From Rhodococcus sp. P1Y (GTDB lineage: Bacteria > Actinomycetota > Actinomycetes > Mycobacteriales > Mycobacteriaceae), in contig NZ_CP032762.1 of assembly GCF_003641205.1 (NCBI RefSeq), positions 5,352,001 through 5,416,000 on the forward strand: DNA of 64,000 nucleotides, written 5' to 3'. Below, piece by piece: positions 1 through 64,000 of this stretch; position 1 is the first letter of the stretch, and each line of letters begins with the position of its first letter. A model generated the notes under the pieces. It did no database searches and was not told the origin of the DNA. It saw only the letters and a program-made list of their open reading frames with translations. A program made the position numbers and the translations under genes.

Positions 1-2
1 TC

Positions 3-161
3 CTGCTATCGGATCAGGACGCCACTCGGATCGAGAAGGCCGTGCCGGCCGATGCGGTCGCAGGTGACCGCTACGCCGAGGCTCAGATGGCTCAGCTCGA
101 CAGCGAGCGCGCCAGCGCAATCCACCGGGCATCGGCGTCGAACAGTGCAGTTCGGTCGTAG
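3..161 (+). CDS. Aldo/keto reductase, C-terminal fragment (runs in from the left edge)
   Basis: Plus frame 3 is open from the window edge to a TAG at 159-161. The residues resemble the C-terminal end of aldo/keto reductases: a helix starting LLSDQDATRIEKAVP, then VAGDRYAEAQMAQLDSE, which is close to how many family members end. About 17 further residues follow before the stop. The last 70 bases overlap the 3' end of the convergent luciferase-like gene. Only about 52 residues are visible, so neither substrate nor catalytic residues can be judged. The assignment rests on the tail signature alone. Confidence 0.5.
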   Translation: MLSDQDATRIEKAVPADAVAGDRYAEAQMAQLDSERASAIHRASASNSAVRS

Positions 162-1096
162 GTCGACGTGGAGGCCAGGATCTCGTCCGGCGAGGTGACG
201 TCGATCAGCTTCTCGAGCTGGGAGGCCACCTCGTCGGGCGTCCCAAGGACCGCGCTGGCGAGCGACCGCTCCACGCGCTCGCGGGTCCGCGCCGGGGCAG
301 CGTCGAGATCGATCTTCGACGGGTGGACCAGCGGAGGGAACTCTCCGGTGCGCCGTGACTGCGCCATCGCCCACGCCTCGGGGAGTGCCAGTTCGCGCGC
401 CTCGTCGGTGCTGTCGGCGACGGTGATGTCGAGGGAGACGACGACCCGCGGTTCGGGGTTTTTCGGCGTCGGGACGAACTTGCGGCGATAGACCTCCAGT
501 GCAGATCCGTCGCCCTTCAGTATCGGCCCGCCCACCACGACCGGAAGTCCGGCTTTTGCCGCCACCGCGAGGCCCTGTCCCGTCGCAAGGACGTAGATCG
601 GGGGCGCGGGAACAGCCGGACGGATCGTCACCGCCGCCGTACCGTCGAGATAACTGTGAAGCTCGTCCAGGTCCGCGGCGAACGTGTCCGGCTCGTCGCG
701 ACCGGTGCGAAGGGCCCTTCTGACCGGCTCGGTGAACCCGAGGGACCGGCCGATGCCGACATCGACCCGGCCCGGGAACAAAGCCTCGAGCATCGCGAAC
801 TGCTCGGCGACGACGAACGGCTGATGATTGGGCAGCATCACTCCCCCGGACCCGATGCGGATCTTCGAGGTCGTCGCGCCGATCGCGGCCAAGAGGACCG
901 GGGGCGCTCCGCTCGCGATGCCGGGCACGCCGTGGTGCTCGGCTACCCAGAATCGGTGGTATCCGAGCTTCTCCGCGTTGACGGCCCTGTCGATCGTCGC
1001 CTTCAGCGCAGCGGCATCGCTGTACCCGTCGCGGGTTCGGGAGCGATCGAGCAAGGACAAGAGCACAATTGCACCAACCTTAGGTTCGTCGCTCAT
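92..1096 (-). CDS. LLM-class flavin-dependent oxidoreductase (bacterial luciferase-like monooxygenase)
   Basis: The 334-residue product has the luciferase-like TIM-barrel pattern: LLSLLDRSRTR near the N terminus, YHRFWVAEHHGVPG (around residues 46-59), a glycine-rich IRIGSGGVMLPNHQP segment and LFPGRVDVGIGRSLG. This is the MsnO8-like group of LLM proteins. Such enzymes use reduced flavin (FMNH2 or F420H2) and oxygen or a small organic substrate; the substrate cannot be read from sequence. The gene stands alone, divergent from a VOC protein, and its 3' end overlaps an aldo/keto reductase tail. Start is the ATG giving MSDEPKVG. Confidence 0.85.
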   Translation of the reverse strand: MSDEPKVGAIVLLSLLDRSRTRDGYSDAAALKATIDRAVNAEKLGYHRFWVAEHHGVPGIASGAPPVLLAAIGATTSKIRIGSGGVMLPNHQPFVVAEQFAMLEALFPGRVDVGIGRSLGFTEPVRRALRTGRDEPDTFAADLDELHSYLDGTAAVTIRPAVPAPPIYVLATGQGLAVAAKAGLPVVVGGPILKGDGSALEVYRRKFVPTPKNPEPRVVVSLDITVADSTDEARELALPEAWAMAQSRRTGEFPPLVHPSKIDLDAAPARTRERVERSLASAVLGTPDEVASQLEKLIDVTSPDEILASTSTYDRTALFDADARWIALARSLSS

Positions 1097-1173
1097 ATTT
1101 CCCGCTTTGTTCGCGGACCGTATCTGTCCTCGATCAGCGCGAAGATATCTCTACCCGAGAGAAGGAGACCACC

Positions 1174-1542
1174 ATGGACATCAAACTCGAGCTCGTCATC
1201 ATTCCAGTTTCCGACGTGGACCGCGCGAAGGACTTCTACGTGAAGATCGGGTTCAACCCCGATCACGACATGAGCCCCTCGGAGGGCATCCGGTTCGTGC
1301 AGCTGACCCCACCGGGTTCTGCGTGCTCGATCGCCATTGGGAATGGCATCACCGAGGCGACGCCAGGCAGCGTCGAGGGTCTACAGGTCGTCGTTGCCAG
1401 CGCCGAGAAGGCACGTGAGCATTTGGTGGCCGCAGGCCTCGAGATCGAACCCGTCGTCGACCTCGGGTGGGGGAAGTTCGTCTTCTTCGCCGACCCCGAC
1501 GGAAACAAGTGGGCGGTGCAGGAATTGCCTCAGTACTCATAA
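1174..1542 (+). CDS. VOC-family (glyoxalase/bleomycin-resistance fold) protein
   Basis: This 122-residue protein is a single vicinal-oxygen-chelate unit pair: it begins LELVIIPVSDVDRAKDFYVKIGF and ends FADPDGNKWAVQEL, the two hallmark segments of the family. A strong ribosome site (GAGAAGGAGA) lies just before the ATG. VOC proteins include dioxygenases, glyoxalases and antibiotic-binding proteins, and the activity is not predictable here. It is divergent from the LLM oxidoreductase, with which it could share a promoter region. Its stop codon lies inside a 15-bp tandem triplication. Confidence 0.85.
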   Translation: MDIKLELVIIPVSDVDRAKDFYVKIGFNPDHDMSPSEGIRFVQLTPPGSACSIAIGNGITEATPGSVEGLQVVVASAEKAREHLVAAGLEIEPVVDLGWGKFVFFADPDGNKWAVQELPQYS

Positions 1543-1575
1543 CATCGGTGCTCATAACATCAGTACTCATAACGT
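1531..1575. repeat. Three tandem imperfect 15-bp units
   Basis: Units CAGTACTCATAACAT, CGGTGCTCATAACAT and CAGTACTCATAACGT lie head to tail. The first contains the stop codon of the VOC gene and the last overlaps the stop of the convergent EEP-family gene, so the repeat spans the junction between two convergent genes. Confidence 0.85.
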
Positions 1576-2502
1576 CAGGGACGCTCGGATTCCTCGATGG
1601 TCCGACCCCGGAAGATCCACCACCGCTACGTCGGTCACCTCGGCGCCGCGGACGAGGACGTGATCGATCGCGATGAGGGGCGGGAGCGTCCAGTCGGCGC
1701 GGTACGTCGCGAGATGACCGGCCCCGACCTCGATCGCAGCGTCCCGGTAGCCGCCGGTCAGCAGGTTGCGATACCGCTTGTGGTCGTAGGTGGCATTGAA
1801 ATCGCCCGCAACCACCACGGGGCCGTCGTCGGCCGGGATCTTGGCGAGCAACTGTCCGATGGCCGCCAGCTCCCGCACCCAGGTCTCCGGGTGACGCGGC
1901 CACGGCGGTACGGGATGGACCGCGAACAGCAAGGGCAACGGCCCCCCCGGCACCTTCACCCGCGCCGAGAGTAGTTCGGTGACGTAACCGTCGTGACGTT
2001 GTTGGTCGTCGATGGGATGCCGCGAGTAGATGCCGGTGCCGTTTCCGCCCGACGCGGTGCTGACGAACGACTGCGGAAGCCTGTCGAGGAGGCCCTTCTC
2101 CACGAGGCGTCCGTGCGCCGCCGGAGTGAGTTCGACGACGGTGAGCACGTCCGGTTCGTACCGGTCCACCAGGGCGATGATCGCATCGGCGTCAGCCTTG
2201 CCGAGCAGAATATTCGCGTGCAGGACGCTGAACGGCGTGCCGTCGGTCGGCCGTCGCCGGAACCGGTTGACTCGAAGCGACGCCTGTGTCGACGCGGCCG
2301 CAACGACGGCAAGGGCCCCGACCACCGCTCCCACCGGGCCGAGGCCGACCGTCAGCAGCAAAGCGCCCGGAACCGAGGCCATCAAGGGAATGCGCGCGAG
2401 TGCGCCTGCGACGAGCACCACTTGATTCTTGGAATCGACCACATGCGCGACGACGGCCAGCAATGCAACCGTCACAAAAACGGCGCCGAGAACGATGATC
2501 AT
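1567..2502 (-). CDS. Membrane-anchored endonuclease/exonuclease/phosphatase (EEP) family protein
   Basis: The 311-residue protein has two or three hydrophobic segments in the first 90 residues, then an EEP domain. Visible motifs are FSVLHANILLGKAD (metal-binding Asn), VLTVVELTPAA (metal-binding Glu), GNGTGIYSRHPI, VVAGDFNAT (catalytic Asp/Asn) and the C-terminal GSDHRGI. Actinobacteria often carry such membrane-linked EEP proteins of unknown substrate (phosphodiesterase or nuclease). It converges on the VOC gene and is separated by a short intergenic stretch from the divergent GMC oxidase. Confidence 0.8.
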   Translation of the reverse strand: MIIVLGAVFVTVALLAVVAHVVDSKNQVVLVAGALARIPLMASVPGALLLTVGLGPVGAVVGALAVVAAASTQASLRVNRFRRRPTDGTPFSVLHANILLGKADADAIIALVDRYEPDVLTVVELTPAAHGRLVEKGLLDRLPQSFVSTASGGNGTGIYSRHPIDDQQRHDGYVTELLSARVKVPGGPLPLLFAVHPVPPWPRHPETWVRELAAIGQLLAKIPADDGPVVVAGDFNATYDHKRYRNLLTGGYRDAAIEVGAGHLATYRADWTLPPLIAIDHVLVRGAEVTDVAVVDLPGSDHRGIRASLTL

Positions 2503-2638
2503 CTAGGCGATACTCCCACCTCGAACTGAGGAGAGTCTGGGAAGTTTCACCGTTCGATGACGTCGGGTCGCTTTTGGCCGGATGAATAGGGAAGAATGCT
2601 TTTTCGGGTCGGGATCGAGTGCAGGGGACACATCACAC

Positions 2639-4261
2639 GTGAAACGCAGGCAACTGCTTCAGCTCGCAGCAGCAGGACTGGTCGGAATGACGGCGCCCCC
2701 TTTGGTGTGGGGTGGACGCGCGGGAGCCGTCCCCATCGGCGTCGGCTCGATTCAGTCACTGGTACCCGAGCTGTTCGCCGACCCGCCGCGTCCTCCTGAT
2801 CACTCCTCGGTCCTCGTGATCGGTTCCGGCTTCGGAGCAAGCGCGGCTGCTTTGCGTTTCGCCCAGGCCGGGAGCCACGTCACCGTTCTCGAACGCGGAC
2901 TCAGGTGGCCGCGTGACCCGTGGCGCGAAATCTTCACCGCCGACATGACCGCCGACGGCCGTGGTCTGTGGCAGCAAGGTTCGTTCACCAACATCACGGG
3001 CATGCCCGTCGGTCCGGTGGACCGTTTCGGCGGAGTTCTCGATACCACCCGCTTCGAGAATCTGTCGGTGTGGAGGGCAGCTGCCGTCGGCGGTGGTTCG
3101 ATCGTCTACACAGGCGTCACCATCGCGCCGGAAAAAAGATTCTTCGATCTGTCGTTCGGCGGCAAACTCGACTACGACGAGATGGCACGGACCTGGTACC
3201 CGAAGGCACGCTCGATGTTGCTGCCCTCGACGATGCCGGGCGACATCTACAACAGCCCCAACTTCGCGCATTCTCGGACATGGGACGACCATGCCCGACG
3301 CGCAGGCTTCACCCCCGAGGCCGTGGACGGCAACTGGAATTGGAGCGTGGTGCGCGACGAGATCGCCGGCCGGTCCCGTCCGTCCGCGACCATCGGAGCC
3401 AGCACGTTCGGAAACTCCAACGGCGCAAAGCACGATCTGACTCAGAACTACATCCCGCAGGCCGAGGGAACGGGCCGCACGACGGTCAGCCACAGTCATG
3501 AGGTCGCCTCGATCGGCACCGAATCCGGTGGCCGTTACCGCGTCGAGGTACGACGACTCTCCCCCGCGGGCGATGTCCTCGAGACCCGGACCCTTACGTG
3601 CGACAAACTCGTTCTCGGCGCCGGCTCCATCGGCACGACAGAACTGCTGCTCCGCGCGCAGGCCACCGGCGCACTCGGCAACTTGAACGAATTCGTCGGG
3701 CGCGGCTGGGGTACCAACGGCGACGCATCGATGACCAGGTCCCTCGGGCCCGCTGCCGGCACACCGCAGGCAGCGCCATGTGCGTCGCGCATCGTCGACG
3801 AATCCGGCCTTCCGCTGACCGTCGAGAACTGGTACGTCCCCGGCGTCCCGTGGGATCTCGGGTTCCTCGGCTCGCTCGGCATGACCATCGACCCGCTCCG
3901 CGCCGATTTCCGTTACGACGCAGGCAGCGACGGAATGACCCTCTCGTGGCCGAAGGGCGGAAGCCGCGACACCGTCGAATCGCTACGGGCAGTGCAGAAC
4001 CGGATGGCCGAAGCCGGCGGGACGGTGGTGTCGGCCGAACCGTTCACCCGTGACGTCGACGACACCTTCACCGCGCACCCACTCGGCGGCGCCGTACTCG
4101 GGGACGTCACCGACTCGCACGGCCGAGTCAAAGGCCACGACGGCCTCTACGTCGTCGACGGCGCCCTGATCCCCGGAAGCACCGGCGCGGCGAACCCGTC
4201 GCTCACCATCACAGCATTAGCCGAGCGCAACGTCGCTCGGATCATCGCCGACGGGCGCTGA
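2639..4261 (+). CDS. Tat-exported GMC-family oxidoreductase, cholesterol-oxidase-like
   Basis: I start at the GTG at 2639 because it places a twin-arginine signal (KRRQLLQLAAAGLVG) at the extreme N terminus behind an AGGGG ribosome site; an upstream ATG at 2582 has none. The mature protein has the FAD Rossmann motif VIGSGFGASAAALRFAQAG, a second FAD segment VGGGSIVYTG, and the GMC C-terminal pair HPLGG (His) and NPSLTITALAER (Asn), which match the active site of class I cholesterol oxidases. About 540 residues fits that family. Likely role: secreted flavin oxidase of a sterol or other alcohol. Substrate is inferred, not shown. Confidence 0.8.
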   Translation: MKRRQLLQLAAAGLVGMTAPPLVWGGRAGAVPIGVGSIQSLVPELFADPPRPPDHSSVLVIGSGFGASAAALRFAQAGSHVTVLERGLRWPRDPWREIFTADMTADGRGLWQQGSFTNITGMPVGPVDRFGGVLDTTRFENLSVWRAAAVGGGSIVYTGVTIAPEKRFFDLSFGGKLDYDEMARTWYPKARSMLLPSTMPGDIYNSPNFAHSRTWDDHARRAGFTPEAVDGNWNWSVVRDEIAGRSRPSATIGASTFGNSNGAKHDLTQNYIPQAEGTGRTTVSHSHEVASIGTESGGRYRVEVRRLSPAGDVLETRTLTCDKLVLGAGSIGTTELLLRAQATGALGNLNEFVGRGWGTNGDASMTRSLGPAAGTPQAAPCASRIVDESGLPLTVENWYVPGVPWDLGFLGSLGMTIDPLRADFRYDAGSDGMTLSWPKGGSRDTVESLRAVQNRMAEAGGTVVSAEPFTRDVDDTFTAHPLGGAVLGDVTDSHGRVKGHDGLYVVDGALIPGSTGAANPSLTITALAERNVARIIADGR

Positions 4262-4264
4262 CCC

Positions 4265-4306
4265 CGTGCGTGCGTAATTACGTCCCGGCGTAACTACGCA
4301 CGCACG
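4265..4306. repeat. Dispersed palindrome, GTAGT/ACTAC family, copy 1 (possible bidirectional terminator)
   Basis: Arms CGTGCGTGCGTAA and TTACGCACGCACG-like face each other between the convergent stop codons of the GMC oxidase and the PhoD gene. Related copies lie at 5994, 6051 and 56907. Confidence 0.7.
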
Positions 4307-4313
4307 ACCTGAG

Positions 4314-5921
4314 TCAGCCCAGCTGAATTTCCGGGCGTCCTTCGGGAACGGTGACCGTCGTTGCCGTTCTGATCGACGCGCCCGGCCTCGATACTGCATC
4401 GAGTACCCGTACCTCCGAACGCCATTCGTTCGGCGTGAGTCGGCCACGAAGGTAGCCACGTCGCGCGTTACCGAACTTGACGTGTGGAGAACAGGCTGCG
4501 ATCGCGGCACCCGTCCCATCGACATCGGCGCCGTCCTTGCCCGACGCGATCGACGTCGTTGCGATCTCGACGCCCACGACCGGAGACACCTGATCCTGGT
4601 AGTCACGTTGGAGTTCGGAGACGATCGTGCGGTGGATATCGCCGACGATCGACGCGACGTTCTTCGTCCCTCGATCCCGCGCCCCGTCCAGAATGCGATG
4701 CCGCGACGCCTCGTAACCGCTCCACGGATCCATGCCGACCTTGCGGTCACCGTCCAATCCCTGCGCGAGGTCGGAGATGACCGTCTGGTGCGCAAGGAAA
4801 TTCCACGTCGAGGGCGACGAGAACCCGTCGAGAATCCATTGCTCTTGCTCGGCACCGGTGATCGTCCGTGACGGATCAGCCGTCTCGGCGTTCTGCGCGT
4901 GTTCCTTGTCGCCGTTCGCTTGATCGCTGCGGTACTGACGGGTGTCGAGCACGGAGAAGTCGACGAGGTCGCCGAAAGAGAATCGGCGGTAGACCTTCAT
5001 GTCGGGTCCTGCCGGTTTCACGTTCGCGCGGACAGGAGTGTTCTCCCACCACGCTTTGAACGCATCCGCCCTGCGTAACAGAAACTCTCGCGGATCATCG
5101 CCATCCTGGCTGATGTCCGACGCCCAGTTGTTGTCGACCTCGTGGTCGTCGAACGTCGACACGAACGGTGCCGACGCATGAGCCGCGGCGAGGTTTTCGT
5201 CCGCCTTGTACAGTGCGTATCGATCGCGATAGTCGCTGAGCTGCATGGTTTCTCGACTTGCGGATTCCGGCATGGGCTGGCCCGCCCGCGCTCCTTCGTC
5301 CTTGATGGCGTACTCGTAGATGTAGTCGCCGAGGAAGAAGACGACGTCCAGATTCGACTGTGCGAGATCGGAGTACGCGCCGAAGTAACCGTCCTCCCAT
5401 TTCTGGCACGACGCCCATGCGAAGTCGAGTTGCTGGAGGGCCTGCCCGGCGGCAGGCGCGGTTTTCGTGCGGCCCACTGGACTCGAGTGTGGCCCGACGA
5501 GGAAGCGATAGAAATACTCCCGTCCTGGATTCAGGCCTTTGACGTCGATATGCAAGGACCAGCCGTCGAACTCGGTGGCGAGATCGATCCCCTCCTGCGC
5601 GATCGATGTGAACTTCTCATCGGTCGCGATCTGCCACCTCACCGGGACCACGCCCGGCGTCATCCCGCCCTGGTACGCAAAGGGATCCGTTGCAAGTCGG
5701 GTCCAGAGCAGCACCGAATCCGGAAGCGGGTCGCCCGAGGCCACCCCGAGCCGGAACGGGTAGTCCGGAGGTATCGCCGACTGCGCGCGAGCCGTTGCCG
5801 AACTGAGTTCCGGCGCGAACGCAAGCGCTCCCACCAACGCACTCCACGTCAGGAACTGCCTGCGCGTCGCTCCTCCGCTCAGCGAGATGTCACGGCCGAT
5901 TCGTAGATTGCTTCTCCCCAT
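4314..5921 (-). CDS. PhoD-family alkaline phosphatase / phosphodiesterase, Tat-exported
   Basis: From the ATG at 5921 (MGRSNLRIGRD...) the protein carries a Tat signal (ATRRQFLTWSALVGALAF). The frame extends to 6008, but that upstream part runs through a dispersed repeat, so I do not use it. The mature part shows the PhoD signature: FRLGVASGDPLPDSVLLWTRL, a metallophosphoesterase core with FLGDYIYEYA, FDDHEVDNNW and VGDIHRTIVSE. PhoD enzymes hydrolyse phosphomonoesters or diesters outside the membrane and usually need calcium and iron; this is family knowledge. Length, about 535 residues, is normal. No Pho box was identified. Confidence 0.88.
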   Translation of the reverse strand: MGRSNLRIGRDISLSGGATRRQFLTWSALVGALAFAPELSSATARAQSAIPPDYPFRLGVASGDPLPDSVLLWTRLATDPFAYQGGMTPGVVPVRWQIATDEKFTSIAQEGIDLATEFDGWSLHIDVKGLNPGREYFYRFLVGPHSSPVGRTKTAPAAGQALQQLDFAWASCQKWEDGYFGAYSDLAQSNLDVVFFLGDYIYEYAIKDEGARAGQPMPESASRETMQLSDYRDRYALYKADENLAAAHASAPFVSTFDDHEVDNNWASDISQDGDDPREFLLRRADAFKAWWENTPVRANVKPAGPDMKVYRRFSFGDLVDFSVLDTRQYRSDQANGDKEHAQNAETADPSRTITGAEQEQWILDGFSSPSTWNFLAHQTVISDLAQGLDGDRKVGMDPWSGYEASRHRILDGARDRGTKNVASIVGDIHRTIVSELQRDYQDQVSPVVGVEIATTSIASGKDGADVDGTGAAIAACSPHVKFGNARRGYLRGRLTPNEWRSEVRVLDAVSRPGASIRTATTVTVPEGRPEIQLG

Positions 5922-5993
5922 CGTTCGAGGCTCTACCGCTGGAGCGAACTGGGCACGTCTCCGGCCTGAAGGCGTGGTGAACTCGCGCTGACG

Positions 5994-6039
5994 CGCCCGT
6001 GCGCGCAAACGTACCGCCCGACGTCACTACGCACTCACG
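5994..6039. repeat. Dispersed palindrome, GTAGT/ACTAC family, copy 2
   Basis: Left arm CGCCCGTGCGCGC, right arm CACTACGCACTCACG, separated by about 18 bases. It lies in the divergent region between the PhoD gene and the next VOC gene and is almost adjacent to copy 3. Confidence 0.65.
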
Positions 6040-6050
6040 AGCTGCGACCT

Positions 6051-6099
6051 CGTCGTGCGTGCGTAGTAGCCGCGGGGTGTCACTACGCGCGCACGGGCG
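6051..6099. repeat. Dispersed palindrome, GTAGT/ACTAC family, copy 3
   Basis: Left arm CGTGCGTGCGTAGT and right arm CACTACGCGCGCACG enclose a GC-rich loop. It follows copy 2 after 11 bases, forming a tandem pair in a divergent promoter region. Confidence 0.7.
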
Positions 6100-6147
6100 A
6101 AGCCACACGGACCGTACTTGTCCGCAATTCGGCGCACAGTGGCAGTC

Positions 6148-6564
6148 GTGACATCACCGGATCGCACAGGCTCCCAGATCGACCACCTCAACTTCGGCGT
6201 ATCGGACCTGCAGGCCAGCGCGGAGTTCTACCGCGGAGCGCTTGCACCGCTGGGGATAACCGAGATCATGCGCGTACCTCCTGGCGCCGAGCAGCTCGCG
6301 ATGATCGCTTTCGGCTGGGCACACGTGAAGCCGTTCTTCTGGATCGTCGACGCCCCCGGCTCGCAGGTCGGCCCGCATACCCATCTGGCCTTCAGCGCAC
6401 CCGATCGCACGACGGTCGACGCTTTCCACGACGCTGCACTCGCCGCGGGGGCCACCGAGTTGCGTCCCCCAGGACTACAGCCGGAGTATCACGCAACCTA
6501 CTACGGATCCTTCGTCCGCGACCTCAACGGCATCGACCTGGAAGCCGTGTGCCACCACGTTTAG
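6148..6564 (+). CDS. VOC-family (glyoxalase-like) protein
   Basis: The product (about 138 residues) shows QIDHLNFGVSDLQASAEFYRGAL at the start and YYGSFVRDLNGIDLEAVCH at the end, the paired VOC metal-site regions (His near the N terminus, Glu near the C terminus). The frame is open from a TTG at 6118, with GTG codons at 6139 and 6148; I choose 6148 because it starts just before the domain, but no ribosome site decides the matter. The stop overlaps the convergent MarR gene by 4 bp. Substrate unknown. Confidence 0.75.
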   Translation: MTSPDRTGSQIDHLNFGVSDLQASAEFYRGALAPLGITEIMRVPPGAEQLAMIAFGWAHVKPFFWIVDAPGSQVGPHTHLAFSAPDRTTVDAFHDAALAAGATELRPPGLQPEYHATYYGSFVRDLNGIDLEAVCHHV

Positions 6565-7049
6565 GCGAGCGTGCCCCGCTCGCGCACCTGAGCTCTGAGG
6601 CGCGTCATCACATCGCCCAGAGCCGCCAGATCCGCGTCGTCCAACCCTTCGAAGAACAGCCGCTGCACAAGGGCGACGTGGTCGGGCGCCGCCTCCTCGA
6701 CCGCGCGTCGGCCCAGCGCGGTCAGCAACGCGTCCGTTGCTCGGCCGTCCGATGCTGATGCCCGACGTTCGGTGAGCCCGCGTCCGCACATCCGTTTCAG
6801 GTGGTGCGACAACCGGCTACGTTCCCAGCCGATCTCCGACGCCAGCTCACTGACCCGCCTACGCCCGTCCGGGCTGTCGGCCAGCGCCACCAGGACCGAG
6901 TAGTCGGCGAGGGACAGTTGGTGATCTTCGGTGAGTTGACGATTCATCTCGTACGTCATCTGCAGTGACAGGCCCATGTAGGCACGCCAGACGACGGCCT
7001 GCTCCGACGACAACCATGGAGGATCGGGCGCCCCCGCTTTGCGTGACAT
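6561..7049 (-). CDS. MarR-family transcriptional regulator
   Basis: The 162-residue protein has the MarR winged-helix layout: a dimerisation helix (RAYMGLSLQMTYEMNRQL), LSLADYSVLVALADSP, a recognition region VSELASEIGWERSRLSHHLKRMCGRGLTERR, and the wing with SASDGRATDALLTALGRRAV. It is transcribed divergently from the NTF2-like gene across a 46-bp gap, so that gene and itself are the likely targets. The effector is not predictable. Confidence 0.87.
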   Translation of the reverse strand: MSRKAGAPDPPWLSSEQAVVWRAYMGLSLQMTYEMNRQLTEDHQLSLADYSVLVALADSPDGRRRVSELASEIGWERSRLSHHLKRMCGRGLTERRASASDGRATDALLTALGRRAVEEAAPDHVALVQRLFFEGLDDADLAALGDVMTRLRAQVRERGTLA

Positions 7050-7095
7050 ATCATGTACTTTCCGGCTCGAATGGTCCCAACCTTAGAGGGAACAC

Positions 7096-7458
7096 ATGAC
7101 ACAAGAAATCAAGGCCGATGCGGTTCGTCGCAACGTACTGGAGGTTTTCAACGCCGATGACGACGGTAGTCGCCGCGAACTCATCGAATCCCTGTATCAC
7201 CCCGACGCAGTCTTCTACGAAGCCGAAAGCACGGCGACCGGGCGAGATGCCATCGTCGACGCGGTTCGCGCGCTGCACGAGAACACCGCTGGACTCACGT
7301 TCAGCGTGGCGATCGAACCCACGGTGATCGCGGACCTCGCGCGCATCTCGTGGGCTCTGTCGCCGCCCGACGGCCCCGCGGTCGTCACCGGCATGGACGT
7401 CGTCGTCTTCGACGGTGACAAAATCTCGAAGCTGTACACATTCCTCGATCCCCAGTAG
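7096..7458 (+). CDS. NTF2-like / SnoaL-fold small protein
   Basis: A 120-residue single-domain protein. The pattern (N-terminal helices, LIESLYHPDAVFYEAES, GRDAIVDAVRALHE, VVTGMDVVVFDGDKISKLYTFLD) is typical of the nuclear-transport-factor-2-like fold that includes SnoaL cyclases and ketosteroid isomerases, many without known activity. A GAGGGAACAC ribosome site precedes the ATG. It is probably controlled by the divergent MarR regulator. A strong hairpin terminator follows. Confidence 0.8.
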   Translation: MTQEIKADAVRRNVLEVFNADDDGSRRELIESLYHPDAVFYEAESTATGRDAIVDAVRALHENTAGLTFSVAIEPTVIADLARISWALSPPDGPAVVTGMDVVVFDGDKISKLYTFLDPQ

Positions 7459-7470
7459 TTCGCGAACACG

Positions 7471-7505
7471 AAAAAGCCCCGCACCTCGAAAGGTGCGGGG
7501 CTTTC
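7471..7505. terminator. Bidirectional intrinsic terminator between NTF2-like gene and rpoC
   Basis: Arms AAAGCCCCGCACCT and AGGTGCGGGGCTTT form a long GC-rich stem with a CGAA-type loop, flanked by A/T runs on both sides. It can serve both the plus-strand NTF2-like gene and the minus-strand rpoBC transcript. Confidence 0.9.
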
Positions 7506-7524
7506 CAGTGGTGCGGTTGAGTGC

Positions 7525-11481
<3,957 letters not shown>

Positions 11482-11542
11482 GTAACTTCCTTTCCCCGTG
11501 ATGGGTGTTGTGCTGCTGCTGATCAGATCAAAGGTGTTCGCC

Positions 11543-11572
11543 CTGCGGGCTTGCAGCGATGCAAGCCCGCAG
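11543..11572 (-). promoter_or_regulatory. Strong intercistronic hairpin between rpoB and rpoC
   Basis: Perfect 13-bp arms CTGCGGGCTTGCA and TGCAAGCCCGCAG enclose a GCGA tetraloop 11 bases after the rpoB stop. On the minus strand no clear U-run follows, so it looks more like an RNA processing or stabilising element, or a partial attenuator, than a full terminator. Confidence 0.6.
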
Positions 11573-11583
11573 GACCGAGAGAA

Positions 11584-14500
11584 CTACTGCGCGAGATCGT
11601 CGACCGTCGCAGCTTCGTTGCGGGAGAGGTTGATTCCCAGGTTGGCTGCGGCACGCTCGAGATCCTCGTCGTCACCGTCGGCCATCGTGATGGCTGCGCC
11701 GTCCGAGGACAGCACCTCCACGTTGAGGCACAGCGACTGGAGCTCCTTGAGAAGCACCTTGAAGGACTCGGGGATACCCGGCTCCGGGATGTTCTCGCCC
11801 TTGACGATGGCTTCGTACACCTTCACGCGGCCGACGACGTCGTCCGACTTGATGGTGAGAAGCTCCTGCAGCGTGTATGCAGCGCCGTACGCCTGCATGG
11901 CCCAGCACTCCATCTCACCGAAGCGCTGACCACCGAACTGAGCCTTACCACCGAGGGGCTGCTGCGTGATCATCGAGTACGGCCCGGTCGAACGAGCGTG
12001 GATCTTGTCGTCGACCAAGTGGTGCAGCTTGATGATGTACATGTAGCCCACCGACACCGGGTACGGGAACGGCTCGCCGGAGCGGCCGTCGAACAAGGTG
12101 GCCTTTCCGTCGGAACCGACCATCTGCTCGCCGTCGCGGTTGGGAATTGTGCTCTCCAGCAAGCCGGTGAGCTGATTTTCCTTGGCGCCGTCGAACACTG
12201 GGGTGGCGATGTTGCTGTCTGCAGGTGCCGACAGCATTTCCTCCGGCAGACGCTCGGCCCAATCGGGCCTCGTGCCGTCCGTCGCGACCTGGACATTCCA
12301 GCCGGTCTTGCCGATCCACCCGAGGTGGGTCTCCAAGATCTGACCGATGTTCATGCGACGCGGAACACCGTGGGTGTTCAGGATGATGTCGATCGGAGTG
12401 CCGTCGGACATGAACGGCATGTCCTCCTGCGGGAGGATCTTGCCGATGACACCCTTGTTGCCGTGGCGGCCGGCCAGCTTGTCGCCGTCCTGGATCTTGC
12501 GCTTCTGAGCGACGTAGACGCGCACGAGCTCGTTGACGCCGGGAGGCAGATCGTCGTCGTCCTCGCGCGAGAACACGCGAATGCCGATGACCTTTCCGTT
12601 CTCGCCGTGCGGAACCTTGAGCGACGTGTCGCGAACCTCGCGAGCCTTCTCACCGAAGATTGCGCGCAGAAGACGCTCTTCCGGGGTCAGCTCGGTCTCG
12701 CCCTTCGGCGTGACCTTTCCGACCAGCACGTCGCCGTCACGAACCTCGGCACCGATACGGATGATGCCGCGCTCGTCGAGGTCAGCGAGGACCTCGTCCG
12801 AGACGTTCGGGATGTCGCGAGTGATCTCCTCGGCACCGAGCTTGGTGTCGCGGGCGTCGATCTCGTGCTCCTCGATGTGGATCGAGGTGAGAACGTCCTC
12901 TTCCACGAGGCGCTGCGAAAGAATGATCGCGTCCTCGTAGTTGTGGCCTTCCCACGGCATGATCGCCACGAGCAGGTTCTTGCCGAGCGCCATTTCGCCG
13001 TCTTCGGTGCAAGGACCGTCCGCGAGGACCTGGCCGGACTCGACGCGCTGACCCTCGTCCACGATGGGACGCTGGTTGGCGCACGTGCCCTGGTTCGAGC
13101 GTGCGAACTTGCGCATCCGGTACGTCTTGCGGCTTCCGTCGTCGGCCATGACCGTGACGTAGTCCGCGGAGACCTCTTCGACGACGCCCGTCTTGTCGCT
13201 GATGACCACGTCACCGGCATCGACTGCAGCACGAAGCTCCATACCGGTACCGACGAGCGGCGACTCACTGCGAACCAGCGGGACGGCCTGACGCTGCATG
13301 TTGGCACCCATGAGTGCACGGTTTGCGTCGTCGTGCTCGAGGAACGGAATCATCGCGGTAGCGACCGAGACCATCTGACGAGGCGAAACGTCCATGTAGT
13401 CGATGTCGGAGGACGAGACGAACTCGACCTCTCCACCCTTACGACGGACGAGAATCTTGTCCTCGACGAAGTGGCCGCTGTTGTCGACAGGCGAGTTGGC
13501 CTGCGCGAGCGTGTGGCGATCCTCTTCGTCTGCGGTCAGGTAATCGACATCGTCGGTGACCTGGCCATCGACGACCTTGCGGTACGGGGTTTCGATGAAG
13601 CCGAACGGGTTGACCCGTGCGTACACCGACAGCGAACCGATCAGGCCGATGTTCGGGCCTTCTGGGGTCTCGATGGGACACATGCGGCCGTAGTGCGACG
13701 GGTGAACGTCACGAACCTCGAGGCCGGCGCGCTCACGAGAGAGACCACCGGGTCCAAGGGCGGACAGACGACGCTTGTGCGTCAAGCCCGACAGCGGGTT
13801 GTTCTGGTCCATGAACTGCGACAGCTGGGAGGTTCCGAAGAACTCCTTGATCGCGGCGACGACGGGACGGATGTTGATCAGGGTCTGCGGCGTGATGGCC
13901 TCGACGTCCTGAGTGGTCATACGTTCGCGAACGACGCGCTCCATGCGGGACAGGCCCACGCGGATCTGGTTCTGGATCAGCTCGCCGACGGTACGGAGAC
14001 GACGGTTACCGAAGTGGTCGATGTCGTCGACCTCAACAGGAACCTCGACGCCCTCGGGTGCCGTCATCGAGGTGTCACCTGCGTGCAGACGCACGAGGTA
14101 CTCGATGGTAGCGACAATGTCTTCCTCGGTGAGGGTCGACGCCACGATCGGCTGGCCCGAGTTGAGGCCCAGCTTCTTGTTGATCTTGTAACGACCCACG
14201 CGAGCGAGGTCGTAGCGCTTGTCCTTGAAGAACAGGTTCTCCAGCAGAGTCTGCGCGGATTCCTTCGTGGGCGGCTCGCCCGGACGCAACTTGCGGTAGA
14301 TGTCGAGGAGAGCCTCGTCGGTACCGGCTGTGTTGTCCTTCTCCAAAGTGGCCATGAGGATCTCGGAGAAGCCGAAGCGCTCCGTGATCTGCTCGGTGGT
14401 CCACCCGAGAGCCTTGAGCAGCACCGTGACGGGCTGGCGACGCTTACGGTCGATACGGACACCAACGGTGTCGCGCTTGTCGACGTCGAACTCGAGCCAC

Positions 14501-15090
14501 GCACCGCGACCAGGAATGACCTTGACGCTGTGCAGGTCCTTCTCCGTCGTCTTGTCGATCGAATGATCGAAGTAGACGCCGGGCGAACGGACGAGCTGCG
14601 AGACGACGACGCGCTCGGTTCCGTTGATGATGAAGGTGCCCTTGTCGGTCATCATGGGGAAATCGCCCATGAAGACCGTCTGGCTCTTGATTTCACCGGT
14701 GTTGTTATTGATGAACTCGGCGGTGACGAACAGCGGAGCCGCGTACGTCATGTCCTTGTCCTTGCACTCGTCCATCGAGGCCTTGACCTCGTCGAACCGT
14801 GGATCGGAGAAGGAGAGAGACATCGAGCCCGAGAAGTCCTCGATAGGAGAAAGCTCGGTCAGGATGTCCTCGAGACCGCCGGAGACACTGCTGTCTCCGC
14901 GCGCGGCGGCACGGTCGCGCCAACTCTGCGCACCTACCAGCCATTCGAAAGAGTCCGTCTGTACATCTAGGAGACCGGGTACCTCCAACGGCTCGCGAAT
15001 ATTCGCGAACGAAACCCTCCTCGGGGCTCCCGGTGTTCCGACAACTGCCTTGGTCTGGCTAGAGACTGCCAAGATGCGTCCTTCCAGCAC
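11584..15090 (-). CDS. rpoB: DNA-directed RNA polymerase subunit beta
   Basis: I place the start at the GTG at 15090, giving [15 protein letters not shown], which aligns with the known mycobacterial N terminus (MLEGCILADSRQSK); the frame is open a further 104 codons upstream but that part has no RpoB similarity. The product is 1168 residues. The rifampicin region reads [11 protein letters not shown] then [11 protein letters not shown], with the usual Asp, His and Ser at the main resistance positions, so a sensitive allele is predicted at this copy. Ends [18 protein letters not shown]. Catalytic core partner of RpoC; probably co-transcribed with it. Confidence 0.98.
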
Positions 15091-16312
15091 CTCACGCGGG
15101 CCGCTCGTGCAGTGCGACCGCCGCTGTATCTGCTTGCTTAATGTGGGGCGAATTCGCTGGTCACAACCAGACCGAATCCCCACTGCAATCTCTTCGAAGT
15201 AATCACTTCGCAGACACGGCAATCGAGAGGTGGACAGGAGGCAGCCAGCGCAACGTCCAAAGATACCCCAAATGTGCGCACGGCGCAACAGGGGCATCAA
15301 AAGTAGCACCCGAGATCGGAACCCGCGTCGCCTTCGAGTGCGGCGTGTCGCGGTCCGAGCAACCGGTTGTTCACGATTGCCACGGGGTGCGTACGAGGAC
15401 AAGAGTGACCCTTGCGCGCCCGTGCGTCAAGAGGGCTGAGTGCTTGTTTCGTACTCACCGCCGGTTTCGAGCACTTCGGGGCTGGAATGGTACCGGTCGG
15501 TCGGGTGTGTACAGGTTGAGGAAGGTGGGTGCGGGGGGGCTGGGATGAGCGAATGTCTCTTTCGGTCACCGTGGGGTATCGCTCGGCCGAGCGAACGACT
15601 CATTCGGTCACTCAGAGTGCGCGAATGTCTCATTCGGTCTCCCCCGAGCTGGCCGGCGAACCCCGACGCGCACGTTCCAGCCCAAGCACCAGTTGCAACA
15701 GACGCAGCCGCTGAAACCCGTGCGCCCACGACGCGAGGTGAACGAATGTCTCATTCGGTCACCGCGGGGTATCGCTGGACAGCGAACGACTCATTCGGTC
15801 ACTCAGAGTGCGCGAATGTCTCATTCGGTCACCCCGAGCTGACGCGTCGGCCCGCTCGGCTACACCCTCCCGCGGCTACACCCCACCCGCCGGCGTCGAC
15901 CGCCCCACTGCTCGAGCTTTGAAATACACTGCAACACAGTGCAATAGCTAGCCAAAGTCAGTAGCGATGCGAACTTTATTGCGGCACAACGAGACTTGAA
16001 CCACGTTCGAGAACCGACCAGAGCCATGAACCCAGCCGGATATCGTCAAACATATTGAAAACTGGACCTTGTCATCGCTCATTGAGACATCCGACCCGGC
16101 GTACTCTTGCCGATCTTTCCTATGGCCAATCCGCGCTGCGTCTGCTTATATTTCACTCAGCGCGGGTGGACCGGTAGGGGTAGAGCCGGCATCCGTGCAC
16201 GACGGCGTTTCGGGGGGAACACTATGACACAACTGTATTCAGCGTGCGCATACATCGACGCGCCCCTCGGAGCCCACATGGTCAGGGCCATCAATGCATC
16301 TGAGGGAGAGTC
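15091..16312. other. 1.2-kb gene-free region between rpoB and the PKS
   Basis: No convincing gene is seen. It must contain the divergent promoters of rpoB (minus) and of the PKS (plus). The middle (15546-15841) holds two triplets of a palindromic repeat; the part from about 15915 to 16100 is visibly AT-richer than its surroundings. Just before the PKS lie a GGGGGGAACACT ribosome-like site and an ATG at 16224 that opens a 56-codon frame ending inside the PKS gene in a different frame. I could not place a -35/-10 pair with confidence. Confidence 0.6.
15546..15841. repeat. Two imperfect ~100-bp direct repeats, each with three 'GAATG-TCT-CATTC' palindromes
   Basis: Copy one spans about 15546-15650 and copy two about 15742-15841. 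Each contains a unit, then GGGGTATCGCT, then GCGAACGACTCATTCGGTCA, then CTCAGAGTGCGCGAATGTCT leading into CATTCGGT and CCGAGCT. The palindromic core (GCGAATG, TCT, CATTCGG) is the same as in the 30-bp array at 47791-48060. Confidence 0.9.
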
Positions 16313-19300
16313 ATGGTCGAAATTGCGCTTGTCGGTATCGGATGCAGGTTTCCGGGGGGAGTCCACGACGGACAGAGCTTCTGGGAGTTCATGATCTCGA
16401 AGGGCGATGGAATCGTCGACATTCCCGCCGATCGTTGGAACGCCGACAGGTTCTACGACCCCGACCCCGACGCACCTGGACGCATGTACACCCGCAAGGG
16501 CGGGTTCCTGACGCAGTCGTTGTGGGACTTCGACCCCGAGTTCTTCGGCATCTCTCCACGTGAAGCAGCAGTGACCGATCCACAGCAGCGGTTGCTGCTC
16601 GAGGTGGCATGGGAGGCGCTCGACGACGCAGGCCACGCCGGACGTGTCTCCGGACAGCCCATCGGGGTGTACATCGGCGGTTTCACCAACGACTCTGCGG
16701 GACTTCGTGGTTCGCAGATGGCTCGTCCGTTCATCAACGCCCACAGCGCCACCAGCTCGTCGCACACGCTGCTGTCCAACCGAATCTCGTATGCGCTGGA
16801 CCTGGTTGGACCATCCATGACCATCGACACTGCGTGTTCGTCCTCGCTCGTCGCGGTGCACGAGGCTGTCCGCGCGCTCGACCGCGGCGAATGCGAGATG
16901 GCCCTGGTGGGCGGAGCGAACACCATGATCAGGCCGGAAACGTTCGTTTCGATGTGCAAGGGACGTTTCCTGGCGTTCGACGGTCGGTCCAAGTCATTCG
17001 ACGCCGCGGCCGACGGGTACGGGCGTGGTGAGGGCGCAGGTGTGGTGTTGCTTCGCCCGCTGGCCGATGCTCTGCGCGACGGCGATCGCATCTACTCCGT
17101 GATCAGAGGATCGGGTGTCAACCAGGACGGACGCACCATCGCGATTCCCGTCCCCAACCCGGTGTCCCAGCGTGTACTCGCCGAGCGGGTCTGCGCTGAA
17201 GCAGGCATCGAACCGAGTCAGGTCGGCTACGTCGAAGCTCACGGCACCGGCACCTCGGTGGGCGATCCACTCGAGATCGAGGCGCTCGGTAGCGCGTACG
17301 GCGCCACGACCGGACGTGAGATTCCGCTTGTCGTGGGATCGATCAAGGCGTCGATCGGGCACACCGAAGCAGCCGCAGGCATCGCAGGCCTCATCAAGAG
17401 CGCTCTGTCGATCCACCACCGCACCATCGTTCCGCAAGCATGGCTCGACACTCTCAATCCCGCAATCCCGTTCGACGACTTGGCTATTCGAATTCCCACC
17501 GAGGTCGAACCGTTCCCGGAGCACTACGATCGTCCGGTCGTCGCAATCAACGGATTCGGGTACGGCGGCACCAACGCGCACGTCGTGATGGACAACGCAC
17601 CGGAGTCGTCGACCCCTGCCTCGCGTCCAACCGGTCCCCGACTGTTTCCCCTCTCCGCCCGCACGGACGCCGCTCTACGTGCGGTAGCGGGATCGCTCGC
17701 GGACACCCTCGAACTCGTCGTGGACGGCTCGGACGACCAAGAGAACACCGTACGGAGCTTCACTGCGGCCGCATGGACTCGGCGCGCACATCACCCGGTA
17801 CGCACATCGCTGACATACACCGGCGCAGGCGACCTGCTGAACAAGCTGCGCGAGACGGCGTCGGGTGCGGGCAACACCGCCCATGTCGTGGACAATGCGG
17901 GGGCTGCCCCAGTGTTCGTGTTCAGCGGGATGGGACCGCAATGGTGGGCGATGGCCCGAGATCTTCTGCATGCAGGTGGTGAATTCGCCCGCGTGGCAGG
18001 CATCGTCGACGACGCATTCATCGAAATCGCGGGCTGGTCCATCATCGAAGAACTGTGCCGCGAGGAAGACCACTCCAAGGTAACGAACACCGAGGTCGCG
18101 CAACCTGCCAATTTTCTCGTACAGGTAGCGCTGGTGGCCGAGTTGCGAACTCTCGGAATCGAACCGGCCACGGTCGTCGGACACAGTGTGGGCGAAGTCA
18201 GTGCGGCATACGTCAGTGGCGCACTGAGCCTGCACGACGCCTTGCTCGTCAGCTGCCACCGCGCACGTCTGCAAGCGACGACCGCCGGGAGCGGATCGAT
18301 GCTCGCGGTTGGCCTGTCCGAAAGCGATGCTGTCGAATACCTGAACAACGCAGGCGAGGACATGGCCTCGCACGTCTCGGTCGCTGCGATCAACAGCCCG
18401 ACGGCCGTGACGGTTGCCGGTGACGCCGAACACTTGACCGCTCTCGCCGAAAAGTTGACCGCAGCTGGGATATTCGCGAAGAAGTTGCAAGTCGAGGTTC
18501 CGTATCACAGCCACCTGATGGACCCGATCCTCGGCGACGTGGCTACCGCACTTGCCTCGCTCGATCCTCGCGTCCCCGATCTGGCTCTCTTCTCGACCGT
18601 CACAGCGGATCAGGTGGTCGGCGCGGACTGGAATGGCGCCTACTGGTGTGACAACGTCCGCAAGCCTGTTCGTTTCGCGGATACGATCACCACGTTGATC
18701 GGCCGCGGACACCGTGTCTTTCTGGAGATCGGCCCACACCCGGTGTTGTCGGGAAACATCCGCGAGATCCTGATCCGAACAGGCGATCCAGGCACGTCGA
18801 TCGGCACGCTGGTACGCAAGCAGAGCGACGCAGAATCACTGGACACCATGCTCGCGGCGCTGTATGCAGCAGGTTCCTTCGACGGCCGAGTGTTCGCAGA
18901 CGCGGGCACCGCAGCGTCCCCACACTTCCCCCTTCCCGCGTACCCCTGGCAGAAGACGCGCGTGTGGAGCGAGGACGACGCCTCGGTCGCAGACCGATTC
19001 GGAACCGACACCGCGTTCCCGATGCTCGGTGATCGAACCGGATCGGCTGCGTCGGAGTGGCACGCCGAACTCTCGATTTCCCAACTGCCCTGGCTACACG
19101 ATCACGTGGTGGACGGCTTGGTGCTCCTCCCCGGTACGGCCTACCTCGATGCAGCACTGAGCGCTGCAGCCGCCCGTACGGGCCGCCGAGAAGTAGGACT
19201 CGAGCACGTGGAGTTCGTCGCTCCCCTCGTCGTCGACAAGCACGATGTCCCGATACTTCAGGTGGCGGTCGAGGACAGCACCAGGCGGTTCGTCATTCGT

Positions 19301-22300
19301 TCACGATCCGCATCGGACACGGTATGGACGGTCAACGCCACGGGGCGACTGGTCGAAGGGCATTTCGACGCGCCATTCGTAGCTCACGAAATCCCTTCCG
19401 GCACGAACGACATCACCGGTGACGTTCTGTATCCGCTCCTGGCCGCTGCCGGGCTGCAGTACGGGCCTGCCTTCCAGGGCATCGAAAAAGTGCAGATCGG
19501 CAAGGATTCGGTCGTCGCGACCATCGACACGACACGCCACTCCGAATCCGGCCACCTCGTACATCCCGCGGTACTCGACACGGCGCTGCAATGTGTGGCG
19601 ACGCTGTCGGCGGGCGCCTCCGGCGCGGTCGTGCCGTACTCCATGGGCACGGTTCGGCGGTACGGGCCCATTGCCGACCACGCGACGGTCGTCGTGACTC
19701 GAACGTCGATCGAACCCATGCGGGCCGACATCGCCGTCACCGACGACGAGGGTAAGGCAGCCGTGACCCTCAGTGGCGTCGAGTTCCGGCCCATCGCGCC
19801 GCCGCAATCGCTGCACACTCGTCTGTCGAAAGTCTTCTACGAACCGGTGTGGGAGTTGCGGGACAACCGGATCGTCGACGCGATAGGAACCGACGCCGCG
19901 CAGGATTTCGCGCTCGTCCTTCTACTCGGAGAACCCGACAGCTCCGCCCTGGCCCGCGCCGAGGCCATCGCGTCGTCGAGGCCATCGTCGCTGATCCTCG
20001 GTGCCGATTCGCTGACCGTTCACGAGATCGTCGCCGCGCTTCGGTCCGGCTTGGCCACCGACGGCATCGAGCGCGCGACGGTCGTTGCCGTCGCCGGTCG
20101 GTTCGACGACCCGGCAGCCGCTGTCGGGTCGCTGCTCGTCGCCGCACGCACCGTGCACGTCGCGATCTACGGCGACGAACTCGGACCCGCGGCAGCGCCG
20201 GGCAGTGTGTCCGCAGTGGTCGTGACCGAACGAGCATTCTGCATGCCGGGTGACGAGGCCGGCGCCGATCTCTGCCATGCGGGCCTCGTTGGCGCACGAC
20301 GGTCTCTGCGCAACGAGCAGTCGCCTGCGGCGTGGCGTTTCGTCGACGCCGAACCGTCGACCACTCTGTCGGAGATCACGACGGAGACCTTCGCCTTCGG
20401 CCCGTTCGCCGGCGATGTCGCCGACGAAATCGCATTCAGGCAAGGCTCGAGATGGGTGATGACCTTGCAACGCAATCTGGGTGATCACCTCGCAGTCAGG
20501 GAACAGCCGACAGCTCAGCGCGACGGCGAGCAGTCGTTCGCCATCGAGGTGCCGGCGACGAAACTACTGTCGGACTTGGCTTTCCGCGCACACAAGCGCC
20601 GAGCGCCCGGTCCAGGTGAAATCGAAGTGAAGATGCAAGCCGTCGGGCTCAACTACAAGGACCCGCTGAAGGTGATGGGTGTCCTCACCGACAAGGAACT
20701 TGCCGGAACGTATTTCGGAACAACCCTCGGACTCGAGGGCGCAGGCATCGTCACGCGGGTAGGACCGGGAGTCACCGAGGTCGTTCCCGGCGACCACATG
20801 GGAGTGTGCGCTCGGGACATGATGCGCCGGTATGTCACGGTGGGTATCGACGAGGGCGGCACCATGTCCATACCAGCGGATTGGGAGGCAGGGTGGTGCT
20901 CGTCGATCCTGCCCTTCCTGTGCGCTCAATACGGCCTGGTGCACCTAGCCAGGATTCAGCCGGGCGAGACAGTGCTCGTCCACGGAGCCGCAGGCGGTAT
21001 GGGGTTGGCCGCCGTGCAGGTGGCGCGACTGCTCGGTGCACGCATCATCGCAACTGCAGGAACCGAGGAGCGGCGGGCCGTCGCGCGGGACGCGGGCGCA
21101 CACGAGGTGCTGGCCTCCCGTTCGCTCAACTACTCCGAGGAGGTCATGGCGCTCACCGACGGCCGCGGAGTGGATGTGGTGTTCAACTCGTCGCCTGGTG
21201 AAATCATGGCTCAGAATCTGCACGTTGCAGGCGAATTCGCGCGCATCATCGAGATCGGCAAGGCCGACATCTACTTCGGCGGTGTCATGGACTTGAAGCC
21301 GTTCGACCGCAATCTGACGTTCTACGCAGTGGACATGGACCGGATGTTCCTGCACAAGCCCGCACTCGCGCGTCAGGTGACCCGGGAAGTGCTGGACAAG
21401 ATGTCGGCAGGCGAATACGAGCCCCTGCCCTACACCAGCTATGGGCTCGATCAGGTCGGCGAAGCGTTCGACTCGATCATTCGTTCCTCGCACACCGGCC
21501 GAGTAGTCCTCGACCTCACCGAGGACTCCCCCGTCGTTCGCCCTGAGATCCCCACCGTCGACATCGACCCGGCCGGGGTCTACCTCGTCACCGGCGGATT
21601 CGGTGCGTTCGGCACGGCAATCGCCCGGTGGCTGGTCGACGATGGTGCCCGTGCTCTCGTTCTCGTCGGACGAAGCGGTGCGACAACCGACCGTGCGAAG
21701 GAGGCGCTCGCCGAGTTCGCGTCGGCCGGGGTCGTCGTCACCGAGGAACTGCTCGACATCTCCGACTACGACGCCGTCCTGCAGATGGTGGAACGGGTGA
21801 AGGAAACGGGACGCCAACTAGCGGGCATCTTCCACACCGCAGGTCTCGTCGACAACTACGCGATCAACGACATCACCGACGAGTCTCTTCGAAACATCTT
21901 TCTGCCGAAGGTCACCGGTGCGGTCAACCTCGATCAGGCACTCGACGAGGCGGGCGTCGACCCGAGCATCTTCGTGATGTTCTCGTCGATGAGCAGCCTC
22001 ACGGGCGGTGCGCCTCAGGTGTCGTACTCCGCAGCCAATTCGGTGCTCGACGCCCTGGCCTGGACGCGCCGACAGCGCGGCAAGTCGGCGTTCACCGTCA
22101 GCTGGGGATCGATGTCGGGCGGCGGAATGGCCGAGGCGAAACAGGAGGTGGTGCGCTACCTCGACATGCTCGGATTCAAGAACATCGACATGGACGAGGC
22201 GACGTTGTTCCTGCGCGAATGTTTGACGCTGGACATCCCGCACGTGGCTCTCGTCGGAATCGACTGGGAGCAGTGGGGAATCGCCAACCCGGCGTCGGCA

Positions 22301-22786
22301 ACGATTCCGCGGTTCGCGGCACACATCGCCGCAGCGAGCACCGGCGGTTCCGGCATTTCGGCATTGCACGCCGAGATACTTGCGTTGCCAGAAGATCAGC
22401 GGGCCGACGTACTTACGTTCATTCTCGCCGAGCAGTTGGCTCTGGTGATGGGTATCGACGCCGAGGCGGTCGACGTCCAGACCCCGTTGCCGGAGCTCGG
22501 ACTGGATTCGCTGATGGCCGTGGAGTTCGCCGCACGCGTCGGCAAGACGGTCGGGCTCGAACTATCGGTACTCGAATTCGGCCGTGGCCACGGCCTTGCC
22601 GCCATCGGCGGAAAACTCGCCGCCGGGCTCACTGCCCGCGCCGACGGTGCCTCGGTCCCCGCAGTTCCCGAGCCTGCGCCCATGAACACCAACACAGAGA
22701 CGGAGACGGAGACCGAGATCATTCCGGCCCCGCCGGCAACCGCTGAACCTGCACTCGTCGGTTCCGAGCCAGGCCTGGTTCAGTGA
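16313..22786 (+). CDS. Type I polyketide synthase, single fully reducing module (KS-AT-DH-ER-KR-ACP)
   Basis: The 2157-residue protein has these domains in order. KS: DTACSSS with Cys175, His310 (EAHGTGT), His350 (IGHTEAAAG). AT: GHSVGEV with Ser625 and a VPYHSHLM motif, more like malonyl than methylmalonyl ATs, though not decisive. DH: HVVDGLVLLP with His931 and HPAVLDTALQ with Asp1089. ER: GLEGAG and NADPH loop GAAGGMG near 1558. KR: TGGFGAFG near 1761, catalytic Tyr1905 in YSAAN. ACP: LGLDSLMAVE with Ser2066. There is no loading module and no thioesterase. The set predicts an iteratively built saturated chain. A GAGGGAGAGTC site precedes the ATG. The stop overlaps the alpha-oxoamine synthase (GTGA), implying that this enzyme releases the chain. 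Product unknown. Confidence 0.95.
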   Translation: MVEIALVGIGCRFPGGVHDGQSFWEFMISKGDGIVDIPADRWNADRFYDPDPDAPGRMYTRKGGFLTQSLWDFDPEFFGISPREAAVTDPQQRLLLEVAWEALDDAGHAGRVSGQPIGVYIGGFTNDSAGLRGSQMARPFINAHSATSSSHTLLSNRISYALDLVGPSMTIDTACSSSLVAVHEAVRALDRGECEMALVGGANTMIRPETFVSMCKGRFLAFDGRSKSFDAAADGYGRGEGAGVVLLRPLADALRDGDRIYSVIRGSGVNQDGRTIAIPVPNPVSQRVLAERVCAEAGIEPSQVGYVEAHGTGTSVGDPLEIEALGSAYGATTGREIPLVVGSIKASIGHTEAAAGIAGLIKSALSIHHRTIVPQAWLDTLNPAIPFDDLAIRIPTEVEPFPEHYDRPVVAINGFGYGGTNAHVVMDNAPESSTPASRPTGPRLFPLSARTDAALRAVAGSLADTLELVVDGSDDQENTVRSFTAAAWTRRAHHPVRTSLTYTGAGDLLNKLRETASGAGNTAHVVDNAGAAPVFVFSGMGPQWWAMARDLLHAGGEFARVAGIVDDAFIEIAGWSIIEELCREEDHSKVTNTEVAQPANFLVQVALVAELRTLGIEPATVVGHSVGEVSAAYVSGALSLHDALLVSCHRARLQATTAGSGSMLAVGLSESDAVEYLNNAGEDMASHVSVAAINSPTAVTVAGDAEHLTALAEKLTAAGIFAKKLQVEVPYHSHLMDPILGDVATALASLDPRVPDLALFSTVTADQVVGADWNGAYWCDNVRKPVRFADTITTLIGRGHRVFLEIGPHPVLSGNIREILIRTGDPGTSIGTLVRKQSDAESLDTMLAALYAAGSFDGRVFADAGTAASPHFPLPAYPWQKTRVWSEDDASVADRFGTDTAFPMLGDRTGSAASEWHAELSISQLPWLHDHVVDGLVLLPGTAYLDAALSAAAARTGRREVGLEHVEFVAPLVVDKHDVPILQVAVEDSTRRFVIRSRSASDTVWTVNATGRLVEGHFDAPFVAHEIPSGTNDITGDVLYPLLAAAGLQYGPAFQGIEKVQIGKDSVVATIDTTRHSESGHLVHPAVLDTALQCVATLSAGASGAVVPYSMGTVRRYGPIADHATVVVTRTSIEPMRADIAVTDDEGKAAVTLSGVEFRPIAPPQSLHTRLSKVFYEPVWELRDNRIVDAIGTDAAQDFALVLLLGEPDSSALARAEAIASSRPSSLILGADSLTVHEIVAALRSGLATDGIERATVVAVAGRFDDPAAAVGSLLVAARTVHVAIYGDELGPAAAPGSVSAVVVTERAFCMPGDEAGADLCHAGLVGARRSLRNEQSPAAWRFVDAEPSTTLSEITTETFAFGPFAGDVADEIAFRQGSRWVMTLQRNLGDHLAVREQPTAQRDGEQSFAIEVPATKLLSDLAFRAHKRRAPGPGEIEVKMQAVGLNYKDPLKVMGVLTDKELAGTYFGTTLGLEGAGIVTRVGPGVTEVVPGDHMGVCARDMMRRYVTVGIDEGGTMSIPADWEAGWCSSILPFLCAQYGLVHLARIQPGETVLVHGAAGGMGLAAVQVARLLGARIIATAGTEERRAVARDAGAHEVLASRSLNYSEEVMALTDGRGVDVVFNSSPGEIMAQNLHVAGEFARIIEIGKADIYFGGVMDLKPFDRNLTFYAVDMDRMFLHKPALARQVTREVLDKMSAGEYEPLPYTSYGLDQVGEAFDSIIRSSHTGRVVLDLTEDSPVVRPEIPTVDIDPAGVYLVTGGFGAFGTAIARWLVDDGARALVLVGRSGATTDRAKEALAEFASAGVVVTEELLDISDYDAVLQMVERVKETGRQLAGIFHTAGLVDNYAINDITDESLRNIFLPKVTGAVNLDQALDEAGVDPSIFVMFSSMSSLTGGAPQVSYSAANSVLDALAWTRRQRGKSAFTVSWGSMSGGGMAEAKQEVVRYLDMLGFKNIDMDEATLFLRECLTLDIPHVALVGIDWEQWGIANPASATIPRFAAHIAAASTGGSGISALHAEILALPEDQRADVLTFILAEQLALVMGIDAEAVDVQTPLPELGLDSLMAVEFAARVGKTVGLELSVLEFGRGHGLAAIGGKLAAGLTARADGASVPAVPEPAPMNTNTETETETEIIPAPPATAEPALVGSEPGLVQ

Positions 22787-24141
22787 CCAGCGACGCGAGG
22801 GATATCGCGCGTCAGTTGCTTTCCCGCAGCGGCTATTCGACGGTCCACGTCGACGAACCAAGCCCTGGCTCGGCCGTTCCCAGAGCATCGACGCCCCCTG
22901 GCATCAGCTCCTCCACGCGTCCGCCACGGGGCGCGGGCCTGCTCGACCACCCCGACATCGTGGCCACGGTCGATCGCTTCGACGGCGTCGATGCGATGTT
23001 CGCCTCGCTCGGCATTCCCAATCCGCTCTATCTCGAGCACGAGGGAACGAGCGGCGCGACGATCCGGCAACTCGATCGAGACATGATCAACTTCGGTTGC
23101 TTCAACTACCTCGGTTTGAGCAACGACCTCCGGGTCGCGGAAGCGGCGAAGGCTGCAATCGACGAATACGGCACTTCGGTGTCGGCGAGCCGCATCGTCT
23201 CCGGCCAGATTCCGCTGTACGCGGAGTTCGAGTCGCGAATTGCCCAGGTCTACGACGTGGACGACGCGGTGATCACGACGAGCGGGTACCTCACCAATGC
23301 CGCAGCGGTCGGGTACCTGCTCGGACAGGGCGATCTGGCCGTCTGTGACGCCCTGGTGCACAGCAGCATCGTCTCCGGTACGGAGTGGGCGGGTTGTCGT
23401 CGAGTCACTTTCCGCCACAACGATCCTGGCGCACTCGAGGCGATACTGAAGATGTCGAGAGGCAGCTTCACCCGTGCGATGGTGATCCTGGAGAGCCACT
23501 ACAGCATGGACGGTGACGTCGCCTTGCTACCGCAGCTCGTCGAGGTGGCTCGCAAGTACGACTGCGCCGTGATGATCGACGAGGCTCATGCGTTCGGTGT
23601 CCTCGGCGAGCGTGGTCATGGCATCAGGGATCTCTACGGACTTCCCGGCGACGCAGTGGACATCTGGATGGGAACGATGTCCAAGGCGCTTGGCAGCGTC
23701 GGCGGATTTTTGGCCGGACGTCGAGAAGTGGTGAGAGCCTTCAAGTATTCCGCCCCCGGTCTCAGTATGTTCGCGACGGCGCCTGCTCCAGCGTCCATCG
23801 CCGCGGCGCTCGCCGGCCTCGACATCATCGACACGGAACCGGATCGAATTGCACGACTGCACAGCAACGCACAGCACGCATTCGCGACGGCACAGGCACT
23901 CGGACTGAAAACCGGTCTGGCCGAGGGCACACCGATTCTGCCGATCATCGTCGGAGACACTCAGAAGGCTGTACTCGCCAATGTCTCACTGTTGGAGGCG
24001 GGTGTGAACGTCAACGCGATCACGTATCCCTCGGTCCCTCTCGGGGAGGAACGGCTGCGGTTGTTCGTCTCGAGCGAGCACACGACTGAGCACATCGACA
24101 CGGCACTCACCGAGATTTCGGCGGTATTGGAGAAGTTCTGA
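22783..24141 (+). CDS. Alpha-oxoamine synthase (PLP-dependent, AONS/serine palmitoyltransferase-like)
   Basis: The 452-residue protein has about 85 extra N-terminal residues, then a fold-type I PLP domain of the AONS/KBL/SPT/CqsA family: NFGCFNYLGLSND, GTSVSASRIVSGQIPLY, DEAHAFGVLGERGHG (Asp266 and His269) and TMSKALGSVGG with the predicted PLP lysine Lys301. These enzymes join an amino acid to an acyl thioester with loss of CO2, giving an alpha-amino ketone. The GTG start overlaps the PKS stop by 4 bp, so the two are translationally coupled. Inference: it off-loads the PKS acyl chain, as the related enzymes of prodigiosin and sphingoid pathways do with ACP- or CoA-bound chains. Amino-acid choice cannot be read. 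Confidence 0.9.
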   Translation: MTSDARDIARQLLSRSGYSTVHVDEPSPGSAVPRASTPPGISSSTRPPRGAGLLDHPDIVATVDRFDGVDAMFASLGIPNPLYLEHEGTSGATIRQLDRDMINFGCFNYLGLSNDLRVAEAAKAAIDEYGTSVSASRIVSGQIPLYAEFESRIAQVYDVDDAVITTSGYLTNAAAVGYLLGQGDLAVCDALVHSSIVSGTEWAGCRRVTFRHNDPGALEAILKMSRGSFTRAMVILESHYSMDGDVALLPQLVEVARKYDCAVMIDEAHAFGVLGERGHGIRDLYGLPGDAVDIWMGTMSKALGSVGGFLAGRREVVRAFKYSAPGLSMFATAPAPASIAAALAGLDIIDTEPDRIARLHSNAQHAFATAQALGLKTGLAEGTPILPIIVGDTQKAVLANVSLLEAGVNVNAITYPSVPLGEERLRLFVSSEHTTEHIDTALTEISAVLEKF

Positions 24142-24145
24142 ACCA

Positions 24146-24179
24146 CGCCGTGCGGGGCCGGCCAGCGCCCCGCACGGCG
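24146..24179. terminator. Intrinsic hairpin between the convergent oxoamine synthase and KAS III genes
   Basis: Perfect 13-bp arms CGCCGTGCGGGGC and GCCCCGCACGGCG with an 8-base loop lie between the two stop codons. A U-run is absent, so efficiency is uncertain. Confidence 0.75.
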
Positions 24180-24189
24180 ATCGGTGACG

Positions 24190-25182
24190 TCAGTGGGCCA
24201 GGACCATTGCACCCCAGACGAATCCGGCGCCGATGGTGGCGATGACCGTCACCTCGCCCTTTCCCGCGCGACCGTCTCGCCGCAGCTGCGCCATCGCAGT
24301 GAAGATGCTTGCAGCACCGGTGTTTCCGAGTCGGTCGAGGGTGATGGGCGCCAGCGCCCGGTCGACTCCGAGCGTGTCCATCACATTGTGGACGATGTTG
24401 CGGTTGGCCTGATGGAACACGAAGTTGTCGATGTCCGTCAGTGCCAGATCGGCGGCGGCGACGGCGCGGCGGACCACGTCGGGCAGTAGCGACGTCGCGA
24501 GCTTCCATACGCGGGGCCCATCCATGTAGATGAACTGGTCGCCGCGCTCGATCGTGGACGCGTTCACCGGGTGTCGCGAACCGCCGCTTCGAATGCCGAC
24601 CGACATGTCCAGCTCGGCGGAGATCACCGAAGATCTGATGCCGCGTCCCGACGCCTCCTCGCCGGTGACGATGGCAGCACCGGCCGCGTCGCCGAAGAAG
24701 ATTCGCGTCGTTCGGTCCTCGGGGTCGGTCTGCCGCGAGAACACCTCGACGGCCACCACGAGTACGTGCCGATACCTGTCGCCGATCATGGACGACGCCA
24801 ATTCCAGTGCGAGCAATCCCCCGGAGCATGCTCCCTGGGTAAGGTCGATCGGTAGTGCACGCGTCGCACCCATGCGTTGGGCGACAGTCAAGGCCGTCGA
24901 CGGGAACGGTTGATCCGGATTCGCCGTCGCCAGGACGATGGCATCGATGTCCAGCGCGGCAAGACCGCTTCTGTCGAGAGCTGCCTGTGCTGCCTCGAGC
25001 GCGAGATCCGATGCTGCGAGGTGGTCTTGGAGAAAACGGCGCTCGGTGATTCCGGTCCGTTGCTCGATCCACGTCTGGTCGGTGTCCAGTGTCGAGCACA
25101 GCTCGGCATTGGTCACGACCCTGGACGGTACTGCGTCGACGAAATGGCGCGCGGTCACCTCGACCGGTTTCTGCACGTTCAC
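24190..25182 (-). CDS. 3-oxoacyl-ACP synthase III (KAS III / FabH-like)
   Basis: The 330-residue protein is a thiolase-fold KAS III with the complete triad: Cys119 in DLTQGACSGG, His257 in VFHQANRNI and Asn287 in RLGNTGAASIF. The WIEQRTGITERR and GDAAGAAI segments are standard. Start is GTG at 25182. Housekeeping FabH normally sits with fatty-acid genes; here it is embedded in a PKS/oxoamine island and divergent from the exporter, so a pathway role is likely: making or transferring a starter unit, or condensing an acyl group with the product. It converges on the oxoamine synthase gene. Confidence 0.9.
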   Translation of the reverse strand: MNVQKPVEVTARHFVDAVPSRVVTNAELCSTLDTDQTWIEQRTGITERRFLQDHLAASDLALEAAQAALDRSGLAALDIDAIVLATANPDQPFPSTALTVAQRMGATRALPIDLTQGACSGGLLALELASSMIGDRYRHVLVVAVEVFSRQTDPEDRTTRIFFGDAAGAAIVTGEEASGRGIRSSVISAELDMSVGIRSGGSRHPVNASTIERGDQFIYMDGPRVWKLATSLLPDVVRRAVAAADLALTDIDNFVFHQANRNIVHNVMDTLGVDRALAPITLDRLGNTGAASIFTAMAQLRRDGRAGKGEVTVIATIGAGFVWGAMVLAH

Positions 25183-25462
25183 GTATGTCCATCCATCCCG
25201 AGCAGTTGAAGTATTGACCAGATGGTCCGACCGAAAGGCTCTGCAGCAGAACAGCTTGCGAATGAGTACGCCGCGCGCGCAGTGTGGCGCTAGAGTAACC
25301 GAGTGCAGCGAACTTCTGCAGTCTCGACGGCGGAAAGTTATCGGTGTAGTGTCACCTCGAAACTCAGCTGACCAGCGGCAACAGGGGGCTCGCTCGAAGC
25401 GCTCAGCGTGGTGAATCCGGACGAACCCCGAAACAGTGTTCTTCCACCCGACAGGACGTCAC

Positions 25463-27661
25463 GTGCCAGACGCTTCGAACTCAGCAGCTCCGCCTGACCA
25501 CTCGGCTCGACAACCGCGAAACAGACTGGTGGAAACGATCATCGGTCGTGCGCGGTGGGTGCTCGCCACCTGCTTGGCCGTGGTTGTCGCAGCCGGGGTG
25601 TGGGGCGTCGGCGTCGTATCGGATCTGAGCCTCGGCGGCTATTCCGATCCGGGAAGCGAAGCCGCTCAGGTCGACGACATCGTCGACGCTCGGTTCGGCC
25701 GCACCGTCCCGGACGTCGCCATCGTCTACACCCCGCAGGACGGCAGATCAGCGGACGAGATCCGCGGCGACGTCGAAGCGAACCTGGCCGACATCGATCC
25801 GTCGCTACTGGTTCGCCCGCCGTTGACGTACTGGAACGTTCCCCCCGCGTTCGCGCAAGGGCTGAAGTCCTTCGACGGTCGCTCGGTGATCGCAGTGCTG
25901 ACGTTCACCGGTGACGAAGACGACCGCGTCAAGGCATACCGCGACATCAAGGACGAGCGCCTGCTGAACGGTATCGACGTTCAGTTCGGCGGCTTCTCGA
26001 CGATCGCCGATGCCTACAACACCGAGGCACGTGCGGATCTCGTTCGCGCCGAGACGATCACGTTCCCAATATTGATGGTGTTGCTGCTCGTCATCTTCGG
26101 CGGAGTCGTCGCAGCGGCGGTACCGCTGTGCATCGGAGGGCTCAGCATTCTGGCCTCGCTCGCAGTGATGCGGATTCTCACCTCGTTCACCGAGGTGAGC
26201 GTGTTCGCCACGAATATCGCGTCTCTGGTCAGTCTCGGAATGGCCGTGGACTACAGCTTGTTCATGGTGACTCGCTTCCGCGAGGAACTGCGTCACGGCG
26301 CCTCCACGCAGGACGCCGTTCGCGCCACTATGGCGACGGCAGGAAGAACCGTCGCGTTCTCGGGATTGTTGCTGGTGTGCGGCTTCGTCGGGATGCTCAT
26401 ATTCCCGCAGGCGATGGTCCGTTCTCTCGGGTTCGGCGGTATGGCCGCAGTCGGCGCTGCGGCGTTCGTCTCGCTCACGGCCCTTCCCGCTGCTCTCGCA
26501 TTGCTCGGCCGTCGCATCGATTCGCTGACCTGGCGCACAGGCGCGATCGACCGGGGCGACCAGCGGGCCGAACGGTTCTGGGGTTCGGTCGCGCTTCGAG
26601 TTATGCGCAGGCCGATCGTCGTCGCTGCATCCATTCTCGCGTTCCTCGCGTTGCTCAGCGCGCCGGTCTTCGGCGTCGCGCTCGGCGACCTCGACCACAG
26701 GGGACTACCGCAGGACGCCCCGGCCCGGGTCGCCACCGAAAAGTTGTTTTCGGATTTTCCACTCGCCAATTCCGGTGTCACCGTCATGGTTCGGTCGACA
26801 GGCGCGACACCCCCCGACGCACGAACGGTTCTCGCGGTCGCGAGCGAGATCGGCCGACTCGACGGCATCGCGGGCGCGGCGCCTGCAGGCGAATCGGACG
26901 ACTACGCGGTGGTGCGTGCAATCCTCAGTTCGCCCGATCGCACCGAAGGTGCCTTGGCGGCGGTGGATTCCATCCGAGACATCGTCCCGCCCGAGGGCAC
27001 GGTGATCGAGATCGGCGGCCCGACAGCGCTCAGCCAGGACGGCATCACGTCCATCTACGACACGATCCCGTGGATGTTCGCCATCATGATCGCCGCGACA
27101 TTCGTCGTCACCACCGCTGCTTTCCGATCGATTGTGCTGTCGGTGAAAGCAATTGCGATGGCAATGATCAGCCTGACCGCGACGTTCGGTGTTCTGACCT
27201 TGATCTTTCACGACGGACACGGGGCAGGGCTGCTCGGCATCACGCCCGGACCGCTGCAAGCCACGATGAGCATCCTGATCCTCGCAGTCGTGTTCGGACT
27301 CTCCACCGACTACGAGATATTTCTGTTGTCTCGCATCGTCGAAGCACACGATCGCGGCGCATCCACCGAAGAGGCAGTGCGTTTCGGCGCTGCTCGGACC
27401 GGCAGAGTCGTGACGGCTGCTGCGCTCCTCCTCATCACGGTGACAGCTGCGTTCTCGCTGTCGGAACTCGCGATGATGAGGCTGCTCGGAGTCGGGGTCA
27501 TCGTGGGTCTGATCATCGACGCGACTGTGGTACGGATGTTGCTCGTTCCCGCGCTCGTCAGGCTCATGGGTGAGGCGAACTGGTGGCTGCATCCGAAAGT
27601 TAACCTGCCACAAAACCACACACCATCGGAAGAGAGAGGCGAGAAAGAACATGCCGGTTGA
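25463..27661 (+). CDS. MMPL-family (RND) membrane exporter
   Basis: About 732 residues from the GTG at 25463, chosen because AGGACG lies five bases upstream; the frame also permits a GTG at 25436. The layout is one N-terminal transmembrane helix, a soluble porter domain, five helices, then the same again. Both halves carry the MMPL Asp-Tyr proton-relay pair: GMAVDYSLFMVTRFREEL and FGLSTDYEIFLLSRI. MmpL proteins of mycolata export lipids and lipid-like polyketides. Next to a PKS, this protein is the probable exporter of the product. It overlaps the GNAT gene by 11 bp. Confidence 0.92.
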   Translation: MPDASNSAAPPDHSARQPRNRLVETIIGRARWVLATCLAVVVAAGVWGVGVVSDLSLGGYSDPGSEAAQVDDIVDARFGRTVPDVAIVYTPQDGRSADEIRGDVEANLADIDPSLLVRPPLTYWNVPPAFAQGLKSFDGRSVIAVLTFTGDEDDRVKAYRDIKDERLLNGIDVQFGGFSTIADAYNTEARADLVRAETITFPILMVLLLVIFGGVVAAAVPLCIGGLSILASLAVMRILTSFTEVSVFATNIASLVSLGMAVDYSLFMVTRFREELRHGASTQDAVRATMATAGRTVAFSGLLLVCGFVGMLIFPQAMVRSLGFGGMAAVGAAAFVSLTALPAALALLGRRIDSLTWRTGAIDRGDQRAERFWGSVALRVMRRPIVVAASILAFLALLSAPVFGVALGDLDHRGLPQDAPARVATEKLFSDFPLANSGVTVMVRSTGATPPDARTVLAVASEIGRLDGIAGAAPAGESDDYAVVRAILSSPDRTEGALAAVDSIRDIVPPEGTVIEIGGPTALSQDGITSIYDTIPWMFAIMIAATFVVTTAAFRSIVLSVKAIAMAMISLTATFGVLTLIFHDGHGAGLLGITPGPLQATMSILILAVVFGLSTDYEIFLLSRIVEAHDRGASTEEAVRFGAARTGRVVTAAALLLITVTAAFSLSELAMMRLLGVGVIVGLIIDATVVRMLLVPALVRLMGEANWWLHPKVNLPQNHTPSEERGEKEHAG

Positions 27662-28274
27662 CATCAGAGCAGCAACCAAGTCCGACATCAGGGAGATGTC
27701 GGCGATGATGGCACGTGCTTTCCAATCGGACGACCCGGTGAGCGCCTATTTCTTCCCTCGGGACGATCGCAGGCCCACACTGCAGCGGCGGATGATGTCC
27801 GCGCTCATTCGGCACCGATATCTTCCGATCGGCGGCGCGGAACTCGCCGTGTTGGACGGCAAGATCGTCGGCGTGAGCCTGTGGCACCCGCACGACGCAC
27901 CCCAGCCGCCGTGGTGGCGTACCGCAATTGCGGGCCCACATCTGTTGTGGGCGATGCGACGTGGCGTACGGGCCGGAATTCAGATGGACAAGATGCTCGA
28001 CGAGGGCGCACCCGACGAGAACGCCGTGCTGTGGGTCTACCTGGGCGTCGAACCGACCCTCCACCGTTCCGGAGTCGGTGCAGCCCTGTCCAGGTCGATT
28101 TTCGATCGAGTCGATCGCGAGGAACGAACGACGTTCGGGATTTGCAAGGAGGGCAACATTCCCTTCTGGACGGCGATGGGGTTCGTCGAGGTCGGTACGG
28201 CAACGATCGGTCCACGGGGACCACTGGTTCATCGAATGAACCGTCCTCCGGCGGTGGTACCCACTGCGTCGTAG
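27651..28274 (+). CDS. GNAT-family N-acetyltransferase
   Basis: A 207-residue protein from the ATG at 27651 (MPVDIRAATKSDIREMSAMMA), with a purine-rich ribosome site (GAGAGAGGCGAGAAAG) and an 11-bp overlap with the MMPL gene. It has the GNAT layout: N-terminal helix, VLDGKIVGVSLW, the acetyl-CoA loop region VYLGVEPTLHRSGVGAAL and C-terminal FWTAMGFVEVGTATI. GNAT enzymes acylate amines. In this island the natural candidate substrate is the amine made by the oxoamine synthase or the aminotransferase-reductase, giving an N-acyl lipid, or it gives self-protection; both are inferences. Confidence 0.85.
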   Translation: MPVDIRAATKSDIREMSAMMARAFQSDDPVSAYFFPRDDRRPTLQRRMMSALIRHRYLPIGGAELAVLDGKIVGVSLWHPHDAPQPPWWRTAIAGPHLLWAMRRGVRAGIQMDKMLDEGAPDENAVLWVYLGVEPTLHRSGVGAALSRSIFDRVDREERTTFGICKEGNIPFWTAMGFVEVGTATIGPRGPLVHRMNRPPAVVPTAS

Positions 28275-28299
28275 CCGGGCAGCGCACCCGGCTACGACG
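28267..28299. terminator. Hairpin terminator after the GNAT gene
   Basis: 13-bp arms CGTCGTAGCCGGG and CCCGGCTACGACG separated by CAGCGCA. The left arm includes the last codons and stop of the GNAT gene; the right arm precedes the stop of the convergent fusion gene. Confidence 0.75.
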
Positions 28300-28309
28300 C
28301 TGGTGACCA

Positions 28310-30868
28310 TCAGTCCGACTCGCGCCACCGAGTTGCTTCGGCCAACTCGAATCCGTAGCGATCTGCAAGAACGCCGAGACGATGGACGCTCGCTGGGTCG
28401 AGCGCAGTGCCGATACTGCGCAGCTCGAACTCCCCGGACAGCGACAGCAACATCGTTTCGGCCATGCATGCATACGTCAGACCGGGTGCGATTCCGTAGT
28501 TCAGTCCGAAGTCCGATCCCGCGGGCAGTCGGACGATACCGCCGTCGAACACGGTGACATCGGGCCTGATTCGCTCGACATCGTGCGGAATGTTCGGCGG
28601 TTGCGCGACATCGCAGACGATGGCGTCAGCGGCGAGATCGGCCGCGTCGATCAACGAATGCGGTGCCGACGTCGCCGCGATGACGATGTCCGCCCGTGCC
28701 ACCCCGGCCTTGGGGTCGTCGAAGAACTCCAGATGACCGCTGGTGACCAGGTTGTCGACGGTTGCGTTCTCGGCCGCACCGGCGAAGCCACCGGATCCGC
28801 CCCTGGCCGCATCGACGAGCTCGCCCGCAGCGTCCCACAGCTTCGGAGCGATCTGGCCGCGTTCACCCGGTCGACCGACGAGCGCGATCGACCCGACGTC
28901 GGGAGCCAACGCCCGCGCGATGGTCCGGCCGATCGCTCCCGCAGCACCGAGGACAGCCACCCGTACGGTGGCCAGGTCGATTCCGCGTTCCGCGCACACC
29001 CGGTGCACTGCCCGAATACTCGCCGCGGCCGTGAACGAGTTACCCGTGGTGAGTACACCTGCCATCCTCCCCAGCGCCAGCCCGTTGCCTGTCACCACCG
29101 AGGAGTATCCACCCAGTCCGACGACGGCAGCGCCCCTCTCGAACGCCAAGTTCGCGGCGCCGGCAACGGCTGCCACGGCCGCTGCCGGCGGAAGCGTCAA
29201 AAGGCCTTTGGAGGTGAACGGCAGTCCTATCAGCGTTCCGTGCGCGGCACTGTCCTGCTCGGTGATGATTCGTCCGCTACCGATGACGAATGGCGACGGG
29301 TTGAGCTCGGAGGTCGCCGACGCGAACCTTCCGAGGAGGTCGCCGCGTTCGGGGTGGGAGAACTCGGCCAACGACGTGTCGAATGCTGCAAAGAAGTCCA
29401 GATCTAGCGGATGAGCGATGAAGCCGAACTTGCCGTCGCCTGCCTCTTCCCGAACGAACGGGAGTCGCTTTCCCACAATGGACTCCGCTGTCGGCTCCGG
29501 CTTGGGCGGTCGTCCGACGAGGTGCCCGATAAGCCCACCCAGATCACCCTCGGACGCAAAGGCCAAGGCTCGATCCAGCGCCGCGATCATTCGGCTGCAC
29601 TCGGATTCGGTCACCGTCAACGGCGGCTCGATCCGGAGAACACGTGCGCCGAACAGCGTCGGAGCTACGCGAATACCCTCCACCTGCGACAGGTAGGACG
29701 AGACCATGACCGCGAGGTTCTGCTGGTCGGCGATCGATCCGAGGATCGCCTGCCGTCCAACGAAGTTGATGTCGTCGGTGAGCTCGAGTCCGAGCAGCAG
29801 CCCGCGCCCTCGGACGTCGGTGACGACGGCAGGGTACTTCGCAGCGAGCCTGCGCAACTCGGCCTCGACGATGCTGCCGATGTCTCGTGCGCGGGCCACC
29901 AGGGCGCCGCCATCGGCGGTGAGCTGGTCGAGCACAGCGATTCCGACTCGCGCGGTCAACGCGTTACCGGCGAAGGTGGACGTGTGTCGAAGCGCAAAGC
30001 TCTCCCCCATCAGCTCGGGTTTGCACAACACTGCACCGCTCGGCAGAACTCCACCTCCGAGCGCCTTGGCCAACGCCAGAATATCCGGCACCACCCCGTC
30101 CGCGTCGCACGCGAACATTGTTCCGGTGCGGCCCAATCCAGTCTGAACCTCGTCCAACGCCATCAGCACCCCGTGCTCGGTGCAGATTTCGCGGACCCGA
30201 GCGAGATAGCCCTCCGGCGGGGTCACAACGCCGCCTTCGCCTTGGATCGGTTCCACAACGAACACCGCAAACTCCCCAGGAGCGTCGACGAACGCCCGCT
30301 CCAGTGCGTCGCTGTCACCGAACGCTACCGAGGCGAATCCTGGTGCCGGGGCACCGAACCCAGTCTGGTATTTGCTGTTGCCTGTCGCAGACAAGGCGCC
30401 GAGTGTCTTACCGTGGAAGCTGTTTTCCGTACTCAGAACGCCGAGTCGCCCCGTCGCGGACCTGGCGATCTTGATGGCGACTTCGATCGCCTCAGCGCCG
30501 CTGTTGACGAACGTCACCCGCCCGAGCCCTTGCGGGGCGACGGCAACCAACCTCACAGCCAGCTCGCCGGCCGGAAACAAGACCGAGGGCTGGACAAAGA
30601 CGGCCTCGCCGCCGGCGCGAACCGCGTCCATCGCTCGCCAGACGCTGTCGGGGTTGTGCCCGAAAGGAAGTGCGCCGTACGCCCCTGCGAAGTCGAGGTG
30701 GACTCGTCCGGTGGCATCGTACAACTCGGTACCACGACCCGATACGTACTCGACTCCGAGGTCGACCGCGTCGAGCAGCCTGACCAATTCGGGGTTGACA
30801 GCCGTTGCGTAACCCTCGCGGCCGATGGAGATCTCGGTAGAAACTCGTCCGATGGATATGTCGGTCAT
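28310..30868 (-). CDS. Fusion of class III aminotransferase and AAR-like acyl-ACP reductase
   Basis: This 852-residue protein has two parts. Residues about 20-445 are a class III PLP aminotransferase: GAEAIEVAIKIAR, ALDEVQTGLGRTG (Asp239) and LALAKALGGG with the PLP lysine Lys268. Residues about 479-845 resemble the cyanobacterial aldehyde-forming acyl-ACP reductase (AAR): KFGFIAHPLDL, GLGGYSS, TTGNSFTAA, the NAD(P)H loop GAAGAIG (641-647), a DGGIVRLP segment and YACMAETMLL, where Cys801 matches the AAR catalytic cysteine. Predicted role: reduce an acyl-ACP or acyl-CoA to an aldehyde and transaminate it to a primary amine in one polypeptide. TamH of tambjamine synthesis combines reductase and transaminase activities similarly. 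It is convergent with the GNAT gene. Start is ATG at 30868. Confidence 0.88.
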   Translation of the reverse strand: MTDISIGRVSTEISIGREGYATAVNPELVRLLDAVDLGVEYVSGRGTELYDATGRVHLDFAGAYGALPFGHNPDSVWRAMDAVRAGGEAVFVQPSVLFPAGELAVRLVAVAPQGLGRVTFVNSGAEAIEVAIKIARSATGRLGVLSTENSFHGKTLGALSATGNSKYQTGFGAPAPGFASVAFGDSDALERAFVDAPGEFAVFVVEPIQGEGGVVTPPEGYLARVREICTEHGVLMALDEVQTGLGRTGTMFACDADGVVPDILALAKALGGGVLPSGAVLCKPELMGESFALRHTSTFAGNALTARVGIAVLDQLTADGGALVARARDIGSIVEAELRRLAAKYPAVVTDVRGRGLLLGLELTDDINFVGRQAILGSIADQQNLAVMVSSYLSQVEGIRVAPTLFGARVLRIEPPLTVTESECSRMIAALDRALAFASEGDLGGLIGHLVGRPPKPEPTAESIVGKRLPFVREEAGDGKFGFIAHPLDLDFFAAFDTSLAEFSHPERGDLLGRFASATSELNPSPFVIGSGRIITEQDSAAHGTLIGLPFTSKGLLTLPPAAAVAAVAGAANLAFERGAAVVGLGGYSSVVTGNGLALGRMAGVLTTGNSFTAAASIRAVHRVCAERGIDLATVRVAVLGAAGAIGRTIARALAPDVGSIALVGRPGERGQIAPKLWDAAGELVDAARGGSGGFAGAAENATVDNLVTSGHLEFFDDPKAGVARADIVIAATSAPHSLIDAADLAADAIVCDVAQPPNIPHDVERIRPDVTVFDGGIVRLPAGSDFGLNYGIAPGLTYACMAETMLLSLSGEFELRSIGTALDPASVHRLGVLADRYGFELAEATRWRESD

Positions 30869-30969
30869 CAGTGCTCCGTGTTCTCGCGAACCACCTCCGG
30901 TACGCGAGCTGCCGGGAGGCGAACACGCGCAACCAGAGCTCGCCCCCCACTGGGACGCAAGCGCGATGT

Positions 30970-30992
30970 TAACTGCTCGAAGCCTGCAGTTA
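30970..30992. promoter_or_regulatory. Inverted repeat upstream of the aminotransferase-reductase fusion (possible operator)
   Basis: Arms TAACTGC and GCAGTTA separated by nine bases, about 100 bp upstream of the fusion gene start, in an AT-richer stretch. No regulator gene is visible inside the island, so any binding protein would be encoded elsewhere. Confidence 0.35.
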
Positions 30993-31096
30993 GCGGAACA
31001 AAATACCGATGATGAGGTTAAGCCGCGAACAAACCGTGCTTACGGTCGGTTTCACCACCGCAACGGAGTCTTACCTGTCGTGAAGGTCACATGCCG

Positions 31097-32038
31097 TCAT
31101 TTGGACTCGGTCGCCGAAACCACCCAGGTTCCGTCTATCTTCTCCATGTTGACGACGATCGGGAACATCGCATTACCGTATGCGACACCCGCTCTCGTCG
31201 AGCTGACGTTCAAGTTCGCCAACAGCTCGGCCTTGTCCGATTCGAGACGCGTCAATCCGATGTCCATCACGTCCACGTCCGTCGCGGTCTGGCTCTGCCG
31301 CGCATTCGACTTGATCGCGTCCAAGAACTTGTCCGTGTCCGCCTGCATCGAGGGGCTCATGAATGCGCGTGCGTTGGCCAAGTCGTCGTCGATGGTCTCG
31401 TAGTTGTAGCGATACAGCGCCGCAAGTCCTTCGGTTGCCTGCCGTGTCACCTCGGAGGACTCCCCCTGATCGACCCACGCCGAGTTGTCCACCGCGGTAC
31501 CGGGCTTCAGCGCAGCCACGATTGCGAACGCCACCAAGGCCACAGCGACCACACCGACAACGATCGTCGCGGTCCACCGAGTCCGCGAGCCATCACCTGT
31601 AGCGGAATACGCCGGATCGACGAACACACCGTTGCGCGTCTGCCCTGCTGTGGCCTTCTCAGCTGTGGTGGCCTTCTCTGCTGTGGTGTCCTTCTCTGCT
31701 GTGGTGGCCTTCTCCGTAGTTGCGGGTTTGTCCAGTCGCGGCTGGTCCGCGGTCACCGCCTTGTCGGCCGAAGCGGACTCGGTGATCGCACTGGTCTCGG
31801 CGTCGTCAGCGGTGTCGGGCTTGCCGTCGGTCTCAGCCCTGCCCTCAGGGCCTGCCTCGTCTCCGAGGAGCGGCTCGGAGGTGAAGAGCGGTTCGTTCTC
31901 GACGAGAGCGTCCCTCTCGACGGTTGGCGAGGTGGGGTCGACCTCCTGCTTCCGGCTACTACCTGCCACCTTCTTACGAGCTTTGCTCGTCGTGGTGGGC
32001 GGAACTATTTTGCGACGCTGTGGGGGCACTGCGGACAA
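31097..32038 (-). CDS. Mce-associated membrane protein (Mam-like) with tandem-repeat linker
   Basis: The 313-residue protein has a long disordered N-terminal part (residues 1-150) with a threonine/lysine repeat (TTAEKA units, six residues each), one transmembrane helix (TIVVGVVAVALVAFAIVAAL), and a C-terminal NTF2-like extracytoplasmic domain, the layout of Mce-associated proteins. It is the last gene of the Mce operon, just after another protein of the same kind. Such proteins stabilise or accessorise Mce lipid-import complexes at the cell envelope. The DNA of the linker is a near-perfect 18-bp tandem repeat (31655-31720). Confidence 0.8.
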   Translation of the reverse strand: MSAVPPQRRKIVPPTTTSKARKKVAGSSRKQEVDPTSPTVERDALVENEPLFTSEPLLGDEAGPEGRAETDGKPDTADDAETSAITESASADKAVTADQPRLDKPATTEKATTAEKDTTAEKATTAEKATAGQTRNGVFVDPAYSATGDGSRTRWTATIVVGVVAVALVAFAIVAALKPGTAVDNSAWVDQGESSEVTRQATEGLAALYRYNYETIDDDLANARAFMSPSMQADTDKFLDAIKSNARQSQTATDVDVMDIGLTRLESDKAELLANLNVSSTRAGVAYGNAMFPIVVNMEKIDGTWVVSATESK

Positions 32039-32089
32039 CTCCTCGAATCTGGCTACTGCAGGCGATAATGCGAACCGGGCCGGAAGGGT

Positions 32090-32836
32090 CTACGGACCTC
32101 CGGTTGCACCTGGGTTCTGTGCCGTGCCGTCGCTTGCGGGGGGAACTGCGTTCGGGTCGACCGGCGCGTTCGGGTCCACGGCAGCGTTCGGGTCCACCGC
32201 CGCGTTCGGATCGACTTCGGTGGTACCGGGATAGGCGGGCGTGTTGTCAGCGTTGAGCGGCACTCGATCCCCGACGGGAAGAAGCTTGCTCACTTTCCAG
32301 GTTCCGTCCACGTTCTGCAGGTACATGCGCATCACCTGGCGGGTTCGATCGATGACAGCGGAGTCGGCGTCGTTGGTCGTGGTGTTGGCGATGATGGCCA
32401 GTGCCGTCGCCGTGCCGTCGTCCGTGCTCAATTCGGTCAGCGTCGTGCCGAGGAGCTCCGCAGAGATCTTGCGCCCAGAGTTGCGCTGCTCGTCGGTGAT
32501 CGACGATTTCGTCTCCTCCAGGTACGCCGTCATCTCGTCGCCGGTGACCGAGGTGAGCATCGTGTCGAATGCCTCGTCCATTTTCGCGGAGTCGACAGTG
32601 CTGAGGTTGATCGCAGCTTGCTCGGCGCCTGCGAGGGCGGATTCACGCACGTCCGCGATGGACTTCTCGTCGTAGGCCTTCTTCCATCCGATGCCGAACC
32701 ACACACTCGCGACGAGCGCGAGGACTGCAACGACGGATACGCCGATCAGAACCGGCCTTGCTCTGTTCTTACGATCGGGCGACGACCCGGTCTCGGTGTT
32801 TGACGTCACAGTCCCAACCTTACTCTTCGGTAACAC
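32090..32836 (-). CDS. Mce-associated membrane protein with VDPNAA repeat tail
   Basis: The 248-residue protein has one N-terminal transmembrane helix (PVLIGVSVVAVLALVASVWFGIGW), then an extracytoplasmic Mam-like domain ending MRMYLQNVDGTWKVSKLLPVGD. The C terminus carries about four VDPNAA-type six-residue repeats followed by a proline-rich end. Start is GTG at 32836; a GTG ten codons in (32809) is also possible. It follows mceF after a hairpin and belongs to the Mce operon or is read through from it. Confidence 0.8.
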   Translation of the reverse strand: MLPKSKVGTVTSNTETGSSPDRKNRARPVLIGVSVVAVLALVASVWFGIGWKKAYDEKSIADVRESALAGAEQAAINLSTVDSAKMDEAFDTMLTSVTGDEMTAYLEETKSSITDEQRNSGRKISAELLGTTLTELSTDDGTATALAIIANTTTNDADSAVIDRTRQVMRMYLQNVDGTWKVSKLLPVGDRVPLNADNTPAYPGTTEVDPNAAVDPNAAVDPNAPVDPNAVPPASDGTAQNPGATGGP

Positions 32837-32895
32837 GTGCTCGATCCGCGCCGGAACCTACCCGCATCTGCGTTCAATCACAACGAAACGACAAC

Positions 32896-32931
32896 GGCGG
32901 TGGCTCCGCCGAACTCGGCAGAGCCACCGCC
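32896..32931 (-). terminator. Hairpin downstream of mceF
   Basis: Arms GGCGGTGGCT and AGCCACCGCC; on the minus strand the stem is followed by a moderately U-rich stretch (GTTGTCGTTTCGTTG). It probably reduces read-through from the mce genes into the two Mce-associated genes. Confidence 0.6.
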
Positions 32932-32943
32932 ATTTGCCGCTGC

Positions 32944-34191
32944 TTACTTCGGGGTGACCCCGATGAGCGGTGCGAGCTGGGAAGCAATCGGATTGAGATT
33001 CAGCTTCTCCGGGTCGACCTTGGGCTTGTTGTCCCACGGCTGCGGCGTCTCCGGATCGGCGAACACGATCCGGTTGGCGCTACGCACACCGGTCACGCTG
33101 CCCTGCGGCGTCGTGCAGTTCGCCTGAAGGTTCAACGGGTAGTTGTCCTCGGTGAGATCGAAGTTCGGGTTCTTCGCCTTCTCCTCGTCGAGAATTGCCT
33201 GTGAACCTTCGTAACCCAACGTGCACGGAGGCGGGTTGTTGGTCTCCAACAGCAGACCCTGATGAATGGTTCCGTCTCCGGGGGTCAGCGTCCCCGCGCC
33301 CGCAGCCAATGCAGGCAGGAAGATCAACAGAGGCTTGAGCGCAAGCGTTCGTGGGGCAGCCAGTTCGACAACCTCACGCAAGTTGCCCAAGTCCGTGGTG
33401 AGCGACTCACCGCCTTCCGCGATGAGCGCTCCGACCTGATCGCTGGCCGCTGTTCCGGTGTTGATCAGACGCCGAATATCCGGGTCGTTGCTTCGAATCT
33501 GCGCGGTGACCGAGTTCAAGTCCTGACTGAACTGCCTGATCGCCGAGGACTGCTCGGACTGGGTGTCCAGAACGGTCCGGCTGTCGCGAATCAGGGCCAG
33601 CGTCTGAGGAAGTGCCTCGTTACCAGTCTCGGACAACGAGCCGAGCGAGTCCACGAGAACCTGCAGATCGTCTCCCTTGCCGTCGAATGCGGCACCCAAT
33701 TCCTGGACCACCGTCGTCAGATTCTCGAGGGGAACCGTTTTGACGAGCTGATCGGTACTGGCGAGCACATCCTCGACCGGAACCGGCGTCTGGGTGTCGG
33801 CAGTTGCAATCGTCGAACCGTTCTCCAAGTACGGACCTTCGTCGCTGGTCGGCTGCAAGTCGACGTACTGCTCACCGATGGCCGAACGGTTGGCGACGAC
33901 AGCACGCGCCGACGACGGGATCTCCGGGCCCCCATTGTCGAGAAGGAGTTCGACATCGATACCGGTCTGCGTCAACGACAGTGCGCCGACAGTGCCCACC
34001 GGGACACCTCGGTAGGTCACCTCGGCGTTGGTGAAGATTCCGCCGGAGTCAGCGAACTGACCGGTGACGCTGTACTGGCCGAATCCGAGGAGGTTGTCGA
34101 GGCGAACGTACTTTCCACCGACGTATACGACACCCACTACCGCAACGATGACGAAGAGGATGAGCTGAATCTTTACCAGCCGTGATCTCAC
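32944..34191 (-). CDS. mceF: Mce family protein F
   Basis: 415 residues: an N-terminal membrane anchor (KIQLILFVIVAVVGVVYVGG) followed by the MCE domain (YSVTGQFADSGGIFTNAEVTYRGVPVG...) and the long helical region that forms the lipid tunnel of Mce complexes. It is the sixth and last mce gene of the operon. The GTG start overlaps the mceE stop (GTGA). MceF is part of the hetero-hexameric envelope channel that brings lipids or sterols to the YrbE permease. Confidence 0.9.
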   Translation of the reverse strand: MRSRLVKIQLILFVIVAVVGVVYVGGKYVRLDNLLGFGQYSVTGQFADSGGIFTNAEVTYRGVPVGTVGALSLTQTGIDVELLLDNGGPEIPSSARAVVANRSAIGEQYVDLQPTSDEGPYLENGSTIATADTQTPVPVEDVLASTDQLVKTVPLENLTTVVQELGAAFDGKGDDLQVLVDSLGSLSETGNEALPQTLALIRDSRTVLDTQSEQSSAIRQFSQDLNSVTAQIRSNDPDIRRLINTGTAASDQVGALIAEGGESLTTDLGNLREVVELAAPRTLALKPLLIFLPALAAGAGTLTPGDGTIHQGLLLETNNPPPCTLGYEGSQAILDEEKAKNPNFDLTEDNYPLNLQANCTTPQGSVTGVRSANRIVFADPETPQPWDNKPKVDPEKLNLNPIASQLAPLIGVTPK

Positions 34192-35489
34192 AGCCCACCT
34201 CCGAGTTGCTCGATCAGATCGTTCAGTGGATCGAACGGTGTCAACGGCGCACCGGTCTCACCCTCTTCGGGCTCGGCACCGGGTGCGACGGGTACTCCCG
34301 GCGGAGGCGTCGGGTTGGGAATGATCGGCGGAAGCGGCAGCAATGAGATCGTCGGCCACCCCGGACGAGGTCCGTTTCCGTTGTAATACGGATTGGATGG
34401 ATCGACCAACGGAAGTTGGTCACCGAACTTCGGCGGAATGTAGACCGGGTCGCCCTCGCCGACTCCGAAGTTGCGCAGAGCAGTGCCGATGGACAGGTCC
34501 AGTGACAGGTACAGGTTGGCCGAGTTGCCCTGCGTGATCTCCTCGACGCCGTCGGGGAACGGCAGGGTCGGAATCAGCGGCAACGTGGTGACGATGTCGT
34601 CGCCCGATGCGGCAAGTGCTTGCAACGTCGGGCGCAACGCACGGAGGTCGGCGATCAGGTTGTCCTTGGACTGGTTGATCACATCGGTGCCGACGGTGCC
34701 CAGACGGTCGAGTTGTCCCAGCATCGCGGTCAGCTGCGGACGTTGTTGTTCCAGAACTTCCGTTGCGATCGGAAGGTCCTGCAACACACGATCGATCTTT
34801 TCCGTTTGCCCACTGACCTGAGTGGTCAGTACATCGAGACCGTCGAGTGCTCGCGTGATGTCGTCTCGCTGCTGTTCTAGCCCACCGATGAGCGTGTTCG
34901 CTTCCTCCAGGAGACTCCGCGTCGTACCTTCGCGCCCGGCGAATGCCGCATTGAGTTCCTTCACGATCGGCGCGAGTTGCCCAACCCCGCCGCCGTTGAG
35001 AACGAGCGACAGCGCACCGAGGACCTGTTCGATATTGGTCGTGACCCTCGTACGGTCCAGCGGAATCGTGTCGCCGTCACGTAGCTTCTGTGGATCGGCA
35101 TCGCCCTCGGGCACGGTCAACTGGACGAACTTCTCACCAAGGATCGAGGTCTGCTCCACAGCCGCTGTGGCGTTGGCAGGAAGGTCGATCGAATTGTTCA
35201 CGATCACACCGACATTCGCCGTCCACTCACCGTCCGCGACGCTGATCGAATCGACTCGGCCGACCTCGACGCCGTCGACCTTGACAGTCGACTGCGGTAC
35301 CAGGTCGAGCACGTCCTGGAATTGGATGGTGAGCCGGATGGGGTCACTTCCCACGTCGGCGCCGCCGGGCAGCGGAATGCCGTACACCCCTTGCGAACAC
35401 GCACTGGCCGACAGGACCAACACGGTTGCGCCGACCACAGCGGTCAGCGGCCGCTTACCCGCAATCCAAGTGTTCATCGACCTACTCAC
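34188..35489 (-). CDS. mceE: Mce family lipoprotein E (LprK-like)
   Basis: I start at the GTG at 35489, which overlaps the mceD stop (GTGA). The first 30 residues form a lipoprotein signal ([20 protein letters not shown]; the lipobox is atypical, with Ala rather than Leu at -3). The MCE domain follows ([27 protein letters not shown]), then the helical region and a proline-rich C-terminal tail ([19 protein letters not shown]). The lipid-anchored fifth subunit is standard for mce operons. The frame is open well upstream but there overlaps mceD. Confidence 0.9.
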
Positions 35490-36766
35490 CGTCCCCCTCC
35501 AAGCGATTCCTGCAGACCGGGCAGTGTGTTGCCCTCGCCCAGCCGTGGCGACACGACGCCCGGCACCGTACCCGGAACGACATTGCCTTGCTCGGTCTCG
35601 TTGGTCAGAACACCGAACGGAAGAACAAGATTGGAATCGCGAACCGGGCCCTGGATCAGCGTCGTGATCTCCCCGCATCGATCGATGACCGGTTGGATCT
35701 GCGCGCCGAGCTGCTGGAACCGCGGATCGCCGGGAACCAACTTGCCGAGGTCGATCAGGCGACACACCGTTCCGAGCGGGTCCTGCGTTTCGTTCTGCAA
35801 GTTCGCGCGCGAAGCCAGCGTTCCCGATTCCGCATCGTAGGAGTTGACCAGGTTGCTGATTGCCAGCGGAAGAATGGTCAACGTCTCGACCAGGGACTCC
35901 TTGTTGTCGGCCAAGGCCTGGGTGGGCTGGACAAGGCCGTCGGCGGCGCGAACCAACTGATCGCGGTTGTCCGCGACGAACCCGGCGACGTCGCCGAGTG
36001 TGATCGACAACTGATTCAACGCAGCGCCCAGGTCGTCGCGTTCTCCGTTGAGGAAACTCGTGAGATCCGACAGCTGGTTGTTGAATTGACGTACTTGCTC
36101 GTCGTTCGCGGCAAGTGCGGACACGAATGTCTGCAAGTTCTTGACCGTGTCGAACAGGTCACCACGCGAGTCGCTGAGGGTGCGGGATGCGTCGGAGAGC
36201 TGCGTGATCGTGTTGCCGAGCGCCTCGCCGTTGCCCTCGAGGTTCGCAGCTCCGGTGTTGACCAGATCGGTGAGAGCTCCGTTGGCGTTGGCACCGTTCG
36301 GTCCGAGCGCATTCGAGAGCTCGTCGATGCTGGCGTAGATCTGATCGACCTCGACCGGAGTCGCAGTGCGGTCGCGCGGAATGACGGTGTCACCCGACAT
36401 CTTGTCGCCGCCGGAGTAGGCCGGTGCAAGCTGGACGTATCGGTCCGAGACCAGCGACGGCGTGATCTGTGCAGCCCTTGCGTCGGACGGAATGTCGACA
36501 CCACGTTGGACGCGCATCTTCACCTCGACCTGATCACCCTGCGGAACCACCGAGGTCACCTTGCCGACCTCGACGCCCAGCACACGCACCTGGGATCCCT
36601 CGTAAATGCCGACGGACTTGTCGAAGTACGCGGTGATGTTGGTCGCGCCAGCTCGGGTGAACAGCCACCACAAGCCACCCGCGATCACGAGAGCCGCGAT
36701 CACGACACCCGCGATGACCGCGCGGCTTCCGCCGGTTTTCTTCACGTTTTCTCCGCTATCGGTCAT
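35486..36766 (-). CDS. mceD: Mce family protein D
   Basis: 426 residues with an N-terminal anchor ([21 protein letters not shown]), MCE domain ([27 protein letters not shown]) and helical region. The C-terminal end is glycine- and proline-rich. The start overlaps the mceC stop (TGATG). Fourth subunit of the Mce channel. Confidence 0.9.
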
Positions 36767-37758
36767 CAGTTCCCTCCCAGGTCACGAGCAGGCTCGCGGT
36801 AGCCGGGAATCAACGGCAATCCAGGAGGTGTGAGGTTGGCCAAGGTGATGTCGAGCCAGCGTCCGTTGCCGACGACGTTGGAGTACAAACGCACGAATGG
36901 CGCGTACAACTCGAGGCCGCGTCGGAGCTCGGCGTTGTTCTCGTTGAGAATGTCTATGACGCCGTTGAGCTGCTCGAGCATCGGGGTGATCTGTTGCTCG
37001 TTGTCTCGAACGAGACCCGTGAGCTGAGTCGACAGTCGCTGAACGCCGGTGAGCAACTGCGAGATCGACTGCTGACGGTTGTTCAGTTCTTCCAGCAACG
37101 GGCCCGCGTCGGAGATCAACCGAGTGAACTCCTGATTGCGGTCCGCTAGAACCTTGGACGTCTGACCGGTCGCCTCGAACAGCTTCTGCAGCTCGGCATC
37201 GCGGCTCGCGATCGTCTCGGACAGACGGCTGACGCCGTCGAGTGACGCCCTGATGTCGGCCGGCGTCTCCGAGAACGCCTGGGACAACGTCTGGAAGCTC
37301 GACGCCAGCTGGGTCGTGTCGATGTCCTCGATGGTCGAGGCTGCATCGGAAAACGCATCGATGACGTCGTACGGAGAAGTCGTGCGCTCCAACGGGATCG
37401 GATCCTTGGGACCGAGCACGTCGTCGCCCCGAGGATCCACGGCCAGATATTTCTGACCGAGAAGGGTCTTGATCTGGATGGACGCCGAAGAGTTGTTGCC
37501 CACCCATGCGTCCTGGACGCGGAAGGCAACGTTGACCTTGTCCCCGTCGAGTTCCACCGAACTGACCTGGCCGACCTTCACACCCGCAATTCGAACTTCG
37601 TTGCCGGCCTTGAGACCTGCGGCCTCCTTGAACTGCGCGGTGTACGTAGAACCGGCACCCAGGATGGGCAGCTTGTCGAGAAAGAACACCGACACGGTTG
37701 CCAGCAAGATGATTGCGATGCCGAGAGCGCCGAGGACGAGAGGACTGCGCTTCTTCAT
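36766..37758 (-). CDS. mceC: Mce family protein C
   Basis: 330 residues from ATG 37758 ([27 protein letters not shown] anchor), then the MCE domain ([30 protein letters not shown]) and a helical region ending [13 protein letters not shown]. The ATG overlaps the mceB stop (ATGA). It is shorter than MceD but normal for this subunit. Confidence 0.9.
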
Positions 37759-38822
37759 TCCTGGATCCCCCCAGCTTTGCAACGCGAGGCCGCGTTGGTG
37801 TAGAGCGGTTGATTCACAGTCGGCAATCCCGTCGGAAGGTTCAGGTTGGGCGAAGTGCCAGGCCCGATCTGAATGTCGAGACCGCACAGGTAGAACGTGA
37901 ACCACGAACCCTGCTGGGCCGTACGAATGAGCTTGTCGAGCTTCTTCGGCAACGTCTGAAGGACCTTGGTGACGTCGGCTTCGCGTCTGTTCAACGTTGT
38001 TGCCAACGTGTTCAGCGCCTCGACAGAACCTTGGATGGAGGGACGTGTCGGCTCGAGCAGGTCGGCCGTGGCGTCGGTGAGACCGGCGAGCGAGGTCACG
38101 GCCGAGCCGACGACGTCGCGGTCGGCCGACAGACCCGACACGAGCTGCTGGGTGTTGACGATCAACGAATCCAGCTGATCGTCGTTTTGATTCACTGTCT
38201 GCAGAACAGTGTTCAGGTTCGTGATAACCGCACCGATCACCACGTCTTTGTCCGCGACCGTGTTCGTCAGGCTCGCCGTACTGCGCACGAGCTCCGAAAT
38301 GGTGCCCGATTCTCCTTGGAACACCTGAATGATCTGGTACGACAACTTGTTGACGTCATCGGCACTCAGCGTCTGGAACAACGGACGGAATCCGTCGAAC
38401 AGCGTGGTGAGGTTGACGGCAGGCTTGGTCTGCGAGAGAGGAATGGTCTCGCCAGGGTTGATCTTGCCGCCCTGGTCCCCTGCTCCCTGTTCGATTGCGA
38501 TGTAGCGCTGACCGACAAGGTTTCGGTAGCGGAGGTTCGCCGTCACCGACGCCGGCAGGTACTCGCGGCCGTCCACAGAGAACTCGACTTTCGCCTCGCG
38601 CTCGTTGACGATCTCGATCTTTTTCACGTCGCCGACACGAACACCCGCGATGCGCACCTCGTCGCCGTTGTTGAGCGAAGCGACATCGCTGAAGATGGCA
38701 CTGTATGTCTTGCCACCTCCGCCCGAAATGTTGGCGATGGAGAACGCGAGCGTCGCGGTAGCCAGAATTGTCACCACGGCGAACACGATCAGCTTGACGA
38801 GTGGCGCGAGAAGCCCCCTCAT
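37755..38822 (-). CDS. mceB: Mce family protein B
   Basis: 355 residues from ATG 38822 (MRGLLAPLVKLIVFAVVTILATATLAFSIAN anchor), MCE domain (TYSAIFSDVASLNNGDEVRIAGVRVGDVKK), helical region and a cysteine near the C terminus (FYLCGLDIQIG ... RCKAGG). The ATG overlaps the mceA stop (ATGA), so the subunits are made in coupled fashion. Confidence 0.9.
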   Translation of the reverse strand: MRGLLAPLVKLIVFAVVTILATATLAFSIANISGGGGKTYSAIFSDVASLNNGDEVRIAGVRVGDVKKIEIVNEREAKVEFSVDGREYLPASVTANLRYRNLVGQRYIAIEQGAGDQGGKINPGETIPLSQTKPAVNLTTLFDGFRPLFQTLSADDVNKLSYQIIQVFQGESGTISELVRSTASLTNTVADKDVVIGAVITNLNTVLQTVNQNDDQLDSLIVNTQQLVSGLSADRDVVGSAVTSLAGLTDATADLLEPTRPSIQGSVEALNTLATTLNRREADVTKVLQTLPKKLDKLIRTAQQGSWFTFYLCGLDIQIGPGTSPNLNLPTGLPTVNQPLYTNAASRCKAGGIQE

Positions 38823-40168
38823 TTGATAGTCACCTCCGCACCCCTCAATGCCGGCGCCCCCGCCGATGTAACCCACGAAGGAACGTCCTCCGGAGCGGTC
38901 CCCGTCTGTCCGCCGTAGATCACGGCGAGTGTGTCACGTTCGAAATCCGAGCCCACGTAGCTCGCCGGAGCAGCGTTGTCCAGTCCGGGCAATGCCGAGT
39001 ACTGCGGCGCCGGAAGCTCCGGAATATCCTGCGGGCCCGGGTTTCTCGACGGCACCTGGTAGGAGCCGTCGTTCGCCGAACCACCCGGATACTGCGGGAA
39101 GAACTCCCCCGCAGCCGTGTCGGCCGGCGTGTAGCACCGCGGACCACGGTTGTCGAAGAGCCTCGGCTCGTCCTGGTTGGGGAGGTAACGCCCCTTCGGA
39201 TTGACGAACGCAGCGGACACGTTGATGCCTCGGTATTCGTCGCCGACCCCGATGACTTTCTGTGCGCGCTCGACGACCGGTACGAACTGACTGAACGTGC
39301 AGCCGAACGACGGCGAATACTGCGCGAGCAGCTCGAGAGCCTCACGCGAATCCCGGGAAATAGTGATGAGGTTGTTCGCGTTTGCCTCGACGAAGTCGGC
39401 CGTCGAACTGCTCGTCGCCGTCAACGACGAAATCAGAGTGTCCACGGCCGGACGCTGCTCGACCAACGTGTTACCGGTGACCGACAGGTTGTCGAGTGCA
39501 TCGATCAACTGCGGGCCCGCATCGGCGTAGGTCTGCGAGAAGTCCGCGAGACCGCGCAGGTCTTCCTGGATGTTCGGCAGTTCGGTGTTCAGACCCTTGA
39601 AGATGTTCTCCAAACGATCGATCGTCAGACCGAGTTGCTGTCCGCGCCCACTCAGACCCTGCGCGAGAGCACCGAGGGTGCTCGCAAGATCCTGCGGCGG
39701 AATCGCTTCGAGCAGTGGGAGCAGGTTGTCGAGCAACTGCCCGACCTCGATTGCGCTTCCACTGGTGTCCTGCCGGAGCACGGTGCCGTTGGTGATCGGC
39801 GATGCGGTGTCGTTCTCGGGAATCTGCAGTGCAACATAGCGTTCACCGAACAGTGTCTTCGGCAGCAACCGCGCGGTGGAGTTCGACGGAATGAGTTCCG
39901 CCTTGTCCGGGTCGATCGCGAGCTTCGCGGTGACGACGCCGTCGACCGAAGACGCCGAACGGACCTCACCCACGATCAGACCGCGAACCTTCACATCGGC
40001 ATTCGACGGCAACGCATTGCCCACCGAGTCCGTGACCAGGTCGATACTGACGACCTTCTTGAACGTCTTGTTGTACGAGGTGACCGACCATCCCAGAAAG
40101 AGAATCAGCACCAGGAAGAACGCAAGACCGAGCAGAAGTCGCCTCAAGCGCGACGGCGAGTCGATCAT
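38819..40168 (-). CDS. mceA: Mce family protein A
   Basis: 449 residues from the ATG at 40168 (MIDSPSRLRRLLLGLAFFLVLILFLGW anchor); this ATG overlaps the yrbEB stop (ATGA), which decides against the longer open frame. MCE domain: VSIDLVTDSVGNALPSNADVKVRGLIVGEVRS. The C-terminal third is proline- and asparagine-rich with two cysteines. First Mce subunit of the operon. Confidence 0.9.
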   Translation of the reverse strand: MIDSPSRLRRLLLGLAFFLVLILFLGWSVTSYNKTFKKVVSIDLVTDSVGNALPSNADVKVRGLIVGEVRSASSVDGVVTAKLAIDPDKAELIPSNSTARLLPKTLFGERYVALQIPENDTASPITNGTVLRQDTSGSAIEVGQLLDNLLPLLEAIPPQDLASTLGALAQGLSGRGQQLGLTIDRLENIFKGLNTELPNIQEDLRGLADFSQTYADAGPQLIDALDNLSVTGNTLVEQRPAVDTLISSLTATSSSTADFVEANANNLITISRDSREALELLAQYSPSFGCTFSQFVPVVERAQKVIGVGDEYRGINVSAAFVNPKGRYLPNQDEPRLFDNRGPRCYTPADTAAGEFFPQYPGGSANDGSYQVPSRNPGPQDIPELPAPQYSALPGLDNAAPASYVGSDFERDTLAVIYGGQTGTAPEDVPSWVTSAGAPALRGAEVTIK

Positions 40169-41025
40169 CCGGCAACCCTCACTGTGGTGGTGGTTCCCCA
40201 GATAGCGAGACTGAGGAAGAAGTCCAGAACAGCAACCGTCACGATGGCGGTTCTCACGGCCCGGCCTACTGCGACACCGACACCCGCCGGACCGCCCGAG
40301 GCGTGAAAGCCGTAGTAGCAATGGATCATGATCAGGACGAAGGCGAATATCAGCACCTTGAGGAACGAATACAGCACGTCCTCGGGTGGCAGGAACAGAT
40401 TGAAATAGTGGTCGTACGATCCGCCCGATTGGCCGTTGAAGATCGTACTAATTCCCCTCGAGGCAATGTACGAGGCGAGCAGACCCACGATGTAGAGCGG
40501 GATCACTGCTACGAATCCGGCGATCATTCGCGTCGTGACCAAGAACGGCACACTCGGCACCGCCATGACCTCCAGCGCGTCGATCTCCTCGGAAATACGC
40601 ATCGCACCCAGCTGTGCCGTGAACCCTGCACCGACAGTGGCCGACAGCGCGAGACCCGCCACGACGGGCGCGATCTCACGGGTGTTGACATACGCCGAGA
40701 GGAAGCCGGTGAGCACGGAGCTGCCCAGCTGTTCGAGGGCTGCGTAACCCTGCAGACCGACGACGACGCCCGTCGCACCGGACATCATGACGATGACTCC
40801 GATGGTGCCGCCGATGACCGCGAGAGCACCTGTGCCGAAGGTGACCTCTGCGAGAAGGCGAAGGACTTCCTTCTTGTAGTGAACGAGCGTGCGCGGAATC
40901 CAACCGATGGCGCGAACGTAGAACGACATCTGCTCGCCCGCGTTCTCGAGCACGGTGAGCGGGGCGCCTGCGATGCGTTTGGCGCGCATCAAAGTACGGT
41001 CGCCACGACCTTTGGCGATGGTCAT
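40165..41025 (-). CDS. yrbEB: MlaE/YrbE-type permease B of the Mce transporter
   Basis: 286 residues, MlaE family: about six hydrophobic segments, the conserved GLQGYAALEQLGSS and the EIDALEVMAVPSVPFLVTTRMIA coupling region. With the A permease it forms the inner-membrane part of the Mce importer, driven by the Mkl ATPase. It begins 6 bp after yrbEA ends and overlaps mceA. Confidence 0.93.
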   Translation of the reverse strand: MTIAKGRGDRTLMRAKRIAGAPLTVLENAGEQMSFYVRAIGWIPRTLVHYKKEVLRLLAEVTFGTGALAVIGGTIGVIVMMSGATGVVVGLQGYAALEQLGSSVLTGFLSAYVNTREIAPVVAGLALSATVGAGFTAQLGAMRISEEIDALEVMAVPSVPFLVTTRMIAGFVAVIPLYIVGLLASYIASRGISTIFNGQSGGSYDHYFNLFLPPEDVLYSFLKVLIFAFVLIMIHCYYGFHASGGPAGVGVAVGRAVRTAIVTVAVLDFFLSLAIWGTTTTVRVAG

Positions 41026-41031
41026 TGCGGG

Positions 41032-41826
41032 TCAGCTTCCCTTCGCCGGAACAACCTGGAGGTACACCAGGGTGAGAATGAGGTTGGCGAAGAACAGCAT
41101 GAGGAAGGTGATGACCACCGTCTGATTCACTGCCTCGCCGACTCCCTTGGGTCCCGGGTTGGGATTGAGGCCCTTGTAGGAGGCGATGATGCCGGCGATG
41201 AGCCCGAAGATCGCTGCCTTGAATTCCGCGACGTAGAGGTCGGGAAGCTGAGCCAGCGCCGAGAAGGACGCAAGGTACGCACCAGGGGTACCTCCCTGCA
41301 GAACGACGTTGAAGAAGTACCCGCCCGCGATTCCGACGACGGACACGAGCCCGTTGAGCAGAAGAGCAACGAGAATCATTGCGAGCACGCGCGGTACGAC
41401 GAGGCGATGCACCGGGTCGATGCCGAGAACCCGCATCGCGTCGATCTCCTCGCGAATCGTGCGCGAGCCGAGGTCGGCCGTGACGGCCGATCCTGCCGCT
41501 CCCGCGATCAGCAGCGCGGTCACGATAGGACTGCCCTGCTGAATGACGGCCAGCACGCTGGCGGCACCAGTGAACGACTCGGCACCCAGCTGCTTGATCA
41601 ACGAGCCTGTCTGCAGCGAGACCACCGCACCGAACGGAATAGCGACGAGCGCTGTCGGCAAAATCGTCACGCTGGCGATGAACCACGCCTGCTCGATGAA
41701 TTCACGGAACTGAAATGGGCGTCTGAACGTGTTCCTGGCGACTTCCACCAGTAGTTCTACAATATTTCCGGCTTGCGTGAGAGCTGCGCCCGCCGGAGCA
41801 AAAGCGGACTTCTTCGATCCCCCCAT
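41032..41826 (-). CDS. yrbEA: MlaE/YrbE-type permease A of the Mce transporter
   Basis: 264 residues, MlaE family: VAIPFGAVVSLQTGSLIKQLGA, REEIDAMRVLGIDPVHRLVVPRVLAM and several transmembrane helices. It starts only a few bases after the mkl stop, so the ATPase and both permeases form one unit with the mce genes. Confidence 0.93.
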   Translation of the reverse strand: MGGSKKSAFAPAGAALTQAGNIVELLVEVARNTFRRPFQFREFIEQAWFIASVTILPTALVAIPFGAVVSLQTGSLIKQLGAESFTGAASVLAVIQQGSPIVTALLIAGAAGSAVTADLGSRTIREEIDAMRVLGIDPVHRLVVPRVLAMILVALLLNGLVSVVGIAGGYFFNVVLQGGTPGAYLASFSALAQLPDLYVAEFKAAIFGLIAGIIASYKGLNPNPGPKGVGEAVNQTVVITFLMLFFANLILTLVYLQVVPAKGS

Positions 41827-41831
41827 AGTTC

Positions 41832-43028
41832 TTACTGTCCCCGCCCCTGCGCAGGACCGCGGCCCTGATCGCTGTAACCGGTTTCGTAGCCGGAATTGTC
41901 GTAACCGGAGTTGTCATAGCCGGAGTTGTCATAGCCGGATTGGCCCTGACCGGCATTGTCGTAACCGGAGTTGTCGTAACCGGAGTTGTCGTAACCGGAG
42001 TTCTCGTGGCTCTGGTTGCCCGCGTAAGCGGGGGTGTACGCACCTGGATCGGTCGTGTCGAGGCTTTCCTGAATTGCGACCTGAGCACTGTGCGGCAGCG
42101 TGTGCATGATTTGACGCACGCGCTCCTGCCTGCGCCCCACCGCCTGCCGAACTGGAGTACCAGGCGTCGCTTTCATCTGCGGCACAATACCTTCCACATC
42201 CTCGACACCACCAGCGTGGTGACCGGCATCGACGAGCGCCTGCTCGTGGGCCATCTGCGCCTCGTCCTTCTCCTCCGACATACCGATCGGCCCGATCATC
42301 GTTCCGTTCAAGAACTGCTTGACGACGGGCTCGTCGGAGGTCAACAGCACCTCGCGGGGGCCGAACATCACCAGCTGACGACGGAACAACATGCCGATGT
42401 TGTCCGGCACCGTTCGAGCCAAGTTGATGTTGTGCGACACGATCAGGATGGTCGCATCGATCTCGGCGTTGATGTCGATCAAAGTCTGCGAGATGTAGGT
42501 CGTGCGAACGGGATCGAGACCGGAGTCCGGCTCGTCCACCAGAATGATCTCGGGATCGAGCACGAGCGCGCGAGCCAGACCGGCGCGCTTGCGCATACCG
42601 CCCGAGATCTCACCTGGAAGCTTGTCCTCCGCGCCGATCAGACCGGTCAGCTCGAGCTTCTCCATGACGATCTTGCGGATATCGGATTCCGACTTCTTCG
42701 TATGCTCGCGGAGCGGGAATGCCACGTTGTCGTACAAGTTCATCGACCCGAACAGCGCACCGTCCTGGAACAGCACGCCGAACAGCTTGCGGATCTCGTA
42801 GAGCTCACGCGAGGAGCACTGCAGGATGTCGGTTCCGTCGACGAAAATCTTGCCGTGCTCGGGCCGCAGCAGCCCGATCAACGACTTCAGGAACACCGAC
42901 TTACCGGTACCCGACGGTCCCAGCAGAGCACTGACTTCACCCGACGGCAACGTCAAAGAGACGTCCTGCCAAATCTTCTGAACTCCGAAAGACTTGGTCA
43001 ATCCCTCGACCGAAACCTCGACTCCCAC
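41832..43028 (-). CDS. mkl: ABC transporter ATP-binding protein Mkl/MceG with SGYDN-repeat tail
   Basis: I choose the GTG at 43028 because GGAGG lies five bases upstream and the N terminus VGVEVSVEGLTKSFG then matches mycobacterial Mkl. 398 residues: Walker A GPSGTGKS, Q-loop VLFQDGALFGSMNLYDN, signature ISGGMRKRAGLARAL, Walker B ILVDEPDSGLDP, H-loop IVSHNIN. The Mkl C-terminal region (EEKDEAQMAHEQALVDAGHHAGG) is present. After it comes a tail of about seven SGYDN-type five-residue repeats, encoded by 15-bp DNA repeats (41875-42005). Mkl powers Mce import; here it heads the mce operon, while it also keeps its ancestral place beside rplL. Confidence 0.95.
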   Translation of the reverse strand: MGVEVSVEGLTKSFGVQKIWQDVSLTLPSGEVSALLGPSGTGKSVFLKSLIGLLRPEHGKIFVDGTDILQCSSRELYEIRKLFGVLFQDGALFGSMNLYDNVAFPLREHTKKSESDIRKIVMEKLELTGLIGAEDKLPGEISGGMRKRAGLARALVLDPEIILVDEPDSGLDPVRTTYISQTLIDINAEIDATILIVSHNINLARTVPDNIGMLFRRQLVMFGPREVLLTSDEPVVKQFLNGTMIGPIGMSEEKDEAQMAHEQALVDAGHHAGGVEDVEGIVPQMKATPGTPVRQAVGRRQERVRQIMHTLPHSAQVAIQESLDTTDPGAYTPAYAGNQSHENSGYDNSGYDNSGYDNAGQGQSGYDNSGYDNSGYDNSGYETGYSDQGRGPAQGRGQ

Positions 43029-43113
43029 GCTGACCTCCACAGTAGAAACACATCGACCCGGATGTGGGTTGGGTCACTCTATCGCACACGAGTGTCCGCA
43101 CCGACACAGGAGC

Positions 43114-43127
43114 TTACTGCCCAGTAA
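43114..43127. promoter_or_regulatory. Palindromic operator candidate upstream of mkl-mce
   Basis: Six-base arms TTACTG and CAGTAA around a two-base centre, 86 bp before the mkl start. The size and symmetry fit a TetR- or GntR-type regulator site. It lies in the 329-bp gap 43029-43357, which otherwise holds only the rplL terminator. Confidence 0.45.
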
Positions 43128-43289
43128 TAACTTCCCCGAGTCGGGCTTCGGTCCTTGAAGACAGTGTGGCTCATCTCACCGCAACACGCGGGCGACTCGC
43201 CCGATTTGTGACAAAGCCCAGGGTTGCACCGTTGTGGCAGCACACAGAACCGAGCCGGAAAACAGTAAATCCTCACACAGCAGACAAAA

Positions 43290-43323
43290 CGAAGGGCCAC
43301 CCCCGCACGGGGATGGCCCTTCG
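43290..43323. terminator. Terminator of the rplJ-rplL transcript
   Basis: Arms CGAAGGGCCA and TGGCCCTTCG, extended by CCCC/GGGG, form a stable stem about 35 bp past the rplL stop; on the minus strand it is followed by TTTTGT. Confidence 0.85.
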
Positions 43324-43357
43324 TAGAAGAGAGTTCGGCAAGCGAACTCCGGCAAGA

Positions 43358-43744
43358 TTACTTGACGGAGATCTTCGCGCCGGCTGCTTCCAGCTTCTCC
43401 TTGGCAGCCTCGGCTGCGTCCTTGGCGACCTTCTCGAGGATTGCCTTCGGAGCGCTCTCGACGAGATCCTTGGCTTCCTTCAGGCCCAGGCCGGAAACGA
43501 CCTCACGGACGACCTTGATGACCTGGATCTTCTTGTCGCCAGCCGACTCGAGGACGACGTCGAACTCGTCCTGCTCTTCGGCTGCCTCAGCCGGAGCGCC
43601 TGCTCCGCCAGCTGCTGCAACTGCGACGGGAGCGGCTGCGGTGACCTCGAAGGTCTCCTCGAATGCCTTCACGAACTCGCTGAGCTCGAGGAGGGTGAGC
43701 TCCTTGAACTGGTCGAGCAATTCTTCGGTGCTGAGCTTCGCCAT
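43358..43744 (-). CDS. rplL: 50S ribosomal protein L7/L12
   Basis: 128 residues, complete: N-terminal dimerisation helices ([27 protein letters not shown]), alanine-rich hinge, and C-terminal domain ([37 protein letters not shown]). A GGAAGGACC site precedes the ATG. Stalk protein that recruits translation factors; co-transcribed with rplJ. Confidence 0.98.
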
Positions 43745-43825
43745 GGTGGCGGTCCTTCCTGTAAGTACTCCAGTCGCTGATCCGCGACGAAAGTGTTTCG
43801 GTGGTGCTGTTCGCGTAAGTGCGGA

Positions 43826-44410
43826 TCAGCTTTCGGCGGGAGCTTCTGCTTCTGCCGGTGCCTCGGCAGCGGGTGCCTCTGCGGCAGCCGGTGCTTCTGC
43901 AGCCTTCTTGTCTGCCAATGCCTGGGCCAGACGTGCAATCTGCGACGCAGGAGCGTTGAACAGTCCTGCAGCCTTCGACAAGTTGCCCTTCATGGCACCT
44001 GCGAGCTTTGCAAGCAAGATCTCGCGGGACTCGAGGTCCGCGATCTTGTTGATCTCGTCCACGGACAGCGTTGCGCCGTCCATGTAGCCGCCCTTGACGA
44101 CCAAGGCCTTGTTGTCCTTGGCGAAAGCCTTGATGGCCTTCGCTGCGTCGACCGGCTCGCCCTTGATGAATGCAATGGCGGTCGGTCCGACGAACAACTC
44201 GTCCAGCCCGGTGATGCCAGCTTCGGCAGCAGCGCGCTTGACCAGGGTGTTCTTGGCGACGGAGTAGGTGGCACTCTCACCGAGCGCGCGCCGGAGCTGA
44301 GTCAGACCGGATACCGACAGTCCGCGGTATTCCGTGACGACGGCAGCCGTCGAACCTTTGAACTGTTCGGTGATCTCGGAAACTGCTGAGACTTTTTCGG
44401 GCTTTGCCAT
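43826..44410 (-). CDS. rplJ: 50S ribosomal protein L10
   Basis: 194 residues from ATG 44410, chosen for its strong GAGGAGGCGAAG site and for the family N terminus [20 protein letters not shown]; the frame is open further upstream but there lies the leader. Ends with an alanine/glutamate-rich tail. L10 anchors the L12 stalk and, in other bacteria, binds its own leader to repress translation. Confidence 0.97.
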
Positions 44411-44519
44411 ACTTCGCCTCCTCTCGTGGGAAGTAATGTCGATCGCGAGAGGCCGAAGAAACGACGAACGCCCCGGGCGCAGGAAGCACACGGGGCGTAG
44501 ACATGACACACGGCCGAAG

Positions 44520-44660
44520 CCGGGCTTACAGGTCCCTTACCTCGTTCTCCTGCGTGGGCCGTCCGAGTTGCCTCGGACCTTCAACCGCAATCCTTCGGGG
44601 ACAAATCCCGTAGAGAAGGCGGTGACCAACGGTCTTGGGTAGAACTTGATTGGGCGGATC
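44520..44660 (-). ncRNA. Ribosomal protein L10 leader (cis-regulatory RNA)
   Basis: Upstream of rplJ on the minus strand the sequence contains CCAAGACCGTTGGTC, a hairpin GGTCCGAGGC/GACGGCC and GCAGGAGAACGAGGTAAGG, which resemble the conserved parts of bacterial L10 leaders. The 479-bp gap between rplJ and the CocE-like gene (44411-44889) contains this leader and the divergent promoters. A covariance search was not possible here. Confidence 0.5.
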
Positions 44661-44889
44661 CTCTGCGTCGACGAATCTCCGCTTCGGAACCGTCGACCAG
44701 GCTACCTCAGCCTGCACCGGAACTCCAAAACGATCTGTCATGGAGACACATTCCGTCGGCAGCGGCCACGGTTTTCACACGATCTGACGGTGTGAAACCC
44801 CACGAAAGTCCCCCGCCGCGCTGGCGGTGAATGACAACAATCCGGTCACCGCGAGACAAACAAGCCCTCTTGACTGTTCAATCAGGTGC

Positions 44890-46857
44890 ATGACTGCTGC
44901 GCAGCCGCGCCCACTACTGCGGCCGGACCCCTCTCGGCCCGGTCGACTTCGGGACCCGAGCGGCGGCGACGCGGCAGCAGCGTGGCGCAGACTCGTCGAG
45001 GACACCCCGCGTTATCCCCGCATCGCGACGTCGTCCAACGTGGCCATCCCCATGAGCGACGGCGCTGTTCTCCGCGCCTACGTCTTTCGGCCCGCTGACG
45101 ACACGGGGCATGCCGTTCCTACCGCTTTCCCGACCGTCCTCAACATCACCCCGTACAACAAGGAGCTGATCAAGGGGATCGACACAATCCTCGACGCACC
45201 GGTACTCGGATGGGCGATCCGACGCCTGTCACGTCGGTTCGATCTCAGCGACACCCCTTTCGCCGGCATCACCGAAATCACACGCATCGTCGACGGCGGA
45301 GCGGCCGACCTGCTGTCGGTGAATCGGAACCTGATTCGCAGCGGATACGTACAGATCATCGTCGACGCCAGAGGGACCGGTTCGTCCACCGGAAACTGGG
45401 ACGTGCTGGGCGAACGTGAGCAGCAGGACTCCGTGGAAATACTCGAGTGGATCGGCACTCGGAACTGGAGCAACGGCCGAATCGGAATGACCGGCATCTC
45501 CTATTCGGCGATCAACGCACTGCAGGCCGCAACCAAACGGCCCGCCGGACTCGAAGCAATCTTCGCCGTCGAGGGGTCGGTGGACATCGTCCGAGAGATC
45601 TTTGCGACGGGCGGGGCTCCGTCCGCATTCATCCCGCTCTGGTTGACAGCAGTGAACACTCTCAAATGGGTTCCGGCGGTACGGGATCTGGATCTCTCGG
45701 CGTGGCTACGCGCCCGACTCTCCTCCCCCGCGACCAATCTCCTCGACTTGGCCAAGGGATTCATCACCGGCGGCGACACCAGGATCTACGACGACCCGTA
45801 CTACGAAACGATCGACGCCGATATCGAACAAATCGACATCCCGACGTTCGTGTACGGATGCTGGCACGACATCTTCGGCGGGTCCGCTCCCGACATCTAC
45901 AACAGGCTCGCGCTCGAACGTGGGCGCAAACAACTTCTCGTCGGCGACGGGTATCACTGCAACCCCGGGATCGGTTTCGGCAGACCCGGGTTCCCACCGC
46001 GACTCGATGTGCTTGAGCGCGCCTGGTTCGACCGGTGGCTGCGTGACGAGGACAACGGCATCGAACAGTTCGGCCCCGTCACCCTCCGTAGCCAGGGTGG
46101 TGGTTGGACTGCCCACGGCCGGTTCCCTGCCCCGCACGCGCAGCCCACGAGGCTGTACCTGTCCGCTGGTACGTCGGGCACAGCACCGCATGCCTCCGGA
46201 GACGGAAGCCTCGTCGGCGATACCGACTTCTCGCACGGGGTCCTCTCCGTCGGGCCTTCGCTGCGCGCGGTGGTATCGCGCGACACCACTCAGGTTCTGG
46301 CGGGTGTGACGGCAGTTCTGGGCGGCGGCTTCACCTACGACAACCGTTTCGCGGAGAAGGGTGCAGTCACGTTCACCACCGGGATTGCAGCCGAGGACAC
46401 TGTGATCTCGGGGCCGATGAACCTTCACCTTCGGGTCGTGTGCCATGCGCCCGAGGCCCTGTGGGCAGTCATGGTGTGCGATGTCGACCCGAACGGCAGA
46501 TCCACCGTGTTGACGAACGGTGCACTCCTCGCATCGAGAAGAGCCGTCGACGACGAACTGTCCCTCTTCGCGCCGAACGGTGACTACACCCGTCCGTATC
46601 ACCCACTCACCGAGCAATCACTGCTACCCGTCCCAGTCGGTGAACACATCGAACTGGACATCGACCTACTCACCACCGAAGCCGTCGTGGCAGAAGGACA
46701 CCGCCTCCGTGTCGACGTCTTCGCCGTCGACGCACCTCGCTTCATGCCCATCCTCCCCGACCTGCTCCGGACTCACGGACGCAAACAAGACATCACCATC
46801 GACCCGGACCACCCCAGCTATCTCGTCGTGCCGCTGCTCGGCGAGCCGGGCTGGTGA
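44890..46857 (+). CDS. CocE/NonD-family hydrolase (X-Pro dipeptidyl-peptidase S15-like)
   Basis: About 655 residues. The frame allows starts at 44827 and 44890; I use 44890 (MTAAQPRPLLRPD) with AGGTGC just upstream. Alpha/beta-hydrolase part: VIPMSDGAVLRAYVFRPA-type start, YVQIIVDARGTGSSTGNW, nucleophile Ser204 in GISYSA, YGCWHDIF (Asp region) and GDGYHCNPG (His region). The C-terminal jelly-roll (FTYDNRFAEKGAVTFTT ... GPMNLHLRV) is typical of CocE and S15 enzymes. They cleave esters or N-terminal dipeptides; substrate unknown. It runs opposite to the ribosomal genes and is followed 9 bp later by an alpha/beta hydrolase. Confidence 0.85.
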   Translation: MTAAQPRPLLRPDPSRPGRLRDPSGGDAAAAWRRLVEDTPRYPRIATSSNVAIPMSDGAVLRAYVFRPADDTGHAVPTAFPTVLNITPYNKELIKGIDTILDAPVLGWAIRRLSRRFDLSDTPFAGITEITRIVDGGAADLLSVNRNLIRSGYVQIIVDARGTGSSTGNWDVLGEREQQDSVEILEWIGTRNWSNGRIGMTGISYSAINALQAATKRPAGLEAIFAVEGSVDIVREIFATGGAPSAFIPLWLTAVNTLKWVPAVRDLDLSAWLRARLSSPATNLLDLAKGFITGGDTRIYDDPYYETIDADIEQIDIPTFVYGCWHDIFGGSAPDIYNRLALERGRKQLLVGDGYHCNPGIGFGRPGFPPRLDVLERAWFDRWLRDEDNGIEQFGPVTLRSQGGGWTAHGRFPAPHAQPTRLYLSAGTSGTAPHASGDGSLVGDTDFSHGVLSVGPSLRAVVSRDTTQVLAGVTAVLGGGFTYDNRFAEKGAVTFTTGIAAEDTVISGPMNLHLRVVCHAPEALWAVMVCDVDPNGRSTVLTNGALLASRRAVDDELSLFAPNGDYTRPYHPLTEQSLLPVPVGEHIELDIDLLTTEAVVAEGHRLRVDVFAVDAPRFMPILPDLLRTHGRKQDITIDPDHPSYLVVPLLGEPGW

Positions 46858-46866
46858 AGGAGACCC

Positions 46867-47769
46867 ATGCAGTCGCGCACAGGATTCGCGCCGTCCAACG
46901 AGATCGAACTCGCCTACGAGGACATGGGCGACCCCGACGATCCCGTCGTCTTGATGATCATGGGGCTGAGCGCACAGATGACGCTGTGGCCACGACAATT
47001 CTGCGAGCGGATCGTCGAGCAAGGTTTCCGGGTCATCCGTTTCGACAACCGCGACATCGGCCTGTCCACCAAGATGGACGGCCAGCGGATCGAAGGTTCA
47101 GCTCTGCTCCGACTGCTGCGCACCGAGCTCGGAGCGTCGAGCAAGGTTCCGTACACGTTGAAAGACATGGCTCTCGACACCAAGGGTCTGCTCGACTACC
47201 TCGAAATTCCGCAGGTACACGTCATCGGTGCATCGATGGGAGGCATGATCGCTCAGGTATTCGCCGGGCTGTACCCCGAACGCGTACTCAGCGCAGCGAT
47301 CATCTTCTCCAGCACCAACGAGGCGTTCCTTCCCCCACCGGATCCGCGCACACTTCTACCGCTGATGAAAGGCCCGGGGCCAGGTGCCACCCGCGAACAG
47401 ATCGTGGCGCATGCGGCCAATACTCGACGCATCATCGGGAGCCCTGCCTATCCCACACCGATGGAAGAACTACTCGTCACCGCAGGTGAAATGTACGACC
47501 GCAACTACAACCCAGCCGGGTCGCTACGTCAGATGGCCGCCGTCACGGGCACCGGAAGTCTTCGTCGTATCGCGGCGCAGATAGCCGTACCGACGGTAGT
47601 GATCCACGGACTCGCTGACCGCCTCATGCGACCCAGCGGAGGCAGAGCCGTCGCACGAGCTGTCAAGGGCTCGGCCCTGCACCTCATCGACGGTATGGGC
47701 CACGACCTGCCCCGCCCGCTGTGGGACCAGATCCTTGGGGAGTTGGCGTCGAACTTCGGTCGGGTGTGA
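46867..47769 (+). CDS. Alpha/beta-fold hydrolase, LipG-like
   Basis: 300 residues: VLMIMGLSAQMTLWP (oxyanion region), RVIRFDNRDIGLST, nucleophile Ser123 in GASMGGM, VVIHGLADRLM (Asp) and DGMGHDLP (His). In M. tuberculosis the LipG lipase also lies near rplA, which supports a LipG-like identity. An AAGGAGACCC site precedes the ATG. Probably co-transcribed with the CocE-like gene. The 3' end runs into a palindromic repeat array. Confidence 0.87.
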   Translation: MQSRTGFAPSNEIELAYEDMGDPDDPVVLMIMGLSAQMTLWPRQFCERIVEQGFRVIRFDNRDIGLSTKMDGQRIEGSALLRLLRTELGASSKVPYTLKDMALDTKGLLDYLEIPQVHVIGASMGGMIAQVFAGLYPERVLSAAIIFSSTNEAFLPPPDPRTLLPLMKGPGPGATREQIVAHAANTRRIIGSPAYPTPMEELLVTAGEMYDRNYNPAGSLRQMAAVTGTGSLRRIAAQIAVPTVVIHGLADRLMRPSGGRAVARAVKGSALHLIDGMGHDLPRPLWDQILGELASNFGRV

Positions 47770-47790
47770 AACTCGGACCATTCGGGGTGC

Positions 47791-48060
47791 ACCGAATGTC
47801 TGTTTCGGTCACTCACAGTGAGCGAATGTCTCATTCGGTCACTCACAGTGAGCGAATGTCTCATTCGGTCACTCACAGTGAGCCAATGTCTCATTCGGTC
47901 ACTCACAGTGAGCCAATGTCTCATTCGGTCACTCACAGTGAGCCAATGTCTCATTCGGTCACTCACAGTGAGCGAATGTCTCATTCGGTCACTCACAGTG
48001 AGCGAATGTCTCATTCGGTCACTCAGAGTGAGCGAATGTCTCTTTCGGTCACCCCGCGGA
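47791..48060. repeat. Nine head-to-tail 30-bp palindromic units
   Basis: The unit is AGCGAATGTCTCATTCGGTC followed by ACTCACAGTG, repeated with an exact 30-bp period. The core is a near-perfect palindrome (TGAGCGAATG, centre TCT, CATTCGGTCA). Outer units are degenerate (TCTGTTTCGG and TCTCTTTCGG) and inner ones near identical, some reading AGCC for AGCG. The array fills the gap between the LipG-like gene and the rplKA terminator. Related units occur at 15546-15841. Confidence 0.95.
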
Positions 48061-48076
48061 GCTCTCCTAACGCACG

Positions 48077-48113
48077 AAAAGGCCGACACCCCGAATGGAG
48101 TGCCGGCCTTTTT
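48077..48113. terminator. Terminator downstream of rplA
   Basis: Arms AAAAGGCCGACAC and GTGCCGGCCTTTTT give a strong stem with A/T runs on both sides, just after the repeat array and 15 bp before the rplA stop. It can act in both directions. Confidence 0.9.
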
Positions 48114-48127
48114 CGGTTCGAGAAGAC

Positions 48128-48844
48128 TTACGCCTCGTCGAGCTCGAGGAGGTTGCGCGTACGAGCCGGGTCGACGGGGATTCCCGGTCCGGTGGTCGTC
48201 GAGACGGTGACCTTCTTGACGTAGCGGCCCTTTGCCGAAGACGGCTTCGCGCGAAGGATCTCGTCGAGAGCTGCGCCGTAGTTCTCCACCAGCTTGGTGT
48301 CGTCGAACGACGCCTTGCCGATGACGAAGTGCAGGTTCGACTGCTTGTCGACGCGGAAGTTGATCTTGCCGCCCTTGATGTCGTTGACAGCCTTGGTCAC
48401 ATCGTTGGTGACCGTGCCCGTCTTCGGGTTCGGCATCAGGCCACGCGGTCCGAGGACGCGGGCGATGCGGCCGACCTTTGCCATCTGGTCCGGGGTGGCG
48501 ATCGCAGCGTCGAAGTCCAGGAATCCGCCCTGGATGCGCTCGATCAGATCTTCTGCACCGACGACGTCGGCTCCTGCTGCCTCTGCTTCAGCAGCCTTCT
48601 CACCAGCGGCGAAAACGATGACCCGAGCGGTCTTGCCGGTGCCGTGGGGAAGGTTGACGGTGCCACGCACCATCTGGTCGGCCTTGCGAGGGTCGACGCC
48701 GAGACGAACGGCGACCTCGACGGTTGCGTCGAACTTGCTCGACGCGGTGTCCTTGGCCAACTTTGCTGCTTCGAGCGGCGAGTACAGGTTGTCTGCATTC
48801 ACCTTTGCGGCCTGCTCGAGGTAGGCCTTGCTGCGCTTTGCCAT
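48128..48844 (-). CDS. rplA: 50S ribosomal protein L1
   Basis: 238 residues, complete: [53 protein letters not shown] and [14 protein letters not shown] are L1 hallmarks. It lies downstream of rplK on the same strand with a 115-bp spacer that carries a dispersed repeat. L1 forms the E-site stalk and often autoregulates the rplKA operon. Confidence 0.98.
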
Positions 48845-48918
48845 TTCTTACTGTCCAATCATGAGTTCAGTGTGGTTTGCAGGCCTGGCAGGCCCTCCCA
48901 CGTGTTGCTGTGTCTTCT

Positions 48919-48946
48919 AGTCGCTCCGCGGGCTGCGTTCCTGCGG
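48919..48946. repeat. Dispersed 28-bp element (TCCGCAGGCT family), copy in the rplK-rplA spacer
   Basis: AGTCGCTCCGCGGGCTGCGT followed by TCCTGCGG. It matches the element at 53484-53511 at nearly every position and resembles the tandem units inside menD. Confidence 0.7.
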
Positions 48947-48959
48947 GGTGAAGGCTTAA

Positions 48960-49394
48960 TCAGCCTTCGACCGTGATGCCCATCGAGCGAGCAGTGCCGG
49001 CGATGATCTTCGCGGCCTGATCGATGTCGTTGGCGTTGAGGTCTTCGGCCTTGGTCTTGGCGATCTCGCGCACCTGATCCATGGTCACTTTGGCGACCTT
49101 GGTCTTGTGCGGCTCGCCCGAGCCCTTGGCAACGCCGGCAGCCTTGAGCAGCAGCTTGGCAGCGGGAGGAGTCTTCAGCTTGAAGTCGAACGTGCGGTCC
49201 TCGTAGACCGAGATCTCGACCGGCACGACGTTTCCGCGCTGCGACTCGGTCGCTGCGTTGTACGCCTTGCAGAACTCCATGATGTTGACGCCGTGCTGAC
49301 CCAGTGCGGGGCCGACGGGAGGAGCGGGGTTTGCCGCTCCAGCCTGGATCTGAAGCTTGATGATCCCGGCTAGCTTCTTCTTCTTCGGGGGCAT
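48960..49394 (-). CDS. rplK: 50S ribosomal protein L11
   Basis: 144 residues, complete: [37 protein letters not shown] and the C-terminal RNA-binding domain ([29 protein letters not shown]). An ACAAGGAAAAAG site precedes the ATG. Part of the GTPase-associated centre; co-transcribed with rplA and downstream of nusG. Confidence 0.98.
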
Positions 49395-49472
49395 TTCTTT
49401 TTCCTTGTATTCGCTCGGGTTTCTTGCGGTTACTACTGCAAGTTCTTGGCGGGCTTGCTCGAGCAGCGCCGA

Positions 49473-50330
<858 letters not shown>

Positions 50331-50361
50331 TTACGGACCGTCGGACTCGGTTGTCTCGGCA

Positions 50362-50787
50362 TCAACCGAACAGCCACTCGATGCCTTGCGTGAATCCCAG
50401 GTCGAGACCACTGATGAACGCGACCATGAACGCCACGAACACGAGTACCACGCTGGTGTAGGTGATCATCTGCTTACGGTTGGGCCAGATGACCTTGCGC
50501 AGCTCCGCGATGACCTCACGCAGGAACTGGATCAGACGCTTGAAGATGTTCGGACGTTTGGGCTCACGGGCTTTCTCACGTGTCGCAACCGATGTCCTGG
50601 CCGACGGAGATTTGGTGATCGACACCTTCTCGGCCGAATCCCCCGCCGTACGAGTCCGACGGGCGGCCTTCTTGCCGGTGGGCCTCGCCGCGGCAGAGCC
50701 TGCGGAGTCTGCACCGTCGGGCGTCGCCGAGTTCGGCGTCGACAAGTCCTCCGACTGGTCGTCGCGCTTACCGCGCTCCTCGGTCAC
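50362..50787 (-). CDS. secE: Preprotein translocase subunit SecE
   Basis: 141 residues. A disordered alanine- and charge-rich N-terminal half is followed by the SecE domain: KRLIQFLREVIAELRKVIWPNRKQMITYTSVVLVFVAFMVAFISGLDLGF, with one transmembrane helix. The GTG start has AGAGGAAC upstream. It is followed by nusG, the standard secE-nusG pair. Confidence 0.95.
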   Translation of the reverse strand: MTEERGKRDDQSEDLSTPNSATPDGADSAGSAAARPTGKKAARRTRTAGDSAEKVSITKSPSARTSVATREKAREPKRPNIFKRLIQFLREVIAELRKVIWPNRKQMITYTSVVLVFVAFMVAFISGLDLGFTQGIEWLFG

Positions 50788-50856
50788 CCGTCGTTCCTCT
50801 CAGTAGCTGACACCGTCGCTGCCCTCATCGTCACCGCGATGAGGGAGCCACATGGG

Positions 50857-50929
<73 letters not shown>

Positions 50930-51040
50930 TCGGCTGAATCCGAATCCGGATCGAGCCGTTCTGCGATTACGCAGCGCGCAGCGCTGAACAACCCCAGAAG
51001 TCTGAGTGTACTGCACGGGATGTGGAACCCTGAAATCCGA

Positions 51041-51466
51041 TCAAGCCAGGCGGACGGTGGCTGTGGCGCGACCGAAAATCTTCTTGCCTTCGGACTTGGC
51101 AGTGATGGCGATGACCGCAGACTTGGAGTCCGGGTCCACCGACTTGACCTTGCCCGTGTACTCCACGGACGCGGCCGAGTCGGCGGGTACGTACACGGAA
51201 CTGGTGAAACGGACGTTGTATTCGGTGACCGCGCCTGGGTCGCCCAGCCAAGACGTCACGAATCCGGCACCGAGGCCCATCGTCAGCATGCCGTGCGCGA
51301 TGACGTTGTCGAGCCCGGCGAGCTTGACGACCTCGTCGCTCCAGTGAATCGGGTTGGGATCGCCGGAGACGCCCGCGTAGTTGACCAGGTCACCGCGGGT
51401 CAGCTTGACCACGCGCTCGGGAAGCTCTTCTCCGACGGAGACGTCCGCGAAATTACGAAGCGCCAT
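51041..51466 (-). CDS. hadB: (3R)-hydroxyacyl-ACP dehydratase subunit HadB
   Basis: 141 residues, hotdog fold MaoC-like: MALRNFADVSVGEELPERVVKLTRGDLVNYAGVSGDPNPIHWSDE with the catalytic Asp and His, then AHGMLTMGLGAGFVTSWLGDPGAVTEYNVRF. Closely matches mycobacterial HadB (Rv0636), the catalytic subunit of the FAS-II dehydratase used in mycolic-acid synthesis. It overlaps hadA by 14 bp. No hadC follows; the tRNA-Trp gene is next. Confidence 0.93.
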   Translation of the reverse strand: MALRNFADVSVGEELPERVVKLTRGDLVNYAGVSGDPNPIHWSDEVVKLAGLDNVIAHGMLTMGLGAGFVTSWLGDPGAVTEYNVRFTSSVYVPADSAASVEYTGKVKSVDPDSKSAVIAITAKSEGKKIFGRATATVRLA

Positions 51467-51998
51467 GCATGATCACGTCCTTGACTGCGTGAGCGATGTT
51501 CTCATCCACTTCGCCACCGGTGCGCGCAACGAGGGTGGTCCAGGTCGTCTGAACCAGCTCACCGTTCTGATCGGTCACGATGTTCTTGGTGGTGATGATG
51601 TCACTACCACTCATCTGACGGAACGATTCGAGAAACACCTCGCAGGACAGCTCGTCGCCGACCGAGATCGCCTTGTGAAACTGCAAACGCTGATCCGTCT
51701 GCAGAATCTGACTCGGGTCGTACCCGGCGATGAACTCCTTGAACATGCGAGACTGCGCGATGATGCCGACCAACGAGATGAACGTCAGCGGTGCGAGCAG
51801 TCCGTCGTAGCCGAGACTCTTGGCTGCATCCTCGTCGTGATGAGCTGGATGCCAGTCCTGGACGGCGCGCGCGTACTCACGAACCTTCTCGCGACCGACC
51901 TCGTATGGGTGGTCCACCTTGTAGTGGTGGCCCACCATCGCGGCCGCATGTCTAGCCGGATCTTGCGTAAGCTCCGGATCCTGCGTTGACTCAGTCAC
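51453..51998 (-). CDS. hadA: (3R)-hydroxyacyl-ACP dehydratase subunit HadA
   Basis: 181 residues, non-catalytic hotdog subunit: GHHYKVDHPYEVGREKVREYARAVQDWHPAHHDEDAAKSLGYDGLLAPLTF. It binds the long acyl chain while HadB supplies the active site. Start is GTG at 51998; the ribosome site is weak. It is followed by overlapping hadB and preceded by rpmG. Confidence 0.92.
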   Translation of the reverse strand: MTESTQDPELTQDPARHAAAMVGHHYKVDHPYEVGREKVREYARAVQDWHPAHHDEDAAKSLGYDGLLAPLTFISLVGIIAQSRMFKEFIAGYDPSQILQTDQRLQFHKAISVGDELSCEVFLESFRQMSGSDIITTKNIVTDQNGELVQTTWTTLVARTGGEVDENIAHAVKDVIMHGAS

Positions 51999-52111
51999 GC
52001 TGTAAGTGAACCTTTTCTACCCAGGACGCAAATGCTGTTAGGGCAAGAAAAGTAAGCCTAACGCGTGGCGTCGACTCCGTTCGAGAAACCAGCAGCCGAA
52101 AAGGCCCGCGA

Positions 52112-52279
52112 CTAGCGAGACTCGCGGTGCGCGCGATGCGTGCCGCAGTTCGAGCAGAACTTCTTCAGCTCGAGGCGGTCGGGATCGTTGCGGCGGTTCT
52201 TCTTCGTGATGTAGTTACGGTGCTTGCAAACCTCGCAGGCCAAGGTGATCTTGGGCCGCACATCGGTGGAGGAGGCCAC
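52112..52279 (-). CDS. rpmG: 50S ribosomal protein L33
   Basis: 55 residues starting at GTG 52279: [19 protein letters not shown], then [21 protein letters not shown] and [14 protein letters not shown]. Four cysteines in two CxxC pairs mark the zinc-binding form. It lies upstream of hadA and downstream of tRNA-Met, as in mycobacteria. Confidence 0.95.
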
Positions 52280-52339
52280 GGGATGCCTACTTTCGGGTAA
52301 ATCTGATCCGGTTAATCAGGACTGTGCATTTTACTTGTG

Positions 52340-52412
52340 TAGCGGTGACCGGACTTGAACCGGCGACGCAACGATTATGAGTCGTTTGCTCTACCAACTG
52401 AGCTACACCGCC
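52340..52412 (-). tRNA. tRNA-Met (CAT), elongator type
   Basis: Minus strand, 73 nt: GGCGGTG acceptor, AGCTCAGTTGGTAGAGC D-arm, anticodon loop CTCATAA, T-loop GGTTCAAGTCC, discriminator A. The 1-72 pair is G-U. The paired acceptor and ordinary D-arm favour the elongator. Confidence 0.95.
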
Positions 52413-52476
52413 TCAGGTGCTCACCCCTACACCTTCTCACTAACAAGGGTGTGGACGCGAACCATCCAATCCAGCG

Positions 52477-52549
52477 AGCCCCCTAACGGAATCGAACCGT
52501 TGACCTTTTCCTTACCATGGAAACGCTCTACCGACTGAGCTAAGGGGGC
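52477..52549 (-). tRNA. tRNA-Thr (GGT)
   Basis: Minus strand, 73 nt: GCCCCCT acceptor, AGCTCAGTCGGTAGAGC D-arm, anticodon stem TTTCC/GGAAA around ATGGTAA with anticodon GGT, T-loop GGTTCGATTCC, discriminator T. Confidence 0.95.
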
Positions 52550-52666
52550 GTTGCTCTGGGGCACGAACTAACCGTGCTCCGAAGCCTTCAAGAGGTTACA
52601 CAGTCCGAGCGCCGAGTACCAAATTGCATGCTCAGCGCACTTCGTGCGGTTCCTCTTCACAGAAGA

Positions 52667-52699
52667 AACCCCAGCGAGAATTTCGTCTCGCTGGGGGTT
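52667..52699 (-). terminator. Terminator downstream of tRNA-Tyr
   Basis: Arms AACCCCAGCGAGA and TCTCGCTGGGGGTT with an ATTTCG-type loop; on the minus strand the stem is followed by TCTTCTG. It ends the tRNA-Tyr transcript. Confidence 0.85.
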
Positions 52700-52704
52700 C
52701 TGTG

Positions 52705-52787
52705 TGGCAGATGTAGGATTCGAACCTACGTAGGCATAAGCCGACGGATTTACAGTCCGCTCCCATTGGCCGCTCGGGCAATCTGCC
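52705..52787 (-). tRNA. tRNA-Tyr (GTA)
   Basis: Minus strand, 83 nt with a long variable arm (class II): acceptor GGCAGAT/ATCTGCC, anticodon loop CTGTAAA, T-loop GGTTCGAATCC, discriminator A. Confidence 0.95.
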
Positions 52788-52943
52788 GTGCTGCACCCGA
52801 AAAGATCAGCTCTCTTCGGCGCGGTGAGAAGAATACAACGAACGTGCCCCTTCAACGCAAACCGGGTGGATAGCCGGGGTGCGAACGGGCTAACGTCGGG
52901 TACCGACGCACGTACCGATCGATTCGACCTACAGGAGTTGCAA

Positions 52944-53444
52944 GTGGCTGATTCTTCCTTCGACGTGGTGAGCAAGGTCGACCGCCAGGAGGTGGACAAC
53001 GCTCTGGGACAGGCCGCGAAGGAGCTGTCGACCCGGTTCGACTTCCGCGGGTCCGGCACCGTGATCGAGTGGTCCGGCAGCGGAGACGCTGAGGTGATCG
53101 TCATCACCTCCGAAAGCGAAGAGAAGGTGAAGGCCGCTCTGGACGTCTTCAAGGAGAAGCTGATCCGTCGCGACGTCTCGTTGAAAGCCTTCGAGACCAA
53201 CGATCCCGCCGCGTCCGGCAAGGTCTACAAGGTCACCGGCAAGCTCGTCCAGGGCATCTCCACCGAGAACGCAAAAAAGCTCACCAAGAAGATTCGCGAC
53301 GACGGCCCCAAGGGCGTCAAGGCGCAGATCCAGGGTGACGAACTTCGCATCAGCAGCAAGAAGCGCGACGACCTCCAGGCCGTCCAACAGCTGCTCAAGT
53401 CCGAGGACTTCGGACTCGCGCTGCAGTTCGTCAACTACCGGTAG
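52944..53444 (+). CDS. YajQ-family nucleotide-binding protein
   Basis: 166 residues from the GTG at 52944, with ACAGGAG seven bases upstream; the longer open frame crosses no conserved sequence. [34 protein letters not shown] and the C-terminal [23 protein letters not shown] define the family, which has two RNP-like folds. YajQ proteins bind nucleotides, in some bacteria cyclic-di-GMP; the role here is unknown. Neighbour htpX is conserved in actinobacteria. Confidence 0.93.
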
Positions 53445-53551
53445 GCGCTACGCGCATGTGAACAGAAATACACAGTGCCTTCGAGTCACTCCGCAGGCTG
53501 CGCTCCCGCCGCTATGCATTTCTGTTCACATGCGGCCGGAGGCCGCCTACT
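53441..53551. repeat. Large inverted repeat between yajQ and htpX, with a dispersed element in its loop
   Basis: Sixteen-base arms GCATGTGAACAGAAAT (53454) and ATTTCTGTTCACATGC (53518) are extended outward by GTAGGCG and CGCCTAC. The loop holds the 28-bp TCCGCAGGCT-family element (53484-53511). The structure covers both convergent stop codons and may act as a bidirectional terminator. Confidence 0.8.
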
Positions 53552-54407
53552 CCCCGCGGGCCATCCGTTCGAGCCGTTCGATTCGATCCGCCATCGGCGG
53601 GTGCGTGGCGAACATCCTGCTGACCTTCTCCCCCGCACGAAACGGGCTGGCGATCATCATGTGCGATTCCGCCGCGATGCGTGGCTCAGGGGGCAACGGG
53701 GCCGCCTGAACGCCCCTCTCCAGCTTGCGGAGCGCCGACGCCAACGCCAACGGGTCACCCGTCAGTTCCGCACCCGATTGGTCGGCCTGATACTCACGAG
53801 AGCGCGACACCGCAAGTTTGACGACGGTCGCCGCAATGGGCCCGAGGAGCGAAACCAACAGAAGCGCAAACGGATTGGCCCCGCCGTTGCCACGCCCACC
53901 GAACATGGACGCGAACATCGCGAAGTTGGCCAAACCGGAGATGACGGCAGCCATGGCGCCTGCGACGGACGAGATCAGAATGTCGCGGTTGTAGACGTGC
54001 GACAGCTCGTGCCCGAGGACGGCTCGCAGTTCGCGCTCGTCGAGTATCTGCAGAATTCCTGTTGTGCAGCACACGGCTGCGTTTCGCGGATTGCGACCGG
54101 TGGCAAAGGCATTGGGGCTGTTGGTTGGACTGATGTACAGCGCAGGCATCGGCTGGTGCGCTGTGGTGGCCAGCTCGCGAACGATGCGGTACATCGCGGG
54201 AGCCTCTACCTCGGTGACCGGCTGGGCGTGCATCGAGCGCAACGCCAACTTGGCGCTGTTGAAGTAGGCGTACCCGTTCACACCGACCGCGAGCGCCACC
54301 GACAGCCACAGGATCGCCCCGCTGTTGAACAGTGACCCGATGAAGACGATGAGCGCCGACATCCCTACCAACAAGCCGAATGTCTTTGCGCCGTTCGCGT
54401 AACTCAT
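53547..54407 (-). CDS. htpX: Zinc metalloprotease HtpX (M48)
   Basis: 286 residues. Two N-terminal transmembrane helices, the zinc motif HELSH (His133, Glu134, His137), two further hydrophobic segments, and the third zinc ligand region [26 protein letters not shown] precedes the ATG. HtpX degrades damaged membrane proteins. Order htpX/prenyl synthase/menJ is as in M. tuberculosis. Confidence 0.96.
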
Positions 54408-54490
54408 TGGTCGCCTCTTCCGAAGAATTCTTCATCTCTCGAAAGGGTGAACGAGCGCGGCACCCGACAAGGTTCCCGTCGGTGCTTTGG

Positions 54491-55537
54491 TCAGCCCACC
54501 CGCTCGACCGTGTAGTCGACGAGACGACCGAGCGCATCGTTGGCTTCACCTTGCGGAAGCGTCGCAAGTTCGGCATGCGCCTTGTCGGCGAACTCGGCCA
54601 GAGTGGCTTTGGCCTTGGTCATACCGGGCGATCGCCCGAGCAACTCGAGCGCTTCGGCGACGGCAGCGTCCTCGGTGACCGGACCGTCGAGCAGAATCCG
54701 CAGGCGATCACCGTCGGGACCCTCCTCGCGCAGCGCGAAAAGAACGGGCAACGTGTGCACACCTTCACGAAGGTCGGTCCCCGGCGTCTTGCCGGACTGC
54801 TCCGATGCCGACGAGATGTCGATGATGTCGTCGGAGATCTGGAAAGCGGTACCCACTGCGTCACCCAAGCGCTCCAGCGATGCGACGTGATCGGCGTCTC
54901 CGCCGGAGAACGTTCCACCGAATCGGCCACACGCGGCGATCAGCGAGCCCGTCTTCTCCCATACGACGCGCAGGTAGTGCGCGACGGGGTCCTCGTCCTT
55001 CTTCACTCCGATGGTCTCGCGCATCTGGCCGGTGACCAGCTCCGCGAACGTTTCGGCAATGATGCGGACAGCCTCGGGTCCGAGCGTCGACACCAACCGC
55101 GACGCATGCGCGAAGAGGTAGTCGCCGGCCAGGATAGCGATGCTGTTTCCCCAACGGGCATTCGCCGACTCCGCGCCCCTTCTCATGGACGCCTCGTCCA
55201 TGACGTCGTCGTGGTACAGCGTCGCGAGGTGGACGAGTTCGACAACGGTCGCTGCCGTCACGATGGACGCGTCGGTCGGATTCGGTCCGAGCTGACCGGT
55301 CAGGACAGTGAACAACGGCCGGAATCGCTTACCTCCTGCTTTCGCCAGATGCAGCGCAGCCTCGGTGAGAAAGTCCTCACCGTCCGACAGCTCGGCGATC
55401 ATCAATTTCTCGACGTCCTCGAGCCCGGCGGCAACGGTTCGTGCAAGCTCCGGATCGACGAGATCCACCCCGGCGACAACCGTCGTACCGGCCGTGTCGT
55501 CTGTGCTCACGATTGTTTGTCCTGTCGTCGTCGTCAT
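54491..55537 (-). CDS. grcC1: Polyprenyl (nonaprenyl-type) diphosphate synthase, GrcC1-like
   Basis: 348 residues from ATG 55537; a GTG at 55510 with AGGACA upstream is an equally possible start. Trans-prenyltransferase motifs are complete: AGGKRFRPLFTVL, first aspartate-rich motif YHDDVMDEASMRRG, QMRETIG, EKTGSLIAACGRFGG and second motif FQISDDIIDI. It is closest to mycobacterial GrcC1 and most likely makes the long prenyl tail of menaquinone. It is divergent from the menJ-like gene. Confidence 0.9.
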   Translation of the reverse strand: MTTTTGQTIVSTDDTAGTTVVAGVDLVDPELARTVAAGLEDVEKLMIAELSDGEDFLTEAALHLAKAGGKRFRPLFTVLTGQLGPNPTDASIVTAATVVELVHLATLYHDDVMDEASMRRGAESANARWGNSIAILAGDYLFAHASRLVSTLGPEAVRIIAETFAELVTGQMRETIGVKKDEDPVAHYLRVVWEKTGSLIAACGRFGGTFSGGDADHVASLERLGDAVGTAFQISDDIIDISSASEQSGKTPGTDLREGVHTLPVLFALREEGPDGDRLRILLDGPVTEDAAVAEALELLGRSPGMTKAKATLAEFADKAHAELATLPQGEANDALGRLVDYTVERVG

Positions 55538-55670
55538 CGGCGATTCGCATCTTTTCTGGGAAGTACCCGCTACCACCGTAGTGAACCTAGAGTGTGGCAG
55601 CGCCGGAAGGTGCCGTAGACCACGCCCCTGGACTGTGCGTCGTTCGACTCTGCACTGCAATACTCGAGAA

Positions 55671-56894
55671 GTGACAACACCGCGATCCACCGACGTTCTG
55701 GTCATCGGTGCAGGCCCGGCCGGTTCGGCCGCCGCGGCATGGGCAGCGCGCGCGGGTAGAGACGTGGTACTCGCCGATGCCGCGACGTTCCCCCGCGACA
55801 AGACGTGCGGCGACGGCCTCACGCCGCGCGCAATAGCCGAACTCGATCGCCTCGGCATCGGCGAGTGGGTCCGCGGCCGCGCCGAGAATCGTGGACTCCG
55901 ACTCTCGGGCTTCGGTCAGGAACTGCAACTCGAATGGCCGGGCGGATCGTTGCCCGCAGTGGGCAGCGCTGTTCCGCGGACCGAGCTCGACGACCGAATA
56001 CGCATCGCGGCAGTCGATTCCGGCGCAACCATGCTGGAGGGCGCAAAGGCCACCGGCGCAACCATGGACGGAACTGCGGTCAAGTCGGTCGTCTTCGAGG
56101 ACGGACGCGAGATCGCGTGCAACCGGTTGATCGTCGCCGATGGTGTCAGGTCGACGCTCGGCAAGAAGCTGGGCCGAGAATGGCACCGGGACACCACGTT
56201 CGGGGTCGCCGCCCGTGCGTACATCAGCTCCGATCGCTCGAACGATCCATGGATCTCATCGCACCTCGAACTTCGTGACGCAGCAGGAGTCGTTCAACCG
56301 GGGTACGGCTGGATCTTCCCGCTCGGCACCGGTGAGGTCAACATCGGCGTCGGGACGTTGGCGACGGCGAAACGGCCCGGGCCAGGCGCACTTCGGCCGT
56401 TGCTCGACTTGTACACCTCGCAGCGACGCGAGGACTGGTCACTCGCAGGTGACCTTCGTGCGGTGGCGTCGGCGTTGTTGCCGATGGGCGGTGCTGTGTC
56501 GAACGTGGCGGGTAAGAACTGGGCAATCATCGGCGACGCCGCCGCGTGCGTGAATCCGCTCAACGGCGAAGGTATCGACTACGGCCTCGAAGGTGGCCGG
56601 ATGATCGCCGACATGCTCGACGAGACCGATCTCACCGACGCCTGGCCTACCCTGTTGCGCGAGCACTACGGCCAGGCGTTCTCCATTGCCCGACGCCTCG
56701 CCGCCCTTCTGACCGTGCCGAGATTCTTGCCCGCAAGTGGACCGATCGGAATGCGATCGCGTGCACTGATGACCGTGGCGGTGCGCGTCATGGGCAACCT
56801 CGTCACCGAGGCCGACTCCGACCTGGTCGCACGGGCGTGGAGGGCGTCGGGTAGCGCGTCACTGAGGATCGATACTCGGCCACCGTTCAGCTGA
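55671..56894 (+). CDS. menJ: Geranylgeranyl reductase family FAD enzyme, menaquinone reductase MenJ-like
   Basis: 407 residues from the GTG at 55671 (VTTPRSTDVLVIGAGPAGSAAAAWAARAG), where the FAD Rossmann motif begins at once; the longer frame upstream overlaps the prenyl synthase. Further motifs: FPRDKTCGDGLTPRA, YGWIFPLGTGEVNIGVG and GDAAACVNPLNGEGIDYGLE. Matches Rv0561c (MenJ), which saturates one isoprene unit of menaquinone-9. Its neighbours support a menaquinone role. Confidence 0.9.
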   Translation: MTTPRSTDVLVIGAGPAGSAAAAWAARAGRDVVLADAATFPRDKTCGDGLTPRAIAELDRLGIGEWVRGRAENRGLRLSGFGQELQLEWPGGSLPAVGSAVPRTELDDRIRIAAVDSGATMLEGAKATGATMDGTAVKSVVFEDGREIACNRLIVADGVRSTLGKKLGREWHRDTTFGVAARAYISSDRSNDPWISSHLELRDAAGVVQPGYGWIFPLGTGEVNIGVGTLATAKRPGPGALRPLLDLYTSQRREDWSLAGDLRAVASALLPMGGAVSNVAGKNWAIIGDAAACVNPLNGEGIDYGLEGGRMIADMLDETDLTDAWPTLLREHYGQAFSIARRLAALLTVPRFLPASGPIGMRSRALMTVAVRVMGNLVTEADSDLVARAWRASGSASLRIDTRPPFS

Positions 56895-56906
56895 GGCGGC
56901 GCCGCC

Positions 56907-56954
56907 GCCCGTGCGCGCGTAGTGACATAGGGACGTAACTACGCACTCACGGGC
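56907..56954. repeat. Dispersed palindrome, GTAGT/ACTAC family, copy 4
   Basis: Arms GCCCGTGCGCGCGTAGT and ACTACGCACTCACGGGC, between the convergent menJ-like and menG genes. Same family as the copies at 4265, 5994 and 6051, about 50 kb away. Confidence 0.75.
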
Positions 56955-57642
56955 GGGTAGCGGCATGCAAAGCGACAATTCCGCCGGACAGGTTGCGCCA
57001 CTTCACATTCGACCAGCCGTTGTCGGCGATGGTGGAGGCCAGCTGTTCCTGGTTGGGCCATGCGCGGATGGACTCGGCGAGGTAGACGTACGCGTCGGGA
57101 TTGCTCGACACCGCGCGTGCGACTGCGGGAAGCGCTTTCATCAGATACTCCATGTACACCGTCCGGAACGGGGTGAACACGGGCGTCGAGAATTCGCACA
57201 CGACGAGCCTGCCGCCGGGCTTCGTTACGCGGGCGATCTCGCGCAGACCCGCCTGAAAATCGGAGACGTTGCGCAGCCCGAATGAGATCGTGGCCGCATC
57301 GAAGCTCGCGTCCGCAAACGGGAGATGCATGGCATCCCCGGCAACCATCGGTACGTCTCGATCCGATCCGGCCTGCAGCATGCCTTTCGAGAAGTCGGCG
57401 GCGACGCACCACGCGCCGCTGCGCGCGAGCTCGACGGTAGACACTCCGGTACCTGCAGCGAGGTCGAGAACCCTCTCCCCCGGCTTCAGGTTCAGCGCTC
57501 GACGGGTGAGCTTGCGCCAACTCCTGTCCTGGCCGAACGACAGAACCGTGTTGGTCAGGTCGTACCGACGGGCCACGCCGTCGAACATCGACGCGACCTC
57601 ATGCGGTTCCTTCTCGAGCGTTGCACGCGAACTTGTAGCCAC
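56947..57642 (-). CDS. menG: Demethylmenaquinone methyltransferase
   Basis: 231 residues, UbiE/MenG family: [31 protein letters not shown] motif [50 protein letters not shown], and a C-terminal [19 protein letters not shown]. Performs the last methylation of menaquinone. It is transcribed in the same direction as menD further upstream and converges with the menJ-like gene. Confidence 0.95.
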
Positions 57643-57677
57643 GGTTCGAGCTTAGCCGTCCCCGCGAGAGGGACGCT

Positions 57678-58820
57678 TCATGCACTTTCGAGCGCCCGCT
57701 GCCGATCCAGGCCGAGGACGTCGCCGTAGTGCACGAGAAGTTCGTCGCAGATGGCGGGCCAGGTGCGATGGAGTACCGACTTGCGAGCCGCCTCACCGAA
57801 TCGAGCGCGCATCACCGGTGACGCCAGCGCTGCGACGGCGCTCGGCAGCAGTTCTGCGAATCGGTCGACCGGCAGCAGGTATCCGTTTCGGCAGTGCGAG
57901 ATCAGGTCGCGTGGGCCACCGGCGTCGGGTCCGATGACGGGAACTCCGCTGGCAAGTGCTTCCTGGACCGCTTGGCAGAACGTTTCGTGCTCGCCGGGGT
58001 GAACGAACACATCGAAGCTCGCGTAAGCCTGGGCCAGTTCTTCTCCGCCGAGTTGACCGGTGAAGATCGCCGACGGCATCAGCTTCTCGAGCGCGTCGCG
58101 GTCCGGTCCGCCGCCGACGACGACGAGCTGAATGCCGGGGTCGTTCGCAATCACGGCGAGCCGCTCGACGTGCTTCTCCGGGGCGAGCCGCCCGACGAAT
58201 CCAACGATCAGTTTCCCGTCCGGAGTCCATGCACCGCGCAGAGCGTCCCGACGCGACGAGGGTGCGAACCGTGTGGCGTCGACCCCCCTCGCCCACCGAT
58301 GGACGCGGGGAACGCCGTGCGATTCGAGTGCCTCGACCGCGGAGGACGAGGGTGCGAGCGTCCGGGCAGCACCACGATGCACGCGACGAGTCCATCGCCA
58401 CGCGGCGCGAGATGTCAGACCGAGCCCGTAGCTCTCCGCGAAGCCTGCGACGTCGGTCTGGTAGACCGCGATGGCCGGCACACCGAGGCGGTTGGCAGCG
58501 GCAAGACCGCCTGCACCGAGAAGGAAGGGCGACGCCAAATGCACCACGTCGGGCGCGAAGTCACGCAGAGTCGCAGTCAGGCCAGGACCCGGCACACCGA
58601 CCGGCAGCGAACTGACCTTCGGCACCATGACCGCCGGTACGCGATGCACCGGGATCCGGCCGTGTTCGACGTCGGCCCTCGGTCTGCCCGACGGGTTGTC
58701 CGGGGCAACGACCATGGCGTCGTGGCCGGTTCGTTCGAGATGCTCTAGAACTCGAAGCACCGAGTTCGTGACGCCGTTCATGTTGGGTAGGAACGATTCC
58801 GCAACGATGGCTACTCGCAC
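57678..58820 (-). CDS. mgtA: GT4 glycosyltransferase, MgtA-like alpha-mannosyltransferase
   Basis: 380 residues, GT-B fold: [81 protein letters not shown] and the [20 protein letters not shown] nucleotide-sugar site. It follows mycobacterial Rv0557 closely, a GDP-mannose-dependent transferase of lipomannan/GlcAGroAc2 glycolipid synthesis, and has the same menG/menD neighbourhood. Start is GTG at 58820. Confidence 0.9.
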
Positions 58821-58888
58821 GATCCTCAGTGTGCGCAGCTCTTCGGGCCACCCGGCAGCGCCAACGTTACGGGCGGGCGAAGTTCACG

Positions 58889-59317
58889 CTAATGGTTCTG
58901 GCTGCTCTGCGCAGCCACCCACGACGGACTTGGGTTGGTCCGGTGTTCGGCACCCAGAAACACCGTCGGGACCGTTTCGTTTCCGTCGTTGACCGATCGA
59001 ACCCGCGCGGCCGCCGCGTCGTCGACGCGGATGTTCACCCACACTGCTTTCGTTCGTCGCAAGAACAGGATCGTGCGCATACGCATGCAGAACACGCAGC
59101 CGGGACGCCAGTAGATCAAGGGCACGGACAACTCCTCGGCGCGCACACGTGAGGACGCGTCGGTACCGGACCGAGGAAACAGGAGGGTCGTCGTCATCGC
59201 CCAACCCCACAACACTCCGACGGCGACGACTCCGAGGACGAACGCAGTGTCGAAGTTCATGACGAGCAAGAACGCGCATCCACCCGCGACGGCCGCGATC
59301 ACCCAGTACTTAGCCAC
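58889..59317 (-). CDS. Membrane-anchored glutaredoxin-like (mycoredoxin-like) protein
   Basis: 142 residues from GTG 59317 (AAGGTG six bases upstream): two hydrophobic segments (YWVIAAVAGGCAFLLVM, FVLGVVAVGVLWGWAM), then a thioredoxin-fold domain with the CxxC motif in PLIYWRPGCVFCMRMR and the cis-Pro region GNETVPTVFLG. Likely a thiol-disulfide reductase tied to the membrane, perhaps using mycothiol. It overlaps the preceding DUF3592 gene by 8 bp, so they are co-translated. Confidence 0.82.
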   Translation of the reverse strand: MAKYWVIAAVAGGCAFLLVMNFDTAFVLGVVAVGVLWGWAMTTTLLFPRSGTDASSRVRAEELSVPLIYWRPGCVFCMRMRTILFLRRTKAVWVNIRVDDAAAARVRSVNDGNETVPTVFLGAEHRTNPSPSWVAAQSSQNH

Positions 59318-59741
59318 TGGAAACACCTTGCCGTTCCCGACGCTTCGACACAAGGAGAACAGGCGTGGCGATCAACCACGTGACGACGATGACCGACGCG
59401 GCAGGAATCAGCGCGACGCTGGCGTTGCGGCCGGACACCCGAACGAGATCAGGATCTTCCTTCGAGTACTCGACGTCGATGCGCTGACCCGCAACGAGGT
59501 TGGTGGGATAGAGAACCCCGAGTTGCGGGTTGTGCGTGACACCGTCCGGGGTGACGAAGCTGATCGCCGACCGCAGCTTTCCGGCCGAGAGAACCTCGGC
59601 CGTCGCCCTGCCCTCGTCGGAGGCGATGGTTCGGTCGTTCTGCCAGGCAGCGACCACCAACAGGAAAGACAGAACCGAAATTCCGGTCGCCACGATCAGG
59701 ACGGAGATTCTCGCTCGACGCCGGACTTTCGGGGTGCTCAC
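59310..59741 (-). CDS. DUF3592-type membrane protein
   Basis: 143 residues: an N-terminal helix (ISVLIVATGISVLSFLLVVAAW), an extracytoplasmic beta-rich part (GRATAEVLSAGKLRSAISFVTPDGVTH...VEYSKEDPDLVRV) and a C-terminal helix. The layout fits DUF3592, whose function is unknown. Start is GTG at 59741. Translationally coupled to the glutaredoxin-like gene. Confidence 0.75.
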   Translation of the reverse strand: MSTPKVRRRARISVLIVATGISVLSFLLVVAAWQNDRTIASDEGRATAEVLSAGKLRSAISFVTPDGVTHNPQLGVLYPTNLVAGQRIDVEYSKEDPDLVRVSGRNASVALIPAASVIVVTWLIATPVLLVSKRRERQGVSSG

Positions 59742-59797
59742 GCGAATAGACGTTACTGTGCGGCCGCAGGCGCAGTACTCCGGTAGCGTCTGCTGGC

Positions 59798-60325
59798 ATG
59801 TCTCGCGACTTCGAGTTCACGATCAACTCAGAGCACACTCCCGCCGACGTCCACGAGGCGCTGACCAGTGAGGATCAGTGGCTCGCGCGGTTCGAGAAGG
59901 CACAGAAGACCGAGGGCTACGAGCTGATCACGCACGAGGACGGTTCGTTCACCGTCGACATCTCCGAGGAAGTCGGTACTTCCGAGCTGCCGGGCTTCGT
60001 CAAGAAGGTCATCAAGGGCAAGCTCCTCATCACCCGCACGGACCATTGGGGGCCGCTCGAGGGCGATATCGCCGACGGCACCCTGTCCGGTGGCTCGTCG
60101 TCCTTGCCCGCGAAGGTCGAGGGCACCCTCGCACTTCGGCCCGACGGCGAAGGTTCCATCCTGACCGTGCGCGGTAAGTCGACCGTCAAGATCCCGCTGA
60201 TCGGCGGCAAGATCGAATCGCTGATCAACGACATGATCCGCGACATGGTCGACCAAGAAACACGAGAGACGGTCGAATGGGCCGAGGCGCAGGAAGAAAC
60301 ACCCGACCCCCCGAAAGAAAGCTAG
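59798..60325 (+). CDS. DUF2505 family protein
   Basis: 175 residues, soluble, START-like fold: [53 protein letters not shown] and a C-terminal helix [19 protein letters not shown]2505 proteins are common in mycolata and have no known function; the fold suggests lipid or small-ligand binding. The stop overlaps the convergent menD stop by 4 bp. Confidence 0.8.
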
Positions 60326-62064
60326 AGCCGCGCGCGAATTCCCGCATGCAATTCGCGCAGGCCTGCGCGTTCCGTCGTCACTTCCAGCACTCTGATTCCG
60401 GCAGGAGTGGAGCCTGCGGAATGACCGTGTTCGGCAGGAGTGGAGCTTGCGGAATGACCGATTCCGGCAGGAGTGGAGCCTGCGGAATGACCGTGTTCGG
60501 CAGGAGTGGAGCCTGCGGAACGACCGTGTTCCGCACTACCGTTCAGAGCGGCAGCAAGTTCCGTGACGTCGACGCTGCGATGTGCGATGCGATAAGCCGC
60601 GCACAGGGCTGCGAGATCCATCCCGTGCGGCGTTCCGAAAACTCGCTCGAATGCGCCTGCGTACTGCGGGTCGCCTTGCTCCAGCAACTCGAAGATTCCG
60701 CCGCCGTCGTCGTTGGCGACGACGATCGTCAAGTCGGTCGGACGAGGCTCGCCCGTGCCGATGAGCAGTCCTGACGCGTCGTGCAGGAAGGTCAGATCTC
60801 CGAGAAGAGCGATGGTCCGTCCCTCGCGTGCAAGCGCGGCGCCGACCGCGGTCGACACTGTGCCGTCGATGCCTGCGACGCCGCGGTTGGACAGCACACT
60901 GACCCCCGACGCCGGATAGCTGACGAGCGCGGCATCACGTACCGGGTTCGACGCCCCGAGCAGGAGCTGGTCACCGTCACGTAGCGCGGCCATGACTATC
61001 GCCGCTACGTGAAGTCCCGTCGACTTGGGGTGCGCGGCCAACTGATCGCGCACGGCGAGGTCGGCTCTCGAAGACAGGTCGGCGCAGCGTGCGATCCATT
61101 CGGGGCGCGGAGTCCCCGACGTCACGGCCCTCGTCCCCGTCGCCAGCACGTTGCCGGACACGTCGGGCCAACGTGGACCCGTGGTGAGTGCGAACACGTC
61201 GACGGCCGGGTCTGCGAGCAGTGCCGATACCGGACGGTGCAGCGTCGGACGACCGGTGATGATCGCCTGACGCGGTTTCAGTTGAGACAGCGCCAGCGGA
61301 TGGAGAGGAGCACCGTGCAGCGGAGCTGTCGGCTCGGCGACGGTGGGGAGGCCTGCGAGTTCGGGGCGAAGCGCGGCGCCGTGGCCCGATACGACGACGG
61401 TGTCGATCGTCAAGTCGATGTCGACGGGCACGTCGAGCGTTGCTTGCTGCGTCGTCGTCCACGGTGCGTCGGCGGGGCGTCCCTGAGGCGGCGGGGTGGC
61501 GTCGGACAGGTCGGGAACCAGCGGTTCACGCAAGGGGAGGTCGAAGTGGACGGGCCCGGCGTTGCCCGAGCGGGTTCCGCGTGCTGCCGCGAGCACCCGG
61601 CAGACTGCGCTGCGCCACTGGCTGTTCTGTCCGTCGCCGTCCTCGGCGAGGCCGAGACTGATGGTCGCGCGGACCTGGCTCCCGAACAGTCCGAGCTGCT
61701 CGACGGTCTGGTTGGCCCCGGTTCCGAGCATCTCGTACGGACGGTTCGCGCTCAGCACGATCAGCGGTATGCGCGCGTAGTTGGCCTCCAGCACTGCGGG
61801 TCCGAGGTTCGCGACAGCTGTACCCGAGGTCATGACGATCGGCACCGGTCGTCGTCCGCCGCCGAGAATCAAGCCGATGGCAAGAAATCCTGCGGTCCGC
61901 TCGTCGATCCGCATGTGGAGCCGCAGGCGGCCCGCCACGTCGGCCTCCTGCAGTGCGAATGCGAGAGGCGCGTTCCGCGAGCCGGGACAGAGCACGACGT
62001 CTCGAACACCACCGCGGACGAGTTCGTCGACGACGGCTGCGGCCTGAGCACTGGACGGGTTCAC
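60322..62064 (-). CDS. menD: SEPHCHC synthase MenD, with a repeat insertion near the C terminus
   Basis: 580 residues, thiamine-diphosphate enzyme of menaquinone synthesis (2-oxoglutarate plus isochorismate). Motifs: [29 protein letters not shown] (catalytic Glu), [35 protein letters not shown] and the ThDP site [15 protein letters not shown]...[14 protein letters not shown]. Between AALNGS and [11 protein letters not shown] there are four 11-residue repeats ([11 protein letters not shown] type) encoded by 33-bp DNA repeats at about 60400-60535; mycobacterial MenD is short there. The frame is intact, so the enzyme is probably functional. Start is GTG at 62064. Confidence 0.96.
60400..60535 (-). 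repeat. Four 33-bp tandem repeats inside menD
   Basis: On the coding strand the unit is GAACACGGTCATTCCGCAGG followed by CTCCACTCCTGCC. Units differ at a few bases; the third starts GGAATC. The core GTCATTCCGCAGGCT then CTCCTGCCG matches the dispersed elements at 48919 and 53484. Confidence 0.9.
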
Positions 62065-62137
62065 CTCTCCAGATTGTCAGAGCCCGCGCCGAATGCCCTA
62101 TCCGGCCTGCTGGTGATCTGTTTGACACCATAGAGGT

Positions 62138-62734
62138 GTGCGTACTGTCTTCGATCCGTCCGAGATGCCGCCTGGCGGCTTCTATCCCCTGCTCACGGCA
62201 TCCGTCGTTCCTCGTCCCATCGCCTGGGTCTCGACCATTTCCGAACACGGTGTGGTCAATCTCGCGCCGTACAGCTTCTTCTCGGTGTCCTCGTCCACCC
62301 CGCCTGTCGTGCAATTCACGTCCGTCGGGCGCAAGGACAGCCTGCGGAACATCGAGGCAACCGGTGAATTCGTGATCAATCTGGCCACGTCGGCATTGAT
62401 CGACCAAGTGAACCAATCGTCGGCGGGATACGACCACGGCGTCAGCGAACTCGAGGAACTGGGGATCGCCAGCGAACCCAGCGAGAAGGTGGCGCCTCCC
62501 CGCGTGGTCGACTCGCCCATCGCGATCGAGGCAACTCTGCATCAGGTGGTCGAGGTGGGCAATTCCTTCGTCGTGATGGGTCTCGTCGTCGCAATGGCCG
62601 TGCGTCCCGAGTTTCTCGCCGACGACGGTTTGCCGTCGTTCGAAAAGATCGCGCCGCTCAGCCGACTCGGTCGCAACGAATGGGGTCTCCCACCCGAGGT
62701 GCGGCTACTGGATCGCCCCGGCCGCCCTTCTTGA
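62138..62734 (+). CDS. Flavin reductase family protein (FMN-binding)
   Basis: 198 residues: FYPLLTASVVPRPIAWVST, GVVNLAPYSFFSVSSSTPPVVQFTS and GEFVINLAT are typical of the flavin-reductase-like FMN-binding split-barrel family. Starts GTG at 62138, divergent from menD. Its stop overlaps the next gene (TTGA). It may supply reduced flavin or be a stand-alone oxidoreductase. Confidence 0.85.
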   Translation: MRTVFDPSEMPPGGFYPLLTASVVPRPIAWVSTISEHGVVNLAPYSFFSVSSSTPPVVQFTSVGRKDSLRNIEATGEFVINLATSALIDQVNQSSAGYDHGVSELEELGIASEPSEKVAPPRVVDSPIAIEATLHQVVEVGNSFVVMGLVVAMAVRPEFLADDGLPSFEKIAPLSRLGRNEWGLPPEVRLLDRPGRPS

Positions 62735-63777
62735 GCCGCTGGTTCTCGCTCGTCCTCGTCACGGTCGTTCTGACGATCGGGGCGGCGCAACTGTCGATTC
62801 CGTCCCCCGGTCTGTTCGTCGCACTGTTCGTCGCCGTGGTGTTCGCGCTCGCAGGATGGGCACCGGCTTCGGGTCTGCCGAAACGGTTGGGCATAGCCTC
62901 GCAAGCAGTTCTGGGTGTCGAGATCGGCACGCTCGTGCAGCGCGACACACTCGCCACGCTCGGCGACAACTGGCTGCCCGTCGTGCTCGCATGTCTCGGC
63001 ACGCTGGTGCTCTCCATCGGCGCAGGGGCGCTGCTCGGACTTCGGAAGGACGTCGATTCGCTCACCGGTGCGCTTGCACTCGTCGCAGGTGGGGCGTCGG
63101 GCCTCGTCGCGATTGCACAGGAACTGGGCGGCGACGAACGAGTCGTGGCCGTCGTGCAGTACCTGCGCGTCGTGCTGGTCACGACGACGATGCCGCTCGT
63201 CGCGACCCTGGTGTTCTCAGCTCGCGGGACCGACGCCGTCTTCGTCGTCACTGCGGGGGCGCCTTGGTACCTCGACCTGATCTTCGTCGCGTTCTGCGCT
63301 GCGGTCGGATACGTGCTCGCGAGGTTGATCAAGCTACCCGCGCCCGGCCTGCTGGGACCGCTCATTCTTGCGACCGTCGTCGATCTGCTCGGATTCTCGT
63401 TCGGCGCTGGGGTCCCACCGGTTCTGCTGGCAGCGGCCTACATCGGTATCGGCTGGCAAGCAGGGATGCGGTTCACGATCGAGAGCCTTCGGTCGATCTC
63501 GCGCGTCCTGCCGACGGCACTGCTGCTGATCATCGGCGTCACCGTCGGATGCGCGATGCTCGGCTTGTGGCTCACCAACGCGACCTCGATCACCGCCTAC
63601 GAGGGCTATCTCGCCACGACGCCGGGCGGGGTCTACGCCGTCCTTGCCGTCGCTGCGTCCACCGGTGCCAACGTGACTTTTGTGGTCGCCGCACAGGTGA
63701 TCCGCGTGTTCATGATGTTGTTCGCCGTGCCGGTCGGCACGAAAATCGTGCGGCACTATCGACGTGGGTCGGGGTGA
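62731..63777 (+). CDS. AbrB-family membrane protein (putative transporter/regulator)
   Basis: 348 residues from the TTG at 62731, which overlaps the preceding stop (TTGA). About ten hydrophobic segments in two similar halves; LVAGGASGLVAIAQELGGDERVVAVVQYLRVVLV and TTPGGVYAVLAVAASTGANVTFVVAAQVIRVFMM are the duplicated AbrB signature once annotated as 'ammonia monooxygenase'. Function is unknown; transport of a small metabolite is possible. Confidence 0.82.
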   Translation: MSRWFSLVLVTVVLTIGAAQLSIPSPGLFVALFVAVVFALAGWAPASGLPKRLGIASQAVLGVEIGTLVQRDTLATLGDNWLPVVLACLGTLVLSIGAGALLGLRKDVDSLTGALALVAGGASGLVAIAQELGGDERVVAVVQYLRVVLVTTTMPLVATLVFSARGTDAVFVVTAGAPWYLDLIFVAFCAAVGYVLARLIKLPAPGLLGPLILATVVDLLGFSFGAGVPPVLLAAAYIGIGWQAGMRFTIESLRSISRVLPTALLLIIGVTVGCAMLGLWLTNATSITAYEGYLATTPGGVYAVLAVAASTGANVTFVVAAQVIRVFMMLFAVPVGTKIVRHYRRGSG

Positions 63778-63805
63778 GGGCGCGCCGGGGCCATAAGGTC
63801 TTCGT

Positions 63806-64000
63806 ATGCCCGATGCACGCGCAGGCCATGTCGTCGTACCCGCGATAGGCGGGGTGGATCGCAAGTCCTACGCCACGTTGCGTGCCAAACCCACTCCTCG
63901 GGCCGAGCGTTATCAACTCGGTAAGAGCCTGCGCGAGAAGGTGTCGCGTGAATCGATGGGCGACTGGACGCCACCGTCGGACCGACCCGATCCGATTCGT
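63806..64000 (+). CDS. DUF2252 family protein, N-terminal part (cut by the window edge)
   Basis: 65 codons without a stop to the window end, starting at ATG 63806 with AAGG seven bases upstream. RYQLGKSLREKVSRESMGDW then TPPSDRPDPIR is the conserved start of DUF2252 proteins, which have a kinase-like fold and unknown function. Confidence 0.75.
   Translation, partial: MPDARAGHVVVPAIGGVDRKSYATLRAKPTPRAERYQLGKSLREKVSRESMGDWTPPSDRPDPIR

Follow-up and report, generated by a model that had tools for sequence, protein, structure and literature searches.

A PKS-oxoamine synthase gene island of Rhodococcus sp. P1Y as a candidate actinobacterial version of the Pseudomonas sphinganine pathway

Organization of the locus

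The DNA analyzed here, referred to as the window, is a 64,000-nucleotide stretch (positions 5,352,001-5,416,000 of the 5.87 Mb contig NZ_CP032762.1) of chromosomal DNA of Rhodococcus/Rhodococcoides, obtained from Rhodococcus sp. P1Y. A first-pass annotation, made from the letters of the sequence, had named six genes of a candidate biosynthetic system, and Pfam, motifs, and alignments confirmed that all six are present between rpoB and the mce genes and had been correctly identified. The features, in window coordinates, are the following:

11584..15402, minus strand: rpoB, a housekeeping gene forming the left boundary (family scan)
16313..22786, plus strand: single-module, fully reducing type I polyketide synthase (PKS) of 2157 aa without thioesterase (Pfam domains, motifs, and a layout shared by Rhodococcoides, Nocardia, and Pseudomonas loci)
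22783..24141, plus strand: PLP-dependent alpha-oxoamine synthase (AOS) of 452 aa with an N-terminal extension of about 80 residues (Pfam, NCBIfam, motifs, tree)
24190..25182, minus strand: KAS III (FabH-type), an optional part (family scans, C/H/N motifs)
25436..27661, plus strand: MMPL-family lipid exporter of 741 aa, MmpL3-related (Pfam, NCBIfam)
27651..28274, plus strand: GNAT-family N-acyltransferase (weak Pfam match, 5-sequence profile against the PDB)
28310..30868, minus strand: TamH-type transaminase-thioester reductase fusion of 852 aa, a neighbor with a probably separate function (Pfam, alignment, motifs)
32944..38876, minus strand: mce operon genes forming the right boundary (family scan)

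The arrangement is more than chance, since further genomes of the genus have orthologous clusters between rpoB and an mce operon. Elsewhere in the window, a tRNA scan located four minus-strand tRNA genes, for Trp, Met, Thr, and Tyr, between 50855 and 52787. Wherever no paper is cited, the motifs in the island genes are read by their usual catalytic meaning in these families.

Pfam placed the PKS domains in the order KS-AT-DH-ER-KR-ACP, and the same scan gave no thioesterase match in the protein. The KS carries DTACSSS, HGTGT, and a second histidine in ASIGHTEAAAG; the AT carries GHSVG, the DH HVVDGLVLLP, the ER HGAAGGMG, the KR GGFGAFG and YSAAN, and the ACP GLDSL. A further AT motif reads VPYHS in the window as opposed to YAFHS in the Pseudomonas PKSs, and the extender unit could differ on that account; the motif was discarded as a guide to the extender, as it is not diagnostic. 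The AOS gene starts within the PKS gene, overlapping its stop by 4 bases (GTGA). Its MSKAL motif aligns with the same motif in serine palmitoyltransferase (SPT), and its two best solved relatives are SPTs. The host encodes a second AOS (L228, G000:C1:2959626-2960750) that scored 373 and 352 bits on SPT models, higher than the window AOS and below the cut-off, so the organism might have a second candidate SPT.

The KAS III retains its C, H, and N motifs. The MMPL and GNAT genes overlap by 11 bases, with ATG 27651 rather than GTG 27570 as the likely GNAT start. The MMPL protein shares family membership and Asp-Tyr pairs, among them those at 272 and 625, with the trehalose monomycolate exporter MmpL3, pairs that presumably have a role in MmpL3; it differs from that exporter in its length of 741 aa and in reaching 510.1 bits on the NCBIfam MmpL3 equivalog, whose cut-off is 1400. 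Two other MMPL copies of the host scored 945 and 1001 bits on this model, likewise below the cut-off. The GNAT assignment combines a weak Pfam match below the cut-off (E 0.032) with a 5-sequence profile that matched GNATs in the PDB, namely 2qec (E 2.4e-5) and puromycin N-acetyltransferase 7k09 (E 2.2e-4); NCBIfam assigned the protein to no family, and its predicted structure, with a mean pLDDT of 52.5, was set aside.

The fusion consists of an N-terminal class III aminotransferase and a C-terminal domain resembling acyl-ACP reductase, the latter aligning with both PigE (4ppm) and AAR (6jzq), and bears the hallmarks of the TamH type: the PLP lysine in LAKALGGG, GxxGxxG as GAAGAIG, and the catalytic cysteine in TYACMAE. 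TamH of Pseudoalteromonas tunicata has the same order, a class III transaminase followed by an AAR-like thioester reductase with GxxGxxG and a cysteine (PMC9594044). The surroundings differ from those described there: the window fusion adjoins the mce operon, and the ORFs scanned between 2582 and 38876 include no TamA-like adenylation-ACP partner. The PigE fusion belongs to the same family with its two domains in reverse order. Thirteen relatives of the fusion at 66-83% identity come from Rhodococcus/Rhodococcoides, including R. fascians. More distant TamH-type fusions, at 41-45% identity, were found mostly in MAGs of Syntrophomonadaceae and other Bacillota (L040-L054, L057-L063). Two Nocardia genomes, those of Nocardia sp. 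CDC159 and N. puris (L039:2066-12508, L074:1-12511), each carry a 59%-identical fusion immediately behind, and in the same orientation as, a different type I PKS; there it may possibly be a reductive-amination release step.

Distribution within the genus

Thirty-seven genomes of the genus were compared. The fusion occurs in 29 of them and in none of the sample's 64 other relatives at E 1e-100. Of the three proteins sought across whole genomes it is the commonest in the genus, for which reason its job is likely independent. An AOS orthologue (71% identity or more) occurs in 11 genomes; 13 had passed the search threshold, of which G019 and G034, holding AOS of only 35-37%, were left out, and G011 has both kinds. 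A KAS III orthologue (69% or more) was retained in seven of the 14 genomes that passed, the remaining seven, at 33-39%, being left out. Our locus table covers 30 loci, the 29 with a fusion plus that of G010, and GNAT and MMPL were sought at the locus only. It contains KS in 10, AOS in 11, GNAT in 11, MMPL in 17, and KAS III in seven; the KS count of 10 against 11 AOS goes with the G018 contig, which ends inside the PKS.

The unit that travels together is PKS-AOS-GNAT. GNAT was found at 11 of 11 AOS loci, thus in exactly the AOS genomes. MMPL was also found at all 11, and at six more loci that keep MMPL and fusion and have no PKS-AOS (G008, G014, G009, G025, G017, G007). Given these six loci, and given that no MMPL was detected in the seven Nocardia-type stretches described below, the exporter may also serve something else. 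Thirteen other loci hold the fusion and no PKS, AOS, GNAT, MMPL, or KAS III, although in G013 and G033 the contig ends just past the fusion and the MMPL status is not judgeable there; at several loci, the fusion directly adjoins rpoB. Conversely, G010 retains PKS, AOS, KAS III, MMPL, and GNAT and has no fusion. Overall, 19 of the 26 AOS-less genomes have the fusion, as do 10 of the 11 AOS-bearing ones, there at the same locus, and the two are not associated over the 37 genomes (Fisher p = 0.39, kinship ignored). With KAS III in seven of 11 AOS clusters, we rejected it as a core gene. Of the co-occurrence in related genomes that the first-pass annotation had named as a check, PKS, AOS, and GNAT show it, as does MMPL at the AOS loci of the genus; the fusion probably has a separate function, and KAS III is optional. 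In G006, the DNA between GNAT and fusion holds ORFs (L108:2281-4556) that, judged by eye, we take to be an IS21-type istA/istB pair, as well as a TetR-like ORF at 5031-5687; extra tailoring genes at this place were rejected in view of the resemblance to istA/istB.

On a tree of mce and RpoB proteins from 29 genomes, the fewest changes needed were four for the AOS, one for the fusion, six for MMPL, and three for KAS III. This tree was built by a quick method, with G028 omitted (mce not found) and four rows 25% filled. The AOS and MMPL trees, which are small and partly unresolved, recover broadly the same groups, a pattern that fits inheritance with repeated loss, but put G000 nearer to G006/G018 than the mce and RpoB tree does.

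Relatives outside the genus and likeness to the sga system

AOS matches came from 17 of the 397 genomes of an order-wide sample (E 1e-70) and from nine of the 394 of a class-wide one (E 1e-95). Five genomes of the genus coded g22 (L174-L178) have GNAT-PKS-AOS with the full PKS layout, and Nocardia sp. CDC159 and N. puris have PKS-AOS, with AOS identities of 52 and 51%, and GNAT found in CDC159 only. These seven loci are called Nocardia-type here, and GNAT-PKS-AOS is present in six of them. In both CDC159 and N. puris, the PKS-AOS pair and the fusion occupy separate places. The SDR beside the N. puris PKS has the 3-ketodihydrosphingosine reductase TSC10 as its second-best solved relative (E 1.2e-28), with many SDRs nearly as good. 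One Nocardia-type locus has a PAP2_3 family gene after the AOS (L176:11059-11841); proteins of this family can be head-group transferases or phosphatases. L179, from a g53 genome, has PKS-AOS with an alcohol dehydrogenase adjoining the latter, and an MMPL of 30% identity close by. Nine further matches are AOS domains within open frames of 1055-2497 codons, accompanied by KS and AT in seven (L180, L182-L187) and by KS alone in two (L181, L188).

The closest characterized system is that of P. fluorescens MYb115, which produces C24-C28 sphinganines and, most likely, phosphoglycerol sphingolipids by means of the iterative one-module PKS SgaA and the AOS SgaB (PMC12134224). In vitro, SgaB acts as an SPT selective for L-serine; the C24-C28 sphinganines are lost when sgaA or sgaB is deleted, and the SDR SgaC is the proposed 3-keto reductase (PMC12134224). 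The first-pass annotation knew of no described pathway with this gene set; the PKS-AOS core nevertheless turns out to be of the characterized SgaAB kind (PMC12134224). That study counted 6,101 homologous clusters, mostly in Burkholderia, and cites gene predictions in several Actinobacteria; Rhodococcus, Nocardia, and mycobacteria do not appear in its main text (PMC12134224). Ceramide synthesis in Streptomyces aurantiacus is mentioned elsewhere (PMC11743623), and the Actinobacteria hints we found in these two papers do not concern Rhodococcus or Nocardia. Likewise, the main text of a survey of Rhodococcus clusters (PMC5550956) contains no oxoamine, oxononanoate, MMPL, or sphing- terms. In the literature searched, we found no described pathway that joins PKS-AOS to this GNAT and an MMPL.

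Our Pseudomonas sample gave an AOS match at E 1e-62 in 15 of 298 genomes, and these loci were tied to sga by gene order and layout. The order in L211 (PKS, AOS, PhyH-like, capsule-type, GNAT, sulfatase/LtaS-like, SDR) fits the numbering of SgaA (RS19805), SgaB (RS19800), and SgaC (RS19775) (PMC12134224). KS-AT-DH-ER-KR plus AOS were found in 14 of the 15 loci, with the ACP not detected in L213; in L225, no ER was detected and the AOS is at 36%. One Pseudomonas PKS analyzed by Pfam has the same one-module layout as the window enzyme, KS-AT-DH-ER-KR-ACP. An SDR was found in at least 10 of the 15 stretches, as it was beside the N. puris PKS, and a GNAT in at least 11 of the 15. In several of these loci (L211:4639-6744; L214, L215, L216, L218-L224), the GNAT and a sulfatase-family gene lie between AOS and SDR; the LtaS match of the latter is weak, at 33 bits and far below the cut-off, and the gene is a candidate source of the phosphoglycerol head group that MYb115 is reported to have. 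The words GNAT and acyltransferase are absent from the main text on MYb115 (PMC12134224).

The likeness to SgaAB thus lies in a one-module reducing PKS without thioesterase followed by a separate, adjacent AOS, with the PKS domains in the order of the Pseudomonas relatives. The window differs in having no SgaC-like SDR, in having an MMPL and an optional KAS III, in the AT motif, and in a dissimilar GNAT, which shows no pairwise similarity to the Pseudomonas GNAT (E 1.1). The PhyH-like, capsule-type, GNAT, and LtaS-like proteins of L211 had no match in the window. In a quick tree of 57 AOS rows, with several long branches and two long-branch warnings, the window AOS groups with those of Rhodococcoides, the Nocardia-type loci, and L179 (19 rows, SH-aLRT 99), away from the SPT row 3a2b and from the second AOS of the host. 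The Pseudomonas AOS likewise lie away from these two, but on a separate, tentative branch with PKS-fused AOS (support 84).

Proposed pathway and alternative readings

The gene identities, conserved motifs, conserved unit, and relatives are observed features of these genomes, and on their basis we propose, with a probability of about 0.62, that the island at 16313-28274 is an actinobacterial version of the PKS plus AOS sphinganine pathway, with acylation by GNAT and export by MMPL. It would represent a known pathway core in a new setting, the mycolic-acid actinobacteria; the iteration, the choice of amino acid and acyl group, the export, and all products are predicted from the gene families. 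The one-module PKS would act repeatedly to build a long, saturated acyl chain tethered to its own ACP. Release would fall to the coupled AOS, through decarboxylative condensation of the chain with an amino acid (L-serine being most likely, alanine or glycine possible), and would yield a 3-keto-sphinganine-like alpha-amino ketone. GNAT would acylate the amine, giving a ceramide-like or N-acetyl product, and MMPL would move the lipid towards the mycolic-acid outer membrane, with the optional KAS III perhaps supplying the starter. The logic of PKS plus AOS agrees with the earlier suggestion of a sphingoid-like amino lipid, for which the island also has a lipid exporter and possibly an N-acyltransferase.

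The main gap in the proposed pathway is the absent ketoreductase: queried with two SDRs from Pseudomonas and one from N. puris, tblastn detected no SgaC-like reductase across the 64 kb of the window or in any of ten Rhodococcoides stretches (L164-L173). An N-acylated keto form made through GNAT would be chemically sensible, since alpha-amino ketones in the free form are prone to self-condensation. In the Spt-bCerS-CerR ceramide pathway of Caulobacter, which resembles the proposed one in its AOS/SPT condensation and acyltransferase and differs from it in that the window chain would come from a dedicated PKS, acylation is proposed to precede reduction (PMC11087976); such an order would fit the absence of a reductase in the window. 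A bolder and rather doubtful extension is a reductase-free sphingolipid branch of mycolic-acid bacteria, in which Rhodococcoides and Nocardia would make ceramide-like lipids, N-acylated keto-sphingoids with PKS-built chains, and a dedicated MMPL of Rhodococcoides would load them into the mycolic-acid outer membrane.

The amino acid is the step on which another outcome is a possible, if less expected, one. With alanine or glycine, the AOS would give 1-deoxy-sphingoid or amino-ketone lipids, or self-condensed pyrazines. On the NCBIfam SPT equivalogs, the enzyme scored 285, 270, and 205 bits against cut-offs of 640, 500, and 670, failing all three, and its best score was to the BioF model (325 bits); these values, together with identities of 41-47% to the AOS of 14 Pseudomonas loci, which leave room for an altered pocket, indicate that the amino acid may differ, and the lack of an SgaC-like reductase in the stretches searched also speaks for this reading. 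However, the two Pseudomonas AOS scanned behave alike, with 326 and 331 bits on BioF and 291 and 293 bits on the SPT-CFB model, where the window AOS has 285, so that they too fall below the SPT cut-offs even though the characterized member is serine-selective (PMC12134224). As NCBIfam does not separate the Pseudomonas AOS either, it was rejected as a guide to the amino acid, and the SPT identity of the two best solved relatives also argues against alanine or glycine.

A single six-gene pathway on the lines of the first-pass annotation, in which the fusion would release the PKS chain as an alkyl amine, a second nitrogen would come from the AOS, and N-acylation and export would follow, appears improbable. 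The fusion does share the locus with the AOS in all but one of the AOS genomes, MMPL and fusion stay together without PKS-AOS at six loci, and the placement of the L039 and L074 fusions behind another PKS suggests that such fusions may serve PKSs. Against it stand the 19 AOS-less genomes with a fusion and its absence from G010, the unequal numbers of changes of fusion and AOS on the mce and RpoB tree, the separation of PKS-AOS and fusion in Nocardia sp. CDC159 and N. puris, and the four of 11 clusters without KAS III. Judging by what SPT and TamH are known to do, moreover, AOS and fusion would both be release steps acting on the C1 thioester and would compete rather than share one chain, which speaks against nitrogen being installed twice. 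A different acyl-ACP is the probable substrate of the fusion, which would convert it to a fatty amine; the island pathway does not require this enzyme.

It is very improbable that the cluster makes a lipid like the methyl-branched acids of mycobacterial Pks2 with the AOS as a side enzyme, for although the PKS matches the Pks2 model over its full length (1091 bits, short of the cut-off of 2400), the AOS overlaps the PKS and accompanies it in the Rhodococcoides, Nocardia-type, L179, and Pseudomonas loci, and no acyl-AMP ligase or PapA-type gene is present among the window ORFs scanned.

Significance

If the reading of the island as a PKS plus AOS sphinganine-type pathway is true, polyketide-derived sphingolipids would reach the mycolic-acid bacteria, with a built-in exporter candidate in Rhodococcoides; according to the authors of the Caulobacter study, flippases or lipid transporters for bacterial sphingolipids have not yet been identified (PMC11087976). 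The TamH-type fatty-amine enzyme, carried by 29 of the 37 genomes, is set apart from the island pathway as a question of its own. For the pathway itself, PKS-AOS-GNAT provides a clear genetic handle, given that 11 of the 37 genomes searched naturally have the AOS and 26 lack it.
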